DNA of 56,171 nt, from the IMG/VR virus record IMGVR_UViG_3300049489_000406, positions 1 through 56,171 of that record; one strand, 5' to 3'. Each line of letters opens with the position of its first letter. Positions within the stretch are counted from its first letter, which is position 1. Positions 1 through 56,171 of the stretch are shown one piece after another. The stretch is from a virus. Both the position numbers and the translations under genes were made by a program. The notes under the pieces were generated by a model, which worked only from the letters and a program-made list of their open reading frames with translations, had not been told where the DNA came from and did no database searches.

Positions 1-300
1 GATGAAAACCTTGCTATTAAATAGGGGGTTCAAAAAGTTTTTTAAAACCTCTATTTTTAATAAATATATAATTAATAATATTTTTAAGGGAAATTATCAA
101 AAATTAAGATTTAAAACCTTTTAAAACTTTTTGAACCCCCTCAAATTCAATAATTTACATACTTATACCTTACTCCTTGGGTATTGAATTATTCTAAATA
201 AACTTATAATCTATTACATATATTTTTTACATCGTGATCGGTTGCAGTTAAAAAATCTGGGCGTACACTAAGAAATCAACAAACAATATAAGGTCTAAAC
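1..300. other. AT-rich noncoding region upstream of primase (candidate origin)
   Basis: No gene is visible here. A perfect 19-bp inverted repeat (23-41 and 125-143) encloses about 83 bases that are nearly all A/T. A second 9-bp inverted repeat (146-154, 182-190) follows, and a TATAAT lies at 205-210 with a poor -35. AT-rich DNA bounded by inverted repeats beside the replicative primase-helicase is typical of phage replication origins. That role is inferred from position and composition only. A transcription-control role for the second inverted repeat is also possible. Confidence 0.5.
23..143. repeat. Perfect 19-bp inverted repeat flanking an AT-rich core
   Basis: The left arm (23-41) reads AGGGGGTTCAAAAAGTTTT and the right arm (125-143) is its exact reverse complement. 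The interior is almost pure A/T. It could extrude as a cruciform, act as an unwinding element or form a long RNA hairpin. No T-tract directly after the right arm suggests a simple terminator. Confidence 0.85.
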
Positions 301-2640
301 GTGGGAACACTAACGATAAGCCTGGGCAAGTGCCTGAATTCAAGCAGCGTAAAGTCTGTAGAATTTTCTAGCTTCTATGAGATTGTAGAATTTTTTAGAA
401 ACCCGATAAAAATAGAGCACACAATCGATCAATACCTGATAAAAACGAAAAAGGAAAGATCAGAAGTCAAATCAAAGATACCTTATTTTGTTGGGGCAGA
501 ATTCACAAAAGGGAAGAGAAGAGCCGCAGACATCAAGTCCCGCCAGTTTTTAACGATAGACTTCGATTACGCACACAAGAACTGGCGGGAAGTAATCACT
601 AAAAACCTGATGTGTGATTATCTCATAACTTCATCACTCAGCTACTCAGAATTTCACGATAGATACAAGCTACATCTAATTGTCCCACTCGATCAGGGCA
701 TACAGTGTAAGGAAGTACTAAAAGAGACTGTCATAGAATTCTTAAACAGGATTAACTGCCCCCTCGATTGGATAGATGATTCCGCCTCGCTTGACATGTC
801 AAGAGCGTTTTTAATGCCGATTGTGCTGTCCGGTGGGATGTTCATACACGAATTTAAAACTAACGGGATACCGTTCAACGTTAAAAACACAACACAGAAC
901 GTTTCAACAATAAAGCTGCGAATGTTGCCGAGCAAGATGGATGGAATAAAGGGCGCTTATTGTCGCTTGTACAACGCCCGCGAAGTCTTTGAACGCTACG
1001 CAGAACAGTACGGGTACGCTACGGGCACAAACGGGCGCTACACGTACATCAACGGCACCTCGTCAGATGGCATAACTTTTTATGATAACGATGAGTTTTT
1101 AAGCTCATTTCATTCGACAGACCCTCTAAGCGCTAAACCCCTTTGGTCGGCTTACGATCTCTATGTATTCTTTGAACATGGTGGGGACGAAGCGCAAGCG
1201 GATGTAGAGCTACATAGCATACCCTCAATAGCTGCATCAATCGCTAAAGATTATGAATGTACCCCTCCGTGCCTTATACCCATACAAGCAGATAACATGC
1301 GGCACGCTACTGAGATAATGAGCAGCCAAAAAGCACTCGAATTTTTACGTAAGCATATGTACGTATCCATCCAGTCCTCAAAACTCCACATTTTTTATGC
1401 TGTAACGCACAAAGACAGCAAAGATAGAGAGACCTTTACGCCGACTGTAAAGGACTGCGCTGATTTCTTCTCAAACATGACCCCTATCGAGCACCCGTAC
1501 AAGCGAAAAGAATATATGCACCCAGTTGAGTACTATGTTAAACACGACAGTCAAGCAAAGAAGGTTTACGGCGTGTACTTTGATCCTGATCCCGAAGCGC
1601 CCATAAGGACGGACAAGATTAATCTCTTCGATGGCTTTGAGTATTCGGATAACGGAGATGAATATGTAGAGCCTGGCGTGTTTATTGATTACGTAAACAC
1701 TGTTCTTGCAGCGGGCGATACCGCACTAGGCACGTGGATACTCGACTGGCTAGCGGACATCATACAAAACCCGCACGTAAAACCAGGCACGGCTTTGATC
1801 ATGTACAGCGCCGAGGAAGGGGTGGGCAAAAGCTCACTACATGAAAAAGTAATGAAACGAGTCTTGGGGCGGTATGCGTTTATGATCGATGGAGATACAT
1901 TAAAAAGCCAATTTACGGGTCATTTAAGCGAGCGTCTTTTGATTACGATAGATGACATCATGTACCAGGGCAGGGACATAGCCGACAGGCTAAAAACAAT
2001 GATAACGCGTGAATACGCACCGGTTCAGAAGAAGTATAAAGACATCTATGAACTTAAGGACTACGCGCGTATCATGATGACAGCTAATCACCCCAACGTT
2101 GTAACTATCAATGCCGACACGGGCAGCCGCAGGTACACAATAGCCGAGGTGTCACCGATCCACCTCAACGATAGAAATTATTGGAGCAGTTTTGACTATT
2201 TTTGTGAGCGTAACGCTAGAAATATCTTCACCTATTTGCTGCGGCGCAATATAACATCCAATCTCAGAGTAGCGTACATAACAAAAGCTTATAATGAGAT
2301 CAAAAAAGATTATGCAAATATAGCTGAGTGCTACATAAATGAGCTAATTAGCTCGGACGTTCATAGTTACGTCGAAAACGCTAATGTATCTGCTTTCGCG
2401 TATCAAAACGCGGGCATCTTTGGTGAGTATCTAATTGTCTCTAAGCAATACATCATTGAAGACATAAGAAGGCATTCGAACGAGAGAACAATGACAAGTA
2501 ACAGAGTCATGTCATTGCTGCGGCACACAAAGTTTTGCAGATCAGGTGCGATTGCAATCGATGACCCGCGCGGTGAACAGATACGACTTGATAAACAGCC
2601 TGCTGTGAGTTTTAAACTTAGTTTATTTAATCTATGTTGA
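301..2640 (+). CDS. Primase-helicase: AEP-like primase fused to SF3-type helicase (DUF5906 family)
   Basis: This is the probable replicative primase-helicase. It starts at GTG, with AAGG about 7 nt upstream. The N-terminal part resembles archaeo-eukaryotic primases, with a D-F-D acidic motif near residues 87-89 followed by short SS and SR motifs. The C-terminal part is an SF3/virulence-E-like AAA+ helicase: Walker A GVGKS at about 507-511, Walker B ITIDD at about 548-552, and a TANHPN sensor near 594 followed by an RR arginine finger. At 779 aa it has the normal length for phage primase-helicase fusions. It lies next to the AT-rich inverted repeat, which fits a role in initiating replication. 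The helicase assignment is firm and the primase assignment is good. Confidence 0.9.
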   Translation: MGTLTISLGKCLNSSSVKSVEFSSFYEIVEFFRNPIKIEHTIDQYLIKTKKERSEVKSKIPYFVGAEFTKGKRRAADIKSRQFLTIDFDYAHKNWREVITKNLMCDYLITSSLSYSEFHDRYKLHLIVPLDQGIQCKEVLKETVIEFLNRINCPLDWIDDSASLDMSRAFLMPIVLSGGMFIHEFKTNGIPFNVKNTTQNVSTIKLRMLPSKMDGIKGAYCRLYNAREVFERYAEQYGYATGTNGRYTYINGTSSDGITFYDNDEFLSSFHSTDPLSAKPLWSAYDLYVFFEHGGDEAQADVELHSIPSIAASIAKDYECTPPCLIPIQADNMRHATEIMSSQKALEFLRKHMYVSIQSSKLHIFYAVTHKDSKDRETFTPTVKDCADFFSNMTPIEHPYKRKEYMHPVEYYVKHDSQAKKVYGVYFDPDPEAPIRTDKINLFDGFEYSDNGDEYVEPGVFIDYVNTVLAAGDTALGTWILDWLADIIQNPHVKPGTALIMYSAEEGVGKSSLHEKVMKRVLGRYAFMIDGDTLKSQFTGHLSERLLITIDDIMYQGRDIADRLKTMITREYAPVQKKYKDIYELKDYARIMMTANHPNVVTINADTGSRRYTIAEVSPIHLNDRNYWSSFDYFCERNARNIFTYLLRRNITSNLRVAYITKAYNEIKKDYANIAECYINELISSDVHSYVENANVSAFAYQNAGIFGEYLIVSKQYIIEDIRRHSNERTMTSNRVMSLLRHTKFCRSGAIAIDDPRGEQIRLDKQPAVSFKLSLFNLC

Positions 2641-2665
2641 CTATTAACGTTTTAAGTGTTATAAT
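2637..2665 (+). promoter_or_regulatory. Sigma-70 promoter with AGTGTTA element
   Basis: TTGACT (2637-2642), a 17-bp spacer and a perfect TATAAT (2660-2665). An AGTGTTA motif at 2655-2661 abuts the -10, and the same heptamer occurs in five other plus-strand promoters here. The -35 overlaps the primase stop codon. It would drive the 2697-4843 genes. Confidence 0.8.
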
Positions 2666-2696
2666 TGAATCACTACAAAAAAAAAATTTGTAAGCT

Positions 2697-2978
2697 ATGA
2701 ACGATATTCAAGACACGCTTAACAATAGACAAGACAGCTATGGACCATACGCAAATGTGTGTGCGCTCACACAAGCCTTCATGCGTATCGTTAACCGATC
2801 ACCAAACGGTAACGCTTTAAGTGATGTGCATGTTGAGTCTTTGCATATGATATTTTCCAAGATTTCAAGGCTACTGTCGGGCAATAGCAATCATCTTGAT
2901 ACAATACACGACATAGCAGGGTATGCAACACTGCTATACGATGACATCAGCAAAGGGGTAGAAAATGGGATCAAATAG
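2697..2978 (+). CDS. DUF6378-like phage protein
   Basis: This 93-aa protein matches the pattern of the DUF6378 family, common in phage replication clusters: an N-terminal R-x-x-x-Y-G motif, a central D-V-H-x-E-x-L-H-M-I stretch and a C-terminal H-D-I-A-G-Y-A motif. Some relatives resemble MazG-like all-alpha proteins, but no catalytic residues are certain. It is the first gene after the 2637 promoter, and no strong Shine-Dalgarno sequence is visible. It overlaps the next gene by 14 nt. Its function is unknown. Confidence 0.7.
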   Translation: MNDIQDTLNNRQDSYGPYANVCALTQAFMRIVNRSPNGNALSDVHVESLHMIFSKISRLLSGNSNHLDTIHDIAGYATLLYDDISKGVENGIK

Positions 2979-3189
2979 CCGAAAAAAGGTACCGTTACCA
3001 GTAATGGTAACGCCAGAAGTAAGGGACTTTTTTGTGAGTCAGACGGGCAAACTATGTCACGGCAGTGCAGCCGCTCACGTATTAAATGAGTATTGCGAAG
3101 AACTTGTAGAGGTCACTTTACAAGATGGCAGAAAGGCTTTAATCAAACGAATAGATGCATTTGACTATGAAACCAAAAAAGATAACTAG
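2965..3189 (+). CDS. Small RHH-like hypothetical protein
   Basis: A 74-aa basic protein whose N-terminal strand (L-P-V-M-V-T-P-E-V) followed by helices resembles ribbon-helix-helix DNA-binding proteins. The resemblance is suggestive only. It overlaps both neighbours, so it is translated within the 2697-4843 operon. The downstream 72-aa protein has the same strand-helix-helix pattern with a V-L-x-x-Y segment, so the pair may be diverged paralogues. Confidence 0.6.
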   Translation: MGSNSRKKVPLPVMVTPEVRDFFVSQTGKLCHGSAAAHVLNEYCEELVEVTLQDGRKALIKRIDAFDYETKKDN

Positions 3190-3385
3190 AGAGCCTGGGC
3201 GACCCCAGATGTGCGAGAGCGATAGGAAGATTCTTTTTAGCATAACAATAGATAAGCGCTATAAAGACTTTCTGATCAATTCTGGGCGTGGAGTAGCTGG
3301 CAAAGTACTAACGGCTTACTATCGCATTCACGCTAAAGAGATCAAGAAACAGCCGTATAGCAACATGCTAAAAGGTTCTATATAA
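3167..3385 (+). CDS. Small RHH-like hypothetical protein (possible paralogue of upstream gene)
   Basis: A 72-aa basic protein starting at the ATG at 3167, inside the end of the previous gene. It has an F-S-I-T-I-D strand, then K-R-Y-K-D-F and a V-L-T-A-Y-Y helix, paralleling the preceding protein. A DNA-binding role is inferred from this pattern and from basic composition, not from a recognised family. Confidence 0.55.
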   Translation: MKPKKITREPGRPQMCESDRKILFSITIDKRYKDFLINSGRGVAGKVLTAYYRIHAKEIKKQPYSNMLKGSI

Positions 3386-3492
3386 GGCACTCACGTCTTA
3401 AGAATTCAAGAGTTTTTACACCCCACGGTAACGTTAATATTTTAGCGTTAATGGGCTTCTTTTTGGCTTTTTTCAACGTAGGAGATTCTTAT

Positions 3493-3798
3493 ATGTTAAT
3501 GCCCGCAATTCAGAACATTATAGATGATTCAGTAGCATATTATCAAGACGCTAAGACTTTGGGGATAGAATTTATTGAAACTGTTCTTAAAGATTTTTTA
3601 GCAGAGCATGGTATGGGCGTTGAGATAAAAATAGCTATTAACAATTACACAGCTATGCGCAATGTCTGGGTGATACCTGTGCGTTCAAGTCTGGAACCTG
3701 TGCTACGGACTGACACGCTAAAAAGAATTGTCAGATTTTCAATTAAGCATGGGGTTGAAGTGGCTATGTCGGAAGGCTGTTTTATCATATCAATCTAG
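3493..3798 (+). CDS. Hypothetical protein in replication operon
   Basis: A 101-aa protein of unknown family. The ATG at 3493 is chosen because TAGGAG sits 8 nt upstream; an earlier in-frame ATG at 3451 lacks a ribosome site. The sequence is mixed alpha/beta with no clear motif. It sits 10 nt before the nuclease gene. A TTTACA near 3416 with a poor -10 could be a weak extra promoter. Confidence 0.6.
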   Translation: MLMPAIQNIIDDSVAYYQDAKTLGIEFIETVLKDFLAEHGMGVEIKIAINNYTAMRNVWVIPVRSSLEPVLRTDTLKRIVRFSIKHGVEVAMSEGCFIISI

Positions 3799-3808
3799 TG
3801 AGGTAAAA

Positions 3809-4843
3809 ATGATACATTCAGATTTTGCGCCATCCTCGGCTTACAGATGGACACAGTGCACGGCTACTGTTCGCATGTCCAAGCTTGTGCCAAAGCAGAA
3901 AGATACAATAGATGCAGAGCGCGGGCGTAACCTACACGCTGACATAATAAAGCCGCTAAAAGCTACTTTAGATAAAGCTATCTATCTCAGCGCGGTCGAT
4001 AGTAATATTGAGTTTGTCATTAACGCTGTAAAAGACTTAGTATCTAAAAAATATGAATACACTATGGAAGAGCGTGTAACATTAAATCGAGACATCTACG
4101 GTCACTGCGATCTATCTATCTATGACCGGTCTACACTTCACATCATAGATTACAAGTTTGGCGCTCAACCAGTCTATGCGCAAGATAATATGCAGCTTGG
4201 CATGTACGCACTTATGAAATTGCTGCAGCTTAAGAGAGAAGGCAGAGACTTCAAAACGGTAAAATTAGTCATTATTCAACCCGCGTTTTCTAAAGTGGAT
4301 ATTAATGTGTTAAATAAAGATAAGAGTTCACCCTTCACAGGATTTAACTTTCTTGATGAAGTGTACGCAAAAGTAATAGCCTCATATAAAGAGATATTAA
4401 CAACGCCAGGCAGGTTCAACCCGTCTAATGAAACTTGTCACATGTGCCCTGCTCGTGCGCACTGTGATGCGTTTGCAGCATTTGCACTAAAGCATCATAA
4501 AAAGGATTTCCTAAGTTATGAAGAAAAACTTGAGATAATCAAGAACAAAGCCGCGACTTCTACACTCATACGAGGCATTGAAGAGTATATAATAGATAGA
4601 GCACTTAAGAATGAAGCCCCTGGGATCAGACTTGAACCTGGGCTTAGTAAAAGAAAGTGGGGTAATGTAGATGAAGTTAAAAAAATCCTCGGCGATGCGG
4701 TCACTTCGCAATCGATTCTCTCAGTTTCAGACGTTGAAAAAAAGATCGGCAAAGAAGAATTTAAAAGACTTAAACTCAGCAAACACGTAGTAAGAGAGCC
4801 TACAAGCAGTAAAATAGTGTTTATTGAAGATGATTACTCATAA
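3809..4843 (+). CDS. DUF2800 Cas4/RecB-like exonuclease with Fe-S cysteines
   Basis: A PD-(D/E)xK nuclease of the DUF2800 family (344 aa). Visible motifs are H-C-D-L (D101), I-D-Y-K (D114, K116) and M-Q-L-G-M-Y (Q129, Y133), the standard acidic-D-x-K-Q-x-x-x-Y set. Cysteines C17, C210, C213 and C219 match the one-plus-three arrangement that holds a 4Fe-4S cluster in Cas4 and AddB. The start at 3809 follows a GAGG site. In related phages this gene accompanies DUF2815, PolA, VRR-NUC and SNF2 genes, as here, suggesting end processing during replication or recombination. Confidence 0.85.
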   Translation: MIHSDFAPSSAYRWTQCTATVRMSKLVPKQKDTIDAERGRNLHADIIKPLKATLDKAIYLSAVDSNIEFVINAVKDLVSKKYEYTMEERVTLNRDIYGHCDLSIYDRSTLHIIDYKFGAQPVYAQDNMQLGMYALMKLLQLKREGRDFKTVKLVIIQPAFSKVDINVLNKDKSSPFTGFNFLDEVYAKVIASYKEILTTPGRFNPSNETCHMCPARAHCDAFAAFALKHHKKDFLSYEEKLEIIKNKAATSTLIRGIEEYIIDRALKNEAPGIRLEPGLSKRKWGNVDEVKKILGDAVTSQSILSVSDVEKKIGKEEFKRLKLSKHVVREPTSSKIVFIEDDYS

Positions 4844-4856
4844 TTTAAAATATACG

Positions 4857-4885
4857 TTGACATACATAGACTTATATACTATAAT
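4857..4885 (+). promoter_or_regulatory. Consensus sigma-70 promoter of the DUF2815/polymerase operon
   Basis: Perfect TTGACA (4857-4862), a 17-bp spacer and perfect TATAAT (4880-4885). The expected start site (about 4891-4894) coincides with the first base of the structured RNA leader. Unlike the other plus-strand promoters it lacks the AGTGTTA element, so it is probably constitutive or early. Confidence 0.85.
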
Positions 4886-4890
4886 ATATC

Positions 4891-4955
4891 TGTAGCGCTG
4901 ATCTCCAAATCAGTTAAAGCGTACTTTTTCGCTAGGGTTTTAGTACGCCGCTACA
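4891..4955 (+). ncRNA. Three-way-junction RNA element at the 5-prime end of the DUF2815 leader
   Basis: Three perfect helices close on each other: P1 TGTAGCG/CGCTACA (4891-4897 with 4949-4955), P2 CTGAT/ATCAG (4898-4902 with 4909-4913, loop CTCCAA), and P3 GCGTACT/AGTACGC (4919-4925 with 4942-4948, 16-nt loop). P2 follows P1 with no linker, TTAAA joins P2 to P3, and P3 abuts the closing strand of P1. The element starts at the predicted transcription start and ends 31 nt before the ATG. It could be a regulatory leader, a 5-prime stabiliser or a small RNA. It lacks D and T arms, so it is not a tRNA, and it matches no riboswitch I recognise. Confidence 0.65.
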
Positions 4956-4986
4956 CTCAACAATCAAACGATAAAAAGAGGTAAAC

Positions 4987-5673
4987 ATGTCAAGTACACC
5001 AGGTAAAGTTACGATTTACGGCAGACTTTTAAGCAACCCACTCAAACTGTCAGAAGTGCAGGGGGCATTTGATGACTCCGGTCGACAGGTAAAAGCCTAT
5101 AAAACACTTATCATTCTTGACGACATTCCCAAGTGTTCAGTATCGGCAGAAAATGAGCTTAAAAAGCTGCTGAACGCCAGAGAATCCGCGCTACTTGCTA
5201 AGTTCAATGGCAAAGTGCCAAAAGAGGTCGAAAAAAGCAACGAGTTTCAGCTTTCACTTAAAAGAATCCCAAATTTCGGAGAGGATGACGAGTATCCGCT
5301 ATCTTTAAATAAGCATTATATTAACAAAGCAATTAGGGAATACCCAGATAAGCTAAATCCTAACAGGGTCAATCCACCGCCTACATGTTACTTAAAGCGC
5401 AACGGCGCGTTAATACTCTTGCGCGATCAGGAGCTTGTAGATCACATCTACCCTGGTGCGTATGTGGGCGTATCGCTCACTATCTTCGTAATGACTAAAG
5501 AAGAAGCAATACTTAAAAAATTAGGCTCGGCTCCATTCATGGGCGTAAGCATCAATAGTATGATGTTTTTAACCCACGGTGAGAAACTGAGCAGCAAAGA
5601 AACATCAGCTAGTGACTTCGACAAAGAGTCAGAAGTTGATGAGGATATTGCTAATTCAGATTTTGATGTATAG
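4987..5673 (+). CDS. DUF2815 family, probable ssDNA-binding protein
   Basis: A 228-aa protein with the layout of DUF2815, the phage family thought to act as a single-stranded DNA-binding protein: an OB-fold-like beta-rich body (G-K-V-T-I-Y-G-R-L near the start, P-G-A-Y-V-G-V-S-L-T-I-F later) and a very acidic C-terminal tail (after about residue 200), as in many SSBs. The AGAGG ribosome site precedes the ATG. It sits between the DUF2800 nuclease and the polymerase, the usual context. SSB function is inferred from family and tail. Confidence 0.75.
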   Translation: MSSTPGKVTIYGRLLSNPLKLSEVQGAFDDSGRQVKAYKTLIILDDIPKCSVSAENELKKLLNARESALLAKFNGKVPKEVEKSNEFQLSLKRIPNFGEDDEYPLSLNKHYINKAIREYPDKLNPNRVNPPPTCYLKRNGALILLRDQELVDHIYPGAYVGVSLTIFVMTKEEAILKKLGSAPFMGVSINSMMFLTHGEKLSSKETSASDFDKESEVDEDIANSDFDV

Positions 5674-5718
5674 TTAATCGCTTGGGGGTAAGGGGTTAAT
5701 AAAATAAAGAGGTTGAAC

Positions 5719-5925
5719 ATGAAGGAGACTTTTTTGCATGCGCATAAAACAATCATCTCTGTTATCATTATTATTGCAGTGCTCGGGGCATTCGCGCCGC
5801 ACTTCTTTACGATAAAAACAGTCTGGGCGATTGTCTTTCTGGTCGTTACTGGCATTATCGGTACTTTCTTAAGTCATCAAATGACTAAGACACAGCAGCC
5901 TATGACACCAACAAAGCAGCCGTAA
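5719..5925 (+). CDS. Small two-span membrane protein
   Basis: A 68-aa protein with two hydrophobic segments (I-I-S-V-I-I-I-I-A-V-L and V-W-A-I-V-F-L-V-V-T-G-I) and a polar, Pro/Thr/Gln-rich tail. The ATG at 5719 is preferred over an upstream TTG because AGAGG lies just ahead. Its stop overlaps the polymerase start (TAATG), so the two are translationally coupled. Function unknown; an unusual membrane gene inside a replication operon. Confidence 0.65.
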   Translation: MKETFLHAHKTIISVIIIIAVLGAFAPHFFTIKTVWAIVFLVVTGIIGTFLSHQMTKTQQPMTPTKQP

Positions 5926-8000
5926 TGTATGAAATATCTATCGACTTTGAAACGTATAGCGAGGTCGACTTAGAAAAACAAGGAGTGTACGCCTATGCAC
6001 AACACCCAAGCACTGAGATTTTGTGTTGTGCATATGCAATAAACAATGACAAAATTCAAGTGTATCGGTGCGACTCACAAGAAGTACCTAGAGATTTGCT
6101 AGACGCTATATCAGCAGGCGCTAAGATACGGGCATGGAATGCTAATTTTGAACGACTTATCTGGCAATACGTTGCAGTAAAAAAGCTAGGCTGGGGCGTT
6201 GTCAACATCACTCAGTGGATAGATGACATGGCAGTTTCTGCATATTGCGGCTTCCCGCTCTCATTAGAGAAATGCGCAAACATGTTAAAGCTTGATGCGC
6301 GTAAAGACAAACGTGGTAAAGAGCTAATATCTAAATTCTGCAAGAAAAGAACACTACCGCAGGATGACACGCATGGGTTCAATGACCTTGTGAGTTATTG
6401 CATACAAGACGTTAAAGTGCAGCAATCAATCGTTGCAGCGCTCCCGCGCAGAGATTTGCCGGAGGCGTATCAAAAAGTCTGGGTGTCAACGCAGAAACTT
6501 AACGATCGCGGGATACGAATAGACGTTAACTCTGTTAAGAACGCCCTGCCAGCCTATGACACCTACATTGCTGCATTGCAGAATAGACTGCAAGAAATCA
6601 CACAAGGCAAGGTGAAGACAGGCAAACAGGTTGCAAAAATTTTAGAGTTTATAAACGATTCTGGCTGTGATCTTGATGACTTACAGAAGAATACGTTAAA
6701 ATCGTTTAGCTCAAACGATCCTCTTGTTAGCGAGATAATATCGATAAGACAAGATACCGCATTATCCAGTATATCAAAATACAAGAAAATGTTGCAATGC
6801 CACATAGCTGGTAAATTGCATGGTACACTTCAATTTTTTGGAGCTACGCGCACCGGCAGATTCACAGGCAGGCTTGTGCAGCTTCAAAATCTACCCAGGG
6901 CGTCGGTCGCGGATAACGTCATTGATGCATTGCAGCATAACCGCACATCTGAGCTTAACAGCTTTGGGAAATTAAGCACGACACTTAAGAATGCCCTGCG
7001 CCAGATGCTGATAGCTGATGGCGTCTACGCAATAAGTGATTACGCTAACATTGAGCCGCGCATAATCGCATGGCTCGCTGATGATCATGATACGTTAATA
7101 TCTTATGTGCGTGAAGACGATCAGTATCTGCGTATGGCGGCGTCTATCTTCAATGATGACTTAGACGTGCTGATTAATGAGTACACCAAAAGGACTCCCG
7201 AAGCGCAGCATAAACGGCTCATAGGCAAGATAACAGTGCTCGGCTGCGGATACGGGATGGGCGCTGCTAAGTTCTTATCGATGGCTAACACTGAATATAG
7301 ACTCGGCATGGACGAGAACACGGCGCTACGATGTATACAGGCGTACCGAAAAGAGAAATACAAGGTTCCAGAGCTTTGGGCGCAATTAGAGAAAGCTGCT
7401 AAAAGCGCCACAGCTTTTAAAGGCAGGGTGTTTAAAGTGGGCAGGGTATCGTTCTGTCACACTAAATGGCATCTCTTCTGCAAACTTCCTAGTGGTAGAA
7501 ACCTCTGCTACCCATACGCTCGCCTTGGCAACGTTTGGATTACCGAAGACGCTAAAAAGTTGGTACTACCAATAGGGGCGGTACCCATGAACGCTAAGAT
7601 CAAAAGCAAAGAACCTGTCATCATATTTAAAGAGGTACCGGATGACGAGCACGTTGTGCGTTGGTCAAGCATATGGGGTGGTACTTTTCTTGAGAACATA
7701 AGTCAGGCTATAGCTGCTGACGTCTTGCAGTTCGCGCTTTTGCGGCTTGATGATGAAGGTATGAGGACTGTGCTACATGTGCATGATGAGATTGTCTGCG
7801 ACGTTGATGATACTAACGCTAGAGGGCATGCGAGTGCTAGCAATATGTGTATGGCGGAAAACAGTTACACACTAGACTTGCCGCAGCGCACAAAATCAAG
7901 TCTTGACACACTTAATCTACTAATGATAACACCTTGTGACTGGTCGAAAGATTTACCTCTTAAAGTTGAGGGTTTTTATTCCAAGAGATACAGGAAATAG
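5925..8000 (+). CDS. polA-like: Family A DNA polymerase with 3-5 exonuclease domain
   Basis: The phage replicative polymerase (691 aa), lacking the 5-3 exonuclease of bacterial Pol I. The exonuclease I motif is D-F-E-T (D7, E9). Polymerase motif A is S-D-Y-A-N-I-E-P-R (D372), motif B contains K-R-L-I-G-K followed by G-C-G-Y-G-M-G, and motif C is V-H-D-E (H620, D621, E622). The C-terminus ends in the usual G-F-Y-S-K-R-Y pattern, so it is full length. Translation is coupled to the membrane protein upstream, and the VRR-NUC gene follows after 4 nt. Confidence 0.95.
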   Translation: MYEISIDFETYSEVDLEKQGVYAYAQHPSTEILCCAYAINNDKIQVYRCDSQEVPRDLLDAISAGAKIRAWNANFERLIWQYVAVKKLGWGVVNITQWIDDMAVSAYCGFPLSLEKCANMLKLDARKDKRGKELISKFCKKRTLPQDDTHGFNDLVSYCIQDVKVQQSIVAALPRRDLPEAYQKVWVSTQKLNDRGIRIDVNSVKNALPAYDTYIAALQNRLQEITQGKVKTGKQVAKILEFINDSGCDLDDLQKNTLKSFSSNDPLVSEIISIRQDTALSSISKYKKMLQCHIAGKLHGTLQFFGATRTGRFTGRLVQLQNLPRASVADNVIDALQHNRTSELNSFGKLSTTLKNALRQMLIADGVYAISDYANIEPRIIAWLADDHDTLISYVREDDQYLRMAASIFNDDLDVLINEYTKRTPEAQHKRLIGKITVLGCGYGMGAAKFLSMANTEYRLGMDENTALRCIQAYRKEKYKVPELWAQLEKAAKSATAFKGRVFKVGRVSFCHTKWHLFCKLPSGRNLCYPYARLGNVWITEDAKKLVLPIGAVPMNAKIKSKEPVIIFKEVPDDEHVVRWSSIWGGTFLENISQAIAADVLQFALLRLDDEGMRTVLHVHDEIVCDVDDTNARGHASASNMCMAENSYTLDLPQRTKSSLDTLNLLMITPCDWSKDLPLKVEGFYSKRYRK

Positions 8001-8004
8001 ACGT

Positions 8005-8298
8005 ATGCGTGAAACATTAATAGAGCAGTATCTTAAAAAGCGAATTAAAGAAATTGGTGGGAAAGCCCTTAAGTTTGTCTCCCCTGGGCATTCGGGCGTT
8101 CCAGATCGCATATGCTTGCTACCACTGGGCGGTTTTGTATTCGTAGAAGCTAAATCACCCACAGGCAAAACGTCAGCACTCCAAGAGGTAACATTTAAAG
8201 AGTTTGAACGCTTGGGGCATTTTGTACATATAGTGCGATCTAAAGCTGATGTAGATTTCTTAGTAAGTGTGCTGAAAGACGCGTTAAATGATATTTAA
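8005..8298 (+). CDS. VRR-NUC domain nuclease
   Basis: A stand-alone VRR-NUC (PD-(D/E)xK) nuclease of 97 aa, of the type related to FAN1 and to phage Holliday-junction-like nucleases. The catalytic core reads G-V-P-D-R, then V-F-V-E-A-K, with the conserved S-P-T-G-K-T region. The start is the ATG at 8005 with AGGA upstream. It overlaps the SNF2 helicase gene by 11 nt; nuclease-helicase pairs of this kind are frequent in such replication modules. Confidence 0.88.
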   Translation: MRETLIEQYLKKRIKEIGGKALKFVSPGHSGVPDRICLLPLGGFVFVEAKSPTGKTSALQEVTFKEFERLGHFVHIVRSKADVDFLVSVLKDALNDI

Positions 8299-9640
8299 GC
8301 CCCACGACTATCAAGAAGATGCGCTTATCAGGCTTGAGAAGTGCCAAAGATTAGCCTTGTGGCTGCCAATGGGCGCGGGTAAAACGTCTATAATGCTTCA
8401 TCACATTGCTGCATTGCAAAAAAGGTTTTTAATCGTAGCTCCTACGTCTGTTATGTCTAGCACCTGGCAGAATGAAGCTTTAAAGTTTGACACTTTAAAG
8501 CATTTAACTTTTGAAACACTTCACGGAAAAGATAAAGAGCATCTGTATCTTAACTCTAAAGCTTCATGCTTCTTAATCAATTATGAAGGACTGCCCTGGC
8601 TGTACGATACAATCAAAAAACATAAAAAGATACGATTCAGGGGCATGGTGTTTGACGAGTCCAGCGCGTTGAAATCCCCATCTACCGTGCGTTTTAAAAA
8701 GGTAAGACACTTAGCAGCTAAAGTTGACTACGTATATCTCTTGAGTGCTACCCCCGCGCCAAACTCCGCGCTTGATCTATGGTCGCAATACTATCTGCTC
8801 GATCAGGGCTTGCGACTTGGTAAGTCATTCAGAAACTATAGAGATAAGTACTTTAACGAGCAGGGTTACACTTTTAAAAAGTACACAATCAAACCTGGTG
8901 CATGGGAAGAGATTACATCTGCTGTCGCGGATGTAACATTTAGAATTGACGACTCTCAGCTTACTACAAAGAATAATCTCAACACGGTAAAAGTAGCCTT
9001 TAAGCTTACTCAAAGTGTGAAAGAACACTATGACGAGTTAAAAGATAAGTTAGTGCTTGAGCTTAGAGACACATTGATCACAGCAGTTAACTCTGCCGTA
9101 CTCACATCAAAACTCAGGCAATTCGTATCCGGGTTTCTCTATGACGATGGTGCAGCGCCGCATAAAATCCATGATCTTAGGTATCAAAGGCTTGTAAAAC
9201 TTTTAGGCGGTGAATTATCAGATAAGAACACGCTCATAGCCTACAATTTCAAGTATGAGCTTGCCGCATTGCAGCATTTTATCCCTGATTTAGTGCATCT
9301 GGACTCTCGGCATATGGACAGAAACTCAATTATTGAAGCGTGGAATGCCGGAAAAATAAGGTATTTAGCGTGCAACCCTGCTAGCGTATCCCACGGTTTA
9401 AATCTGCAAGCAGGTGGGCATACTATTGTCTGGCTGAGTCTCACGTTCAGTTTAGAGAAATATCAGCAGCTTATAGGAAGGCTTAACAGACAAGGACAGT
9501 TGCACTCGGTTACTAACTATGTACTCGTCGCCAGTAACACTATAGATGATTACATATTCAGAGCTTTGATAAGCAAAAAGAACGTTCAGGATGTCTTTTT
9601 AAATTTTTTATACGATCTTCAAAAAAACTATTTACATTAG
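8288..9640 (+). CDS. SNF2/DEAD-like superfamily 2 helicase
   Basis: A 450-aa SF2 ATPase. Motif I is M-G-A-G-K-T (K32), motif II is V-F-D-E-S-S, motif III is L-S-A-T-P-A-P-N, and motif VI is I-G-R-L-N-R-Q-G-Q near the C-terminus, the signature of phage SNF2-type helicases. It overlaps the VRR-NUC gene and ends the replication operon. It probably remodels forks or recombination intermediates with the adjacent nucleases. Confidence 0.9.
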   Translation: MIFKPHDYQEDALIRLEKCQRLALWLPMGAGKTSIMLHHIAALQKRFLIVAPTSVMSSTWQNEALKFDTLKHLTFETLHGKDKEHLYLNSKASCFLINYEGLPWLYDTIKKHKKIRFRGMVFDESSALKSPSTVRFKKVRHLAAKVDYVYLLSATPAPNSALDLWSQYYLLDQGLRLGKSFRNYRDKYFNEQGYTFKKYTIKPGAWEEITSAVADVTFRIDDSQLTTKNNLNTVKVAFKLTQSVKEHYDELKDKLVLELRDTLITAVNSAVLTSKLRQFVSGFLYDDGAAPHKIHDLRYQRLVKLLGGELSDKNTLIAYNFKYELAALQHFIPDLVHLDSRHMDRNSIIEAWNAGKIRYLACNPASVSHGLNLQAGGHTIVWLSLTFSLEKYQQLIGRLNRQGQLHSVTNYVLVASNTIDDYIFRALISKKNVQDVFLNFLYDLQKNYLH

Positions 9641-9658
9641 TGTTAAATAGTTTATACT
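9631..9658 (+). promoter_or_regulatory. Promoter of the small-gene cluster, AGTGTTA class
   Basis: TTTACA (9631-9636), a 16-bp spacer and TATACT (9653-9658), with AGTGTTA at 9639-9645. The bases after the -10 (ATGTATTGAAA) recur after the -10 of the RtcB promoter at 15901, suggesting one promoter family with shared control. Confidence 0.7.
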
Positions 9659-9689
9659 GCATGTATTGAAAAGTTAAAGAGACTAAAAC

Positions 9690-9842
9690 ATGGACCCTAA
9701 AGATATTGATTGGCTGTGCGGAGAATATGAGCCACCTGTTGACCTGTACACCGTACTAGTCAGGACGCCCGAAAGGATCTTACAGGTTCCAAGCCGTCTA
9801 TTAACGCTTGATAACTTAATCGCCGCAATTGATAACAGCTAG
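9690..9842 (+). CDS. Small hypothetical protein
   Basis: A 50-aa acidic protein starting at the ATG at 9690, first gene after the 9631 promoter, with AAAGAGA upstream. It contains a D-I-D-W-L-C-G-E-Y start and an L-x-x-L-D-N-L-I-A-A-I-D helix-like end. No family recognised. Supported by promoter, ribosome site and close packing with the next gene. Confidence 0.5.
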   Translation: MDPKDIDWLCGEYEPPVDLYTVLVRTPERILQVPSRLLTLDNLIAAIDNS

Positions 9843-9852
9843 AGGTATAACT

Positions 9853-9990
9853 ATGAAATTTATCGTAATAGCCGCATCATTAGTTTTGTGCTCATGTTCA
9901 AGTTTAAAGTTTTACATTGTTGATTGGAACAATCAGGAGGACAGCCAAGGCTTGAAAAACTATCCATGCAATCACCAGCAAATGTGTTAA
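9853..9990 (+). CDS. Small lipoprotein
   Basis: A 45-aa protein with a short basic start, a hydrophobic run and a lipobox L-C-S-C, so it should be a lipid-anchored periplasmic peptide of about 32 residues with two further cysteines. GAGG precedes the ATG. Tiny lipoproteins of this kind occur in superinfection exclusion and lysis control, but nothing here decides the role. Confidence 0.6.
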   Translation: MKFIVIAASLVLCSCSSLKFYIVDWNNQEDSQGLKNYPCNHQQMC

Positions 9991-10002
9991 GGAGTGTAAA
10001 AA

Positions 10003-10167
10003 GTGTTGAGATCAATGAAATTGGCTATTCTCGTTGTCATTTTTGCCATTTGTGGGTGTACGAATTCGCTAGATGATAAAAGTAAAGACGATAAATGCAA
10101 ATGCGACTGTGATGATACCTCACTTGCATTCACACAGGGTTACGTCGTGGGTAATCTTATTCGGTAG
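10003..10167 (+). CDS. Small Cys/Asp-rich lipoprotein
   Basis: A 54-aa protein with a signal sequence and lipobox I-C-G-C. The mature part is rich in Asp, Lys and Cys (K-C-K-C-D-C-D-D), perhaps metal binding. The GTG at 10003 is chosen because AAGGAG lies 8 nt upstream; the ATG at 10015 is the alternative. Its C-terminus (G-Y-V-V-G-N-L-I-R) resembles that of the next gene (G-Y-I-T-G-R-I-V-K), and both have the same ribosome-site block AAGGAGTGTAAAAA. Confidence 0.6.
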   Translation: MLRSMKLAILVVIFAICGCTNSLDDKSKDDKCKCDCDDTSLAFTQGYVVGNLIR

Positions 10168-10183
10168 TTTAAGGAGTGTAAAA

Positions 10184-10432
10184 ATGCCAGTTATTTATCT
10201 TATAGGGGCTTTGTTAACTATAAGCTTAATCGTGACAATGTTTGCTGACAGTGGATATAGAATAGAATATTTTGTTACATCCTTTATTGTCTTAATTCTA
10301 TTTACCGCAGCCGCTATTTTGCTTGTCTTAGCACTTGTCTCAGCATCGGACGGTAAATTAAGTGAATGCAAATCTTACAATCCAGCATCTGCATATGCTG
10401 TTGGGTATATTACTGGCAGGATTGTAAAGTAG
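10184..10432 (+). CDS. Small two-span membrane protein
   Basis: An 82-aa protein with two transmembrane segments (I-Y-L-I-G-A-L-L-T-I-S-L-I-V and V-T-S-F-I-V-L-I-L-F-T-A-A-A-I-L-L-V) and a short polar C-terminus ending G-Y-I-T-G-R-I-V-K, similar to the preceding lipoprotein. The ATG at 10184 follows AAGGAG. Likely an inner-membrane peptide; function unknown. Confidence 0.6.
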   Translation: MPVIYLIGALLTISLIVTMFADSGYRIEYFVTSFIVLILFTAAAILLVLALVSASDGKLSECKSYNPASAYAVGYITGRIVK

Positions 10433-10434
10433 AT

Positions 10435-10833
10435 ATGAAATACGAATTTACCGGAGATACAAAAATAATCTATGTAGGATTTAATCTTACACCCGTAGTA
10501 CTACATAGAATACGCGCTATAAAGAATTTTTTGTATGACATCCCTTTTGGAAACTTTTGTATTGTAACAGGTGAGCTAGGGGGATGGATAGAGAAAGAAA
10601 GCAATTTGAGCCATGATGGAGATTGTTGGGTGACCGATGATGCTCAAGTCTATCAGGGCGCTACAGTTCGTGATAACGCCTCAATTCGTGGTAACGCTCA
10701 CATTTATGGTAAGGCGTTAATTTGTGACGATTCTATTGTTACGCATAACGCTAGAGTATCCGGTAACGCTATTGTGCGCGGAAAATCCATTATACATTCA
10801 TATATGCGGGTAACTGGTAATAAAGAGAGGTGA
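10435..10833 (+). CDS. Left-handed beta-helix (hexapeptide repeat) protein, paralogue 1
   Basis: A 132-aa protein of the phage/prophage family that begins M-K-Y-E-F-T-G, contains G-E-L-G-G-W-I-E-K-E-x-N-L-S, then a run of hexapeptide repeats (A-x-V, G-N-A, D-N-A units) expected to fold as a left-handed beta helix. These resemble acyltransferase trimer folds but have no evident catalytic His. A second copy lies at 11537. The start is the ATG at 10435, 2 nt after the upstream stop. Confidence 0.75.
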   Translation: MKYEFTGDTKIIYVGFNLTPVVLHRIRAIKNFLYDIPFGNFCIVTGELGGWIEKESNLSHDGDCWVTDDAQVYQGATVRDNASIRGNAHIYGKALICDDSIVTHNARVSGNAIVRGKSIIHSYMRVTGNKER

Positions 10834-10838
10834 TAGTG

Positions 10839-11024
10839 ATGGGTATTAAAACAGATCTTAAAAGTCTTAATGAGTTTATGAAGGACTATAAAGAAAACCC
10901 TAAAAAGTATGAGGGTTTGAAATTGTATGACGCTTTAGATGTCTACAGAAATCCTAAGATTCGTGTTAGGGATTTTCAATACGTCGTCTGTTATCTTGCT
11001 GAGTTGTTAAAAGTTTACCAATGA
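10839..11024 (+). CDS. Small hypothetical protein
   Basis: A 61-aa, Lys-rich and probably helical protein. The ATG at 10839 has GAGAGG 9 nt upstream; a GTG at 10830 overlapping the previous stop is less likely. No family recognised. It lies between the hexapeptide protein and the His-rich membrane protein. Confidence 0.55.
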   Translation: MGIKTDLKSLNEFMKDYKENPKKYEGLKLYDALDVYRNPKIRVRDFQYVVCYLAELLKVYQ

Positions 11025-11045
11025 AATTGTAAAGAGAGGTGAAAC

Positions 11046-11540
11046 ATGCAAAACGTAGCAAACAATATCAAGATAAGTGAAATCGCAGTGGGCGTATTAA
11101 AGCGTCTATTTGATGCCGCAATAATTCTAACATTTATCGGAAGTTCTTACTACGTATACAACGCAATTAAACACAAGCAGGAGATGAAACATGCAACACT
11201 TAAACCCGTTGAGTCTAGTTATCTGTATAGGGCTATTGGGTCAGATGATAGCTTTAGTCTCTTACAAAATAATTCACGTGGACAGGTACATACTACCACC
11301 CATCGATCACATCACAATAAAGCAGTAGTTCATCATCACTCAATCAAGCATGCGCATCATGAGTTAACCCACCATAAAGCGCACGCGCATGTCACTGGCG
11401 GTAAGGTGCAAACGCATCATCACTCAATTAAGCACCCAGAGGGGCTACTTGTCATTGATAACGGTGCAGGAGTACACACGGGTGTATTAATCAATCACGA
11501 GAGTACATTGCCGATCCATGCCGTAAGGGGTGAGTCATGA
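11046..11540 (+). CDS. Histidine-rich membrane protein
   Basis: A 164-aa protein with one N-terminal transmembrane segment (residues about 24-39, A-A-I-I-L-T-F-I-G-S-S-Y-Y-V) and a central region very rich in His, including two copies of H-H-H-S-I-K-H. The His blocks suggest metal binding at the membrane, in cytoplasm or periplasm depending on topology. It overlaps the second hexapeptide gene by ATGA, so the two are co-translated. No known family. Confidence 0.65.
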   Translation: MQNVANNIKISEIAVGVLKRLFDAAIILTFIGSSYYVYNAIKHKQEMKHATLKPVESSYLYRAIGSDDSFSLLQNNSRGQVHTTTHRSHHNKAVVHHHSIKHAHHELTHHKAHAHVTGGKVQTHHHSIKHPEGLLVIDNGAGVHTGVLINHESTLPIHAVRGES

Positions 11541-11959
11541 GTAAGAAATACGAGTTTACCGGAGAGACGAGAGTAGTTGTTTATAAAAAATCAGGTGATT
11601 TTGTAAACGTAAATCTAAAAAGGATACGCGCACTTAGGGATTTTGGAGATGTAAGAACAGGTGACCTTGGCGGTTGGATAGAGAAAGAGGACAATCTGAG
11701 TCAAGAAGGCAAATGTTGGGTATACCATAACGCAATCGCTGCTGGAAACTCTAAAATATCTGGTGGTGCTTGCATCAAGGATAATGCTCAGATATTTGAT
11801 AATATTAAAATATCTGAAATGGCTATTATAAGCGGTGAAGCAAGAATATCAGGCGATTCTATAATATCCGGCACGACTCACGTCTCAATAAATGCTTGTA
11901 TATTCGATTCTGAAGAATATCAAAGTGCGCGTACTCTTTTTAAAATAGGTGAGTCATGA
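11537..11959 (+). CDS. Left-handed beta-helix (hexapeptide repeat) protein, paralogue 2
   Basis: A 140-aa paralogue of the 10435 gene with the same order: K-Y-E-F-T-G-E-T start, G-D-L-G-G-W-I-E-K-E-D-N-L-S, then hexapeptide turns rich in I-S-G and D-N. It is coupled by ATGA overlaps to both neighbours. The duplication flanks the His-rich membrane protein. Function unknown; probably a small trimeric beta-helix. Confidence 0.75.
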   Translation: MSKKYEFTGETRVVVYKKSGDFVNVNLKRIRALRDFGDVRTGDLGGWIEKEDNLSQEGKCWVYHNAIAAGNSKISGGACIKDNAQIFDNIKISEMAIISGEARISGDSIISGTTHVSINACIFDSEEYQSARTLFKIGES

Positions 11960-12258
11960 GTAATAAATATAGAAGCACATACGAAGACATAGCGAAAATA
12001 GCAGATGAGCTTGTTAGAGTAGTAAAAAGGTCTAATCAATTCTGCAAAATAGGTGCGGACGATGAGGAGTATTGTCGCCGTGTTTTTATTACTATGTTGA
12101 GTGTATTTTGCACACAGATTGATGTCTGCTTCTATCCTGTAGTTGCTCTCCAAGAAGATGAGGAAGAAGTTGTAAGTTTTATGAATAAGTGTACCAACAA
12201 CATATATTTGAAATATGAGTCAAATGTAATCAATCAGTTGAGTAATATGGTTCATTAA
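11956..12258 (+). CDS. Hypothetical protein
   Basis: A 100-aa, mainly helical, slightly acidic protein overlapping the hexapeptide gene by ATGA. No recognisable motif. Gene reality is supported by the coupling and continuous strand organisation. Confidence 0.55.
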   Translation: MSNKYRSTYEDIAKIADELVRVVKRSNQFCKIGADDEEYCRRVFITMLSVFCTQIDVCFYPVVALQEDEEEVVSFMNKCTNNIYLKYESNVINQLSNMVH

Positions 12259-12320
12259 ATAAGGCGAATGAATTTTGGGTGTTACTTGTAAAGATAGGAA
12301 AATAAAAGGTAAACACGATT

Positions 12321-12497
12321 ATGACTGACTATATAAAAGCCTTAGCCGATTTCATCGGATATTCAGCAGCCCTATGCGGCATGGTGTTCTTAATCATGAT
12401 CGCATATGCATACGTTAAAGATGTCAACGAGGGGGTGGCATGTAAGAGTGACGCGATACCCAGTGTGATTACTAAAGTGCAAGATACTTATTTTTAG
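12321..12497 (+). CDS. Small membrane protein
   Basis: A 58-aa protein with a single clear transmembrane helix (Y-S-A-A-L-C-G-M-V-F-L-I-M-I-A-Y-A-Y-V) and a polar tail. AAAGGTAAA precedes the ATG. Unknown function; one of several membrane peptides in the cluster. Confidence 0.55.
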   Translation: MTDYIKALADFIGYSAALCGMVFLIMIAYAYVKDVNEGVACKSDAIPSVITKVQDTYF

Positions 12498-12508
12498 AGA
12501 GGTAGAAA

Positions 12509-12601
12509 ATGAAAAACAAAAAGACACTATGCATTGCAATCAATGTAGCAATTGGATTTATGGGAGTTGTAGCGTTCTTGGTTTGTTGGATGGGAGGGTA
12601 G
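12509..12601 (+). CDS. Very small membrane peptide
   Basis: A 30-aa peptide with a basic start (M-K-N-K-K) and one hydrophobic helix. GAGAGGT lies upstream and the next gene starts 3 nt after its stop, consistent with a translated gene in the operon. Confidence 0.45.
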   Translation: MKNKKTLCIAINVAIGFMGVVAFLVCWMGG

Positions 12602-12604
12602 GAA

Positions 12605-12901
12605 ATGAGTGATCTAGTAGTGCCCAAACAAGATAAATGGAAGGAGTTAGTGTATAGGCATAAGGAATCCTTTAACCATTTCTTGTCTGATTTCATGCAA
12701 AAAGCTAATCCTGTCTTCTTAGAGTCTGTAAACTTCGCTCCCGAACATATTCAATTAGATTGTTTCCTTATGGAGATGCTTTTGCATTCATCTTTTCAAA
12801 GTTACGAGGATGTTTTAAAAGTTTTAAGATTGCATGCAATGAACACTATACTTTCCAAAAACGACTACATGGACGTATTAAAAAGGAGAAAACTATGCTA
12901 G
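12605..12901 (+). CDS. Hypothetical protein, paralogue of the 15639 gene
   Basis: A 98-aa helical protein. It shares with the 15639 product a W-K-E-L-V-type start, an F-rich helix, an E-S-V-x-x-x-P-E-type segment, a D-x-x-L motif and an L-H pair. The two copies bracket the PRPP/NAMPT/HAD genes. It overlaps the PRPP-synthetase-like gene by 7 nt (ATGCTAG), so they are coupled. Function unknown, possibly tied to the cassette. Confidence 0.6.
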   Translation: MSDLVVPKQDKWKELVYRHKESFNHFLSDFMQKANPVFLESVNFAPEHIQLDCFLMEMLLHSSFQSYEDVLKVLRLHAMNTILSKNDYMDVLKRRKLC

Positions 12902-13704
12902 ATGAGAGCAATTTTACAATCACTTATTTTAACTCAGGTGAGCCTAGGGTTGTGTTTAAAAATAATATACACGTTGATGCGCTAGAAGTTATTAAGTGGG
13001 ACAGCATAAAACATCCAAACCTCATGGTTCCAATACTTATGGCTGATGCTATATCTACTCACACTAGGGTACATTTTCTTAAACCTCTTATCGCAAGTTA
13101 TTTACCGTTCAGTAGACATGATAGGAATTTCGCGGTTGGTGAGTATGCACACATTGACCCAGCTTTAAACGTGCTTGGTAGATACTTTAGCCGCATAAAA
13201 ACGCATGCTTTACATTGTGAAAATAGGTGGGGCAATTTCATAGAAAACGTTTTAATCAATGAGGATAGCGTAGGTTCTCAAAATAAATTGATCATTTATC
13301 CGGATGCTTCGGCGTACAAGCACTATTCAAGAGATAGCAGAAAACCATATTATTTTCTTGAGAAGAAAAGAAATTTAGCCGATGTGGTAATTTCTTCATT
13401 GCAAGAAGATGCTATACGCGCTGCTTGTGCTGTGAATAATTATGAAGAGATACTATTACTTGATGATATTTGCGATGGTGGAAGAACGTTAATCGAATCC
13501 GCAAAATACATTAGAAATAATATTAACAATAGCACACCAATTAGAGCATGTGTATATCACGCATTCCCTACGTTCATAAAAAATAATCTATGGGAGTATG
13601 TAGATAGACTTTACGTTATTAATGCAGATTCATACAACAGTCTCATTGGTTTATCAGATATACCTAGTAACTTTTTACATAAAATAGAGGATGATCTATG
13701 CTAG
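12895..13704 (+). CDS. PRPP-synthetase-like pyrophosphokinase (Prs/Adps family)
   Basis: A 269-aa member of the ribose-phosphate pyrophosphokinase family. It has Y-L-P-F-S-R-H-D-R, corresponding to the Y-x-P-Y-x-R-Q-D-R loop of Prs, and a PRPP-binding motif L-L-L-D-D-I-C-D-G-G-R-T. It is shorter than bacterial Prs (about 315 aa). The ATG at 12895 follows AAAAGGAG, and the gene overlaps the NAMPT-like gene by 7 nt with an identical ATGCTAG junction. Family members make PRPP from ribose-5-phosphate, or in the NARP1 anti-defence pathway convert ADP-ribose to ADPR-pyrophosphate. No NMN adenylyltransferase is visible here, which favours the latter by inference. Confidence 0.85.
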   Translation: MLDESNFTITYFNSGEPRVVFKNNIHVDALEVIKWDSIKHPNLMVPILMADAISTHTRVHFLKPLIASYLPFSRHDRNFAVGEYAHIDPALNVLGRYFSRIKTHALHCENRWGNFIENVLINEDSVGSQNKLIIYPDASAYKHYSRDSRKPYYFLEKKRNLADVVISSLQEDAIRAACAVNNYEEILLLDDICDGGRTLIESAKYIRNNINNSTPIRACVYHAFPTFIKNNLWEYVDRLYVINADSYNSLIGLSDIPSNFLHKIEDDLC

Positions 13705-15173
13705 TAAATAACCCATTAATGCTTACTGATTTTTATAAGACTGGGCATATTAAACAGTATCCTCCAGGCACCACGCTTATATACTCTAACATGACCGCGA
13801 GGGATGATAAGTATACAATTTGCAATGAATCACCACTATATAATCATAAAGTGATTATGTTTGGTTTACATCATTTCATCTCTTTACTTAAAAATGAGCT
13901 TGACTCAATGAATTATAGAATGGCAGACGTGTATATGGATTTGGTTAAAGAAAGCACAGGAGTAGATCTAAACCCAAAAGATTACTACCGTTTACTTACT
14001 ATCAGTGGCATACCTTTGGAAATTAAAGGGTTTGAAGAAGGTGAGCTTGTTCCTGTAGGCATTCCATTGATAACTGTTCAGAACACGAATACGTCATTTT
14101 TTTGGCTCACCAATTTTATAGAAACCTGGATGAGTTCAGAAATTTGGAAGTGCATCAACAACGCAACAATAGCTTATGAGTACAAGAAGCTATTTACATA
14201 CTACGCCATGCAAACATGCGACACTATCGATCACGTAGACTTCCAAGGGCATGATTTTAGCTTTCGAGGAATGTCTGGCGCAGATGATGCTATTCTAAGC
14301 GGATTGGCTCATTTGACATGCTTCAAAGGCACCGACACGCTTCCTGCTATATATTACGGGAAAGTGTTGTACGGAAAAGATGTGACAGGGTACAGCATTC
14401 CCGCGACCGAGCATTCTGTAATGAGCGCTTACGGAGAAGATAACGAGCTTGAAACTTTTAGACATCTTATTAACGATGTCTACCCTTCTGGCTTAGTGTC
14501 CATCGTTAGTGACACTTGGGATTTTTGGCGTGTTATGAATGACTACTTGTCTATCCTCAAGGATGACATCCTAAAGCGTGAGGGTAAAGTAGTATTCCGA
14601 CCAGATAGCGGCAATCCTGCTGATATTGTTTGCGGCACAGCAACAGAAATTGGTGCTATTGAAGCCCTAGCTAATGTTTTTGGATTTAGTACGAACAGTA
14701 AGGGCTATAAAGAGCTAAACCCAAAAGTAGGACTGATCTACGGCGATGGAATCACAATTAAAACAGTCATTGACATACTCGAGAGATTAAAAGCCAAAGG
14801 CTGGGCGTCTAATAATATTGTCTTCGGTATTGGATCGTATACGTACCAGTACAGCACACGTGATAGCTTTTCTTTCGCTATGAAATCTACTTACACTGAA
14901 AGAGACGGCAAAGGGTATGAAATTTTCAAAAGCCCTAAAACTGGACAGTACAAAAAGTCCGCACGTGGTTTGATACGAGTCGATAAAAATGATAACGGAG
15001 AATTCACTTTTACTGATAGAGTGTCCAGGGGTGAGGAGCTAAAAACTTACTTAACTACGTATTTAAGCAAATACGGAATACAATACGATCACTCATTTAC
15101 AAGCATAAGAGATAAGATCAATGAAAACATACAAAAAGAGTTAAGCAATGCTGGAAAAGATAGTAATATTTGA
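13698..15173 (+). CDS. Nicotinamide phosphoribosyltransferase-like enzyme (NadV/Namat family)
   Basis: A 491-aa NAMPT-family enzyme, full length. Visible signatures are T-D-F-Y-K-T-G-H near the start, H-D-F-S-F-R-G-M-S, F-K-G-T-D-T, A-T-E-H-S-V-M, R-P-D-S-G-N-P and G-D-G-I. NadV makes NMN from nicotinamide and PRPP. In phage NARP1 the homologue joins ADPR-pyrophosphate to nicotinamide to give NAD+ directly. Coupled to the Prs-like gene, it forms a two-gene NAD module. Which of the two chemistries applies cannot be read from the sequence. Confidence 0.92.
   Translation: MLVNNPLMLTDFYKTGHIKQYPPGTTLIYSNMTARDDKYTICNESPLYNHKVIMFGLHHFISLLKNELDSMNYRMADVYMDLVKESTGVDLNPKDYYRLLTISGIPLEIKGFEEGELVPVGIPLITVQNTNTSFFWLTNFIETWMSSEIWKCINNATIAYEYKKLFTYYAMQTCDTIDHVDFQGHDFSFRGMSGADDAILSGLAHLTCFKGTDTLPAIYYGKVLYGKDVTGYSIPATEHSVMSAYGEDNELETFRHLINDVYPSGLVSIVSDTWDFWRVMNDYLSILKDDILKREGKVVFRPDSGNPADIVCGTATEIGAIEALANVFGFSTNSKGYKELNPKVGLIYGDGITIKTVIDILERLKAKGWASNNIVFGIGSYTYQYSTRDSFSFAMKSTYTERDGKGYEIFKSPKTGQYKKSARGLIRVDKNDNGEFTFTDRVSRGEELKTYLTTYLSKYGIQYDHSFTSIRDKINENIQKELSNAGKDSNI
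15123..15150 (+). repeat. 28-bp direct repeat, copy 1 (end of NAMPT-like gene)
   Basis: Matches 15614-15641 at 27 of 28 positions. Copy 1 encodes part of the NAMPT-like C-terminus and supplies the ribosome site and ATG of the HAD gene. The pair brackets the HAD gene and looks like an insertion scar. Confidence 0.85.
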
Positions 15174-15600
15174 CTTAGATGGAACCCTTAGTGACGACTC
15201 ACACAGAGAACACCACATAAGGAATCATCCTCAGAATTGGGAAGAGTACAACAAACACCAATTGCTTGATCCACCAAACATAGCAATTACCAAGATGTTT
15301 GAGGTGTTTTTGCACTCCAAATCTATTAAGCCAGTAATAATAACTGGTAGAACAGAAAGATACAGGAATAAAACTGTTGAATGGATTAAAAAGCATATTA
15401 ATTTAGGTGATTCATTTCCTGACCTGTTTATGAAACACAATGATGATTTTAGAACTGGGCACTTCTTTAAAAGGGAAACAGTGGAGAAATTAATGATAAA
15501 TCACGATGTTCTTTTTGTTGTTGATGATAGGGACAGCGCGGTGAAAATGTGGAGGGATGAAGGATTTACCTGTCTTCAATGTAGGTATGGCGATTTTTAA
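15148..15600 (+). CDS. HAD phosphatase resembling the 3-phosphatase domain of polynucleotide kinase
   Basis: A 150-aa HAD-fold phosphatase. Motif I is F-D-L-D-G-T-L (D9, D11), motif II region is I-I-T-G-R-T-E-R-Y-R-N-K-T, and the C-terminus has V-V-D-D-R-D-S-A-V-K-M-W-R and ends C-L-Q-C-R-Y-G-D-F, very like the phosphatase domain of T4 Pnkp. The kinase domain is absent. It could remove 3-phosphates from broken nucleic acid ends or hydrolyse nucleotides of the NAD pathway. It overlaps the NAMPT-like gene by 26 nt and precedes RtcB. Confidence 0.82.
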   Translation: MLEKIVIFDLDGTLSDDSHREHHIRNHPQNWEEYNKHQLLDPPNIAITKMFEVFLHSKSIKPVIITGRTERYRNKTVEWIKKHINLGDSFPDLFMKHNDDFRTGHFFKRETVEKLMINHDVLFVVDDRDSAVKMWRDEGFTCLQCRYGDF

Positions 15601-15613
15601 AAATGAGAAGAAC

Positions 15614-15641
15614 GAAAACATACAAAAGGAGTTAAGCAATG
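15614..15641 (+). repeat. 28-bp direct repeat, copy 2 (leader of the 15639 gene)
   Basis: Differs from 15123-15150 at one base (GGAG instead of AGAG). It provides the Shine-Dalgarno sequence and ATG of the 15639 gene. Confidence 0.85.
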
Positions 15642-15890
15642 AACGAGAGTAAAAAGTGGCTAGAACTGGTACAGAAACAGGAAAAAAGATTTAAGAATGC
15701 GGTCAATAGTGTTATTTCTCAGATAAATAAATCTTATTTTGAGGAATTGGAATCAGTGCCTGAAAAGTTTAGTGTAGATTATATTTTATTGAACGCATAT
15801 CTTCACGCTTATGACTTCCATGACGACTTCATTAATAACTATGTACCTACGGATTTACGCGAAAGTGTAAAAAAGTGTTTAACTATTTAA
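15639..15890 (+). CDS. Hypothetical protein, paralogue of the 12605 gene
   Basis: An 83-aa helical protein starting at the ATG inside the second 28-bp repeat, preceded by AAAGGAG. It shares a W-L-E-L-V start, an E-S-V-P-E-K-F segment and L-L-x-x-Y-L-H with the 12605 product, but is shorter. It closes the NAD/HAD cassette; the RtcB promoter overlaps its 3-prime end. Unknown function. Confidence 0.6.
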   Translation: MNESKKWLELVQKQEKRFKNAVNSVISQINKSYFEELESVPEKFSVDYILLNAYLHAYDFHDDFINNYVPTDLRESVKKCLTI

Positions 15891-15906
15891 CTTTTAGTGT
15901 TATACT
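15878..15906 (+). promoter_or_regulatory. RtcB promoter, AGTGTTA class
   Basis: TTTAAC (15878-15883), a 17-bp spacer and TATACT (15901-15906). AGTGTTA at 15896-15902 overlaps the -10 exactly as in the 2637 promoter, and the downstream ATGTATTGAAA block matches the 9631 promoter. Confidence 0.7.
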
Positions 15907-15936
15907 AGATGTATTGAAACTTTAAGAAGTACAGTG

Positions 15937-17139
15937 ATGAAAACTGTAGAGATCATAGAAGGTTTTAATGGCGGCATGGCTAAAGCGTGGATTAAGTACG
16001 TTCCACTCGATGGAAACGCTATTGAGCAAGTGCGCCAAACTTCTGACCTTCCTTTTATTTTTAAGCATGTAGCGGTAATGCCTGATGCGCATTACGGTGT
16101 GGGAAGCACAGTAGGCAGTGTAATACCTACAAAAAATGCAATTATTCCTGCGGCTGTAGGAGTAGATATAGGGTGCGGCATGATTGCAGCTAGGCTTTCA
16201 ATTAGTGCATCTAATCTGCCAGACAACTTGGCTGAGATGAGATCGCGCATAGAGTCTACCGTACCCACGGGATTTTCTAATTTCAAAGAACCTCAAAATA
16301 CAGCTATAAACCGTTGGAGCAGTGATTTATCTTTAAATTTCAATAAGTTTATAGCTAATTCAGTGCCAGGAGCTGATGAGAAGATATGCTTAAACCAATT
16401 GGGTACGCTAGGATCAGGCAATCACTTCATTGAGCTATGCATTGATGAAGAGCAGAGGGTGTGGATTATGCTGCACTCGGGGTCGAGAGGCATAGGCAAT
16501 AAGATAGGATCGCACTATATCAGTCTTGCAAAGACTGAGATGGATCGCCTTGGTATAAAATTGCCCAGTGAGAATTTATCCTACTTTACAAAAGAATCTC
16601 AGCACTTTGATGATTACTTTAACGCTGTCTTCTGGGCGCAAGAATACGCAAAGACTAACAGAGAAATTATGCTATTTAATACGCTAAATGCGGTACGTAA
16701 ATTTGTAAAGAATCCGCATCTAGCGGTTGAAGATTTTTGTGTTCAGTGTCATCACAATTATGTCTCTTTAGAGACACACTTCAATGAAGAGGTATACATA
16801 ACGAGAAAAGGCGCTATAAAAGCTGACAAAGGCGTGTACGGGATCATACCTGGGAGCATGGGTGCAAAATCTTTTATCGTGAAGGGCTTAGGCAATGAGG
16901 AAAGTTTTTGTAGCTGCTCCCACGGGGCTGGCAGAGTTATGTCAAGGGGTGAGGCTAAGAAGCTAATAGATTTAGATGATCACGAGCGCGATACTCAAGG
17001 TGTTGAGTGCAAAAAGGATATGTCTGTCATTGATGAAAGCCCGAGAGCCTACAAAAATATCGATTCAGTCATGAAATCCCAAGAGGACCTGGTAGAAATT
17101 GTGCATACGCTAAAACAGGTTTTGTGCGTTAAGGGTTAA
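15937..17139 (+). CDS. rtcB: RtcB RNA ligase
   Basis: A 400-aa RtcB, which joins RNA 3-phosphate or 2,3-cyclic phosphate ends to 5-OH ends using GTP and Mn2+. Motifs in order are P-D-A-H-Y-G-V-G, G-V-D-I-G-C-G-M (metal Asp/Cys), G-S-G-N-H-F-I-E, H-S-G-S-R-G-I-G, Q-C-H-H-N-Y, G-S-M-G and S-H-G-A-G-R-V-M-S-R (guanylylated His). All key residues are present. It has its own promoter. In phages RtcB is thought to repair tRNAs cut by anticodon nucleases; the nearby PNKP-like HAD supports an RNA-repair theme. Confidence 0.95.
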   Translation: MKTVEIIEGFNGGMAKAWIKYVPLDGNAIEQVRQTSDLPFIFKHVAVMPDAHYGVGSTVGSVIPTKNAIIPAAVGVDIGCGMIAARLSISASNLPDNLAEMRSRIESTVPTGFSNFKEPQNTAINRWSSDLSLNFNKFIANSVPGADEKICLNQLGTLGSGNHFIELCIDEEQRVWIMLHSGSRGIGNKIGSHYISLAKTEMDRLGIKLPSENLSYFTKESQHFDDYFNAVFWAQEYAKTNREIMLFNTLNAVRKFVKNPHLAVEDFCVQCHHNYVSLETHFNEEVYITRKGAIKADKGVYGIIPGSMGAKSFIVKGLGNEESFCSCSHGAGRVMSRGEAKKLIDLDDHERDTQGVECKKDMSVIDESPRAYKNIDSVMKSQEDLVEIVHTLKQVLCVKG

Positions 17140-17156
17140 TAAAGCAGAGGTATGAA

Positions 17157-17687
17157 ATGACAAACATTATAGAGTTGGCGATCGAGCTTGAAAAGAAATA
17201 CGGCAGTTGGTGGCTTGAACGTGTACCAGAAAAAGACAGATCATACGAGTTATGTAGGCTAGCTGTGAAAGACACGGGATTTAACTTACGAGAAGTACCT
17301 GCGGAGTGTAAAACATATGAGATCTGCTTTGCAGCAATAAAGAAAAGTCCTGATGTCTTAGAGCATGTCCCGCACGAGCATAGAACGATGGAGCTATGCC
17401 TCGAGGCTACTCGTAAGACTTACAGTTTTATGCACATACCGGAGTCTATACTACAAGAGGTAAAGCAGAGAACAGATGAATATCGCGCAAACAAACTTGT
17501 AGAACGGGCGTGGAAAGTGATTGTTAAGCACGATGGAATGATGCTTAAAAACGTGCCTGACCAATTCAAAACTAAAGAAGTGTGTAGGTTAGCTTTTAAG
17601 GCTAACAATGACGCGGTCAATTACGTGCCACATTATCTACTTACTAGAGATATGAAGCGTTTTATAAAGTCAAAAGGTGATTTATGA
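17157..17687 (+). CDS. DUF4116 repeat protein 1
   Basis: A 176-aa protein made of about four DUF4116 units with the pattern L-x-x-V-P-x-x-x-R-T-x-E-L-C-x-x-A-V. Middle residues (about 95-120) form a charged helical linker shared with the 18395 and 20212 proteins. DUF4116 occurs in amoeba-associated bacteria and giant viruses and has no known function. It follows RtcB by 17 nt and overlaps the next gene by ATGA. Confidence 0.75.
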   Translation: MTNIIELAIELEKKYGSWWLERVPEKDRSYELCRLAVKDTGFNLREVPAECKTYEICFAAIKKSPDVLEHVPHEHRTMELCLEATRKTYSFMHIPESILQEVKQRTDEYRANKLVERAWKVIVKHDGMMLKNVPDQFKTKEVCRLAFKANNDAVNYVPHYLLTRDMKRFIKSKGDL

Positions 17688-17995
17688 GAGAGCAATACAC
17701 AGCCAAAGATATTTTAATTGGTATTAGAGAATGCATAGCTTCTAACAAAGATTTAGACAAGTATTTAAAAGCTGAACCTATATTACGCCTTGCAGATTAC
17801 AGCATGAAGTACGTACCCAACGTGTGGATCACGCATAACAGCTACGAGTTAGCGTTTTTTGTATACGGTCGTATGATCAAACATCAAAAATGGAGTACGT
17901 TTTTGAGTTCGATAGATTTTTATACCGATCATTATGAATACAAAGAGGATATTATTATCTGCCCTTTTGATTTTAATTATTCTCAAAAAAAATAG
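17684..17995 (+). CDS. Hypothetical protein
   Basis: A 103-aa protein with a helical N-terminal half and an aromatic C-terminal half. It contains one Y-V-P-N-V-W segment faintly like DUF4116 but no full repeat. ATGA overlap with the preceding DUF4116 gene. It ends at a run of eight A residues. Function unknown. Confidence 0.55.
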   Translation: MREQYTAKDILIGIRECIASNKDLDKYLKAEPILRLADYSMKYVPNVWITHNSYELAFFVYGRMIKHQKWSTFLSSIDFYTDHYEYKEDIIICPFDFNYSQKK

Positions 17996-18020
17996 AATAC
18001 AAAATCACTTAAGAAAAAAT

Positions 18021-18398
18021 ATGAACAATTGGTCGCGCTTCTGGGAGAGACTAATAGTTGAGAAGTTTTGCCAAAAAGAAAAAATAGAGTCGAAGATAAA
18101 AAAAGATTTGATAGCTGGCGGTATTGATAGCCTCAGCGAATATCTAAATGAAAAACGGGTTGTTTTTATTTTTAGTGGTGTTGAAAATGTCCTAAATAGG
18201 ACTAGTGTAGTTGATGTGGATTCTGGTGATTGGTTCTTATCGCTCCCTTCGAGTATGAATGAGTTAAAGAGAGACAACATAGGGGTCATCATCTTTGTTC
18301 ATGAGAATTACGTAAGATCGGTCATCAGACAAAACTCAGGTCAAAGGCTAGCAGCGTATCAAAAATATAGTCTTTGCATAGAGAATGGTGACTTATGA
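18021..18398 (+). CDS. Hypothetical protein
   Basis: A 125-aa mixed alpha/beta protein; the basic helical N-terminus is followed by beta-strand-like segments (V-V-F-I-F-S-G-V, G-V-I-I-F-V-H). Start taken at the ATG at 18021. It overlaps the next DUF4116 gene by ATGA. No family recognised. Confidence 0.5.
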   Translation: MNNWSRFWERLIVEKFCQKEKIESKIKKDLIAGGIDSLSEYLNEKRVVFIFSGVENVLNRTSVVDVDSGDWFLSLPSSMNELKRDNIGVIIFVHENYVRSVIRQNSGQRLAAYQKYSLCIENGDL

Positions 18399-18940
18399 GA
18401 ACAGAACAGGAATGGATTAAAGCGTTAAGCAGGTGGTCAGATGATTGTATCTTCCTTGACGCTGTCCCAGTAGATCAAAGAACCCACGCAGTGTGTCTCG
18501 CCGCAGTTAAGAAATACGGACGCGACTTAAAACACGTGCCCGTACCACTTAGAACAGTCGAAATATGCTCAGAGGCGTTATATAAGGGTTTCGGTGGGTT
18601 CTGGCATGATGCAGAAAGAAAAGAGTTTATCCCCGAAGCTATCGTACAAGAGGTGCAGAAAGCAGTTGAAGAGAGAAAGAAAAATGACAAGCTTTATAAT
18701 GCTTGGCTCACACTTGTAAAAAATGACTGGCGTGTGTTGAAGTACGTGCCAGATCATTTAAGGCGTGAAGGAATTATAAAAGCCGCATTAAAACAGAGTC
18801 CAGAGGCTACTGCTATGATTGTAGCTAATATTAGCTTATCTCAGGATCAAATAGATAGATTGAGAGATAGTATGCATAAATTTTATTCTGGCACTCAAAA
18901 TTCTGTGGTTATTCTGCCGCCTGAAAAAGGTATGGATTAG
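18395..18940 (+). CDS. DUF4116 protein fused to a portal-protein fragment
   Basis: A 181-aa chimera. Residues 1-139 are DUF4116 repeats and linker, closely paralleling the 20212 protein up to the sequence Q-S-P-E-A. Residues 141-181 then align without gaps to 41 residues of this phage's own portal protein (28 identical); the DNA (18815-18937) matches the portal gene (51833-51955, minus strand) at 99 of 123 bases by my count. A stop follows at once. The copied part is the conserved HK97-type portal segment containing S-Q-D-Q and F-Y-S-G-x-Q-N. It is therefore a recombination product kept in frame; its function is unknown. Confidence 0.85.
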   Translation: MRTEQEWIKALSRWSDDCIFLDAVPVDQRTHAVCLAAVKKYGRDLKHVPVPLRTVEICSEALYKGFGGFWHDAERKEFIPEAIVQEVQKAVEERKKNDKLYNAWLTLVKNDWRVLKYVPDHLRREGIIKAALKQSPEATAMIVANISLSQDQIDRLRDSMHKFYSGTQNSVVILPPEKGMD

Positions 18941-18954
18941 AGGTTTATTGAATC

Positions 18955-19128
18955 ATGAAAGTTACCGCGCTAGTTGTAATCACAGCTTTAACAATTCCGT
19001 GCGTAAGGCAAATGTGGATTTATGGGGATAGACTGGATGCATTAACGCTAGCAGTTGAGAACATGTCAGTCATCTGTTTTATAACCTATTGCTATTTTGT
19101 AGGGAGAAATCGTGGACGTAAAAGATAG
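18955..19128 (+). CDS. Small membrane protein
   Basis: A 57-aa protein with two hydrophobic stretches (A-L-V-V-I-T-A-L-T-I near the start and M-S-V-I-C-F-I-T-Y-C-Y-F-V) and a strongly basic end (G-R-N-R-G-R-K-R). AGAGG precedes the ATG. It overlaps the GTG-started next gene by 17 nt. No family recognised. Confidence 0.5.
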   Translation: MKVTALVVITALTIPCVRQMWIYGDRLDALTLAVENMSVICFITYCYFVGRNRGRKR

Positions 19129-19333
19129 GCAATATTTGTTGGACGTAATAAAAAGAAACGACATCAGCATACGATCCTTTAAACAATATTTTTTTCAGGA
19201 GCCGAGTTATTCCCATATCGATACAGCCACTACGTTGATAGAGGGTGAGAAGATAAAGCATCTTAAGGAATCAAAATCACTCGATGCTTATAACAGGCTA
19301 ATAGGTAAGAAACCTATACGGAGTGGAATATGA
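19112..19333 (+). CDS. Hypothetical protein (GTG start)
   Basis: A 73-aa basic, helical protein. The GTG start has AGGGAGA just upstream inside the previous gene. It overlaps the next DUF4116 gene by ATGA. No motif recognised. Confidence 0.5.
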   Translation: MDVKDRQYLLDVIKRNDISIRSFKQYFFQEPSYSHIDTATTLIEGEKIKHLKESKSLDAYNRLIGKKPIRSGI

Positions 19334-19644
19334 AAAAAGATGAGCAATATTGTGATGATAGTTACTGGTTAAAACAGGTAAAAATAGACGGGAGCCTCGA
19401 CGATGTCCCAACGGAACATAGGACTTATGAAGTATGCCTTGAAGCCGTGAAGGTGTGGCACTTAGCACTAAATCACGTACCAGATCAGCATCTAACGCGC
19501 GATTTGATATCTGCGTCTTTGACTAGAGCTTATGATAACGGATACGAAGAAGGCGAATCGGCAGGGTATCATCACGGGTATGAGCAAGGCGAATCTTTTG
19601 GGTATGAACAGGGTTATAGTGACGGAGTAAAACATGAAAACTAG
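19330..19644 (+). CDS. DUF4116 protein 3 with GY-rich C-terminal repeats
   Basis: A 104-aa protein with about two DUF4116 units (D-D-V-P-T-E-H-R-T-Y-E-V-C and L-N-H-V-P-D-Q-H) followed by a C-terminal tail of G-Y-x-x-G repeats (G-Y-E-E-G, G-Y-H-H-G, G-Y-E-Q-G, G-Y-S-D-G). The same tail end (G-Y-x-D-G-V-K-H-E) recurs as a 19-codon ORF at 20163. It overlaps the next small gene by 11 nt. Confidence 0.65.
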   Translation: MKKDEQYCDDSYWLKQVKIDGSLDDVPTEHRTYEVCLEAVKVWHLALNHVPDQHLTRDLISASLTRAYDNGYEEGESAGYHHGYEQGESFGYEQGYSDGVKHEN

Positions 19645-19786
19645 TGAGGATGAATTATCAGACTTGAGAACAGAGCTTAAAGAAGCGTATTCACGAATAA
19701 ATGCTTTGGAAGAAGAAATAAAGGATGCTATTAGAGATCTAAATAGTATTAGTGAATATCTACGGAATTATGTCTTAAAGTCGTGA
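19634..19786 (+). CDS. Small coiled-coil protein
   Basis: A 50-aa acidic protein with heptad-like spacing of Leu, Ile and Tyr over most of its length, so probably a coiled coil. Its start overlaps the end of the GY-repeat gene. Shares only its place with the first codons of the 20212 gene, which also starts inside the G-V-K-H-E coding end. Confidence 0.5.
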   Translation: MKTSEDELSDLRTELKEAYSRINALEEEIKDAIRDLNSISEYLRNYVLKS

Positions 19787-19789
19787 GGG

Positions 19790-19795
19790 TATAAT
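19790..19795 (+). promoter_or_regulatory. Possible -10 element ahead of the 19829 gene
   Basis: A perfect TATAAT at 19790-19795 in the 42-bp gap before the next gene. No good -35 is present at 16-18 bp, so activity is uncertain. Confidence 0.35.
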
Positions 19796-19828
19796 TACTG
19801 TATCACCTAAAGCACATGAGGAATAAAA

Positions 19829-20113
19829 ATGGATAACGAGCAGTACTGGTTAGATCAATTTGGTATGCCACGCGATAAACGTGACAATAAATATGCTGAT
19901 CTTAAAGATGTACCACATCATTTAAGAACTCTCAAGGTTTGTAAGTCAGCGTTGTACAGTTGCCCTTTCAATTTAATACACGTGCCCGTTCATCTCAGAA
20001 ATGATGAGATAGTACAAATAGCCTTAGATGATTTAATACATGTACCCTATTATTTTAGAGATAATGATACGGTACAAAGAGCCTTAGATGCTATAGAAGC
20101 AGTTGTGAGCTGA
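19829..20113 (+). CDS. DUF4116 protein 4 (short)
   Basis: A 94-aa protein with about three compact DUF4116-like units (D-V-P-H-H-L-R-T, H-V-P-V-H-L-R-N, H-V-P-Y-Y-F-R-D); the last two are nearly tandem duplicates that share a D-L-I-H-V-P-type run. GAGGA precedes the ATG. Confidence 0.65.
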   Translation: MDNEQYWLDQFGMPRDKRDNKYADLKDVPHHLRTLKVCKSALYSCPFNLIHVPVHLRNDEIVQIALDDLIHVPYYFRDNDTVQRALDAIEAVVS

Positions 20114-20162
20114 TATACTGGTAAAGACGATTAGGGACTTCTTGAGTGCGATGGAGTCTTAA

Positions 20163-20222
20163 ATGAGTTTATATAACGGTTATGCAAAAGGCTATATAGA
20201 CGGAGTAAAACATGAATTATGA
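20163..20222 (+). pseudogene. Remnant of a GY-repeat tail ORF
   Basis: A 19-codon ORF ending G-Y-A-K-G-Y-I-D-G-V-K-H-E-L. It matches the end of the 19330 protein and, like it, overlaps the ATG of the following gene (ATGAA). It is probably the residue of a duplicated gene end that now serves as a translated leader for the 20212 gene. A TG-A-TATACT extended -10 lies upstream at 20111-20119. Confidence 0.45.
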
Positions 20223-21063
20223 GCAATTAAAAGCCGATAGAGATCGTTTGCGTTCTGATATAGAAAAGATTAAACACCTACCTCTAAAAGACGAAGAATG
20301 TGAACGTGATGACTGTTTTAGTTTATCAAAAGTGAAAGGTCTAACTGTTCAATCAGTCTATTTTGATGAGCATAAAGTATGTATAAAAATGCACGTGAAC
20401 AGCAAAGGCATAGATTCTTTAGTTCTACAATGTGAAGGTTGCACCTTATATGATTACGATCAACCTATATATTTCTTAAATGGACACCGTATAGATGGTA
20501 TATTTTCGCTCACCAGAGTAGAAAAACAGTTTACCTATATTTCATTCAAAATTTACTCATTTAAAGGCGTTGCAATTTTTACTTTTTATGGGGATTCATT
20601 GGATTTTAAAAAGGTAAAAAATAATTCACAAATCTTAATAAGTGATATAAAAAGCGATAAAGAATGGATTAAGGATATAGTCAATCGTAAATGCAGATTA
20701 GAAGATTTACCCGAACAAAATAGAACCTACGGTGTTTGTCTCAGCGCGGTAGAATTTTACCCACCATATCTGGAAGATGTACCCGAACACTACAAGACCG
20801 CAGAGATGTGTGCAAAAGCCCTATACACGGGTTTCAAATCCAAATGGGATGAGAAAAAATTAATACCCGCAAATGTGTTTGAAGCTGCTAAAGCCCTAGT
20901 AAAAGATAGAAAGAAAAAAGAAATGCTATACATATCATGGCTAAATTTAGTAAGAGATGATTGGAGGGTAATAGAGCACGTACCTATTTGTTTTAAAAAT
21001 AAAAAAATGTGTGCGGTAGCTTTAAGTCAAAGCCCAGAAGCTAAAAAATTTATTGAGGAGTAG
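20212..21063 (+). CDS. DUF4116 protein 5 with novel N-terminal domain
   Basis: A 283-aa protein. Residues 1-30 are a charged helix, about 40-145 form a beta-rich domain I do not recognise, and about 148-283 are DUF4116 repeats and linker closely matching the 18395 protein (E-W-I-K, N-R-T-Y-G-V-C, K-A-L-Y-T-G-F, S-W-L-N-L-V-R-D-D-W-R-V). It ends normally after Q-S-P-E-A, exactly where the 18395 paralogue switches to portal sequence. Confidence 0.7.
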   Translation: MNYEQLKADRDRLRSDIEKIKHLPLKDEECERDDCFSLSKVKGLTVQSVYFDEHKVCIKMHVNSKGIDSLVLQCEGCTLYDYDQPIYFLNGHRIDGIFSLTRVEKQFTYISFKIYSFKGVAIFTFYGDSLDFKKVKNNSQILISDIKSDKEWIKDIVNRKCRLEDLPEQNRTYGVCLSAVEFYPPYLEDVPEHYKTAEMCAKALYTGFKSKWDEKKLIPANVFEAAKALVKDRKKKEMLYISWLNLVRDDWRVIEHVPICFKNKKMCAVALSQSPEAKKFIEE

Positions 21064-21066
21064 AAC

Positions 21067-21336
21067 ATGAAAACAGAACAAATCAATAACTACGTACTCT
21101 ACCTCTCTACTTTAACTCTAGTGGTCAACATTGTAGAGAAGTGCCTATCCCCTTATTCTGTATTCTTAATGATTACTTGCCTGCTATTTTCTCTCTGGGT
21201 TTATAAGATTGACATTTTCGGATTCATGGGAGAGGAAGCGCATACTTCACATAAAGCACAAGTATTTATCAGATTACTTACAGAGTCATCAATTATTATT
21301 TTTGTGCTAGGTATTATTCTTTCATCGTTTAAGTAA
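21067..21336 (+). CDS. Three-span membrane protein
   Basis: An 89-aa protein with about three hydrophobic helices (Y-L-S-T-L-T-L-V-V, S-V-F-L-M-I-T-C-L-L-F-S-L-W-V, S-S-I-I-I-F-V-L-G-I-I-L). Starts 3 nt after the DUF4116 gene. No family recognised. Confidence 0.55.
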   Translation: MKTEQINNYVLYLSTLTLVVNIVEKCLSPYSVFLMITCLLFSLWVYKIDIFGFMGEEAHTSHKAQVFIRLLTESSIIIFVLGIILSSFK

Positions 21337-21354
21337 CTAAAGAGGTAAATACAA

Positions 21355-22071
21355 ATGAGAGAAAAGATTATAGCGACAGATGATACGATCCACGACATTG
21401 TTAGGCGCGAGATAGAGATAGTCGGAAATGATGGAGATTTGAACCACATCGATACGAGTCGGGTGACGAATATGTCAAGACTTTTTCAATACGTGGGGGA
21501 TTTTAACTGTGATATATCGAAATGGGACACCTCTAGGGTTACTACTATGCGTTTTATGTTTAAGGAGTGCTACGCATTTAATCAACCCATTGGTAATTGG
21601 GATACTTCTAATGTCTCCGATATGTACTGTATGTTCTCCGAATGTTTTAACTTTAATCGGGATATTTCGAAGTGGGATACCTCTAAAGTTAAAGATATGC
21701 GTTGGATGTTTTATAGGTGTTCTTCATTTAATCAACCCATTGGTGGTTGGGACACATCTAAAGTTACTGATATGCTCGCGATGTTCGATGGGTGCAAATC
21801 ATTTAATCAACCCATTGGTGGTTGGGACACATCTAAAGTTACTGATATGCGCTTCATGTTTAATGTGTGCTATTTCTTTAATCAAGACATCTCGAAATGG
21901 GATACTTCTAAGGTTACCGATATGGGCGCCATGTTTTATGGGTGCTCATCATTTAATCAAGACATCTCGAAATGGGATACTTCTAAGGTTACCAGTATGT
22001 GCTGGATGTTTAAATACAGCATCAAAATGGAAGAGAAAAACAAACCAAAATTTACCAACCAGGGGGATTAG
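21355..22071 (+). CDS. BspA-like DUF285 repeat protein 1
   Basis: A 238-aa protein of about seven BspA-like units (about 25 aa each) with the pattern [16 protein letters not shown]-x-x-M-F. The first 45 residues form a conserved cap (I-I-A-T-D-D-T-I-H, then [15 protein letters not shown]). Such leucine-rich-like repeats are known from Mycoplasma, Bacteroides and protists, often in adhesion. No signal peptide is visible, so it is probably cytoplasmic. AGAGG precedes the ATG. Confidence 0.85.
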
Positions 22072-22074
22072 AAA

Positions 22075-23511
22075 ATGAGACCGAGGATTATCGCTACAGA
22101 TGATACGATCCATGAAATCGTCAGACATGAGATAGAGATAGTCGGAAATGATGGAGACCTGAACCATATTGATACGAGTCAAGTCACGGATATGTCAGGA
22201 CTTTTTGAAGACTTGGAAGATTTTAACTGTGACATATCGAAATGGAACACATCTAAAGTTATTACTACGCAGCGTATGTTTTGGGGTTGCTCTTCATTTA
22301 ATCAAGATATTTCAAAGTGGGATACCTCTAATGTTACCGATATGTGTGGGATGTTTCATGGATGCCATTCATTCAATCAAGACCTATCGAAGTGGAACAC
22401 GCCTAAAGTTACTAATATGAGTTCGATGTTTAGTGAATGCAGCTCATTCAATCAAGACTTATCTAAATGGGATACTTCTAATGTCACTACTATCGCTGCA
22501 ATGTTCGAATGGTGCTCTTCATTTAACCAAGACCTGTCGAAGTGGGACACTTCTAAAGTTACGGATAAGCTATGGATGTTTTTCAGATGCGACAAAATGG
22601 AAGAGAAAAACAAGCCTAAGTTTAACAACCTTGAGGAGCAAAAAATGAGACCAAGGATTATAGCGACAGATTATACTATCCACGACATTGTTAGACGTGA
22701 AACAAGAATAGTTGGGAACAATGGGGATTTGAACCATATTGATACGAATCAAGTCACGAATATGTCAGGACTTTGTGAACATCTGAGATATTTTAACTGT
22801 GATATATCGAAATGGGATACCTCTAATGTTTCCGATATGAGTAGAATGTTCTACGGATGCTTATCATTTAATCAAGACATCTCAAAGTGGGATACCTCTA
22901 AAGTTACAGATATGACCTTTATGTTTTGTGAGTGTTTATCATTTAATCAAGACCTGTCGAAATGGGATACCTCTAAAGTTACTGATATGGGATGTATGTT
23001 TGATAGGTGTTCTTTATTTAATCAACCTATTGGCAATTGGAATACATCTAATGTCACTGTTATGAGATATATGTTTGATGAGTGTCGCTCATTCAATCAA
23101 GACCTCTCCAAGTGGAACACGTCTAAAGTTACTGATATGCGCGGGATGTTTAGTAGATGCTTTTTATTCAATCAAGACCTCTCCAAGTGGAACACGTCTA
23201 AAGTTACTTATAAGTGCTCGATGTTTGACGACTGCGACAAAATGGAAGACAAAAACAAACCAAAATTTACCAACCAAGAGGAACAAAAAATGAAACGACA
23301 ATACACTAAAAGAACAAAGGATGAGAAAGTCACACGTCTTATCCTATGTGTTGAGAAATTGATGACTAAAAGGGATGTCATTAATGGTAAAATACAATCC
23401 ATCAACGAAAAAATAGCAAAGATTAAACATGGAAAGTTTAATAAACTGATAGGTGGTTTAACGGACGATCAGAAACAAATGATAGTGAAATACATCGAGG
23501 ATAGGTTTTAA
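22075..23511 (+). CDS. BspA-like DUF285 protein 2, a fused tandem gene duplication
   Basis: A 478-aa protein made of two complete copies of the 21355-type protein joined in frame at about residue 190 ([10 protein letters not shown], then M-R-P-R-I-I-A-T-D). In the 21355 gene the same junction is a stop, then the next ATG, so loss of a stop fused the copies. The last 70 residues are a Lys-rich coiled coil not found in the first gene. The stop overlaps the methyltransferase start (TAATG). Confidence 0.85.
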   Translation: MRPRIIATDDTIHEIVRHEIEIVGNDGDLNHIDTSQVTDMSGLFEDLEDFNCDISKWNTSKVITTQRMFWGCSSFNQDISKWDTSNVTDMCGMFHGCHSFNQDLSKWNTPKVTNMSSMFSECSSFNQDLSKWDTSNVTTIAAMFEWCSSFNQDLSKWDTSKVTDKLWMFFRCDKMEEKNKPKFNNLEEQKMRPRIIATDYTIHDIVRRETRIVGNNGDLNHIDTNQVTNMSGLCEHLRYFNCDISKWDTSNVSDMSRMFYGCLSFNQDISKWDTSKVTDMTFMFCECLSFNQDLSKWDTSKVTDMGCMFDRCSLFNQPIGNWNTSNVTVMRYMFDECRSFNQDLSKWNTSKVTDMRGMFSRCFLFNQDLSKWNTSKVTYKCSMFDDCDKMEDKNKPKFTNQEEQKMKRQYTKRTKDEKVTRLILCVEKLMTKRDVINGKIQSINEKIAKIKHGKFNKLIGGLTDDQKQMIVKYIEDRF

Positions 23512-24377
23512 TGTCAAAAATAGTAAATGCTGACGTGATAGAAACGCTTACTACATTAAACATAACGAACTATTTTGACGTAATTATTGCAGACCCTCCA
23601 TACAACATAAATAAAAATTTTGGGGTAGGTTCTGATTCGGTTCCTTTACCTGATTACATTGATTGGTCAAAACACTGGATTGATCTTTGTCTTAAGTCAT
23701 TAAAACCTAACGGTATAATGTATATCTATGGATTCACTGAAATACTTGCGCACATCGCCGTAAACTATCCGTTGGGCAAACAACGGTTTTTGATATGGAG
23801 TTACCTGAATAAGGTAGCTCCAAATTCTAAGTTTTGGCAGAGGTCGCACGAGGCTATACTGTGCCTTTGGATAGATAAAAAACCCGCGCTAGAGATAGAT
23901 CAAATACGTGAGCCATACTCTAAAGGGTACGCTAATGCGCACGGTAAAGAAAGAAAAAGTACTAAAGGGCGTTTTGGTTCTAAGGCAACTGTATATAATG
24001 TGAACCCACTAGGTGCGATGCCGAGAGATGTTATAAGAGTACCTGCTTTAGCTGGAAAATCATCAGAGAGACCTTTTATGTGTAGAACCTGCGGAGGCGT
24101 TATGTATGATTCTGAGTATTTAAAAAGCCATCTCGGACATAGCATTTTACAACATCCAACACAAAAACCAGCAGAGCTTACAAAAAGACTTTTACTATCG
24201 GCAGCTAAACCTACGCGCGGAAAAGTACTAATACCTTTTTCGGGTTCGGGTTCTGAGTGCTTAGTAGCCAAAAGTTTAGGCTTTGAATTTTTAGGGGTAG
24301 AGCTAAACTGGGAATATGTAACCTACGCAGAAAATCTAATAAGGAGAAATAATGGACTTGCAAGCAGCGTCATTTGA
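23511..24377 (+). CDS. DNA adenine/cytosine-N4 methyltransferase (beta class)
   Basis: A 288-aa amino-methyltransferase. The catalytic motif IV is A-D-P-P-Y-N-I (28-31 D-P-P-Y), and the S-adenosylmethionine motif lies at the C-terminal end (P-F-S-G-S-G-S-E-C, then F-L-G-V-E-L), giving the beta-class order. Between them a C-R-T-C-G-G and two His form a likely zinc site. No restriction partner is nearby, so it is an orphan phage enzyme that could protect phage DNA. It overlaps the RNR gene by 26 nt. Confidence 0.88.
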   Translation: MSKIVNADVIETLTTLNITNYFDVIIADPPYNINKNFGVGSDSVPLPDYIDWSKHWIDLCLKSLKPNGIMYIYGFTEILAHIAVNYPLGKQRFLIWSYLNKVAPNSKFWQRSHEAILCLWIDKKPALEIDQIREPYSKGYANAHGKERKSTKGRFGSKATVYNVNPLGAMPRDVIRVPALAGKSSERPFMCRTCGGVMYDSEYLKSHLGHSILQHPTQKPAELTKRLLLSAAKPTRGKVLIPFSGSGSECLVAKSLGFEFLGVELNWEYVTYAENLIRRNNGLASSVI

Positions 24378-26229
24378 CGTGTGGAAACAAAAATATCAAT
24401 TAAAAGATGAGCACGGCACAGCAATAGACAAAGATGTTGATAGCATGTTCCAGAGAGTAGCTAAAACCCTCGCAAGCGTAGAATCTAATAGTGAACACTG
24501 GTATGAGCGCTTTTTGTGGGCGATGAGACGCGGCGCGTACCCTGCTGGTAGAATACTAGCTAATGCGGGTGCCCAGGGGTATAAGCCCAACACAACACTC
24601 ATTAACTGTACAGTGAGTCGTGTTATAGATGACTCCATTGAGGGTATAATGCTAGCACTGTCAGAAGCTGCAAGCACACTTAAAACAGGCGCTGGGATAG
24701 GGTATGACTTCTCCACTCTGCGACCTAAAGGTGCATACGTACGCGGTGCAGGTGCGAAAACATCCGGATCACTATCGTTTATGGACATATTCGATAAGAT
24801 GTGTTTTACAATCTCATCAGCAGGAGGCAGGCGCGGCGCTCAGATGGCTACAATGCGTGTAGACCATCCCGACATCATAGATTTTATTAAAGCTAAAAGA
24901 GAAAACGGGCGCTTAAGACAGTTTAATATGTCAGTGTTAGTTACAGATAGCTTTATGCACGCTGTAGATACCGATCTTGACTGGCAACTGTGTTTTGCGG
25001 GTAAAGTGTATAAAACAGTTAAAGCCTGTGACCTCTGGGATTTGATTATGCGTTCAACGTATGACTATGCGGAGCCAGGGGTGCTTTTTATAGACAGGAT
25101 CAATGAAGGGAACCCCCTTGGGTTTATTGAGCAGATAACTGCTACGAACCCGTGCGCGGAGCAGCCATTACCCCCTAATGGCGCGTGTCTTTTGGGTTCA
25201 GTAGACCTTACAAAATTTGTCAGATACCCTTTTTCAGATGATGCCGTTTTTAACTATGAAGATTTTATAGAAGTAGTTTCGGTGTTTGCACGTATGCTAG
25301 ATAACGTTGTAGATATAAACAACCTCCCCCTTGAGTCTCAGCGACAAGAAATCATGATGAAACGCAGGCACGGCATGGGGTTTTTGGGTTTAGGTTCCGC
25401 ATTGACTATGCTAAAAATAAAGTACGGATCACCTGAGGCGATACGACTTGCACGCACAGTCTCTATAGCGATGGCGCGTACGAATTACGAGACCGGTGTA
25501 GACCTGGCTTATGAAAAGGGTGCTGCTCCGATATTGAAAGATGAAAACAACTTAAAAAACTATGTCGACAGAATAAAAAAACTCGGTTACGTAAATGATG
25601 ACTATCTAAGAAAAATGGAAGCGTGGGGGTGCAGATACACACATGCAACATCTATAGCCCCTACGGGCACTCTATCCCTGTCCGTGGGAAACAATGTGAG
25701 CAATGGCATAGAGCCTACATTTTGTCACGAGTATGCTAGAAACGTCATCATAGATGGGAAGAAAACAAAAGAAAAAGTTAACGTTCTATCTTATGAGTAC
25801 CTGCGATACAAATCTATGCATCCTGAGGCTACTGTAGATACGCTGCCCGATTATTTTGTTACCTCAGATAGCATAACGCCCGAGCAGCATGTAGATATGC
25901 AAGCAGCGTGTCAGCCATCTATAGATTCTAGTATATCAAAAACAATTAACGTCCCCACTGATATAAGCTTTGATGCTTTTAAAGACATATACCGCTATGC
26001 TTTTAGTAAAGGGTTGAAAGGATGCACCACATTTAGATTTAATCCTGAGGCTTTTCAGGGGGTACTGGTTAAAGAATCTGATCTAAAAAACACTATTTAC
26101 AACTTCAAACTCGAAAATGGTGAGACGGTATCATGTACGGGCGACACAATAATTACGTATGACGGAGAGAATCACACAGCAGCAAATCTATACGATGCTA
26201 TTAAGGAAGGTTACTATGGTAAATTCTAA
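24352..26229 (+). CDS. nrdJ: Class II (adenosylcobalamin-dependent) ribonucleotide reductase, main subunit
   Basis: A 625-aa class II ribonucleotide reductase. Markers are L-I-N-C-T-V-S-R, T-G-A-G-I-G-Y-D-F-S, the active-site N-P-C-A-E-Q-P-L-P, L-L-G-S-V-D-L, and S-I-A-P-T-G-T-L-S-L-S. It ends with H-T-A-A-N-L-Y-D-A-I-K-E-G-Y-Y-G-K-F, the usual end of phage NrdJ main subunits. The TSCPD part is encoded separately at 26523. It supplies dNTPs and needs B12 from the host or environment. Confidence 0.92.
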   Translation: MDLQAASFDVWKQKYQLKDEHGTAIDKDVDSMFQRVAKTLASVESNSEHWYERFLWAMRRGAYPAGRILANAGAQGYKPNTTLINCTVSRVIDDSIEGIMLALSEAASTLKTGAGIGYDFSTLRPKGAYVRGAGAKTSGSLSFMDIFDKMCFTISSAGGRRGAQMATMRVDHPDIIDFIKAKRENGRLRQFNMSVLVTDSFMHAVDTDLDWQLCFAGKVYKTVKACDLWDLIMRSTYDYAEPGVLFIDRINEGNPLGFIEQITATNPCAEQPLPPNGACLLGSVDLTKFVRYPFSDDAVFNYEDFIEVVSVFARMLDNVVDINNLPLESQRQEIMMKRRHGMGFLGLGSALTMLKIKYGSPEAIRLARTVSIAMARTNYETGVDLAYEKGAAPILKDENNLKNYVDRIKKLGYVNDDYLRKMEAWGCRYTHATSIAPTGTLSLSVGNNVSNGIEPTFCHEYARNVIIDGKKTKEKVNVLSYEYLRYKSMHPEATVDTLPDYFVTSDSITPEQHVDMQAACQPSIDSSISKTINVPTDISFDAFKDIYRYAFSKGLKGCTTFRFNPEAFQGVLVKESDLKNTIYNFKLENGETVSCTGDTIITYDGENHTAANLYDAIKEGYYGKF

Positions 26230-26533
26230 ATACTCTAGACTTGTTGACATCTACTCATCGATTAGAGAGCAAGATTTTAACAAGCTTTTATACGGCAGAA
26301 ATTTTAGTGAGCAGTCGGTTATTATCCTAAGAAAAATAATACTAGACAAGCAGTGTCAAAAAATCGTTGCTAAACAGTACGGCGTGTCTCAGGCTTTTAT
26401 AAGCGGTTTAATTTCAAGATTCATAAGGGCTAAAATGTTCAAATGCGAAACGTGCGGACGTGTTTTTTTGCGATCATGTAACTTATCAGCCCACGTTAAG
26501 ACTTGCAAAAGGAGCCAAAGTGATGATTATTGA
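26216..26533 (+). CDS. TrfB/KorA-like HTH protein with C2H2-type finger
   Basis: A 105-aa protein. Residues about 15-65 match TrfB/KorA-type DNA-binding domains (F-N-K-L-L-Y-G-R-N-F-S-E-Q-S, then V-A-K-Q-Y-G-V-S-Q-A-F-I-S). The end carries one zinc finger, C-E-T-C-G-R-V-F then H-V-K-T-C, of C2HC type. The ATG at 26216 follows AAGGAAGG and lies within the end of nrdJ. It sits between the two reductase genes, overlapping both, and may regulate them. Confidence 0.7.
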   Translation: MVNSKYSRLVDIYSSIREQDFNKLLYGRNFSEQSVIILRKIILDKQCQKIVAKQYGVSQAFISGLISRFIRAKMFKCETCGRVFLRSCNLSAHVKTCKRSQSDDY

Positions 26534-27023
26534 TAGTAAAATAGTTTCTGTTAGCGTTAACTCTAACGAGTGCAGTAGTACTTTAACTGTAAGACCCGAG
26601 ATGTTACCTGGCGTTACGTACAAAATAAAACCACCAGGTCACAATGATGCGATGTACGTTACAATAAACTCACTAGATAACAAGCCTTTTGAGCTTTTTA
26701 TACAGTCCAAAAATGCAGAGCACACCCAATGGACATCTGCGCTTACCCGTGTGATCTCTGCCATTTTTAGAAAAGGTGGGGATGTAACTTTTCTCATCGA
26801 TGAGCTGAAATCCATACACGATCCGCGAGGCGGTCACTTTGCGCATGAAAAATACGTACCTTCTTTGGTGGCTGAAATTGGGTACGTCTTAGAAAAGCAC
26901 TTAAATCTTAAAAAAGAAGCAAAACCCACAAAAAAGACGTGTCAAAAATGCAATGGTGTAAACGTTGAGGTTTCCGGCGGATGTTCAATATGCAGAGATT
27001 GTGGAGATTCTAAATGCGAATAA
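26523..27023 (+). CDS. TSCPD-domain protein, second part of split class II reductase (NrdJb-like)
   Basis: A 166-aa protein. Residues about 25-140 are the TSCPD domain found at the end of long NrdJ enzymes (G-V-T-Y-K-I-K-P-P-G, I-Q-S-K-N-A-E-H-T-Q-W, D-P-R-G-G-H-F, Y-V-P-S-L-V-A-E-I-G). The C-terminus has C-Q-K-C-N-G and C-S-I-C-R-D-C-G-D-S-K-C, a cysteine set that could rereduce the active site. It is the second polypeptide of the split reductase. Overlaps both neighbours. Confidence 0.85.
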   Translation: MIIDSKIVSVSVNSNECSSTLTVRPEMLPGVTYKIKPPGHNDAMYVTINSLDNKPFELFIQSKNAEHTQWTSALTRVISAIFRKGGDVTFLIDELKSIHDPRGGHFAHEKYVPSLVAEIGYVLEKHLNLKKEAKPTKKTCQKCNGVNVEVSGGCSICRDCGDSKCE

Positions 27024-27487
27024 AGAAGATCATATCTGGCGGACAAACAGGTGTCGACCAAGGGGCTTTGCTCGCAGCTATTGACCTAGGTATTGAGCAC
27101 GGTGGGTACTGCCCTAAAGGGAGGCGTTGCGAGTCCGGCAAGATTCCTGATATTTTCAACCTACAAGAGCTTGACACATATGACTATGCGGCACGTACAG
27201 AGAAAAATATACTAGAGTCTGACGGAACATTGCTTATTACGAAATATCTTTGTGGAAATCAAACTCCAGGGTCACGTCTCACTAAAAAGCTGTGTGCAGC
27301 GCACGGTAAACCTATTCTACATACTTCTGGACTGTTGGCATCCCCTAGTGAAATTATAAAATTTATCAAGGAACATAAAATACAGGTGCTTAATGTCGCA
27401 GGAACAAGAGGGTCAAAATGGGAGGGCGCTGAAAAATTTACAAGAGATTTAATAAAATCAGTGATAAATTTTGAGGAGGTAATATGA
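27014..27487 (+). CDS. YpsA-like SLOG-family protein (putative molybdenum carrier, PF12694)
   Basis: A 157-aa Rossmann-like protein with I-S-G-G-Q-T-G-V-D-Q-G-A-L at the start, H-G-G-Y-C-P-K-G-R-R, Y-D-Y-A-A-R-T-E-K-N-I, and a G-T-R-G-S-K end. This fits the SLOG superfamily branch that includes cyanobacterial/proteobacterial YpsA. SLOG domains bind nucleotide-like ligands. The molybdenum-carrier label of the family is old and unproven. It overlaps the TSCPD gene by 10 nt. Confidence 0.85.
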   Translation: MRIKKIISGGQTGVDQGALLAAIDLGIEHGGYCPKGRRCESGKIPDIFNLQELDTYDYAARTEKNILESDGTLLITKYLCGNQTPGSRLTKKLCAAHGKPILHTSGLLASPSEIIKFIKEHKIQVLNVAGTRGSKWEGAEKFTRDLIKSVINFEEVI

Positions 27488-27678
27488 TTATTATTAATGG
27501 CTATCGTCCCCGAGACCCTGGAAAAGTGTGGATAACGCAACATATCTTATCGTCTTTTAAAAATTTTCTCCTGCAATACCAAATTGCAGGAGAAAATCAT
27601 GAGACAACACCATCCGGAATTCCAGACGCTAAGGGGTATAACCCAGAAGCATCAATCCATCAAGAGCATGACAAATGA
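27484..27678 (+). CDS. Duplicated small gene, copy 1 (fused or disrupted)
   Basis: A 64-aa ORF. Its start (G-Y-R-P-R-D-P-G-K-V-W-I-T-Q-H-I-L) matches the 27675 ORF and its end (I-P-D-A-K-G-Y-N-P-E-A-S-I-H-Q-E) matches the 27794 ORF. In copy 2 these are two separate genes. A 10-nt deletion after the internal ATG (27599) puts the two parts in one frame here, and a perfect hairpin lies between them. ATGA overlap with the YpsA-like gene. Unknown function; possibly decaying. Confidence 0.5.
   Translation: MIIINGYRPRDPGKVWITQHILSSFKNFLLQYQIAGENHETTPSGIPDAKGYNPEASIHQEHDK
27563..27597. terminator. Perfect 15-bp hairpin within duplicated gene copy 1
   Basis: ATTTTCTCCTGCAAT (27563-27577) pairs perfectly with 27583-27597 around a 5-nt loop. 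On the minus strand the stem is followed by a short T run, so it could terminate minus-strand transcripts; no T run follows on plus. The stem includes the ribosome-site GGAG ahead of ATG 27599, so it could also hide that start. Copy 2 lacks the hairpin. Confidence 0.5.
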
Positions 27679-27770
27679 ATTTTTCTAAGGGCTATCAGCC
27701 CAAACACGCAAAGCCTAACCACGACCCTGACAAAATTTGGATACCGCAGCATATCTTAGCGTTTTTTTAA
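27675..27770 (+). CDS. Duplicated small gene, copy 2, first ORF
   Basis: A 31-aa ORF (start M-N-F-S-K-G-Y-Q-P-K, then D-P-D-K-I-W-I-P-Q-H-I-L) homologous to the first half of the 27484 ORF. Overlaps that ORF by ATGA. No known family; may be a short leader peptide or a remnant. Confidence 0.4.
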   Translation: MNFSKGYQPKHAKPNHDPDKIWIPQHILAFF

Positions 27771-27793
27771 AAACCAAAATACCGGAGAAAGTC

Positions 27794-27988
27794 ATGAAAC
27801 AACATCATCCAAAAACGTCCAGAATTCCAGATGCTAAGGGGTATAACCCAGAAGCATCAATCCATCAAGAGCCTGACGCTGTCTACGCGGTAAGCCCCCA
27901 ATCACAAAATCTATTTAGAACAGTTGTGGGGCGGCACGAGCGTAAAACGTGTTACTATATATTAAAATTAGAAATTGTAAACGGCTAA
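27794..27988 (+). CDS. Duplicated small gene, copy 2, second ORF
   Basis: A 64-aa protein starting at ATG 27794 with GGAG 6 nt upstream. It contains I-P-D-A-K-G-Y-N-P-E-A-S-I-H-Q-E, shared with copy 1, followed by a basic C-terminal half. This looks like the intact version of the gene broken in copy 1. Function unknown. Confidence 0.5.
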   Translation: MKQHHPKTSRIPDAKGYNPEASIHQEPDAVYAVSPQSQNLFRTVVGRHERKTCYYILKLEIVNG

Positions 27989-27990
27989 AC

Positions 27991-28605
27991 ATGATACCCA
28001 TCACCTTATATAACATAGAGCTTTATAGCCACCACTCTTACTACGTGCATAACGTTGTAACCCACAACATATACGAATACCGGTGTGAGACTTGCGGCAA
28101 GACATTCAATTACTTATCCCTATTGACTCGTCACATGTACTCACATAGGACATTACCAAAGCCGTACATATGTCGCGTTTGTAGCGCTGCATTCAGTAAC
28201 CGTGGTAATCTGAATGAGCACATCAGAACGCACATTATGAAAAAAGACTACCAGTGTGTGTACTGCAAGAAATTCTTTACACGCAAACACTATAAAGACG
28301 AGCACGAACGCAGACACTTTGACTCACCAGAGTATGAGTGCGAGCATTGTGGAGAGAAAAAAGCACAGAGTAGCAATTTATACAAGCACATGCGCGAGAA
28401 ACATGGCGTAGAGCCTAAGAAATTCAAGGATGGGGGCGAGATCGCAGGAAGCGATGAAGCGGCGACTAGCCAAGAGAGCACGCATTTGGAGCCAACTGTT
28501 GCACCTGAACCTGCAATCGTTGAAGATGACGACAGCGATCTTGCTATAGCCCATAGTTATGTTAAAGAGCAGCTAGAAAAAGAGAAGAAAGAACACGATG
28601 GATGA
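27991..28605 (+). CDS. Four-finger C2H2 zinc-finger protein with Hint-like N-terminus
   Basis: A 204-aa protein. Residues 5-26 (starting T-L-Y-N-I-E-L and ending Y-V-H-N-V-V-T-H-N) match the final block of Hint/intein domains, but no N-terminal Hint half is present. Then come four tandem C2H2 fingers: C32/C35/H48/H52, C61/C64/H77/H81, C89/C92/H105/H109, C117/C120/H133/H138. The tail (140-204) is acidic and disordered-looking, with a final Lys/Glu helix. Such arrays are typical of eukaryotic DNA-binding proteins and rare in phages. Ribosome site is weak; GTG 27949 is an alternative start. Overlaps the next gene by 8 nt. Confidence 0.75.
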   Translation: MIPITLYNIELYSHHSYYVHNVVTHNIYEYRCETCGKTFNYLSLLTRHMYSHRTLPKPYICRVCSAAFSNRGNLNEHIRTHIMKKDYQCVYCKKFFTRKHYKDEHERRHFDSPEYECEHCGEKKAQSSNLYKHMREKHGVEPKKFKDGGEIAGSDEAATSQESTHLEPTVAPEPAIVEDDDSDLAIAHSYVKEQLEKEKKEHDG

Positions 28606-29128
28606 TCCTAAAAACAACGACTTATGGTATTATCTCTTGCAAATCTTGGGGAATGCCATCATGTTTTCATTAATAAAAACTCTATTTTCGTCATCACTGT
28701 CAGTGTCTAACAGGGAACGCAGGTTTTTGCTTTTCCTATGCGCATCCATGATTATACTTAACTTCTGGGGAACGTGGAGAAATAGCAAAACGCTTTGGAT
28801 GTTTCAAGATGCTATGAGTAGATTTTGGCTGGCTTTAGACATTACACAGCTAATCTATTGCTCGATGCTGTTTGGTTTTATCTATAGTGCGGCTCAGTTA
28901 CCGCAGTGGTTCAGGACTACTCTATTTATTACCTCATCAGTTTTCTTGCTAACGAATATCTATAATTTCATAGTCAACTTCTCTTATCTTCCGAAGGAGG
29001 GTTTATTTATATTTGTGATGTGGTTCATTAATAATAGTGGCATGGTATTGATCAGTGCTGTTGTTGCTTATTTCATCATATCGCATAAAATGTGGCTACA
29101 ATCCCAAGGATGCAGATATGAACCGTGA
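28598..29128 (+). CDS. Multi-span membrane protein, candidate holin
   Basis: A 176-aa protein with about four or five transmembrane helices (F-L-L-F-L-C-A-S-M-I-I-L, L-I-Y-C-S-M-L-F-G-F-I-Y, L-F-I-T-S-S-V-F-L-L, L-I-S-A-V-V-A-Y-F-I-I). It stands directly before the spanin pair and overlaps it by GTGA, so a holin role is reasonable from position. It is longer than most holins and matches no family I recognise. Confidence 0.5.
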   Translation: MDDPKNNDLWYYLLQILGNAIMFSLIKTLFSSSLSVSNRERRFLLFLCASMIILNFWGTWRNSKTLWMFQDAMSRFWLALDITQLIYCSMLFGFIYSAAQLPQWFRTTLFITSSVFLLTNIYNFIVNFSYLPKEGLFIFVMWFINNSGMVLISAVVAYFIISHKMWLQSQGCRYEP

Positions 29129-29415
29129 ATCCTTATATAGAATTTATTATGGGCGTAAAGAGTAACTTGTCAAAGAGAGTAGGTTTAATAGTAGCATTGT
29201 TGTGTGCGATAGGAACAATTTACTATCTCGGGTATAGAAACGGTGGAATCAAAACCGAATATAAAACAATAAAAGGCGATGAAGAATACAAGACAAAGGT
29301 AAGTAAAATGCAGTATCATGTTGGCGATAAAGCAAACGATTCTACTCAGAAAAGGAACGATGACCTTGATAGAGAAAGACAAGCTATACTTAAAGACCTT
29401 GATACTGTCTGCTAG
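29125..29415 (+). CDS. Inner-membrane spanin (Rz-like)
   Basis: A 96-aa protein with one N-terminal transmembrane helix (V-G-L-I-V-A-L-L-C-A-I-G-T-I-Y-Y-L) and a charged periplasmic part predicted as coiled coil (K-R-N-D-D-L-D-R-E-R-Q-A-I-L-K-D-L). The GTG start overlaps the upstream stop; ATG 29149 is the alternative. The outer-membrane lipoprotein gene begins inside it in another frame, the usual Rz/Rz1 embedding. Confidence 0.75.
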   Translation: MNPYIEFIMGVKSNLSKRVGLIVALLCAIGTIYYLGYRNGGIKTEYKTIKGDEEYKTKVSKMQYHVGDKANDSTQKRNDDLDRERQAILKDLDTVC

Positions 29416-29701
29416 CTTATTACTGTGTGGTTGTGATACTTACCCCGTCAAAATAATCACAGAGATGTACATGCCAAGATACTTAGTAACACCTGTTTCT
29501 GTAACTCCAAAATCCGTATCGCTAGAGAAAGACAATATTAATCTAATCCGTGCATGTCTCACACCCGACACTAAAAAATCTTTTAACCGGATACTGTACA
29601 ACTACTATGATAATTACTACGGGCTACAAATGTGTAATAATAAGCTGCTATCCATAGGTTCGTACATTGATGAATACAACAAAGACTTATTAAATCTTTA
29701 G
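29360..29701 (+). CDS. Outer-membrane spanin lipoprotein (Rz1-like)
   Basis: A 113-aa lipoprotein with lipobox L-C-G-C (Cys25 lipidated), starting at ATG 29360 with AAAGG upstream, nested in the +1-type frame of the inner spanin and continuing beyond it. The mature 89-aa part has a Pro/Val stretch (P-V-S-V-T-P-K) and a helical end. Together they would fuse inner and outer membranes at lysis. Confidence 0.75.
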   Translation: MTLIEKDKLYLKTLILSASLLLCGCDTYPVKIITEMYMPRYLVTPVSVTPKSVSLEKDNINLIRACLTPDTKKSFNRILYNYYDNYYGLQMCNNKLLSIGSYIDEYNKDLLNL

Positions 29702-29761
29702 TTATTGATTTTGCTACGGACAGCGTATACACTTACCCCGTTGAAACATTTGGGGGATACC

Positions 29762-30331
29762 ATGAAGAAGATTACCACTTTACTTGCTTTTTTACTTAGT
29801 GTGAACGCAAACGCTGATGATACGACGCATCCCGTGCACGTTACGCTTTACATGTCCAAAAACGCTTGTGCGTACCTCGTAGACAACTCAACGGGTGCCA
29901 CTCAGTTTAAAGAACCCGTTGACGTGCCATACAACCTATTCGCTTACAATATTGGGCGTGATGGCGATACTCAAGTACGCGCACAGGGTGATTTTACGTG
30001 CTATGGCGCTACTTCTACAAATCAAAACGGGGTACTTGGCTACTTACCGCTACAGTATGCATACACTTATGCATATGGGAGGTGTGACGATAAAAAATCT
30101 AACACTTTAACGTCCACAATTTCCGGCGCTGAAACTCGCACTATCTTTGAGCAAAAAGGCTTTATAATTAACACAGATAAGACTTATATGCCGCCAAATC
30201 CTGCGTTTAACTTAGCACCTTGGCAATTCTTAAGCGCAGGTCAAGTGTGGGTAATGGCTGGCTGTACAAACTATGACAACATTAAAATTAACTACGCAAA
30301 CATTATAATTAATTTCACAAAAGAATCTTAA
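29762..30331 (+). CDS. Secreted protein of unknown function
   Basis: A 189-aa protein with a clear Sec signal peptide (M-K-K-I-T-T-L-L-A-F-L-L-S-V-N-A-N-A, cleavage after about residue 18). The mature part is beta-rich with about four cysteines that could pair in the periplasm. No lytic catalytic motif is visible. The start at 29762 follows GGGGGAT. Last plus-strand gene before the late block; its stop overlaps the fibre stop by 4 bp. Confidence 0.65.
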   Translation: MKKITTLLAFLLSVNANADDTTHPVHVTLYMSKNACAYLVDNSTGATQFKEPVDVPYNLFAYNIGRDGDTQVRAQGDFTCYGATSTNQNGVLGYLPLQYAYTYAYGRCDDKKSNTLTSTISGAETRTIFEQKGFIINTDKTYMPPNPAFNLAPWQFLSAGQVWVMAGCTNYDNIKINYANIIINFTKES

Positions 30332-32760
30332 AACACGCTTGACGTAATCTTAGTAGTGGCTACTATAGAGTTTGACCCTGGATTATGCATCACACCCTCG
30401 TAGTATAGAAGGCTACAGCTTAAATCCAAGCCAAAAGTACCGTCGCCTCTCAGGTTACTGTTGAATATAGAAACCGTTCCACTCGCAGGCACTAATCCGT
30501 TACCGCGCTGTTTGATACTAAATCCAGTACCTGGGTTTTTACCGATTGATAGCAATCTATTGATATATAGATTGTTACCACGGTAGTCTATGTGCGGCAT
30601 ATTTACGCAGTTATCAATGTAAAGTAAGCTAAGATCAGTAGTACATAGTATCTGAGAATTGAGTACGCCCGTGCATTCGGTCATCTGTATTTGACAAGCT
30701 GAATTAGATGATGAATATGTAAGACCTGACGAGAAGTAACACCCTTTAAATATTATAGATGCACCTGTGGCTCCTGATATTGTAACCGTATTTTGAAAAG
30801 TGCAACTTATAAACGTGATGGTACCAGCGGTTACGCTAATTGTAGCGGCTTGGCTTATTTGAAAACCCTCGATAAGCGCAGTCCCAGAGTTTACAGTTAG
30901 CGTACCGTTCAAGACTGTGCTGCTAAACGACCCGAGAAACACCGCGGGTCGTGGATGTGCTGCACGCAGTCTTACAATTGTGCCAGAAGGTATTGTAACG
31001 TTTTCAACAAACGTACCTGGGAACACTATGTAGTTATTCGGCGATGACGCGGCGTTATTAACAGCCGTTTGTACAGATGATAGTGGATGATTTATAGACC
31101 CCGTACCCCCTGCTAGTGCCCCAGTTACAACAAAACCCTCCACCGCGCTTAAAGGATCCCACGAATCATAATTAGTAAGAGCCGTAGAGACGGTAGTAGC
31201 ACCACTGTATATTGAATTCGCCGGAGGCGAATAGTTTACGTTTGTAGCTGTTGCAGAGTTTCCTGTAATTGATATTCCCCACGTCCCTGACGCGCCGCTA
31301 CCCGTAACGCCAGGTGCGCCAACTGTGTTGTAGCTGATCGTTTGAGCAGCCGAGCCATTGAACGTTGTGCCGCTAACTGCCCCTGCGCCTGAATTGTTAA
31401 AAGTAACAGCGTTATTAGTGTTAACGTTTATGTTAGCGCTACCGTTAAATGATACGCCGTTAATAAGTCTGGCTGTTTGTAGTACTGTAGCGGTTCCGGC
31501 GTTGCCAGTAACTGAGATTCCCCAAGTGCCCGAGGCGTTAGCGCCAGTTATGCTAGGTGCGCCAATTGTGTTGTAGCTTATCGTTTGAGCAGCCGAGCCA
31601 TTGAACGTTGTGCCGCTAGCGCCTCCTGTGCCTGAGCTATTAAACGTCACGGCACTCGGTGTTGCTGCCGTGACTGTTATATCTGCACTACCATTGAACG
31701 ACACCCCGTTAATGAGCCTGGCTGTTTGTAGTACCGTAGCAGTTCCAGCATTACCAGTAACAGCTATCCCCCAAGTACCAGATGCATTTGAGCCTGTGGT
31801 ACTTGGGACACTCAACGTTTTTCTATCTACTGTTATTGCTGCTGAACCGTTGAAAGTAATGCCCGAATTGGCACCCAAAAAACCTGATGAAAAAGTCACA
31901 GCACTTGGTGTTGCTGCCGTGACTGTTATATCTGCGCTACCGTCAAATGCTACGCTATTAATAGCCCTTGGTGTTTGCAAAGTCGTAGCGGTTCCAGCGT
32001 TGCCAGTAACAGCTATCCCCCACGTGCCTGAGGCGTTAGTGCCAGTTATGCTAGGTGCGCCAATCGTGTTGTAGCTAACTGTCTGGGCTAGAGAACCGTC
32101 AAATGTTACTCCGCTAGCACCACCTGTGCCTGAATTGTTGAACGTTACAACATTTGGCGTTACTGCATTTAGCGAGATGTTTGTACTACCGTCAAACAAT
32201 ATGCCGTTAATTGTTCTCGGTGTCTGTAGCGTTGTAGCTGTTCCAGCATTACCAGTGATGCTGCCCGTGATAATCACATTAAAAGTTTTGGAACCATCAA
32301 TAACCTGCGTGCCTGTAGTCTTTACGCACGCATCTAAAGCTGCTTGCAAATCAGTTTGCGAGGACAGTGTACCGATAATCGAACCCCATTGAGCTACTTT
32401 ACCGCCCGATGGTATGCGATTCCATGTGTTGTTGGGCATAAAAATGGCTTGATCATCTACAAGCCAGCCTGTCTCACCGTCTAGGACTGTATTACCTGGT
32501 GTGGTTACTATCCACGTGTCACCCACAGTGCCAACGCCAGAAGCTAATGACCCTCCTGTCGATGTGACGTTAGTATCTGCGTTCCACGTTCCTTTAGGAT
32601 TTTTTACGCCAATTGGTAGGTACGTAACGGGTATTTTAGCTGTCGCATCAAGGGGAGCCACACCTAAAGCCACACCTTTTTGAGCTAGGGGTATTTTACT
32701 ATCAATATCTGCTTGCAGGCTTCCAGTGCCTAACACCGCTCGTCTTACTAGATTGCTCAT
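30328..32760 (-). CDS. Tail fibre / receptor-binding protein with long internal repeats
   Basis: An 810-aa fibre. Residues 1-130 contain a V-T-Y-L-P-I-G-V-K-N-P-K-G-T-W-N-A-D motif common at fibre N-termini. Residues about 175-510 hold about four to five repeats of 75-90 aa (I-T-G-N-A-G-T-A-T-x-L-Q-T, I-N-G-V-S-F-N-G-S, T-F-N-S-S-G-T-G-G-A-S-G, S-I-T-G-x-N-A-S-G-T-W-G-I). From about 530 a right-handed beta-helix-like domain follows. It is the last gene of the late block and starts with a 4-nt overlap. Confidence 0.85.
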   Translation of the reverse strand: MSNLVRRAVLGTGSLQADIDSKIPLAQKGVALGVAPLDATAKIPVTYLPIGVKNPKGTWNADTNVTSTGGSLASGVGTVGDTWIVTTPGNTVLDGETGWLVDDQAIFMPNNTWNRIPSGGKVAQWGSIIGTLSSQTDLQAALDACVKTTGTQVIDGSKTFNVIITGSITGNAGTATTLQTPRTINGILFDGSTNISLNAVTPNVVTFNNSGTGGASGVTFDGSLAQTVSYNTIGAPSITGTNASGTWGIAVTGNAGTATTLQTPRAINSVAFDGSADITVTAATPSAVTFSSGFLGANSGITFNGSAAITVDRKTLSVPSTTGSNASGTWGIAVTGNAGTATVLQTARLINGVSFNGSADITVTAATPSAVTFNSSGTGGASGTTFNGSAAQTISYNTIGAPSITGANASGTWGISVTGNAGTATVLQTARLINGVSFNGSANINVNTNNAVTFNNSGAGAVSGTTFNGSAAQTISYNTVGAPGVTGSGASGTWGISITGNSATATNVNYSPPANSIYSGATTVSTALTNYDSWDPLSAVEGFVVTGALAGGTGSINHPLSSVQTAVNNAASSPNNYIVFPGTFVENVTIPSGTIVRLRAAHPRPAVFLGSFSSTVLNGTLTVNSGTALIEGFQISQAATISVTAGTITFISCTFQNTVTISGATGASIIFKGCYFSSGLTYSSSNSACQIQMTECTGVLNSQILCTTDLSLLYIDNCVNMPHIDYRGNNLYINRLLSIGKNPGTGFSIKQRGNGLVPASGTVSIFNSNLRGDGTFGLDLSCSLLYYEGVMHNPGSNSIVATTKITSSVF

Positions 32761-33023
32761 AATATGCTTACCTGAATATTTGTCGTACCGGATGCATTAA
32801 GTAGGCTAAAAAAATACTTGCTATTTTGCATCATATCTACGAGAAGCACATTATCAGACGTTTGAGCAAAATCAGTTAAAGCAAACGGAGTTAACTCGTC
32901 TTGTGAAACGCTAAGATTTACTGTAGCCCCGCCAAACGTTCCGCTTAATTGCACTTGCATAACTCCGCCACTATGTAGCATTGTAGCCGTTACTGGTAAT
33001 GCCTGTGTGAGATCGAATAGCAT
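32757..33023 (-). CDS. Hypothetical small tail-region protein
   Basis: An 88-aa beta-rich protein (V-Q-L-S-G-T-F-G-G-A-T-V-N-L-S-V). Coupled to the fibre gene by a 4-nt overlap, so perhaps a fibre chaperone or small fibre component. No family recognised. Confidence 0.55.
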   Translation of the reverse strand: MLFDLTQALPVTATMLHSGGVMQVQLSGTFGGATVNLSVSQDELTPFALTDFAQTSDNVLLVDMMQNSKYFFSLLNASGTTNIQVSIL

Positions 33024-33031
33024 AAAATACC

Positions 33032-33439
33032 TTAGACTATGTCTTTTAGTGCCCGTAGTTTATCATCATATTCAGCCTTACGCTTCACTATCTCCGTAAA
33101 AGTTAATGTGCAGTTTAAGAAAGGAAATTCGTAGACTTTTTTAAGGTCGTACATCGTATCTTTAGCGTCAACAAGCGCTTGGGCGTAAGTCATACCCTCA
33201 AACATCGCAGAAAAAATATCGTCCCTATATTGCAGCTCAGGCTTAACTCCACCTGTTTTAGTCTTCACCATCGGTAGATTTTTTTGTACAAAATAATCAC
33301 ATAGACTCTTCCAGTGCTCATCTAGCGTATTCATTAATTCGTGATATAGCGGTAAAAGTTTAGCAGTATCTGCTTTTGTACTGCTTTCTGTAATTGCAAG
33401 TACTGCGTCAATAAAACTATGTAATTCTTTCTTTTTCAT
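33032..33439 (-). CDS. Hypothetical tail-region protein
   Basis: A 135-aa helical, Lys-rich protein between the two fibres, where tail-fibre assembly proteins usually sit. No conserved motif recognised. Overlaps the next upstream gene by 23 nt. Confidence 0.55.
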   Translation of the reverse strand: MKKKELHSFIDAVLAITESSTKADTAKLLPLYHELMNTLDEHWKSLCDYFVQKNLPMVKTKTGGVKPELQYRDDIFSAMFEGMTYAQALVDAKDTMYDLKKVYEFPFLNCTLTFTEIVKRKAEYDDKLRALKDIV

Positions 33440-33623
33440 TGAGTGCAGCCTCTAGGTTTTCTAATAATTCACACGGTAACCCTGTAACATCTCCAAAAGG
33501 TATTATACATCTATGCGCAAATTTTGATAATTCATCTTCGGTCATAGGCACCTGTAATAAATCACACGGTAACCCTGTAACATCTCCCCAAGGTATTAAT
33601 TTTGATAATTCATCTTCGGTCAT
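33417..33623 (-). CDS. Small protein with an internal direct duplication
   Basis: A 68-aa protein. The block M-T-E-D-E-L-S-K...G-D-V-T-G-L-P-C-x-L-L occurs twice (second copy with five extra residues). At DNA level this is a direct repeat, 33470-33553 and 33563-33631. The ATG at 33623 is chosen because GAGAGG lies just upstream; an earlier in-frame ATG at 33665 is inside the fibre gene. Function unknown. Confidence 0.6.
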   Translation of the reverse strand: MTEDELSKLIPWGDVTGLPCDLLQVPMTEDELSKFAHRCIIPFGDVTGLPCELLENLEAALNEKERIT

Positions 33624-33633
33624 AGGCACCTCT

Positions 33634-35412
33634 CTAAGCTGTTCTAATATAGCAATAAAATGCATACGTATTAAAGTTTAAGTCATGATCATGAGCGGCG
33701 TTAGACCCTACGGGAGAAGTAAATGCCCAGGTATTATTGCTATCTGATCCTGCACCCAACCCCCAACGCGTATTAACTCCTCCATCAGTCCACAATCCCC
33801 AGATGGCTACGGGTCCATAAATACTAGTGCCCTCCCCAAAAGGTATGACGTGCTTGTGGGCTGGTAAATGTGCTTCGGTTAGTGTGGTACCACCAACTCT
33901 ACCTGAAAAAGGGTCAGTCGCGTTAGCTCTAAGCCCTCCGGCAGGTCTGTAACTTGAGGATATAACAAGATTGTGATGATCCCCCGCGCCACTTATTAAT
34001 GCCCATGTCAATGTGCCCCATCCAGGCACTATACTAGCAGGGTTAGTTATAACGAGTGGGTTCTGAGAGAAAAACGGAGTCCCTATCGGATATACTTTGT
34101 CTAACTCAACAAAAGTTGTTTTTGCAGATAGGGTTGCAGGCGTCACCCACCTAATCGTGTCTGTGCCCGCATTTATTTCATCTATCGAACATGCTCTGCC
34201 AAGACCTGAATACCGATATGGGTCTGGGTTAGTTGAGGGCTGTGCACTTTCATACCCCGCAAGGTACCATTGCGCACCTCCCGATACCGCAATGCACTCA
34301 AACATACCTTCGGAAACCGAATCTACAAACACCTGAATACTGTTTAAAGTTCCAGAAAATCTTCTTATTATGTCTGCCCCGCCTGCCTGTATTACAAAAT
34401 TTGTAGGGCTCGGGTTAGAGTTTATTAAAACCAAACGAATACTAAAAGTATCTCCGACACTCGAACGCACTGGGAGTTGTACATTAACACCCATATATAC
34501 TATTATTGTCCTTTTATCGTCTTTAGGTAGGATAGTAACAAGCGGACCAGGTGCAGGAAAAAGGGCAGGCGCGTTATTAAATATTATATTGTACCCGCCA
34601 GTATCGCTTTTACCTTCCAGATTATTGTCAGAATTAAGCCTTACTACAGTTGCTCGTTTAACAACATTAAAATTAGGGCTGTGATAAATAGCACTTACTA
34701 AATCGCCAACATTCAAATCCCCTGGCTGCATTGTCGCGCCACCTGAGTCAACAAGCGCAGGAGTAGCAACAATACTGCCAATTTTTAAAGTAACTGATCC
34801 TGTATTGATCTGATTAACGATAAAACTTATAGGCATACCATCATAAAGTACTAAAGGATTATGACCAGAAGACGCCGTAAGTGAATATTCATTACCAGAA
34901 TTTCCAGTTACTAAATAGTAATTATCTTGATTAACATCTTGTGTACTTATCGCATCATTTAGATTTTTGATAAGCATATCCGTACCGTCAAACATAACAT
35001 CTATGATAAATGTAGGTTGAATTTCATCTATGGGTATATGGCTTCCGTCTTTAAACTTAAGATTAAAAACGCCAGGAATACCACTTGAAAACGCTAGCGT
35101 GGGGTTGATGACGCTATTTGCGTTAGTAGCAATAAAAGAAAACTGAGCACCAGGGGATAGAAGTGCAGGAGCCTCTACACCTGTCTCGTGAGTTTTAAGT
35201 AAATAAGCCGCGCCAGACGATCCAGCATCTTCTACATAAGTTAGACGACTAGATGCTAAATTAATGACAGATTTTAGTATCTGTTTAGTGTCTGCGTCAT
35301 TAAACCCTTGACCTGAATCAGTAACAATACTTTTAAGCTCGTCATTAACTCCGATGTTAAAGTCCTGAGTGCTGTATTCGTCACCAATATTTTTTGTAGG
35401 TACGTTCTTCAT
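33634..35412 (-). CDS. Tail fibre with collar-like C-terminus
   Basis: A 592-aa fibre. The N-terminal 60 residues resemble baseplate-attachment regions (N-I-G-D-E-Y-S-T-Q-D-F-N). The middle is beta-rich. The C-terminus shows phage collar features: V-Y-P-I-G-T-P-F-F-S, then G-G-T-T-L-T-E-A-H-L-P-A-H-K-H and a final H-D-H-D. Histidines there may bind metal as in T4 gp12. It follows the gp48-like baseplate gene, the normal position of a fibre gene. Confidence 0.8.
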   Translation of the reverse strand: MKNVPTKNIGDEYSTQDFNIGVNDELKSIVTDSGQGFNDADTKQILKSVINLASSRLTYVEDAGSSGAAYLLKTHETGVEAPALLSPGAQFSFIATNANSVINPTLAFSSGIPGVFNLKFKDGSHIPIDEIQPTFIIDVMFDGTDMLIKNLNDAISTQDVNQDNYYLVTGNSGNEYSLTASSGHNPLVLYDGMPISFIVNQINTGSVTLKIGSIVATPALVDSGGATMQPGDLNVGDLVSAIYHSPNFNVVKRATVVRLNSDNNLEGKSDTGGYNIIFNNAPALFPAPGPLVTILPKDDKRTIIVYMGVNVQLPVRSSVGDTFSIRLVLINSNPSPTNFVIQAGGADIIRRFSGTLNSIQVFVDSVSEGMFECIAVSGGAQWYLAGYESAQPSTNPDPYRYSGLGRACSIDEINAGTDTIRWVTPATLSAKTTFVELDKVYPIGTPFFSQNPLVITNPASIVPGWGTLTWALISGAGDHHNLVISSSYRPAGGLRANATDPFSGRVGGTTLTEAHLPAHKHVIPFGEGTSIYGPVAIWGLWTDGGVNTRWGLGAGSDSNNTWAFTSPVGSNAAHDHDLNFNTYAFYCYIRTA

Positions 35413-35416
35413 ACTT

Positions 35417-36004
35417 TTAAATCTCTATAAATTGAACATCAATATACGCGGGTTTGTAATGCTCAACTAAGCATTGATAGAGGCGTGCCGAAGGTGAGCC
35501 AAAAATAAAAGCTCCATACGTCGGGTCGTTTAATGGGTCAAAATCCATGTTAAATATATTATCAGGAGTTAAGCCTTGCATCGTTATAATTATCGTACCA
35601 AAAGTAGAATTATCAAAACCCGACAGCACTATGCCTAATAAGTCAGCCAAATGATAATAATCTTCTTTAGTAAACAGATTCAACGATCCAAGCTTGATCA
35701 TTATTTGTAGCGCTCGCGTTTCAATGCTGCCGCTAGTGTTAAAGCAATCGTCAGGAATCCCTAAAAACGTCTCCCAGGAATCGACAAATCGGTTACCCCT
35801 GGTTGGTAAAAACTGAGATGCTAACGTGTAAATAAGCGCTTCTGCCCTTCCAAACTCTATCGATAACCCTTTCAACAGCTTTCTAAAATTTGAATCTTCT
35901 ATATTTAACGCATCCCACATTTTACCAGTGGGCATAAGGTTAACCAAGGTTTGCACTAACTCATACTCAGTGCTCGGCGAGAAGTCTTGTATGTTAGCAC
36001 TCAT
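35417..36004 (-). CDS. Baseplate protein, DUF2313 / Mu gp48-like
   Basis: A 195-aa protein of the YmfQ/DUF2313 family: L-V-N-L-M-P-T-G-K-M-W near the start, R-A-E-A-L-I helix, and the late D-P-L-N-D-P segment. These proteins connect the wedge to the fibre. Overlaps baseplate J by 4 nt. Confidence 0.82.
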   Translation of the reverse strand: MSANIQDFSPSTEYELVQTLVNLMPTGKMWDALNIEDSNFRKLLKGLSIEFGRAEALIYTLASQFLPTRGNRFVDSWETFLGIPDDCFNTSGSIETRALQIMIKLGSLNLFTKEDYYHLADLLGIVLSGFDNSTFGTIIITMQGLTPDNIFNMDFDPLNDPTYGAFIFGSPSARLYQCLVEHYKPAYIDVQFIEI

Positions 36005-37311
36005 GCAAACACTACCGTGCCCAGTACTGGCAGTTCAGTATCTGTTACAGCTATTGACCCAGCCGGTAAAGTAAGAGAAAAATCTATAAGCGACTGACCT
36101 GTTTGCGTGTCGACCGCGGTCTGGATGGGCTTAGTGTACTGATTCACGTTAATCGTGTTTATCGGATTTAGCTTTTTACCGATTGCTACTGACTCTTGAA
36201 AAAATTGCGTTAACGCTCCCGTAATGGCTGTACGCATGCCCTGTGTATCGGGCGTAATAGACGCAAAATTGAAATTAATGGGCAACGGTGTGGGAGCATC
36301 GACAATAATGTTAGCCTCCGGCAACTCCGCAGGTGTGGGTATTTGATCTCTAACTGCTATCAAATCAGCAGGACTGGGTATTATATTCGCATCATTATCT
36401 CGAACATAATATATTGTAACATGTCCGGCACTCGGAGTTATTGGGAGTACCCACACTCTCGTGATCCCCGCAATGCTGTACAAAATATCTTCTATCGCTT
36501 GCACACTAAAATGAGCAACTGGGTTACGAACTCGGTATAAAACGCGATCTCTAAATTGATCGTCACTCTCAACATCAGCGCCACCTGTTATCCCATTTTG
36601 GTTTACGTAAGACGTACTACTGACACCAGGCATAGTGTTTAATAGAGTAAACTGCGCACCTGATTCTTGATTCCCTGCGCTGCCAGCTATAGTGGATGTA
36701 ACATTAGCGGGTACAAAAGATGCTGAGACGTTTATGCTGCCTGCAAGCCCATCACCGATAGGACTCGCAATTGTAAATATAAAGCTATCAGTATCAATCA
36801 CAGTTATCGTAAATGTGCCTATAAGCGCACTAGGTGCAGATATTGACGTTGTAACTATCTGCATGCCAGATGCTAATTCATGATTTGATATTGTAACAGT
36901 AGCGGTAACGCCAGTTATGTTAACCGTTCCCGCTTCTAAAAAAGCTGCGATTGTTGCATCGGCGTCCGTAGTGTATTGATTACCTGTTTGCGACTGAAAT
37001 ATTGTACCTGCGGGTATCAATGTCCCTACCGTGCCCACTATATTAATTGATCCCTTCGCATTACTAGCTATCTGTCTAATTTTGTTGAACACTGACGCAT
37101 ACGCGTCTAAAAAATCATCCTCGGATGTCAGTAGCAACAAGCGTCTCTCTAGTAAAGTCTGACGACCGTATAGCTGTTTTATGGCCCCAGCCAGGCTTTT
37201 GACTAACGCACGTAATATGCTTCTACGCACTGTGGGGTTAGTCCCATCCCAGGATTGCGTAACATCCGTATTAATACGATCTATGATTTCTGATAATGTT
37301 GCATCTGACAT
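36001..37311 (-). CDS. Baseplate J-like wedge protein (Mu gp47)
   Basis: A 436-aa baseplate J protein: G-G-A-D-V-E-S-D-D-Q-F-R-D-R-V and A-G-I-T-R-V-W-V motifs, G-H-V-T-I-Y-Y-V, and the L-P-E-A-N-I-I-V end domain. Compared with Mu gp47 (about 360 aa) it has an inserted beta-sandwich at about residues 125-205 (H-E-L-A-S-G-M-Q-I, then G-T-F-T-I-T-V-I-D-T-D-S-F) like that in the 45258 protein. Confidence 0.9.
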   Translation of the reverse strand: MSDATLSEIIDRINTDVTQSWDGTNPTVRRSILRALVKSLAGAIKQLYGRQTLLERRLLLLTSEDDFLDAYASVFNKIRQIASNAKGSINIVGTVGTLIPAGTIFQSQTGNQYTTDADATIAAFLEAGTVNITGVTATVTISNHELASGMQIVTTSISAPSALIGTFTITVIDTDSFIFTIASPIGDGLAGSINVSASFVPANVTSTIAGSAGNQESGAQFTLLNTMPGVSSTSYVNQNGITGGADVESDDQFRDRVLYRVRNPVAHFSVQAIEDILYSIAGITRVWVLPITPSAGHVTIYYVRDNDANIIPSPADLIAVRDQIPTPAELPEANIIVDAPTPLPINFNFASITPDTQGMRTAITGALTQFFQESVAIGKKLNPINTINVNQYTKPIQTAVDTQTGQSLIDFSLTLPAGSIAVTDTELPVLGTVVFA

Positions 37312-37757
37312 TAAATATTTCCTACGACGTTAAACTGTCTTTGAATAACGCTACTGTCTTTGTATATATTAATAGTTAGTGTTACTGTATCATTTTCGTA
37401 ATCTATTTCAGCATCTGCCGTAACACTATCCGCAAGATCATCAGCTATTAACCAATTAAGCGATGCTATAGTATAGTTAATAATATAGTTTTTTGAAAGT
37501 GTACTCAAAGGCTGATTAAATGATAGCCAAAGTTTGGAGCCGATCTCATCACCTACATCACCGAATAAATCCCCCCACCATCCACGGCGTAATAAAGGGT
37601 CAGCCTGTTCACTTTCAGAAGCCCGTGCATCAGTTAGTAAAGACACTATAAGCGCGGTATTAAGCCCGTAAGTGCCCGCAATATCCCCATCCGAACCGAG
37701 TGATATGTCGTAATATCCTTTCGATGTGTCAAGTAATAAGTCTACTGGCACGGTCAT
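37311..37757 (-). CDS. Mu gp46-like baseplate wedge protein
   Basis: A 148-aa gp46/GPW_gp25-type protein: L-N-T-A-L-I-V-S-L-L-T-D-A-R-A, R-R-G-W-W-G-D and G-S-K-L-W-L motifs. It overlaps both neighbours in the normal Mu order gp45-gp46-gp47. Confidence 0.88.
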   Translation of the reverse strand: MTVPVDLLLDTSKGYYDISLGSDGDIAGTYGLNTALIVSLLTDARASESEQADPLLRRGWWGDLFGDVGDEIGSKLWLSFNQPLSTLSKNYIINYTIASLNWLIADDLADSVTADAEIDYENDTVTLTINIYKDSSVIQRQFNVVGNI

Positions 37758-38428
37758 GTAAGTGTTCCAGATGTTCCGGTCACTGGATGTATTCCGTCAT
37801 GCGACACTTCATACGACCCTGGGCTATGTGTATGATTATTGAAAGACTTACCCGCCGAGGTTATCATATCGCCAGCGCCTGTTATGTTTCCTGCTCCGGT
37901 TATATTAACAGACGGGGCATTAAAAGGCACACTACTAGTAAGTGATGATCCGTTCAATACCAGTGTAGCGCTTCCTGATTTTAAAGTAATTGATCCTTGA
38001 GACTCTATCAGAACATCACCTTGCGCGGTATGCGTTATTTTACCTTTAGCTGCTGAACACTTTATATCGCCCTCAGGAGTAACTATATTTATTTCAAAAT
38101 TGTTTAAAAATTCAATGTAAGTATTTTTTGAAGCGTTGCCAGCTACATACTCAAAAGGTTGTCTACCGGTAAATCTATTGAACATATCATATGGAAAGGT
38201 TATTAAATTTTCTTCTTGCCCCATTAGAGTAAACGTAATGCCCAGCATATCTTTTGAAACGCCTGAACAAGTGCCGTAGGGATGATAAACCTGACTTTCT
38301 GACACCGAACCCAGTGATGATACTTGCGCGGTGTATACTTTTTTGTTATCTTTCTGGTCGCTTAAAAACTTACTATTACGCGACGAATGCTTTATTTTAT
38401 TGAGAAGTATCGAATACTCTTCCGACAT
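37754..38428 (-). CDS. Baseplate spike protein (Mu gp45 / gpV-like)
   Basis: A 224-aa membrane-piercing spike. The N-terminal OB domain has the H-P-Y-G pattern, and the C-terminal beta-helix (I-T-L-K-S-G-S-A-T-L-V-L-N-G, then V-N-I-T-G-A-G-N) ends with an H-T-H apex motif (N-N-H-T-H-S-P-G) that binds iron in related spikes. Confidence 0.88.
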   Translation of the reverse strand: MSEEYSILLNKIKHSSRNSKFLSDQKDNKKVYTAQVSSLGSVSESQVYHPYGTCSGVSKDMLGITFTLMGQEENLITFPYDMFNRFTGRQPFEYVAGNASKNTYIEFLNNFEINIVTPEGDIKCSAAKGKITHTAQGDVLIESQGSITLKSGSATLVLNGSSLTSSVPFNAPSVNITGAGNITGAGDMITSAGKSFNNHTHSPGSYEVSHDGIHPVTGTSGTLT

Positions 38429-39530
38429 TTTGCACCTTTTGCTTTGCTTTGTCTCTTTCGGCTTGAACCGTGAAAGAATCAGGCAGCACTAACACTAATT
38501 TAGTGTGCGCACCCTCGCTGTCTAACTTAAACTGTACTGAGGCTATTAGTAATACTGCGTCTATGCCCGCAAATTCATCAATAACGTGCACTTTTGAATT
38601 AGTCGACCAAAGATTAACGCCGTCATATGTAAAGCCTGCCACTGTGCAAGGATAGTTAAAATATTTTGCGTTAGCTACGTTAGATTGCCAGATTGCCCAT
38701 TGTTTTGCTGTGTTTCTATCTACCGAAGCATCTGAAATGAAATTATACACACGAGACTGTCTTATTGATGCGTTCTCACTCTCTCCAAGCACGCTATTAA
38801 TCAGATAGTCAAAATCCCCTGGTGTCTCTATTGACTCTACAAAAACTGGTAGCTTTTGCTGCTGTGCGTGACATCTGTACTTATTAAATAGAACCCTAGT
38901 GTTAAATCTTGCAGTACTAATTAAGATGTTGCTAGACGCATCGCCTTTTTTATATATAAGACTAGTATTTATTGTCTTTGCATTTTGTGCATCTCTTAAC
39001 ACAAGATCACCGGAAGGTGATGAGCCTAGATAGACTTGAGATTTTTTTGCATACTTATCAAGGTATTCAAAAAATCCTTCACCTGTTTGTGGTGCTACAT
39101 AATCATTCTTAACGAATAACGTACGTTTTGAAGATTCTACTATAACATTTGCTTTAATTTTAAGCTTTGAAAGAACAGTACGGCAAACATCATCAAAATA
39201 CACGTTACCGCTAAAAGGCTGTATTATTGAGCTATCTACTGTAGAATCTAAAAGATCACTGAGTTTATCGCTCCCAGTTGCTGAAATTTCTCTTGCGTTG
39301 TAATTTTGCGTTACTACTATTTCATCCACGTATCCAGTAAGCACAAGTATATCATTAATTTTAACTCTACATGGTGCTGAGAGTTTTATGGGGTAGCCGT
39401 CTAGAGTTTCTGGAATTCCTACAGTAAATGAATACTGCTTACATAAATTAACAAATGAATCTGACACTACCGCGGATTTAAAACCTACATAGTCTTTACC
39501 GTTGAGTTCAATAGATATAATATCTTTCAT
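38397..39530 (-). CDS. Baseplate hub protein (Mu gp44 / gpD-like)
   Basis: A 377-aa late-control-D/gp44-type hub: V-L-T-G-Y-V-D-E-I near residue 60, the S-A-T-G-S-D-K-L-S-D-L-L-D motif, and a K-S-Q-V-Y-L-G-S-S-P-S-G-D-L-V-L segment. It caps the tube and holds the spike encoded next to it. Confidence 0.87.
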   Translation of the reverse strand: MKDIISIELNGKDYVGFKSAVVSDSFVNLCKQYSFTVGIPETLDGYPIKLSAPCRVKINDILVLTGYVDEIVVTQNYNAREISATGSDKLSDLLDSTVDSSIIQPFSGNVYFDDVCRTVLSKLKIKANVIVESSKRTLFVKNDYVAPQTGEGFFEYLDKYAKKSQVYLGSSPSGDLVLRDAQNAKTINTSLIYKKGDASSNILISTARFNTRVLFNKYRCHAQQQKLPVFVESIETPGDFDYLINSVLGESENASIRQSRVYNFISDASVDRNTAKQWAIWQSNVANAKYFNYPCTVAGFTYDGVNLWSTNSKVHVIDEFAGIDAVLLIASVQFKLDSEGAHTKLVLVLPDSFTVQAERDKAKQKVQNVGRVFDTSQ

Positions 39531-40747
39531 GCTATGAACACCTTAAGCATGCCAGATACTACACCCTGATTAGCTGTTTTGTTAAGTTCTGCTAGCATAT
39601 CATAGTAGTCTAAATTATCGTATAGTGCATAAGTTAGCCCAATGAGTGACCTATTTTGTACAAATATTTCAGCTATTGATTTGGTATTAACCAGTTTATC
39701 ATTCATAAATCCCGATATATCATCCCTCATTGACGATATAGCATCCATGGTGTCCTGGTCGAATATCTGTATTCGGTTTCCAAAAGCGTCAAGGCTGTAG
39801 TTTTCCTGCACGGAAAGATTATATTGATTTTCTAGTAACACTGAATGCTGAGTTATATCATATTCTGTATTAAATACTTTATTTGTTGTATTTTTGTATT
39901 CGTTAACCATCGATAGCGTGTTAAGTAGAAGATTAAAGGATTTTCTATTCCTTTCTGCTACTATACGTGCTGTCGTATCAATTGAGGTATGCTTATACAC
40001 GTCAAAACTAAAGAAATGAGCATTAAGCTTGGTTATGTCATCCGCATTAGAAGCTATAGCTATCATGCTGTCGTGTGTATCTAAAACGGATTGCGCAAGG
40101 CTACTTGGATTTGTTACTTTTTCAACCGATGATGCCTCTAAACTGTTAATATTCTGCACAAATTTTGTGAGATTTTCTTTCACGGCAGGCACTAACTGTA
40201 ACGAATCTCTGTATCTATCAATTAGGCTATCTACAAAATTTTTATACTTACTTATCGCGTTAAGATAGAAACTTGCGCCGTTCCACGCATCTGAAAATGC
40301 TCGAAGTATGGCAGCAATTGTACTATCATACTTATTATTTATGCCCGATACATTACTCGTAACATCCGTAGGAAATTGAGCAGGCTGCACTTGAATAAAA
40401 GTTACTTTATAATCAGCCCTTCCAACACCCGTTATATCTTCGCTTACGGAATGAATAGACGCTTGTGCCAGCATCTGCCCGTCGGTTGGATGAATAAACA
40501 CGCCAGGGTCGGGAGACTTCAACGCATTTTCTAGCTGCGCTTTATTTTGATAGTAGTCAATATCCGCGCCAGTAACGACTATATTAAGCTCATAGGTAGC
40601 AAGCACTTCTCCTAAATCCTGGGTGCCGCGGGTTCTGTACGGGTAATTATCGACAATAATGTTGCGACCTTGGCTTTTAGATGTTCCACTAAAAAGAAAG
40701 GGTACCCCTTTATACGACCCTTGGAGTAGCTGCGATGCGACGCTCAT
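39527..40747 (-). CDS. DNA circularisation protein (Mu gp43-like)
   Basis: A 406-aa protein. The N-terminal 120 residues match DNA_circ_N proteins (G-S-Y-K-G-V-P-F-L-F, Y-P-Y-R-T-R-G-T-Q-D-L-G, D-Y-Y-Q-N-K-A-Q-L-E). In Mu-like phages this is a tail/baseplate protein despite the family name. Overlaps tape measure and hub genes by 4 nt. Confidence 0.87.
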   Translation of the reverse strand: MSVASQLLQGSYKGVPFLFSGTSKSQGRNIIVDNYPYRTRGTQDLGEVLATYELNIVVTGADIDYYQNKAQLENALKSPDPGVFIHPTDGQMLAQASIHSVSEDITGVGRADYKVTFIQVQPAQFPTDVTSNVSGINNKYDSTIAAILRAFSDAWNGASFYLNAISKYKNFVDSLIDRYRDSLQLVPAVKENLTKFVQNINSLEASSVEKVTNPSSLAQSVLDTHDSMIAIASNADDITKLNAHFFSFDVYKHTSIDTTARIVAERNRKSFNLLLNTLSMVNEYKNTTNKVFNTEYDITQHSVLLENQYNLSVQENYSLDAFGNRIQIFDQDTMDAISSMRDDISGFMNDKLVNTKSIAEIFVQNRSLIGLTYALYDNLDYYDMLAELNKTANQGVVSGMLKVFIA

Positions 40748-42627
40748 ACTAGAAATCCGTAGGGCACATCATCTCTTAGCATTGAGGATGTACCAGCTTT
40801 TACTATTGTATGCGTACTTCCTGCTGTAGTTACAGTCTTATGTTTAACCCCGTCAGTGTATAAATGCACATGATTTACGTTAACATTTTTATTTAAACTA
40901 TGCGATACCGCAGCCGGTGTATGTGCTTCGGAACCCCCAAACAACCCCTTTACTGATTCATAAGCGCTTGAAAAAGGATGAGCTATGGCACTTACTACGC
41001 TATGCACAGCGGAAAATGCGCTCATAAAGGTGCCTTTTATATAGTCAACCACGGCTTTTAAAGGGTGAAGTAAATACGTATTAATCATACCGCCTACAGC
41101 CGTACATACGCTATATACCGTGTCTTTAATAGATTTCCAATGCTTGACAAACTCATATATTGCAAAGCCTGCGGCTGCTATCGCTGTAATTATCGCAACG
41201 ATTGGGTTCAGCTCCATCAAAAGATTAAAAGCCGCCATTATCCCGTTAGCCGCAATTAGCGCCCCTCGCAATACTATAAGTGCTGTACGATATGCAAGGG
41301 TAGCAGTAGTAAGTACCGCAAGCTTAACTCCTGCGTACACATATTTCAAACCAAGTGCTAGGTAACTATCCGAAAGTCGCTCAGTTACTACCCGTAGGAT
41401 CCCCTGGCTCGCCGTGAATGCCACAGTAATGCCTTTCAATATCTTAATCGCTTCCGATCCGTTGAACGTGGCTATTCTAAAAAGAATCATCGCTAAACGT
41501 GCGCCTTTCAAAGCGAATCCTGCCGCTACCATCACCGCTCCAAATAGCACAGACGCCGCAACAAATCCTATAACTATAAGGGCGCCAGCAGTTATAGCTT
41601 TTATCAGCTCTTTATGCTTGCTTGAAAAGTCAGCTATTGCTGTGGACGCTTTCAATATAACACTGCTTAACGTCTCGAACGCTGGCGTTGCTGCTGTAAG
41701 AAACTTTGACAGCGCATCATTAAGTGAATTAAATGCACGGGTAAGCCTTCCCGTCATCGTGCTGCCCTGATCCACGGCTGCGGTAGCAAACTTTGAAGAT
41801 GCTTGAGCTACTAAGTTTTTTATTCTCTCGGCTTGAGTGAGTCCAGTCACTAGAATGTCACCGACACCGGAAACTTTACCTATGTCAAATATTGCTTGTG
41901 ACACCTGGTTTGTAACTGTCTTTATGTCTTCTTTAGTGGATGCTGCTATATTGAGTATAACGGGTATTAACTTCTTTATGTTAGCTTCACCCGCACCTTT
42001 CGAAGCAAGTAGCGCTTCAGAAGTCATAACTGTACCAGATGAGAAAGTAGTAGCCTTAGCCAAACTATCAGCTAAAGCTTTCATAGATGAGACGTCTATG
42101 CCCTTAGCACTTGTTAGCGTACTGAGCGCACTTTCTTGCATCTTAAGCTCTTTGAAAGGCTTCATAAATAAAGCTAATATAGGCATTGCAACATTCATAG
42201 AGTTTATATAACCAGAAAAAGCCATCTTACCTGCCCACTCATTAAACTTAGTGATGCTGTCTTTAGCGGGCTTGAAATTGATGGGTTTAATAGTGATCGA
42301 TCTATCGATAAGATTAGTTTGCATGCCCTTAAGCGCTTCGCTCATATTACGCACTAACTTATTAAATTGACCTTCAAGCTTAATAAGCGACATGCCAATA
42401 TTGGTATCGACACTAACTATCGTATTTTTCAGCGATTCGAAATTAGCGCCTACACTACGAGAAACTTCACTTGCTGACATATGAAGTTTACTTAATGATT
42501 CGGATGTACTTACCGATATTTTTTCGACTGTAGAACGTAAACTATTAAGCTGCTGTTTTAAGCGTTCAGTTACTTCGCTAAATTTGTCAATAGCTGTTAT
42601 AGTGTAAGATACATCAAATCTAGCCAT
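40744..42627 (-). CDS. Tail tape measure protein (TP901/gpT type)
   Basis: A 627-aa tape measure. The N-terminal 110 residues are coiled coil; about 150-300 match the TP901 core (L-A-K-A-T-T-F-S-S-G-T, I-L-N-I-A-A-S-T-K-E-D), and the middle has several hydrophobic segments (A-L-I-V-I-G-F-V-A-A-S-V-L-F). At about 0.15 nm per residue the tail would be near 95 nm. Its ATG overlaps the stop of the frameshifted chaperone (TAATG). Confidence 0.9.
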   Translation of the reverse strand: MARFDVSYTITAIDKFSEVTERLKQQLNSLRSTVEKISVSTSESLSKLHMSASEVSRSVGANFESLKNTIVSVDTNIGMSLIKLEGQFNKLVRNMSEALKGMQTNLIDRSITIKPINFKPAKDSITKFNEWAGKMAFSGYINSMNVAMPILALFMKPFKELKMQESALSTLTSAKGIDVSSMKALADSLAKATTFSSGTVMTSEALLASKGAGEANIKKLIPVILNIAASTKEDIKTVTNQVSQAIFDIGKVSGVGDILVTGLTQAERIKNLVAQASSKFATAAVDQGSTMTGRLTRAFNSLNDALSKFLTAATPAFETLSSVILKASTAIADFSSKHKELIKAITAGALIVIGFVAASVLFGAVMVAAGFALKGARLAMILFRIATFNGSEAIKILKGITVAFTASQGILRVVTERLSDSYLALGLKYVYAGVKLAVLTTATLAYRTALIVLRGALIAANGIMAAFNLLMELNPIVAIITAIAAAGFAIYEFVKHWKSIKDTVYSVCTAVGGMINTYLLHPLKAVVDYIKGTFMSAFSAVHSVVSAIAHPFSSAYESVKGLFGGSEAHTPAAVSHSLNKNVNVNHVHLYTDGVKHKTVTTAGSTHTIVKAGTSSMLRDDVPYGFLV

Positions 42628-43285
42628 TAACCACGCTCCATAGCTGCCTGTTCTTCTTTAGAAATTTTTACAGCATTTTTATAGTACGTTTCGAATGCTG
42701 ATATTGTCATAGTTTTAATATCGCTATGCGTTAACGACCCTTTATAAAATCTTAAGATGGAGCATATCGCAAATTCAAAATCTTCTATGCCCCAGTGAAT
42801 TTTTTTGGTGTGATAAACCTCGCAGTGTATTTAACCATCAAGCTTTCAAGATCGCTAAAAGATACAAACTTAGAAAGCCACCCAGCTTTCATTGGCACTT
42901 TTCCTGTCTCTTCAACGGCACACACATCTGTATTACATATCATATCTTGAAAATTCTTCACGAATACGGCGTAATTGTCGCCAAGTAAATCTATAGCAAC
43001 GCCAGTAAGATTTTCTGCTATATCCTCTTCACTGGCTGCGGCTTGCTTAGACACATTCTGGCTAATTTCACTTTCTTTAGACATGATAGAATTTGTAAGG
43101 GATACGACATCAGTCATGAATGAGCGAGAAATGAGCGACCGCAACTTTAGAAAATACTCGTAGCTTGAACATTGTGGCTCGTACAGATACAGCGTTCGAG
43201 TCGTGATAGGATTACCCTTTGCATCACAACACTGTAAATCATTACTGAGCGTAAAAGTAAAGCTATTGCGTGTTAAGATTGACAT
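42627..43285 (-). CDS. Tail assembly chaperone, -1 frameshift fusion product
   Basis: The zero-frame ORF (43285 to 42785, 166 aa) reaches a canonical slippery site A_AAA_AAA (42806-42800, minus strand, in the correct frame) five codons before its stop. Slipping back one base continues for 57 codons (I-H-W-G-I-E-D-F-E-F-A...A-M-E-R-G) and stops at 42629-42627, where the stop overlaps the tape measure ATG. This gives a 219-aa product. Its position before the tape measure matches the gpG/gpGT type and Mu gp41 frameshift chaperones. Confidence 0.9.
42785..43285 (-). CDS. Tail assembly chaperone, zero-frame product
   Basis: The 166-aa short form of the chaperone made without frameshifting. It is helical and acidic in the middle (S-E-E-D-I-A-E-N-L), typical of gpG-like proteins that coat the tape measure during tail assembly. 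It should be much more abundant than the fusion. Follows the tail tube gene by 1 nt. Confidence 0.85.
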   Translation of the reverse strand: MSILTRNSFTFTLSNDLQCCDAKGNPITTRTLYLYEPQCSSYEYFLKLRSLISRSFMTDVVSLTNSIMSKESEISQNVSKQAAASEEDIAENLTGVAIDLLGDNYAVFVKNFQDMICNTDVCAVEETGKVPMKAGWLSKFVSFSDLESLMVKYTARFITPKKFTGA

Positions 43286-43286
43286 G

Positions 43287-43679
43287 TTAAAACTCCGCTT
43301 TGTTGCCTTCGATAATAACTTCTACTTCCCCATCTGCGGAAAATGAATACTCAGGATCATTAGATACTATAGCCCCTGACATAGAACCCGCTAGCCCGTT
43401 CTGATCAACGTATTGAATAAGATTACTAAACTTATTACTTTTAGCCGTTCTAACAATCTCTATATTCTCAAGTGTGGGATAAATCTTAAACTTAATACCG
43501 CCTTTCGCCGTCGTTAAATCTTGTGAGTATGCATACGTCACTTGCCCGCCTCCTAGGGACTGCGGCGATAGCTTAGACGTTCCAAGACCTTCAACGAGTG
43601 AAAAAGAGTTAGGCACAAGTGGTATAACCTCTCCATTGATCATAACGCTGGGCGCAAATATTTTAGCTTGCGTTGACAT
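43287..43679 (-). CDS. Tail tube protein (Mu gpM-like, PF10618)
   Basis: A 130-aa tube protein: V-M-I-N-G-E-V-I-P-L, F-S-L-V-E-G-L-G-T-S-K, G-G-Q-V-T-Y-A-Y-S-Q-D, and a G-E-V-E-V-I-I-E-G end. Placed after the sheath as in Mu-like tails. Confidence 0.9.
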   Translation of the reverse strand: MSTQAKIFAPSVMINGEVIPLVPNSFSLVEGLGTSKLSPQSLGGGQVTYAYSQDLTTAKGGIKFKIYPTLENIEIVRTAKSNKFSNLIQYVDQNGLAGSMSGAIVSNDPEYSFSADGEVEVIIEGNKAEF

Positions 43680-43680
43680 T

Positions 43681-45255
43681 TTAAGCTCCTTGGCTGCTAA
43701 AGCTGAATGAAATTCTGAGCGTTCCGTTAAGCACTCGAAGCTGTTTCACGATAGGCACAATCATAGATACGTCAAACCCTATGATCATACCACTATCTGT
43801 TACAACTCCAACATTTAAATTCTGTTTAAAAAAGTTAATGGCATCTCTACCCGCTTCACAGAGTCCGTAGGGCTTCCCTGTTAGGTTTTTATACAAATGA
43901 ATTATAAAAGAACGTACTGTTGCTTCATTGGCTTGTCTACCCACCCCTGTGACGTCACCCGTAGTCAACACGGTTTGTGCGTATTGATATTTACTGTTAT
44001 TAAAAAAGTACTCACGAATTTGTGAAGCAGTATCCACAGCATTCAAATATTTAAATGTATTATCTGAAACACCATTTTCATCAGTGAGATACGTAGTTAC
44101 TACGTCACCCAGAATCACACGATTAACCGCAGAATTATTACCAAAAAAAGACACGCCGTTATTGTTTAAAGTTTCCTGATCGGCGCTACTCCATCCTCGG
44201 TTCTTGACAATAACAGGTATGTCTGCGAAAGGTGTTTCGTGATATGGAACAGCCGCCATATACGCACCGCCGAACGTATTCGATATATTAGCGCCTACTA
44301 GGTATGGTGCTATATTAGCGCCTGGGGTTAATCTTAAAGCGCGTATAGCTGCAAAATATGTAGCCAAGGCAGGGTTATACTCTACTATAGCTCCGCCCTT
44401 TTGATCCGCAAACGAGCTAACCGATTCGTCACTAAGATAAACAACACACTTAGAATCTAAAGACGCTACGGCACCTATAGCTCCCGCAGCCGAGGGTTGA
44501 GTACCATGTACGAGCAAAACACCGTCACGCACTGCATTAGTAGCGTTGAACGCTGCATCCAGATATTCTTGAATATCTGATATTTCATATGCCGTAGACG
44601 TTACGATCGTTTGATACCTGAACGACCCGATTATGTCGTCGAGGTCAGGCAGTGGAACGTTACCAGCGCCGCCCGAAAACGCGGACAGCGCAATCGTAAC
44701 ACCATCGATACCCTGCACGACTCTCATTTTTAACTGGTCGCCATCGAGTCCGGTGTGCGAAGCTGTAAGCGTTACAACGTTTGAGACATCCTCAGCAGTT
44801 ACAAGAATTGTATCATTTGCTGAAATAGCTGCAGCAATTGCTGCTGCAATCGTGTTGGCTGTTGATGCTGTTGTAACCGGTACTGAAATCTTATGATAAC
44901 GTTCTGATTGAACAGCGATGATAATGTTACCTGCACCCGTTGGGGTACCAGTAATCGTGATCGTAGCCGTAGCGGCGGTCGGAGCAGTTACAGGGTCTGC
45001 TAGCGGCAACACGTCTAAACGCGAAATAGCATTATACTTTTTAAAAATTCTAACCATCGTCGATAGCATAGATCGCCTGCCAAAAAGCGTATCTTCTACC
45101 CCATTGCTAGGTAGGGATTGCACAATTTCATTGACTGGCGCTGTTCCACTTGATGCTTTTTGACCGATAAGCAAAACACGCTGAGGGGCATTCGCGATCT
45201 CGCCTGGCGAACTTACAATGTTAAATGTGACAGAAGGTTTACTTATAATTGACAT
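43681..45255 (-). CDS. Contractile tail sheath protein (Mu gpL-like)
   Basis: A 524-aa sheath subunit: P-G-E-I-A-N-A-P-Q-R-V-L-L-I-G-Q near the start, L-F-G-R-R-S-M-L, an inserted beta-rich region at about 90-180, and the typical C-terminal R-Q-A-N-E-A-T-V-R-S-F-I and N-G-T-L-R-I-S-F. It establishes that the virion is a contractile-tailed myovirus. Confidence 0.92.
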   Translation of the reverse strand: MSIISKPSVTFNIVSSPGEIANAPQRVLLIGQKASSGTAPVNEIVQSLPSNGVEDTLFGRRSMLSTMVRIFKKYNAISRLDVLPLADPVTAPTAATATITITGTPTGAGNIIIAVQSERYHKISVPVTTASTANTIAAAIAAAISANDTILVTAEDVSNVVTLTASHTGLDGDQLKMRVVQGIDGVTIALSAFSGGAGNVPLPDLDDIIGSFRYQTIVTSTAYEISDIQEYLDAAFNATNAVRDGVLLVHGTQPSAAGAIGAVASLDSKCVVYLSDESVSSFADQKGGAIVEYNPALATYFAAIRALRLTPGANIAPYLVGANISNTFGGAYMAAVPYHETPFADIPVIVKNRGWSSADQETLNNNGVSFFGNNSAVNRVILGDVVTTYLTDENGVSDNTFKYLNAVDTASQIREYFFNNSKYQYAQTVLTTGDVTGVGRQANEATVRSFIIHLYKNLTGKPYGLCEAGRDAINFFKQNLNVGVVTDSGMIIGFDVSMIVPIVKQLRVLNGTLRISFSFSSQGA

Positions 45256-45257
45256 AT

Positions 45258-46382
45258 TTACGCTCCAAACTCTGGATCAACATCAAGATTAACTACCTTA
45301 TTTTGCGCATCCTGATTGAATGCTACATTTAAACCCAAATCACGGAAAGGTGCAAGTATATTAAACTGCCCTGTATCACAATAATTAACTTCGTAAGTGG
45401 TTTGGAATTTGAAACCATGCGCAAGTACAGGTCGATCTAGTAATATCTCGAAATCACTTACAAACATAAATTGGCTTGCAGGATTTGATGAATATTGCTT
45501 ATACGGCATTATCCCGAGCATCGCACGAAACACTGCAACTTTTATATCCTCTATTGCATCTCTGGTCTCCCGTGCCGATAACTCTTGTGATACCGGAGTA
45601 AATATATTTACGTCAACATCTTCGATCGTTAGAAACCAAAAAGCTTCCCCAGGCGATCGCATATCAACGCTATCATTCATTATGTTTCTATTTTTGCTAG
45701 CTGTAGTGTTTCCATGCGTCACAAAAGCCCAAAATTTACTATTAGTGCGTCCAGCTTTCTCATAATTTGTATAGCTTGCAAGTGCTCTTTGCACGTTTGC
45801 AGCCCCTGATATTCTGATATTTGTGTGCATAACCGAGGGTTCTGTTACTTCAGATACTAGATTCACGGGGCATGCAACGGTAAAACTTGTGGGTGTGGGG
45901 GTCGTTAAAACTATCTTAGCGCCATTAAGCCCTGTGTAGGCATAGCTCAACACTTTGCCATCGGTAGCATAGGTGCCGTTGGATAGCGATGTTTTAAACT
46001 TTACGTAATAGCGATTTGGTACTTCTAGCACTTCATAGTCTATGTTAAGTGTAGTGTTGCTCGATCCTCGTATACGCAAAACGGTATTAAGCCCTCGCGT
46101 TTTGAAATCAAACCCAAGTACCATGCCGTGATCTTTTGATGTTCTCACCGTGCCAACACCCTGACTTACAACGAAGCTTAGAATATCTATTGACTCCACA
46201 GCTCCTGATATTATAACGGATGATCCTGGTGTTAATCCGTGCGGCGTTGCTGTCGTTACAGTCATTACACCAAGTGACGCACTAATGCCTGAAACTGCTA
46301 TGGTGTCTGAGAATTTATCAGTGAAAAATGGCAGCACTTGTGCTAAATGATTAATGATAGGTTCAATCTTCACAATGACCAC
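45258..46382 (-). CDS. Neck/tail-terminator-region protein with inserted beta-sandwich
   Basis: A 374-aa protein in the position of the Mu gp37-like tail terminator. Residues about 27-170 look like an inserted FCCH-like beta domain (T-P-H-G-L-T-P-G-S-S-V-I-I-S-G-A, then T-S-F-T-V). The rest has the E-L-S-A-R-E-T-R-D-A-I-E-D helix and a Y-E-V-N-Y-C-D strand. Assignment to the neck is from gene order; the exact role is uncertain. Confidence 0.6.
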   Translation of the reverse strand: MVIVKIEPIINHLAQVLPFFTDKFSDTIAVSGISASLGVMTVTTATPHGLTPGSSVIISGAVESIDILSFVVSQGVGTVRTSKDHGMVLGFDFKTRGLNTVLRIRGSSNTTLNIDYEVLEVPNRYYVKFKTSLSNGTYATDGKVLSYAYTGLNGAKIVLTTPTPTSFTVACPVNLVSEVTEPSVMHTNIRISGAANVQRALASYTNYEKAGRTNSKFWAFVTHGNTTASKNRNIMNDSVDMRSPGEAFWFLTIEDVDVNIFTPVSQELSARETRDAIEDIKVAVFRAMLGIMPYKQYSSNPASQFMFVSDFEILLDRPVLAHGFKFQTTYEVNYCDTGQFNILAPFRDLGLNVAFNQDAQNKVVNLDVDPEFGA

Positions 46383-46831
46383 GCAGTGTTTAAGCTATTG
46401 ATAAATCTTGTGTACGCATTTCTGTCACTATTAACTATAGCTGGCTGCAAAAACGGGCGTTTTTTAATCTCAAGCGTTCCGTATTCTAGCTTTTTAGCGT
46501 AATCCACGTCGGTGCCTCTCCCGCCAGCTCCAAAAACCATTGTGTCGGATGACACTATACCTTTTACGGACTTTGCCAATGCCCCTGTCATAATAGCCGC
46601 GGGATTGTAGGGTTTGGATGGATGATGTTTTACTATTCTACCCCTAATACGCACATAGTAAGATTTCGAGTAGTCTCGCTCTGTCTCTCTCATTAGGCGT
46701 ACAGACTCATCGCGCATGTCAATCGCTAAGTCGCAAAAAGCGCTCTGTATCGCCCTTTGTGTATTTCTCGTAGCGTTATCTGCACTCAAATATGCGATAT
46801 TGTTTTCAAATTCGTCAAGTATTTTTATCAT
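46370..46831 (-). CDS. HK97 gp10-like neck/tail completion protein
   Basis: A 153-aa protein with the family end Y-A-K-K-L-E-Y-G-T-L-E-I-K-K-R-P-F-L-Q-P-A. Overlaps its neighbours by 13 and 4 nt. It probably helps join head and tail. Confidence 0.8.
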   Translation of the reverse strand: MIKILDEFENNIAYLSADNATRNTQRAIQSAFCDLAIDMRDESVRLMRETERDYSKSYYVRIRGRIVKHHPSKPYNPAAIMTGALAKSVKGIVSSDTMVFGAGGRGTDVDYAKKLEYGTLEIKKRPFLQPAIVNSDRNAYTRFINSLNTAWSL

Positions 46832-47229
46832 ACTTTACTAGCCTGCTGAGTTTCTAGCCCTGTTTTTAATGCGTGAATTTCTAAGTACACGTCGTCTTCG
46901 TTTACGTTAATTATGCGAAGTATCTCATATCTGTAGTCTTTAAAAAGTATCCAATTTTCAGTGCTTAAATCACCTATATACTTTATATAAAACTTATGGG
47001 TGGGTAAATCCTCTTTAGCTACACTATCAGCTATTGCGTCGCCCTTTATCGTAACAATAGCTGCCCAAACCGATCCCATCTCTTCATAGTCGAAGCTGTA
47101 ATCTACAAGGTTTACTGATTGATAAGTAGGCGTAACAATAGCCTTCTTAAACAACGTTATCTTGTGCTTTAAATCGCCAAGGCATAACTTTGACTTTGTA
47201 AACTGTACATATTTGCACTTAGTGCTCAT
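46828..47229 (-). CDS. Head-tail adaptor (PF05521, SPP1 gp16-like)
   Basis: A 133-aa head-closure protein: L-K-H-K-I-T-L-F-K-K, G-S-V-W-A-A-I, I-L-F-K-D-Y-R-Y-E-I-L-R-I. Normal size and position between connector and gp10-like gene. Confidence 0.82.
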   Translation of the reverse strand: MSTKCKYVQFTKSKLCLGDLKHKITLFKKAIVTPTYQSVNLVDYSFDYEEMGSVWAAIVTIKGDAIADSVAKEDLPTHKFYIKYIGDLSTENWILFKDYRYEILRIINVNEDDVYLEIHALKTGLETQQASKV

Positions 47230-47855
47230 AACTCTAATATTCTATATTTATCGAGTATTGCTTTAGATGCACCGCTTAATACTTTCTGACATCCGCAGCT
47301 CGAAACATCAGAAACTCCGCAATCCCCACGGTTAGAGTATAAATCTGCAATAATCTGCATCATAGCTACTTGCAAATCCACGGGTACGTAGCTTTCATCG
47401 ACTCCGTACCCTGCGGTAAACTGAATGCGTATGACTTGCACCCTCTTTAACACGTCAGTTGGAAACGTCTTATCTGGAAGCTCTAGTATTTTGCTGTAAT
47501 CTATATCGTCAGTAGTGAAATAAGTATCGATAGGTACCACAGTCTCTACGTTATTAGTATTTAAGTACGTAAATAGGGTTAAAGTATCAAACGGTGAACG
47601 TTTTAGCAGTATTCCGCAGCACCCATCAGCATAAAAACAGTCTCTATAAGTTAGGAATTCCGTAGTTATTAAAACTCTTTTTGTGTATGACTCTATAAAC
47701 TCAGTAGCCGCCCTAATCAAAAAAGTTAATATAGCATCGTCATCATTTGTATCAATTTTTAAATACGATTTTAAAGTAGCCAAGGATATAGCAAGATTCG
47801 TTGGGAAACTTAGCTTGCGATACTGGCTATAATTAATGCATGCACTACTCTGCAT
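47226..47855 (-). CDS. Head-tail connector (gp6-like)
   Basis: A 209-aa connector: L-A-T-L-K-S-Y-L-K-I-D-T-N-D-D-D-A-I-L-T, I-R-A-A-T-E-F-I-E-S-Y-T, I-Q-F-T-A-G-Y-G and a Q-V-A-M-M-Q-I-I-A-D-L-Y-S-N-R-G helix. All match the gp6-like family that docks on the portal. Confidence 0.85.
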   Translation of the reverse strand: MQSSACINYSQYRKLSFPTNLAISLATLKSYLKIDTNDDDAILTFLIRAATEFIESYTKRVLITTEFLTYRDCFYADGCCGILLKRSPFDTLTLFTYLNTNNVETVVPIDTYFTTDDIDYSKILELPDKTFPTDVLKRVQVIRIQFTAGYGVDESYVPVDLQVAMMQIIADLYSNRGDCGVSDVSSCGCQKVLSGASKAILDKYRILEL

Positions 47856-48078
47856 CTTTCCGCTTACTCTTTTTATACTCTGGTTTCTTGTCGAAATAGT
47901 CAGAATCTAAATACTTTTTAGATTCTGGCGCATCAATTAACCCAAGTTTTTCAAGATGCTTAACCTCGGACTCATGCATATTGTCTAAGGTTTCAGCGTG
48001 ATCATCATTAAAGTCAACGGGTATGTAGTGCAGTTTACCTTTAACTTTAAAGTAGAAGGGCTTGTTAACTTTTATCAT
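47845..48078 (-). CDS. Hypothetical head-region protein
   Basis: A 77-aa Lys/Asp-rich protein with a K-G-K-L-H-Y-I-P strand and a very basic tail. Lies between the decoration-type protein and the connector, overlapping both. No family recognised. Confidence 0.55.
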   Translation of the reverse strand: MIKVNKPFYFKVKGKLHYIPVDFNDDHAETLDNMHESEVKHLEKLGLIDAPESKKYLDSDYFDKKPEYKKSKRKDAE

Positions 48079-48419
48079 ACAACTGTGCCGTAAGGTGCTT
48101 CTGATAGATGCGAAAACATAGCATAAATTGACGTATTAGCTACAGGGTTCGTAGCTGTAAGCTTAACATAGCGCTTACCCCCTACATAACCCAAAGCCGA
48201 TACACCGTCGCCAGTAAAAGCCGTAGCACCGATGAGCCAATTAGCGTCTACTGCTGCCCCGTCTGCTAGCGCAGAGTCGTTGCCATCCTCTAACGCAATC
48301 GTAGTAGTCGCACCGTGGCTGAACATAAACGTAAGCGCCTGCGCACCTTGTGTATCGATAATCGTGGTGCCCGATACGACATCGATCACACGGATCAAAC
48401 TTGCTTGATCTTTATTCAT
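48075..48419 (-). CDS. Small virion protein, possible capsid decoration protein
   Basis: A 114-aa beta-rich protein. ATG 48419 is chosen over 48431 because GGAG lies upstream at the right distance. It directly follows the major capsid gene, where decoration or cement proteins often occur (G-A-T-T-T-I-A-L, G-K-R-Y-V-K-L-T-A segments). Role inferred from position. Confidence 0.6.
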   Translation of the reverse strand: MNKDQASLIRVIDVVSGTTIIDTQGAQALTFMFSHGATTTIALEDGNDSALADGAAVDANWLIGATAFTGDGVSALGYVGGKRYVKLTATNPVANTSIYAMFSHLSEAPYGTVV

Positions 48420-48444
48420 TTTTAACTCCAAATTTTTTGACTAT

Positions 48445-49650
48445 TTACACTGCATTTTTCAATACTACACCAGCTTCAGCAAGAATCACATGCCCGCCGA
48501 TGAATCTGTGCATCGTAATAGCGACCTGGTTGTTAGATGCTAACTCGCCGTAGATGTCGCGAATCACAAACGCTTGAAAGGCGTCTACAACTTCGTACAT
48601 ACGTCTAAAGTCCGCAAAGATTACGTTTTCAGTGTTTGCGTCGATCGTGCCAGGCATATCTGGAATCTCGATATACGGGTACCCATTGATCGCGTTAGGG
48701 TACCCTGCTGCCATGTTGCCCTGCTGCCATATGTACTGACCGTTACCGTCTTTTAACTTACGAATGTGTGCGGACACTTCACGACTGAATCCATACATTG
48801 GGTCGTACCCCGTTTTAAGTCTAGCAGCTAAATCAATCAAAGAGTCATATGTAAACGAGTTAGCTACACCTGAGTTAACGCGTAAAAGATTTGATACCGG
48901 ATTCATAAAGCCAAAAGGTTCATTAACGCCTGTCCCATTAACGAATGCGGCTCCCTCCCATTGCGCAAAGCGCTCAATCATGTCGTTCTGAATCTCAGCC
49001 TCAATATCAGTAAAGCCAGAAAGCAGAAGCTGCTGTGTTGCGATGACGCGACCAGATACGCGATGCATTTCTACAGAAGCTTTAGAATACGTCGACATGC
49101 TATCGGTAGCAGGTGTTCCCTCCTTAGCGCCGTACACTTGAACCAGAACATCACGTTTTACAACGCCACCTGTCAGCGTGTTAATTCGGCGGTTTTTAGC
49201 GTATTGACGAATACGAGAAACCTCGGTGATAGGCTTGATAATCATCGTGTCTAAGTCTTCCGGCGTCACAAGAAAACCACCATCGACATTATTGTCTGTG
49301 CGCATGTATGATTTTTCAATCTGACCCGTGGCTGCAAACTTTTGCAATGCTTTCACACACTCAGATTTTTGACGGTACTCTTTAGACCCTGACCCCATGC
49401 GGCATAGCTGCTTTTCAAGCATTTCAATCTGCCCGATAGCCTTGTCTGTATCCTCTTTTGATTTAGCTAGACGCGCCACAAGATCCTGATTAAGCTTTTC
49501 TTGCTCATCCATCTTCTTCGATACAACGTCTAGCTCTTTTTTCAAGGCTTCGCGCTTATCAGCAGTCATAGTTAAATCATTTTGTAGCTTCTCTGTAATA
49601 TCTCGTACAGACTTAAGCGCTACTGTGTACTCTTCATCTTTAGTCATCAT
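48445..49650 (-). CDS. Major capsid protein (HK97 fold)
   Basis: A 401-aa capsid precursor. Residues 1-105 are a charged coiled coil, the delta scaffold domain removed by protease. The body has G-G-F-L-V-T-P-E-D-L, E-G-T-P-A-T-D-S, Q-Q-L-L-L-S-G-F-T-D-I-E and the Y-G-F-S-R-E P-loop region. The start overlaps the protease stop by 4 nt. Confidence 0.93.
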   Translation of the reverse strand: MMTKDEEYTVALKSVRDITEKLQNDLTMTADKREALKKELDVVSKKMDEQEKLNQDLVARLAKSKEDTDKAIGQIEMLEKQLCRMGSGSKEYRQKSECVKALQKFAATGQIEKSYMRTDNNVDGGFLVTPEDLDTMIIKPITEVSRIRQYAKNRRINTLTGGVVKRDVLVQVYGAKEGTPATDSMSTYSKASVEMHRVSGRVIATQQLLLSGFTDIEAEIQNDMIERFAQWEGAAFVNGTGVNEPFGFMNPVSNLLRVNSGVANSFTYDSLIDLAARLKTGYDPMYGFSREVSAHIRKLKDGNGQYIWQQGNMAAGYPNAINGYPYIEIPDMPGTIDANTENVIFADFRRMYEVVDAFQAFVIRDIYGELASNNQVAITMHRFIGGHVILAEAGVVLKNAV

Positions 49651-50651
49651 AACAACCCTTTTAATTTTTCCAAACCCGACAACAACTCTTTTACTTGTAG
49701 CTCTCTATCATCTTCACATCGAACATACTCACTATGCCCGTCCGCTAAGAACTTAGACGCTAAAAAAACCGCAGCCGATTTTGAAAAATAACCAGACTCT
49801 CTCAAGCAATTTTCAAAGTCCCTACGATTAAACTTTTTAACTTCATCAACAGTTAAACATACGCGCTCAAACGGGTTAGACTTACCCATGCGTGCATAAT
49901 ACTCTACAACAACTGAACGCTCGTCCTCTGAAAAATTAGACTTTTTAATAGTATCTACTGCTGCAAATAAAGCTGCTGGTACTACTTTCAACTCCCCATC
50001 TATGACATCTGCGATAAGGCTCTTATAAGATGTAAAGTCTTCACTATCAGAGTATGATACAAAAGCGCTTTTATATTCTAAACTGGGCTTATCTATTGAA
50101 GCTGTAAACTCTCTCACTCTTTTTAACGCTTCTTCTGCATTCCAAGGCGTGTCTAAGTCTGCTATGTTAAGCATTTTTGAATGAGTGAAGCTCTTAAAAT
50201 TAGTAATGTCAGCCTTTGGGTTGGCGGGAAAAGTCACAAGTGATGTCTCATACACATCTGCTTTAGTGATATAACGCTTGCCCTCTTTACGCACGGCATC
50301 TTTTAGAAACATGCCAACCGAAAAACTCTTAACAGAACCTACGCGCAACTGAGGCATTACCCTATTTGCGACAAAATCATCGGACTTGGGCATCTTAGCG
50401 TTGAGGTACAAGCCTTTCTCTGTGTCTTTTAGCGTTCCAACACCGATAGGATTTTCTGGGCTATGCTGCCAGAGTATTTTTAATGCGTTGTTACTCTTCA
50501 ATGACTCCGTAAAAGCCCCTGGTGATATAACATCATTATCGTAATCAGTATTATTATACGTAGACGCGTACCCTTCTACATAATGATAATCACTATCTGC
50601 GTCGGATTTAACTATAAACTCGTAATCGCAGTATTTCTTTATTACGTGCAT
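49647..50651 (-). CDS. HK97-type prohead protease
   Basis: A 334-aa protein. Residues 1-160 form the S78/U35 protease: V-E-G-Y-A-S-T-Y, D-V-I-S-P-G-A-F, catalytic His in L-W-Q-H-S and Ser in V-K-S-F-S-V-G-M. The remaining 170 residues are a long extra domain beyond the usual 200-aa length, possibly a scaffold. Confidence 0.9.
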   Translation of the reverse strand: MHVIKKYCDYEFIVKSDADSDYHYVEGYASTYNNTDYDNDVISPGAFTESLKSNNALKILWQHSPENPIGVGTLKDTEKGLYLNAKMPKSDDFVANRVMPQLRVGSVKSFSVGMFLKDAVRKEGKRYITKADVYETSLVTFPANPKADITNFKSFTHSKMLNIADLDTPWNAEEALKRVREFTASIDKPSLEYKSAFVSYSDSEDFTSYKSLIADVIDGELKVVPAALFAAVDTIKKSNFSEDERSVVVEYYARMGKSNPFERVCLTVDEVKKFNRRDFENCLRESGYFSKSAAVFLASKFLADGHSEYVRCEDDRELQVKELLSGLEKLKGLL

Positions 50652-50676
50652 ATCTACGCCTTAAGATTTTATACGC

Positions 50677-51384
50677 TCAAAAGTATATTGCACTGCAACG
50701 ACAATTGCAAATATTTGATGCAGTGGCTCCATGCATAGTGTCGCCAGGGTATAATAAGCTTTCTCCATTCACTATAAATAGCTCTTTAGTGTTAACAGTC
50801 TGACCAAAGGCATCACCATGCCATTTTCTCTCTCTGCCGTCTAATATCGTAACCCACGACTTTTTAGCTTGAGACTCAGAAGCAATCACATATTTTTTAC
50901 TCTCTACAGCGTTTTGAGTTTCAGTTACAGCAATTAGCTTACGTCTAGCTTCGGCATGCTGCTTAAATAGCGTTTCTTTTAACTTCTCATCTAGAGAAGC
51001 CTCACCCTCAATTTTATCCTGCACTTTTTTGAAATCCGACATCAGCGTGTGCAAAATCACACCTGTGCGAACAGCTAAAAGTGACACTATTAGCTTACTA
51101 AATGCCGCGTTACTGTCTTGCTGTTCGCTTCTGCCCTGTTCCGCAGTGTTGGCTACGCTGTATAACTCACTTGTTACTAACACGTTTATGCGTTCGTAAT
51201 GTTTTAGCAATATCGCGTATAAAATATCATTTATCTTAATCATGCTTCCGTTTGTAAACTTGCTCATAAAATACCTAAGCACGTAAATAAAGAAAGCTAT
51301 TAATTCTTTCTCAAGTTTCCTCTCCTGTTTGATCTTCAACGCTCTGTCTTTGTTGTGTGCTCGTATCTGTTCCTGTTGCGTCAT
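50677..51384 (-). CDS. Minor head protein (Mu gpF / SPP1 gp7 family)
   Basis: A 235-aa protein. The C-terminal 60 residues carry the family motif: W-V-T-I-L-D-G-R-E-R-K-W-H, F-I-V-N-G-E, P-G-D-T-M-H-G and C-N-C-R-C. The N-terminal part is helical. It overlaps the portal gene by 74 nt in another frame. Confidence 0.85.
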   Translation of the reverse strand: MTQQEQIRAHNKDRALKIKQERKLEKELIAFFIYVLRYFMSKFTNGSMIKINDILYAILLKHYERINVLVTSELYSVANTAEQGRSEQQDSNAAFSKLIVSLLAVRTGVILHTLMSDFKKVQDKIEGEASLDEKLKETLFKQHAEARRKLIAVTETQNAVESKKYVIASESQAKKSWVTILDGRERKWHGDAFGQTVNTKELFIVNGESLLYPGDTMHGATASNICNCRCSAIYF

Positions 51385-52660
51385 ACACGTTATTCTCGCC
51401 TACTGGGACTTGCGTAGTTTGAACATAAACATCATCACCACCGCTATCCAGCTTAGGATCACCACGCATCTCCCGTATCTCATTGTAAGTGTAAGCCCCT
51501 GATGCTGTTTTATCTTTTATAATGTTAGACTTTCTAACAGCTAATGCGGCTATCTCATTCTCATCATAAGTTAAAGTGTACCTAGAATTATCAATCTTAC
51601 CGTAAAAAAATAATAAGTCTTCAAGCTGTTTATACAGTGTCTTCACAAGCGGGATGACGGCATTGTCATACAACATCAAGCTTGCAACTTCTAAATTGTT
51701 ATACGTCATAGCTTGATTAGACACTAAAGCCGCCGGTATCTCTAAACGTCTATATATCGACGCTTCTGTGTTCTGCCTTAACACTTGAAAGTCTGAATCT
51801 GTGCGGTTGCTTTGACCGTCAAGGCTTCTAAAATCCATACCCTCCTCAAGCAGCATAATATCCCCAGCATTTTGAGCGCCAGAATAGAATCTATGCACGC
51901 TATCCCTCAGTCTATCTTTTTGATCTTGAGATAAACCGAAATTAGCGACTATCATACCAGACGGCTTAACGCCTTTTTTTAGTCTTGATATGTTATGCTT
52001 TGAAAGACCAATCATCTGCTCAATATCATATGAAACAGCAACTAGTTTAGAGATTCCAAAACTCGAACCTTTAAATCTCGTATCGTAATTTCTGATAAGT
52101 CGCGCAAACTTAGTGCCGTTTTGTGATACGTAAAAAGCGGGGTTTGAAGACTCATCGAGCGTAAAAACCTCATTGTAACCTTCTTTATTAACACTTACAG
52201 TTTTAGCACTGCTGTTTATAGTGCCTTGCAAACTGTCAAGCAAATTAAGGTATTGAGGCTCAACATATGCTAATTCTTGAAGTTTAGATATTCCAGTAGC
52301 CGCTAAGAAAACATTACCGAAAATCTGATATGTGTTAGATAAATTATATATAAATTGATACTGAGTCATAGATGAATTGGGAGATTTAAGTGCATAAAGT
52401 ATGTCATGATCTACATATACTTTATTTACTTTATCGTAAAGCTTTGGCTCGATAGCTGCAACTTCTTTGCTTATTCTATCTATACCGTCAGCCACGGCAG
52501 GGCATCTAGTGTAATAATTTTCTAAACAGTAAAAAGCAACAATACTATCTCCGCTATCGATAGCATTGCATAAAAATGATCCGAAAGTACTCGTGCTACA
52601 GCTTTTAGTTTCTACGCTGTTATCAAATTTATGCTTAGATAGTCTCTTAAATAGCCGCAC
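51311..52660 (-). CDS. Portal protein (HK97 type)
   Basis: A 449-aa portal: A-D-G-I-D-R-I-S-K-E-V-A near residue 50, F-G-I-S-K-L-V, the G-M-I-V-A-N segment at residues 235-240, N-A-G-D-I-M-L-L-E-E-G-M-D, and E-I-R-E-M-R-G near the C-terminus. Residues 236-276 (51833-51955) are the ones copied onto the DUF4116 protein at 18395. Follows the terminase by 9 nt. Confidence 0.92.
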   Translation of the reverse strand: MRLFKRLSKHKFDNSVETKSCSTSTFGSFLCNAIDSGDSIVAFYCLENYYTRCPAVADGIDRISKEVAAIEPKLYDKVNKVYVDHDILYALKSPNSSMTQYQFIYNLSNTYQIFGNVFLAATGISKLQELAYVEPQYLNLLDSLQGTINSSAKTVSVNKEGYNEVFTLDESSNPAFYVSQNGTKFARLIRNYDTRFKGSSFGISKLVAVSYDIEQMIGLSKHNISRLKKGVKPSGMIVANFGLSQDQKDRLRDSVHRFYSGAQNAGDIMLLEEGMDFRSLDGQSNRTDSDFQVLRQNTEASIYRRLEIPAALVSNQAMTYNNLEVASLMLYDNAVIPLVKTLYKQLEDLLFFYGKIDNSRYTLTYDENEIAALAVRKSNIIKDKTASGAYTYNEIREMRGDPKLDSGGDDVYVQTTQVPVGENNVYDATGTDTSTQQRQSVEDQTGEET

Positions 52661-52669
52661 GGTTACGTC

Positions 52670-53914
52670 TTAAAACACATCAAAACCAGGATTATTAGCA
52701 TTATTCATTAAATAAGTCAATCCGTGCACTAAAGCATCTAAACGATTTGGCGATCTTAACGTTTCAAGCGGCACGTATTCTGTCATCTCACTTTCTAAAT
52801 CGTTCAAGCCAGGCGGGTGATAAACTCTACCCTCTTCATACAGATATAGCACCGCATCGGCTCTCACATGCTTACCCACTTTAGAATGTACTTTAACTAC
52901 TCGCGCTGTAGAATTAAGCGTTTTTAAATATGTCTTTAGAAGATCACCTACACCGTTTGACTCATACACTATGCAATTTGCTCTATACATATTGTACGCA
53001 TTCACAACTATATTGCCCCACGCCCCTGGGGATGTACGTGTCGAGAGATCAGCGATAACATTGACCCCGTGCCCGTCCGTACCTAAAACTACAATACCCA
53101 CCATATCCGAATTCTCACCTGATGTAGTCGAGGGATCAACAGCTACGCATATGCGACTTTCAACTACTTTCTTCGCTGCATTGGCATAGATAATGTGATT
53201 GTAGTTAAATATCGCACCAATTTTGTCGCTCAAAAACTCACCGTGTTCAAAACGCGCTCGCTCTCTACTTGACATAGACGCAAGCACTTTTGTTATATAG
53301 TCTGAGTTTATGTTATCCGCATTATCAACGGGATTCATTTTTAAGTACGCAAAATCCTCAGGACTTGCGAGTTTAATTTTTGATATAGGGTCGACTTTTT
53401 CTACGAACAGCTTATAAGTCCAGTGCGACATCGATGGTGGATTGCAACCGTAAAAAATCTTATTCTTAAGCTGAGTTTTTTCAGCGAGTCGCGACAGTAC
53501 GATAGCGCGTGACTCATAGCTTATCTGTGAGCACTCTTCTAAAAATATCGTAGAAAACTCATTACCCAATATTTTTTCTGTTCGCTCTTTATCGTCAAGC
53601 CCGCCAAAAAGAATACGTGAGCCGTTGGGTAACTCAAGATAGTAATCTGTTCTGTTGAGATGCACTTTAAGCTCAGGAAAACACACGCTCAGAAGCTTCG
53701 GTAACGTGCCATTCAAGATTGAAGTTTTAAGATGATTGAATCTCTTTCTAAAAACTGCATGATTACTCTTACACTTGAGTGCTCGAATAATCAGATTACG
53801 CATATTGATAAACGTCTTGCCAGATCGTGCGCCGCCGCACAGCATTATGTGCGTTGCAGCAGAGGCGTGCAGCGCTGTAGCTTCTATCTGTTTAGCTGTC
53901 TTTACAAAAGACAC
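52670..53914 (-). CDS. Terminase large subunit
   Basis: A 414-aa packaging motor. Walker A is G-G-A-R-S-G-K-T (K33), Walker B T-I-F-L-E-E-C, coupling motif Y-G-C-N-P-P, and the nuclease domain starts V-A-V-D-P-S-T-T. GTG start. It is of the PBSX-like terminase type. The small subunit is separated from it by the 54025-55615 plus-strand island. Confidence 0.92.
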   Translation of the reverse strand: MSFVKTAKQIEATALHASAATHIMLCGGARSGKTFINMRNLIIRALKCKSNHAVFRKRFNHLKTSILNGTLPKLLSVCFPELKVHLNRTDYYLELPNGSRILFGGLDDKERTEKILGNEFSTIFLEECSQISYESRAIVLSRLAEKTQLKNKIFYGCNPPSMSHWTYKLFVEKVDPISKIKLASPEDFAYLKMNPVDNADNINSDYITKVLASMSSRERARFEHGEFLSDKIGAIFNYNHIIYANAAKKVVESRICVAVDPSTTSGENSDMVGIVVLGTDGHGVNVIADLSTRTSPGAWGNIVVNAYNMYRANCIVYESNGVGDLLKTYLKTLNSTARVVKVHSKVGKHVRADAVLYLYEEGRVYHPPGLNDLESEMTEYVPLETLRSPNRLDALVHGLTYLMNNANNPGFDVF

Positions 53915-54037
53915 TCACAAGTCCTAACATGCCAATTATTTTAAGATGTTAACTACATTAATGGTGCAGTGCAACAGCGCTAAGGGTCAGCAACTGCAAG
54001 GATTCTCACAATTTCTACAGATATTTGAGTAAAACTA

Positions 54038-54066
54038 TTGACACTAGTGTTAAGTCTTGATATGAT
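54038..54066 (+). promoter_or_regulatory. Island promoter 1 with palindromic operator
   Basis: TTGACA (54038-54043), 17-bp spacer, TATGAT (54061-54066). The palindrome ACACTAGTGT (54041-54050) overlaps the -35, and AGTGTTA lies at 54046-54052. The whole block of about 60 bp, from ATATTTGA through CTCAAGTTAA, recurs at 54706 and 55220. Confidence 0.88.
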
Positions 54067-54106
54067 GATCTCAAGTTAAACAAATAAACAGATAGGGTAG
54101 AAAAAA

Positions 54107-54685
54107 ATGTTTAAATTGCTATCGGAAACGTTAATCAATCTCGAAGACAAATTTAAAGAGTGCTACTTAAATTCAGGCGATGACATACAAAACCTAATAT
54201 TAATAAATCTTAACATACGTTACTCTGAATATATGGACATTACTTATGAATCCAGGACTGATTTAATAGACACAATAAAATCATTGCTAGGCAACGAAGA
54301 TAAGTGCCACGAAGAAGTAAATTATCTATTCTACATATTTAACTGTACACTTGGTAGTGAGATAGTAAAATTTATGAGAACAACCTCACTAATGCTCTAT
54401 TATAAAGAAGTAAAAACGTATGGGGACAATAAAAATGGGAGCGTTTGCATGATACGAAGAAACAGAAACAGCGAACCTCAAGCGCACAAACTAGTATGCG
54501 GGTTAAAATTTAGATCAAACGCGCTAAAAGACTTTAGAATAGCCACATTAAAATCTTTTATAGCCTTCTATCTAGAAGAAACAAGAGAAAATATGGGACA
54601 CGGAATATACTCAGCGTGCTACGACAATCTGCTAAAAGCGGACGAAATACTAATGCGTGAAGAAGACTACAAGCAAACAAAATAA
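54107..54685 (+). CDS. Hypothetical early protein, island unit 1
   Basis: A 192-aa mostly helical protein with a basic middle (M-I-R-R-N-R-N-S-E) and no recognised family. It lies behind promoter 1 with a purine-rich leader and an AGGGTAG ribosome site. Opposite in strand to the terminase genes around it, so it is expressed separately from the late block. Confidence 0.6.
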   Translation: MFKLLSETLINLEDKFKECYLNSGDDIQNLILINLNIRYSEYMDITYESRTDLIDTIKSLLGNEDKCHEEVNYLFYIFNCTLGSEIVKFMRTTSLMLYYKEVKTYGDNKNGSVCMIRRNRNSEPQAHKLVCGLKFRSNALKDFRIATLKSFIAFYLEETRENMGHGIYSACYDNLLKADEILMREEDYKQTK

Positions 54686-54705
54686 AAAATATTTGAATAA
54701 AACTA

Positions 54706-54734
54706 TTGACACAAGTGTTAAGTCTTGATATGAT
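54706..54734 (+). promoter_or_regulatory. Island promoter 2 with operator variant
   Basis: TTGACA (54706-54711), 17-bp spacer, TATGAT (54729-54734). Operator ACACAAGTGT (54709-54718) differs from the other two copies at one base, so binding may be weaker. Confidence 0.88.
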
Positions 54735-54776
54735 GATCTCAAGTTAAGCAGTTAAACAAAACTAAAAGGCGAAAAA

Positions 54777-55019
54777 ATGAATCAAGAAGACATCAAAAAA
54801 GTATACGAAATGTTAAAAAGCCGTACTATACACCCGCGCGGAAGTTTCGATGACGCTGGCAGGTGGTATGCTAATAATGACGACTTAATAAACGTGAGAG
54901 CACCCAGCCGTGCATTTCCATATTCTCAAATGAATGCGTGCAGAACATTAAAGTACGTGAAAGCTGTAGCTGAAAAATTTAGCTGCGAAACAGTTGAAGA
55001 GTTAAAGCTAAGAGTGTAG
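54777..55019 (+). CDS. Hypothetical early protein, island unit 2a
   Basis: An 80-aa protein with a helical start, a basic aromatic centre (R-G-S-F-D-D-A-G-R-W-Y) and a helical end. No family recognised. Driven by promoter 2, with AAGGCG as ribosome site. Confidence 0.58.
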   Translation: MNQEDIKKVYEMLKSRTIHPRGSFDDAGRWYANNDDLINVRAPSRAFPYSQMNACRTLKYVKAVAEKFSCETVEELKLRV

Positions 55020-55024
55020 ATAAT

Positions 55025-55210
55025 ATGTATCAAGTGATCGTTGTAAATAGCATAGAGTATCTAGTAAAAGAGAACGAAAACACCGCAGTAGTATATCAAA
55101 AAGTTAAAAAGGATTTCAAATACGTATGTACTTTAGAAATACCTGATAGCACCGCCACACACTACATAGCAAATTGGCTACTTAACTGCACAAAAAGTGA
55201 AAATATTTGA
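55025..55210 (+). CDS. Hypothetical early protein, island unit 2b
   Basis: A 61-aa protein, 5 nt after the previous gene. Alternating strand pattern (Y-Q-V-I-V-V-N, T-A-V-V-Y-Q-K-V) suggests a small beta-rich fold. Its stop lies within the promoter 3 repeat block. No family recognised. Confidence 0.52.
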   Translation: MYQVIVVNSIEYLVKENENTAVVYQKVKKDFKYVCTLEIPDSTATHYIANWLLNCTKSENI

Positions 55211-55219
55211 ATAAAACTA

Positions 55220-55248
55220 TTGACACTAGTGTTAAGTGCTGATATGAT
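55220..55248 (+). promoter_or_regulatory. Island promoter 3 with palindromic operator
   Basis: TTGACA (55220-55225), 17-bp spacer, TATGAT (55243-55248), operator ACACTAGTGT (55223-55232). Third copy of the block. Confidence 0.88.
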
Positions 55249-55291
55249 GATCTCAAGTTAAACGAATAAACGAAACAAACAGGATAGAAAA

Positions 55292-55615
55292 ATGAAGCAT
55301 CAAAACGTAATAGCACTAACAAACAGAGTAGGCAAATTAGTATCAGAACATGAAGTGAAATTCACATTTAACGACTACATCGATGACGATTGCAGAGTAG
55401 ATCAGTACGCAAGAGTGACTGTATATAAATACGAAAAAGAATCAATCATAAAAGTAGAAAAATCAGGCTGGGTAAAATCTTTTTACATGCAACCCGAGGA
55501 TGACATTATAGAGATGCTACTATCGATGCCCACGGGGAATGGTGTAGTTAAAACGATGACACGCAGAGAATTTAATTCTATCTTTGACGTAAATAAAGGT
55601 TTTATCTTATTTTAA
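55292..55615 (+). CDS. Hypothetical early protein, island unit 3
   Basis: A 107-aa protein, charged, with beta-type segments (V-K-F-T-F-N-D-Y, Y-A-R-V-T-V-Y-K-Y). No family recognised. AGGATAG ribosome site. Its stop overlaps the small terminase stop by 4 bp. Confidence 0.57.
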   Translation: MKHQNVIALTNRVGKLVSEHEVKFTFNDYIDDDCRVDQYARVTVYKYEKESIIKVEKSGWVKSFYMQPEDDIIEMLLSMPTGNGVVKTMTRREFNSIFDVNKGFILF

Positions 55616-55938
55616 AGCGCAGCATCTTGATAGTCTAACACTACTTTCTGCTCAATCTGTGGTTTTTCAACTTCTCCCGTTTCTCTCCATCCTGCCATCG
55701 CGCCGAGATAGTACTTTGCAGCGGGTAGGCTGCCGTCCATTGCTTGTTGCAGTACGACATCTGCGACTTTGTTGATAGCTTTTGCCCTGCCCCTTGCAAC
55801 AGCCGCTTGATACTCGGGCACTTCATTGACGCGCCGCACAAAGTCCAAAACATTAATGTTAAGAATAGCTGCAATCTGCGCAACGCTCAAAGTCCGCGCG
55901 AGCTTTTCAATCTCTTCAAGTTTTTTATCTTTTGCCAT
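55612..55938 (-). CDS. Probable terminase small subunit
   Basis: A 108-aa protein with an HTH-like start (L-S-V-A-Q-I-A-A-I-L-N-I), an R-G-R-A-K-A-I-N-K-V helix and a D-G-S-L-P-A-A-K-Y-Y-L-G motif, as in phage terminase small subunits that bind the packaging site. ATG 55938 has TTGGAA upstream; TTG 55965 is an alternative start. Separated from the large subunit by the early island. Confidence 0.75.
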   Translation of the reverse strand: MAKDKKLEEIEKLARTLSVAQIAAILNINVLDFVRRVNEVPEYQAAVARGRAKAINKVADVVLQQAMDGSLPAAKYYLGAMAGWRETGEVEKPQIEQKVVLDYQDAAL

Positions 55939-55958
55939 GCTTTCCAACGCCGTAACTG

Positions 55959-55988
55959 TTGACAAAACAAATATTACACGTTTATATT
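55959..55988 (+). promoter_or_regulatory. Plus-strand promoter directed into the terminal repeat
   Basis: Perfect TTGACA (55959-55964), an 18-bp spacer and TATATT (55983-55988), or TTATAT with 17 bp. It lies upstream of the small terminase gene and points the other way, toward the 13-bp repeats. No plus-strand gene follows before the window ends. Confidence 0.6.
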
Positions 55989-56031
55989 AGATATTGCGAT
56001 ATTCTCTGCAGTGCAAAGCAGCATTGTAGCT

Positions 56032-56171
56032 ACCCATCTCTATCACCCATCTCTATCACCCATCTCTATCACCCATCTCTATCACCCATCTCTATCACCC
56101 ATCTCTATCACCCATCTCTATCACCCATCTCTATCACCCATCTCTATCACCCATCTCTATCACCCATCTCT
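56032..56171. repeat. Tandem 13-bp repeat (about 10.8 perfect copies) at the window end
   Basis: The unit CCCATCTCTATCA repeats without any change to the last base, so the array is cut by the window edge and its full length is unknown. There are no spacers, so it is not CRISPR. Iteron-like replication or packaging sites fit, especially if the molecule closes onto the AT-rich region at 1-143. An assembly break or artefact in a repeat is the alternative. Confidence 0.85.

Follow-up and report, generated by a model that had tools for sequence, protein, structure and literature searches.

How a phage protein of the DUF4116 family came to end in a piece of a portal protein, and whether this piece contributes a function, are the questions raised by an ORF of an uncultured phage, viral record IMGVR_UViG_3300049489_000406, whose complete 56,171 nucleotides were analysed and are termed the window. 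The start codon of this ORF overlaps the stop codon of the preceding one (ATGA), and the translated protein has the C-terminus ...KQSPEATAMIVANISLSQDQIDRLRDSMHKFYSGTQNSVVILPPEKGMD. The fusion and its portal counterpart comprise the following features:

18395..18940, + strand: chimeric ORF, 181 aa, with a predicted DUF4116 alpha-solenoid (approximately residues 1-138) and a portal-derived tail (residues 141-181)
18810..18938, + strand: portal-homologous segment, 80.6% identical to 51832-51960 of the - strand (blastn, codon alignment)
51311..52660, - strand: HK97-type portal gene, 449 aa, PF04860 E 3.9e-41, probably sharing its lineage with the fragment's donor
51832..51960, - strand: portal counterpart of the fragment, residues 236-276, placed in an AlphaFold2 model

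The assignment to DUF4116, already made in a preliminary description of the locus, is borne out by a Pfam match of residues 105-138 to PF13475 at 27.2 bits, above the gathering threshold of 24.9 bits for this family. DUF4116 proteins have been modelled as alpha-solenoids (PMC8078820), and the AlphaFold2 model of the fusion, calculated from a shallow alignment of five rows, likewise presents a helical solenoid with a mean pLDDT of 81; residues 1-140 are all helical and mostly reach about 90. The best BFVD matches of the fusion are also named DUF4116, with E-values of 0.003 or weaker and TM-scores of about 0.3. As judged from the predicted solenoid fold, the function of the fusion presumably resides in its DUF4116 part and likely consists in protein binding. 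Ordinary members of the family have more repeats or a plain end, whereas the fusion carries a portal-like tail.

Blastn aligned positions 18810-18938 with 51960-51832 at 104 of 129 identical bases (E 6e-31), and the window portal belongs to PF04860, which confirms the earlier identification of the tail as a fragment of an HK97-type portal. Fusion residues 141-181 pair without gaps with portal residues 236-276, whereby 28 of 41 residues and 99 of 123 bases are identical; the same counts had been reported before, and when 18815-18937 was aligned pairwise to the reverse-complemented stretch 51833-51955, exactly the corresponding 13 amino-acid and 24 base differences appeared. On sequence comparison the copied portal piece is thus real and its homology unambiguous. 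In a tblastx comparison of the early part (1-30330) with the late half of the window the portal segment was the sole strong match, and other early-late fragment copies were not found at useful significance. Beyond the stop codon of the fusion, the similarity to the portal gene possibly goes on; lenient gap costs suggest this (P 0.02-0.05), but the result depends on the costs chosen (P 0.25 with stricter ones).

The window portal is related to the structurally solved portals of HK97, RcGTA and phiXa; it matches the PDB profiles 9lbn and 8cez, and its Foldseek relatives are RcGTA/HK97 portals. Its AlphaFold2 model (67-row alignment, pTM 0.70) contains a stem helix (210-229) and a next long helix (284-305), between which a strand (235-239), a helix (245-258) and a second strand (275-279) are located. 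In the R4C portal, the stem is formed by residues 301-323 and 377-393 and the clip by residues 324-376 (PMC10276861). According to the model, the captured piece is a strand plus helix of the clip domain situated between the two stem helices; given the strand-helix-strand order, it takes in the first strand and the helix of the clip but breaks off at the very start of the last strand. Although its homology to portal residues 236-276 links the tail to the clip of HK97-type portals (PF04860), the fusion holds only 41 of 449 residues and has lost the conserved motif; lacking stem, wing and crown, it cannot be a portal.

Five related ORFs, the fusion with its DUF4116 part among them, are clustered between positions 17157 and 21063. 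The other four are:

17157..17687, + strand: DUF4116 paralogue without portal tail, 176 aa, PF13475 E 5e-16, 37% identical to the fusion
19330..19644, + strand: DUF4116-like paralogue with a Gly/Tyr-rich tail (phrog_4785; sequence comparison)
19829..20113, + strand: short DUF4116-like paralogue (sequence comparison)
20212..21063, + strand: closest paralogue, without portal tail, its C-terminal half 37-38% identical to the fusion, ending in QSPEAKKFIEE

The ORF at 20212 has no Pfam match of its own at E 0.01 and is taken as a paralogue because of its 37-38% identity to the fusion protein. As previously described, it parts from the fusion just after SPEA; its C-terminus, however, is not QSPEA but reads QSPEAKKFIEE, and it possesses seven more residues. 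The portal-like tail is absent from all six DUF4116 proteins examined from phages and plasmids, so that the objection that unrelated family members might share such a tail without portal similarity found nothing in its favour. Other duplications are present in the paralogue array. Furthermore, a 19-codon ORF (MSLYNGYAKGYIDGVKHEL) within 20164-20223, ahead of the gene at 20212, is similar to the C-terminal part of the 19330 protein (GYSDGVKHEN; 19601-19644), which may be regarded as another sign of shuffling in the cluster.

Several other features of the window were noted as well. Upstream of the cluster, at 12760-15173, a NAMPT-like gene (PF04095, PF18127) lies directly 3' of a gene which, by eye, we take to resemble a PRPP synthetase gene and for which no Pfam match was obtained; the pair is presumably reminiscent of phage NAD+ restoration (NARP-like) counter-defence. 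At 15148-17139, an RtcB RNA ligase gene comes after that of a PNKP-type phosphatase, likely an RNA repair pair. Downstream of the cluster, two DUF285/BspA-like repeat ORFs with a 75-bp unit (21355-23511), one of which looks like the other in doubled form, and a diverged tandem duplication (27514-27672 and 27723-27877), in which one 60-bp stretch is 95% identical, were found. Three repeats of about 70-97 bp with 87-94% identity (54021-54089, 54686-54781, 55200-55296) lie largely between small + strand ORFs and are possibly shared promoters or operators. Finally, 10.8 perfect tandem copies of the 13-bp unit ACCCATCTCTATC occupy 56032-56171 up to the very end of the contig, a place of possible truncation or mis-assembly.

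The closest relative found of the fragment is the portal of the window phage itself. Among viral contigs only the portals of prophage G043 (IMGVR_UViG_2515154119_000001, 54,113 bp; 47% identical overall) and of L072 (about 32%) are moderately close to the window portal. G043 shares the whole structural module with the window phage, from the tail genes to the terminase, including a major capsid protein that is 54% identical. The fragment matches the window portal in 28 but the G043 portal in only 12 of 41 residues, while the two portals share 16 of 41. At portal position 262, the fragment has the Thr of the G043 portal and the window portal an Ala; the donor was therefore probably an ancestor or near relative of the present window portal and not that portal itself. 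G043 contains none of the early genes of the window, no DUF4116 gene, no fusion and no second portal piece, which is consistent with a lineage-specific fusion event, although its whole early region is unrelated. The search for DUF4116-portal fusions suggested in the preliminary description returned none from the viral, genome and phage collections; neither relatives of the fusion nor the same fusion in independent genomes, as expected for a conserved fusion family, were detected in these contigs and records. A portal match was obtained in 31 records of viruses and phages, of which the window record alone has a second, partial one. A literature search on portal fragments and fusions brought up nothing relevant.

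The substitutions offer a view on the fate of the fragment after its capture. The 24 base differences are distributed over codon positions 1, 2 and 3 in a flat pattern of 8, 6 and 10. The values of dN (0.15) and dS (0.68) obtained by NG86 for the fragment-portal pair form a ratio that mixes the selected portal branch with the fragment branch. In neutral simulations from the portal sequence, 13 or fewer amino-acid changes arose at P 0.05-0.15, and the frame stayed free of stop codons at P 0.42-0.48, so that function cannot be deduced from the open frame. When the fragment is split post hoc, the first 29 codons (141-169) show six amino-acid changes in 15 base changes, fewer than under neutrality (P 0.01), and the last 12 many (P 0.95). 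The low change in codons 141-169 is partly expected from the portal branch and could also reflect a constraint on the helix; such weak constraint may leave room for a partial co-option. Changed sites are not more variable among portals than unchanged ones (P 0.76, 15 portals) and include G266, A265 (conserved in 15 of 15 portals) and, within the L-E-x-G motif, L271; the conserved MLLEEG is lost, LLEEG having become PPEKG. Because MLLEEG was a search pattern for part of a larger set of 66 portals, which is hence biased, conservation was rechecked on these 15 portals, fetched without the motif. Rooting the comparison on the G043 portal assigns five of the six informative residue changes to the fragment branch. 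The numbers are small, yet they suggest relaxed constraint after capture.

In the AlphaFold2 model of the fusion, the clip-type strand-helix-strand fold is not reproduced by the tail: the first strand is predicted as helix, and the last one is absent or disordered, as derived from the shallow alignment. Instead, helices 137-145 and 150-164 continue the solenoid with a pLDDT of about 70 falling to 55, and the last 15 residues (167-181) are predicted to be disordered (pLDDT < 50). The paralogues were placed wrongly when the fusion was aligned with clip pieces, and folding made no use of this alignment. The possibility that the tail has come to resemble a DUF4116 repeat was considered and rejected, the motif score being below background and unchanged since capture.

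Phage ORFs can become mosaic or fused by illegitimate recombination. In our judgement, such an event probably exchanged the end of one of the five DUF4116 paralogues for a portal piece, which is now drifting. The DUF4116-portal junction itself is apparent from the sequence; the recombination route, the replacement of the native end and the mostly drifting state are what we infer. In this scenario, approximately 129 bp of a portal gene of the own lineage or of a close relative would have become attached, in frame, to the 3' end of one DUF4116 gene, thereby replacing or displacing the native C-terminus of this family member. Released from the constraints acting on a portal, the piece would then have drifted and would have been retained because it does no harm to the alpha-solenoid, to which its helix might at most contribute a minor end-cap. 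The neutral relic was one of three readings previously put forward and is the one best supported, by the flat codon pattern, the fragment-branch changes at conserved portal residues, the disordered end and the lack of conservation in the relatives found. Against it speak the intact frame of the fusion, the boundaries near those of the clip, which is a structural unit, and the subneutral amino-acid change in codons 141-169.

The latter finding speaks for a rival reading, an exaptation, in which the captured helix (approximately residues 148-164) caps the DUF4116 solenoid and is selected for stability, whereas residues 167-181 are a drifting leftover. The model, with its helices extending the solenoid before the disorder sets in, and the contrast between the constrained codons 141-169 and the unconstrained last 12 are in line with it. 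However, the tail is unlike a DUF4116 repeat and has grown no closer to one since its capture, so that the idea of an end-cap derives mainly from the structural model, whose alignment has only five rows; moreover, the split behind the constraint test was chosen post hoc, and the test took in the portal branch too. We consider the exaptation rather unlikely.

Very unlikely is a role as clip mimic, in which the tail would attach to one of two proteins of competing phages, their large terminase or their head-tail adaptor, and so block packaging or tail joining. The fragment does represent a clip strand plus helix, and both proposed targets are known clip partners: in HK97 the clip makes contact with the large terminase and, at a later stage, with the adaptor (PMC10359639), and in RcGTA the adaptor hook is bound by the clip helix (PMC7296036). 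However, the final clip strand is missing, the L-E-x-G motif is broken, the first strand is predicted to be helical, ring-forming parts are absent, the nearest targets would be the terminase and adaptor of the phage itself, and the tail is unconserved in any relative found. In the window, the terminase gene is located at 52670-53914, and candidates for the head-tail connector include 47226-47855. The loss of the motif and of a predicted clip strand equally weighs against the proposed interference with the portals of competing phages. A putative trans-acting clip module on a DUF4116 binding scaffold, engaging terminase, adaptor or portal-sensing immunity, appears just as improbable. Still fainter is the prospect of a decoy for portal-sensing immunity of the Avs4 type. 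Avs1-4 recognize conserved structural patterns of the packaging machinery, among them large terminase and portal (PMC12931631); but it is conserved structure that is sensed, and most of this fold of the portal, its conserved motif and a predicted clip strand are missing from the fragment, and no PADLOC model matches the neighbouring genes. Mimic and decoy would both need binding surfaces that are partly missing and are without support here. An assembly chimera or chance similarity, conceivable for a single metagenomic contig, is barely credible, as E 6e-31 excludes chance and the 19% divergence from the portal copy excludes a misjoin of the same sequence.

With its sharp junction inside a gene and its diverging fragment from an unrelated gene, the recombination relic corresponds to other mosaic phage ORFs, although the donor is a structural gene nearest to that of the own phage and not of a distant one. 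The fusion is accordingly best understood by this ordinary explanation, as an example of phage mosaicism within a gene. A functional tail would constitute a domain-sized portal mimic, which the present evidence does not favour. The locus provides a clean case of a hypothetical phage protein acquiring a new C-terminus from a structural gene, and it cautions that a portal-like match does not always indicate a portal or a counter-defence gene.

Follow-up and report, generated by a model that had tools for sequence, protein, structure and literature searches.

Arbiol in 2010 and Comeau in 2014 reportedly described PeSLs, the promoter-early-stem-loop cassettes of T4-type phages. As far as two citing papers recount them (PMC4503421, PMC4177764), these are repeated early-promoter cassettes that border small, unrelated and variable genes. 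The establishment regulon of the Bacillus plasmid p576 has repeated promoters of the EGeRS2 type with operators before unrelated genes, controlled by the RHH repressor Reg (PMC8708921). In acr-aca operons the core promoter contains an inverted repeat and is repressed by Aca autorepressors (PMC9410906), and the host takeover module of SPO1 consists of 26 genes in the terminal region whose functions have been tested (PMC6873191). Mycobacteriophages of cluster O carry more than 30 dyads of 17 bp, about a third of them within genes (PMC4351075), and those of cluster K have SAS/ESAS elements, with the SAS located at start codons (PMC3203893). Repeated promoter-operator cassettes for accessory genes are a layout known from other phages and plasmids; new in the island described here are the splitting of the terminase pair by such cassettes and the link to a distant fourth promoter. 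The island is located in an IMG/VR virus record of 56,171 bases, the whole of which was analysed and is called the window below.

Like p576, the island has several strong promoters, with putative operators, before separate and unrelated small operons, which in p576 are variable and are expressed, as would be those of the island, in a transient burst after entry into a new cell. The p576 operators, however, consist of paired heptamers in direct orientation on either side of the promoter, whereas the island has a single imperfect dyad on the -35. One p576 copy also drives the repressor gene whereas a repressor was not recognised in the phage, and p576 is a plasmid. No RHH match was found with Pfam and NCBIfam in the island and the scanned early genes, the proteins being orphans. 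Both the island and the acr-aca operons, whose promoter is early, have a strong promoter with an inverted repeat in its core, but there one operon is found where the island has several identical promoters; neither an Aca-type HTH gene nor a known anti-CRISPR was recognised in the island, although a very diverged HTH is possible. The PeSLs, as the citing papers present them, share with the island the repeated promoter cassettes at the borders of small unrelated genes, whereas the island blocks have no stem-loop or terminator in or between them and the phage is not T4-type. Clustered small genes, mostly without known function, behind strong host-type promoters are also found in SPO1, where they are early genes, but there 26 terminal-region genes have tested functions, and a gene common to both was not detected. 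The cluster O and K elements are likewise phage-specific, repeated and placed before unrelated small non-structural genes, but the more than 30 cluster O dyads are partly intragenic and the SAS lies at start codons, not at -35 boxes. As in morons, the island is inserted between genes that are adjacent in relatives and has its own promoters, but its units have no terminator of their own. By analogy, the island appears to work like the p576 regulons, the acr-aca operons and the SPO1-type modules, membership in any of them not being shown.

Promoter blocks and genes between the terminase genes

Plus-strand genes in the left half of the window encode products for replication and nucleotide metabolism (primase/helicase, exonuclease, DNA polymerase, helicase and ribonucleotide reductase), and minus-strand genes in the right half encode structural products (tail, head and terminase). 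The proteins that were scanned included no recognisable integrase or phage repressor. Relatives of the large terminase are at most 47% identical, and a close relative of the phage is absent from all collections used. The region of the terminase genes contains the following features:

52670–53914, minus strand: terminase large subunit, 414 aa (PHROG 979, E=4e-57; Pfam Terminase_3 and Terminase_6N/6C)
54019–54084, plus strand: predicted promoter-operator block 1, with -35 TTGACA at 54038–54043, TG, and -10 TATGAT at 54061–54066
54038–54053, plus strand: putative operator 1, TTGACACTAGTGTTAA, a dyad on the -35
54107–54685, plus strand: gene of unit 1, 192 aa, orphan, coding by score
54687–54752, plus strand: predicted promoter-operator block 2, beginning 2 bp past the unit 1 stop codon
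54706–54721, plus strand: putative operator 2, TTGACACAAGTGTTAA, within block 2
54777–55019, plus strand: gene a of unit 2, 80 aa, orphan, coding by score
55025–55210, plus strand: gene b of unit 2, 61 aa, orphan, coding by score, stop codon within block 3
55201–55266, plus strand: predicted promoter-operator block 3, including the stop codon of the 61-aa gene
55220–55235, plus strand: putative operator 3, TTGACACTAGTGTTAA, within block 3
55292–55615, plus strand: gene of unit 3, 107 aa, orphan, coding by score, its stop overlapping the convergent stop of the small terminase
55612–55965, minus strand: probable terminase small subunit, 117 aa (PHROG 309, E=4.7e-7)
55959–55988, plus strand: another promoter of early type, TTGACA-18-TATATT, which overlaps the start of the small terminase and is directed to the right end

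The preliminary description claimed three near-identical consensus-promoter blocks of about 60 bp, and these are present at a length of about 66 bp and a spacing of 668 and 514 bp, differing pairwise at 6, 5 and 7 positions over the 66 bp. In every block TTGACA and TATGAT are 17 bp apart, with a TG that extends the -10, and together match the consensus at 11 of 12 positions. Between the blocks the hexamers and both arms of the palindrome are unchanged, and all variation lies in the upstream sequence, in the spacer, at the centre of the palindrome or in the leader. The window has three occurrences of the 22-bp sequence TGATATGATGATCTCAAGTTAA, where 0.00 are expected. The palindrome that had been reported over all three -35 regions, ACACTAGTGT of 10 bp, is perfect in blocks 1 and 3, whereas in block 2 (ACACAAGTGT) the central pair is broken. 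Taken alone such a dyad is not rare, since one this good is expected in 6% of blocks of this composition with one mismatch allowed, and in 13% for the perfect part.

With block 2 directly behind the 192-aa gene and the stop codon of the 61-aa gene inside block 3, blocks and genes are packed head to tail. No terminator-like site is found on the plus strand at the unit ends, and an Rfam scan of the window gave no match. The leader folds no better than shuffled sequences (z=-0.6), and a leader stem-loop was rejected; a single-stranded DNA hairpin promoter of the Frpo type was rejected as well, with a DNA fold of z=0.12 and 106 of 200 shuffles folding as well.

All four ORFs of the island are coding-like under a codon model trained on the phage itself, and the earlier statement that the genes are mutually unrelated and lie on the strand opposite to the late genes agrees with the ORFs, their strand and their lack of mutual similarity. 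The four proteins have no confident match in Pfam, PHROGs, NCBIfam, PADLOC or the PDB sequences, the 61-aa protein having one weak PHROG match (E=0.027). The 192-, 80- and 107-aa proteins have no relative in IMG/VR, and among phages the 192- and 107-aa proteins gave chance matches alone (E>=5). A structure model of the 192-aa protein was discarded (pLDDT 41), as was the poor model of the 107-aa protein (pLDDT 63), which had no match at E<=0.001 in PDB or BFVD. The full block was not found in IMG/VR or in GTDB genomes, nor was its 21-bp core in IMG/VR. Three of the island genes have a GC content of 33–35% and one of 40%, which overlaps the 34–45% of the native early genes, and a foreign origin is therefore not proven by base composition.

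The probable small terminase has no terminase match in Pfam or NCBIfam and no relatives in IMG/VR. Of the 71 relatives of the large terminase with enough sequence upstream of it, 69 carry an ORF of 82–203 aa that has the same orientation, abuts the large-terminase gene and ends near its start. Ten of these ORFs were sampled, and six of them match families of the terminase small subunit. A wedge of 1.6 kb of opposite-strand genes at this place is therefore unusual, as had been suggested. The map also fits an alternative view, with the island on the early strand at the point of early/late divergence, the early-type promoter at 55959 likewise directed rightward, and the small terminase as the misplaced gene.

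A fourth copy of the core and the proposed regulon

The core of the blocks, AAACTATTGACACTAGTGTTAA, is 22 bp long and partly a dyad, and the window contains four sites with 0, 0, 1 and 2 mismatches to it. The expectation is 0.00 and none was found in 100 shuffles, and in 60 third-order Markov genomes the best matches had 5–7 mismatches. Far from the island are located:

9625–9646, plus strand: fourth core copy, AAACTATTTACATTAGTGTTAA, covering the -35 of a TTTACA-16-TATACT promoter (9631–9658)
9690–9842, plus strand: first ORF past the fourth copy, 50 aa, orphan, coding by score

The promoter at 9631–9658 has 10 of 12 consensus matches and is located where the helicase gene ends. Its core agrees with that of the blocks at 20/22 positions and its flanks at only 12/34 and 11/35, which is the chance level, indicating that the core itself is conserved and that the site is not a recent duplicate. 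All four sites lie on -35 boxes and on the plus (early-side) strand. This conservation argues for a functional 22-bp element, putatively a binding site, and the four sites support, as far as sequence can, a regulon of four promoters. The copy at 9625–9646 was overlooked in the preliminary description, and the operator idea put forward there is strengthened by it. From 9690 to about 12.6 kb follows a run of small ORFs, mostly without known function, among them the 50-aa ORF, ORFs for lipoprotein-like and membrane proteins, and a pair of paralogous YdcK-like beta-solenoid proteins (PHROG 5070) at 10366–10833 and 11537–11959.

We propose that the island represents an accessory regulon of early genes, made up of duplicated promoter-operator cassettes, with a burst of expression that is then shut off, and on balance we consider this somewhat probable. 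A cassette would consist of a strong σ70 promoter with its -35 inside the 22-bp element and of the one or two small orphan genes behind it. Once the phage has entered, host RNA polymerase would transcribe the three units and the diverged 9.6-kb promoter as one co-regulated set, a DNA-binding protein encoded by phage or host would then bind the dyad over the -35 and close all four promoters, making the burst transient, and the identical blocks at the unit borders might allow units to be gained, lost or exchanged by recombination. Control of this kind is documented for acr-aca promoters (PMC9410906) and for the p576 establishment regulon (PMC8708921). Among the phage proteins scanned, none was recognised as a regulator of HTH, RHH or other type, and the repressor may thus come from the host or be a new kind of phage protein. 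A wider version, in which a virulent phage would have a dispersed regulon of at least four promoters under one phage-specific operator, with a new class of repressor among the orphans and the block serving as a modular slot between the terminase genes in which unrelated counter-defence genes accumulate, seems to us unlikely.

The accessory-cassette reading given earlier is in part borne out, being favoured by the repeated σ70 promoters, the unrelated orphans, the early-side strand and the odd placement. Its second element, host takeover or anti-defence, is something that we infer, since the island proteins have no relatives in the libraries searched; by analogy with SPO1 (PMC6873191) it is the most likely role for orphan genes that are small and strongly promoted. 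Repeated promoter-operator blocks would offer a sequence handle on accessory early genes for which homology is not needed, and the candidates for host takeover or counter-defence would be the four island proteins and the run of small ORFs at 9.7–12.6 kb. They also indicate that such a cassette can occupy an otherwise tightly coupled terminase pair.

Rival readings and similar dyads in other contigs

The blocks might instead be strong constitutive early promoters without an operator, in which case they would be copies of a good promoter together with its leader and the AT-rich sequence upstream, the dyad would be incidental and the units moron-like; we regard this as somewhat unlikely. The imperfect dyad, with its broken centre in block 2 and a p of about 0.06–0.13 by itself, counts against a regulon and in favour of such promoters, as does the failure to find a regulator among the phage proteins scanned. 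The block homology, which spans the whole promoter and part of the leader, also favours such promoters. However, the fourth copy keeps 22 bp (20/22) reaching past the -35 hexamer, whereas the spacer, the -10 surroundings and the upstream sequence are randomised, and neither AAACTAT nor TAGTGTTAA would be needed by a pure promoter. The plus-strand unit ends, lacking a terminator-like site, are also unlike those of classical morons. That the island genes are late or virion genes on the opposite strand by chance is hardly credible, for although the island sits within the packaging gene cluster, it lies on the strand opposite to the late genes, has consensus host-type promoters, and gave no structural-protein match.

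An exact-pattern search for similar operators found eight viral contigs with TTGACACNNGTGTYAA. In three unrelated ones this sequence lies on the -35 directly ahead of hicA-hicB (L086, 7334–7349; L089, 9695–9710; L091, 4689–4704), and it is a candidate consensus for a HicB operator. The hicAB toxin-antitoxin operons are a class that is commonly autoregulated (review PMC11594946), and the matches show the architecture in such an operon class, not an action of HicB in the phage. A single GTDB match (L093) was dismissed as chance, as it precedes a long ORF whose translation, read by eye, resembles a prolyl-tRNA synthetase.

The dyad could accordingly be thought of as the site of a host regulator, for instance a HicB-type antitoxin, that controls the phage units or is titrated by them, a reading that we hold to be very unlikely. 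It draws on the occurrence of TTGACACNNGTGTYAA on a -35 in all eight contigs, on the three of eight promoters that precede hicA-hicB, and on TTGACACACGTGTTAA, present in two such contigs and 2 mismatches from the island site. On the other hand, the exact WAG-centred promoter pattern has a single match in 84,980 prokaryote genomes, the one in L093, before an apparently ordinary gene, hicAB was not recognised in the phage, and any dyad on a -35 must begin TTGACA, which makes convergence easy. We judge the likeness between the island dyad and the hicAB promoters to be convergent.

Further observations on the genome

Near the left end, at 24–145, an AT-rich non-coding stretch contains a long inverted repeat (GGGGGTTCAAAAAGTTTT ... 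AAAACTTTTTGAACCCCC), possibly an origin or end structure. At 56032–56171 a perfect 13-bp tandem repeat, ACCCATCTCTATC, of 10.8 copies reaches the contig end and is probably the point where the assembly stopped.

PRPP synthetase-like and nicotinamide phosphoribosyltransferase genes in tandem are followed by polynucleotide kinase and RtcB RNA ligase genes at 12760–17139, and look like an NAD+-restoration pair beside RNA-repair genes; NAD+ restoration and RNA repair are counter-defence themes. The adjoining region at 17157–17687 encodes three DUF4116 repeats (Pfam E=5e-16), with possibly weaker ones at 19330–19644 and 19829–20113, which to our knowledge are unusual in a phage and may hint at the host. 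The proteins encoded at 21509–23511 (PHROG 17273) have tandem repeats of 75 bp, corresponding to 25-aa units of the pattern W-TSKVTDM--MF; they resemble surface repeat proteins and are, as far as we know, rare in phages. The large subunit of ribonucleotide reductase is distributed over two ORFs at 24352–27023 (PHROG 84 profile positions 201–799 and 793–913) with another ORF between them, a split that may be due to an intron, an intein or another interruption, and beyond it an HNH-like ORF is located at 27949.
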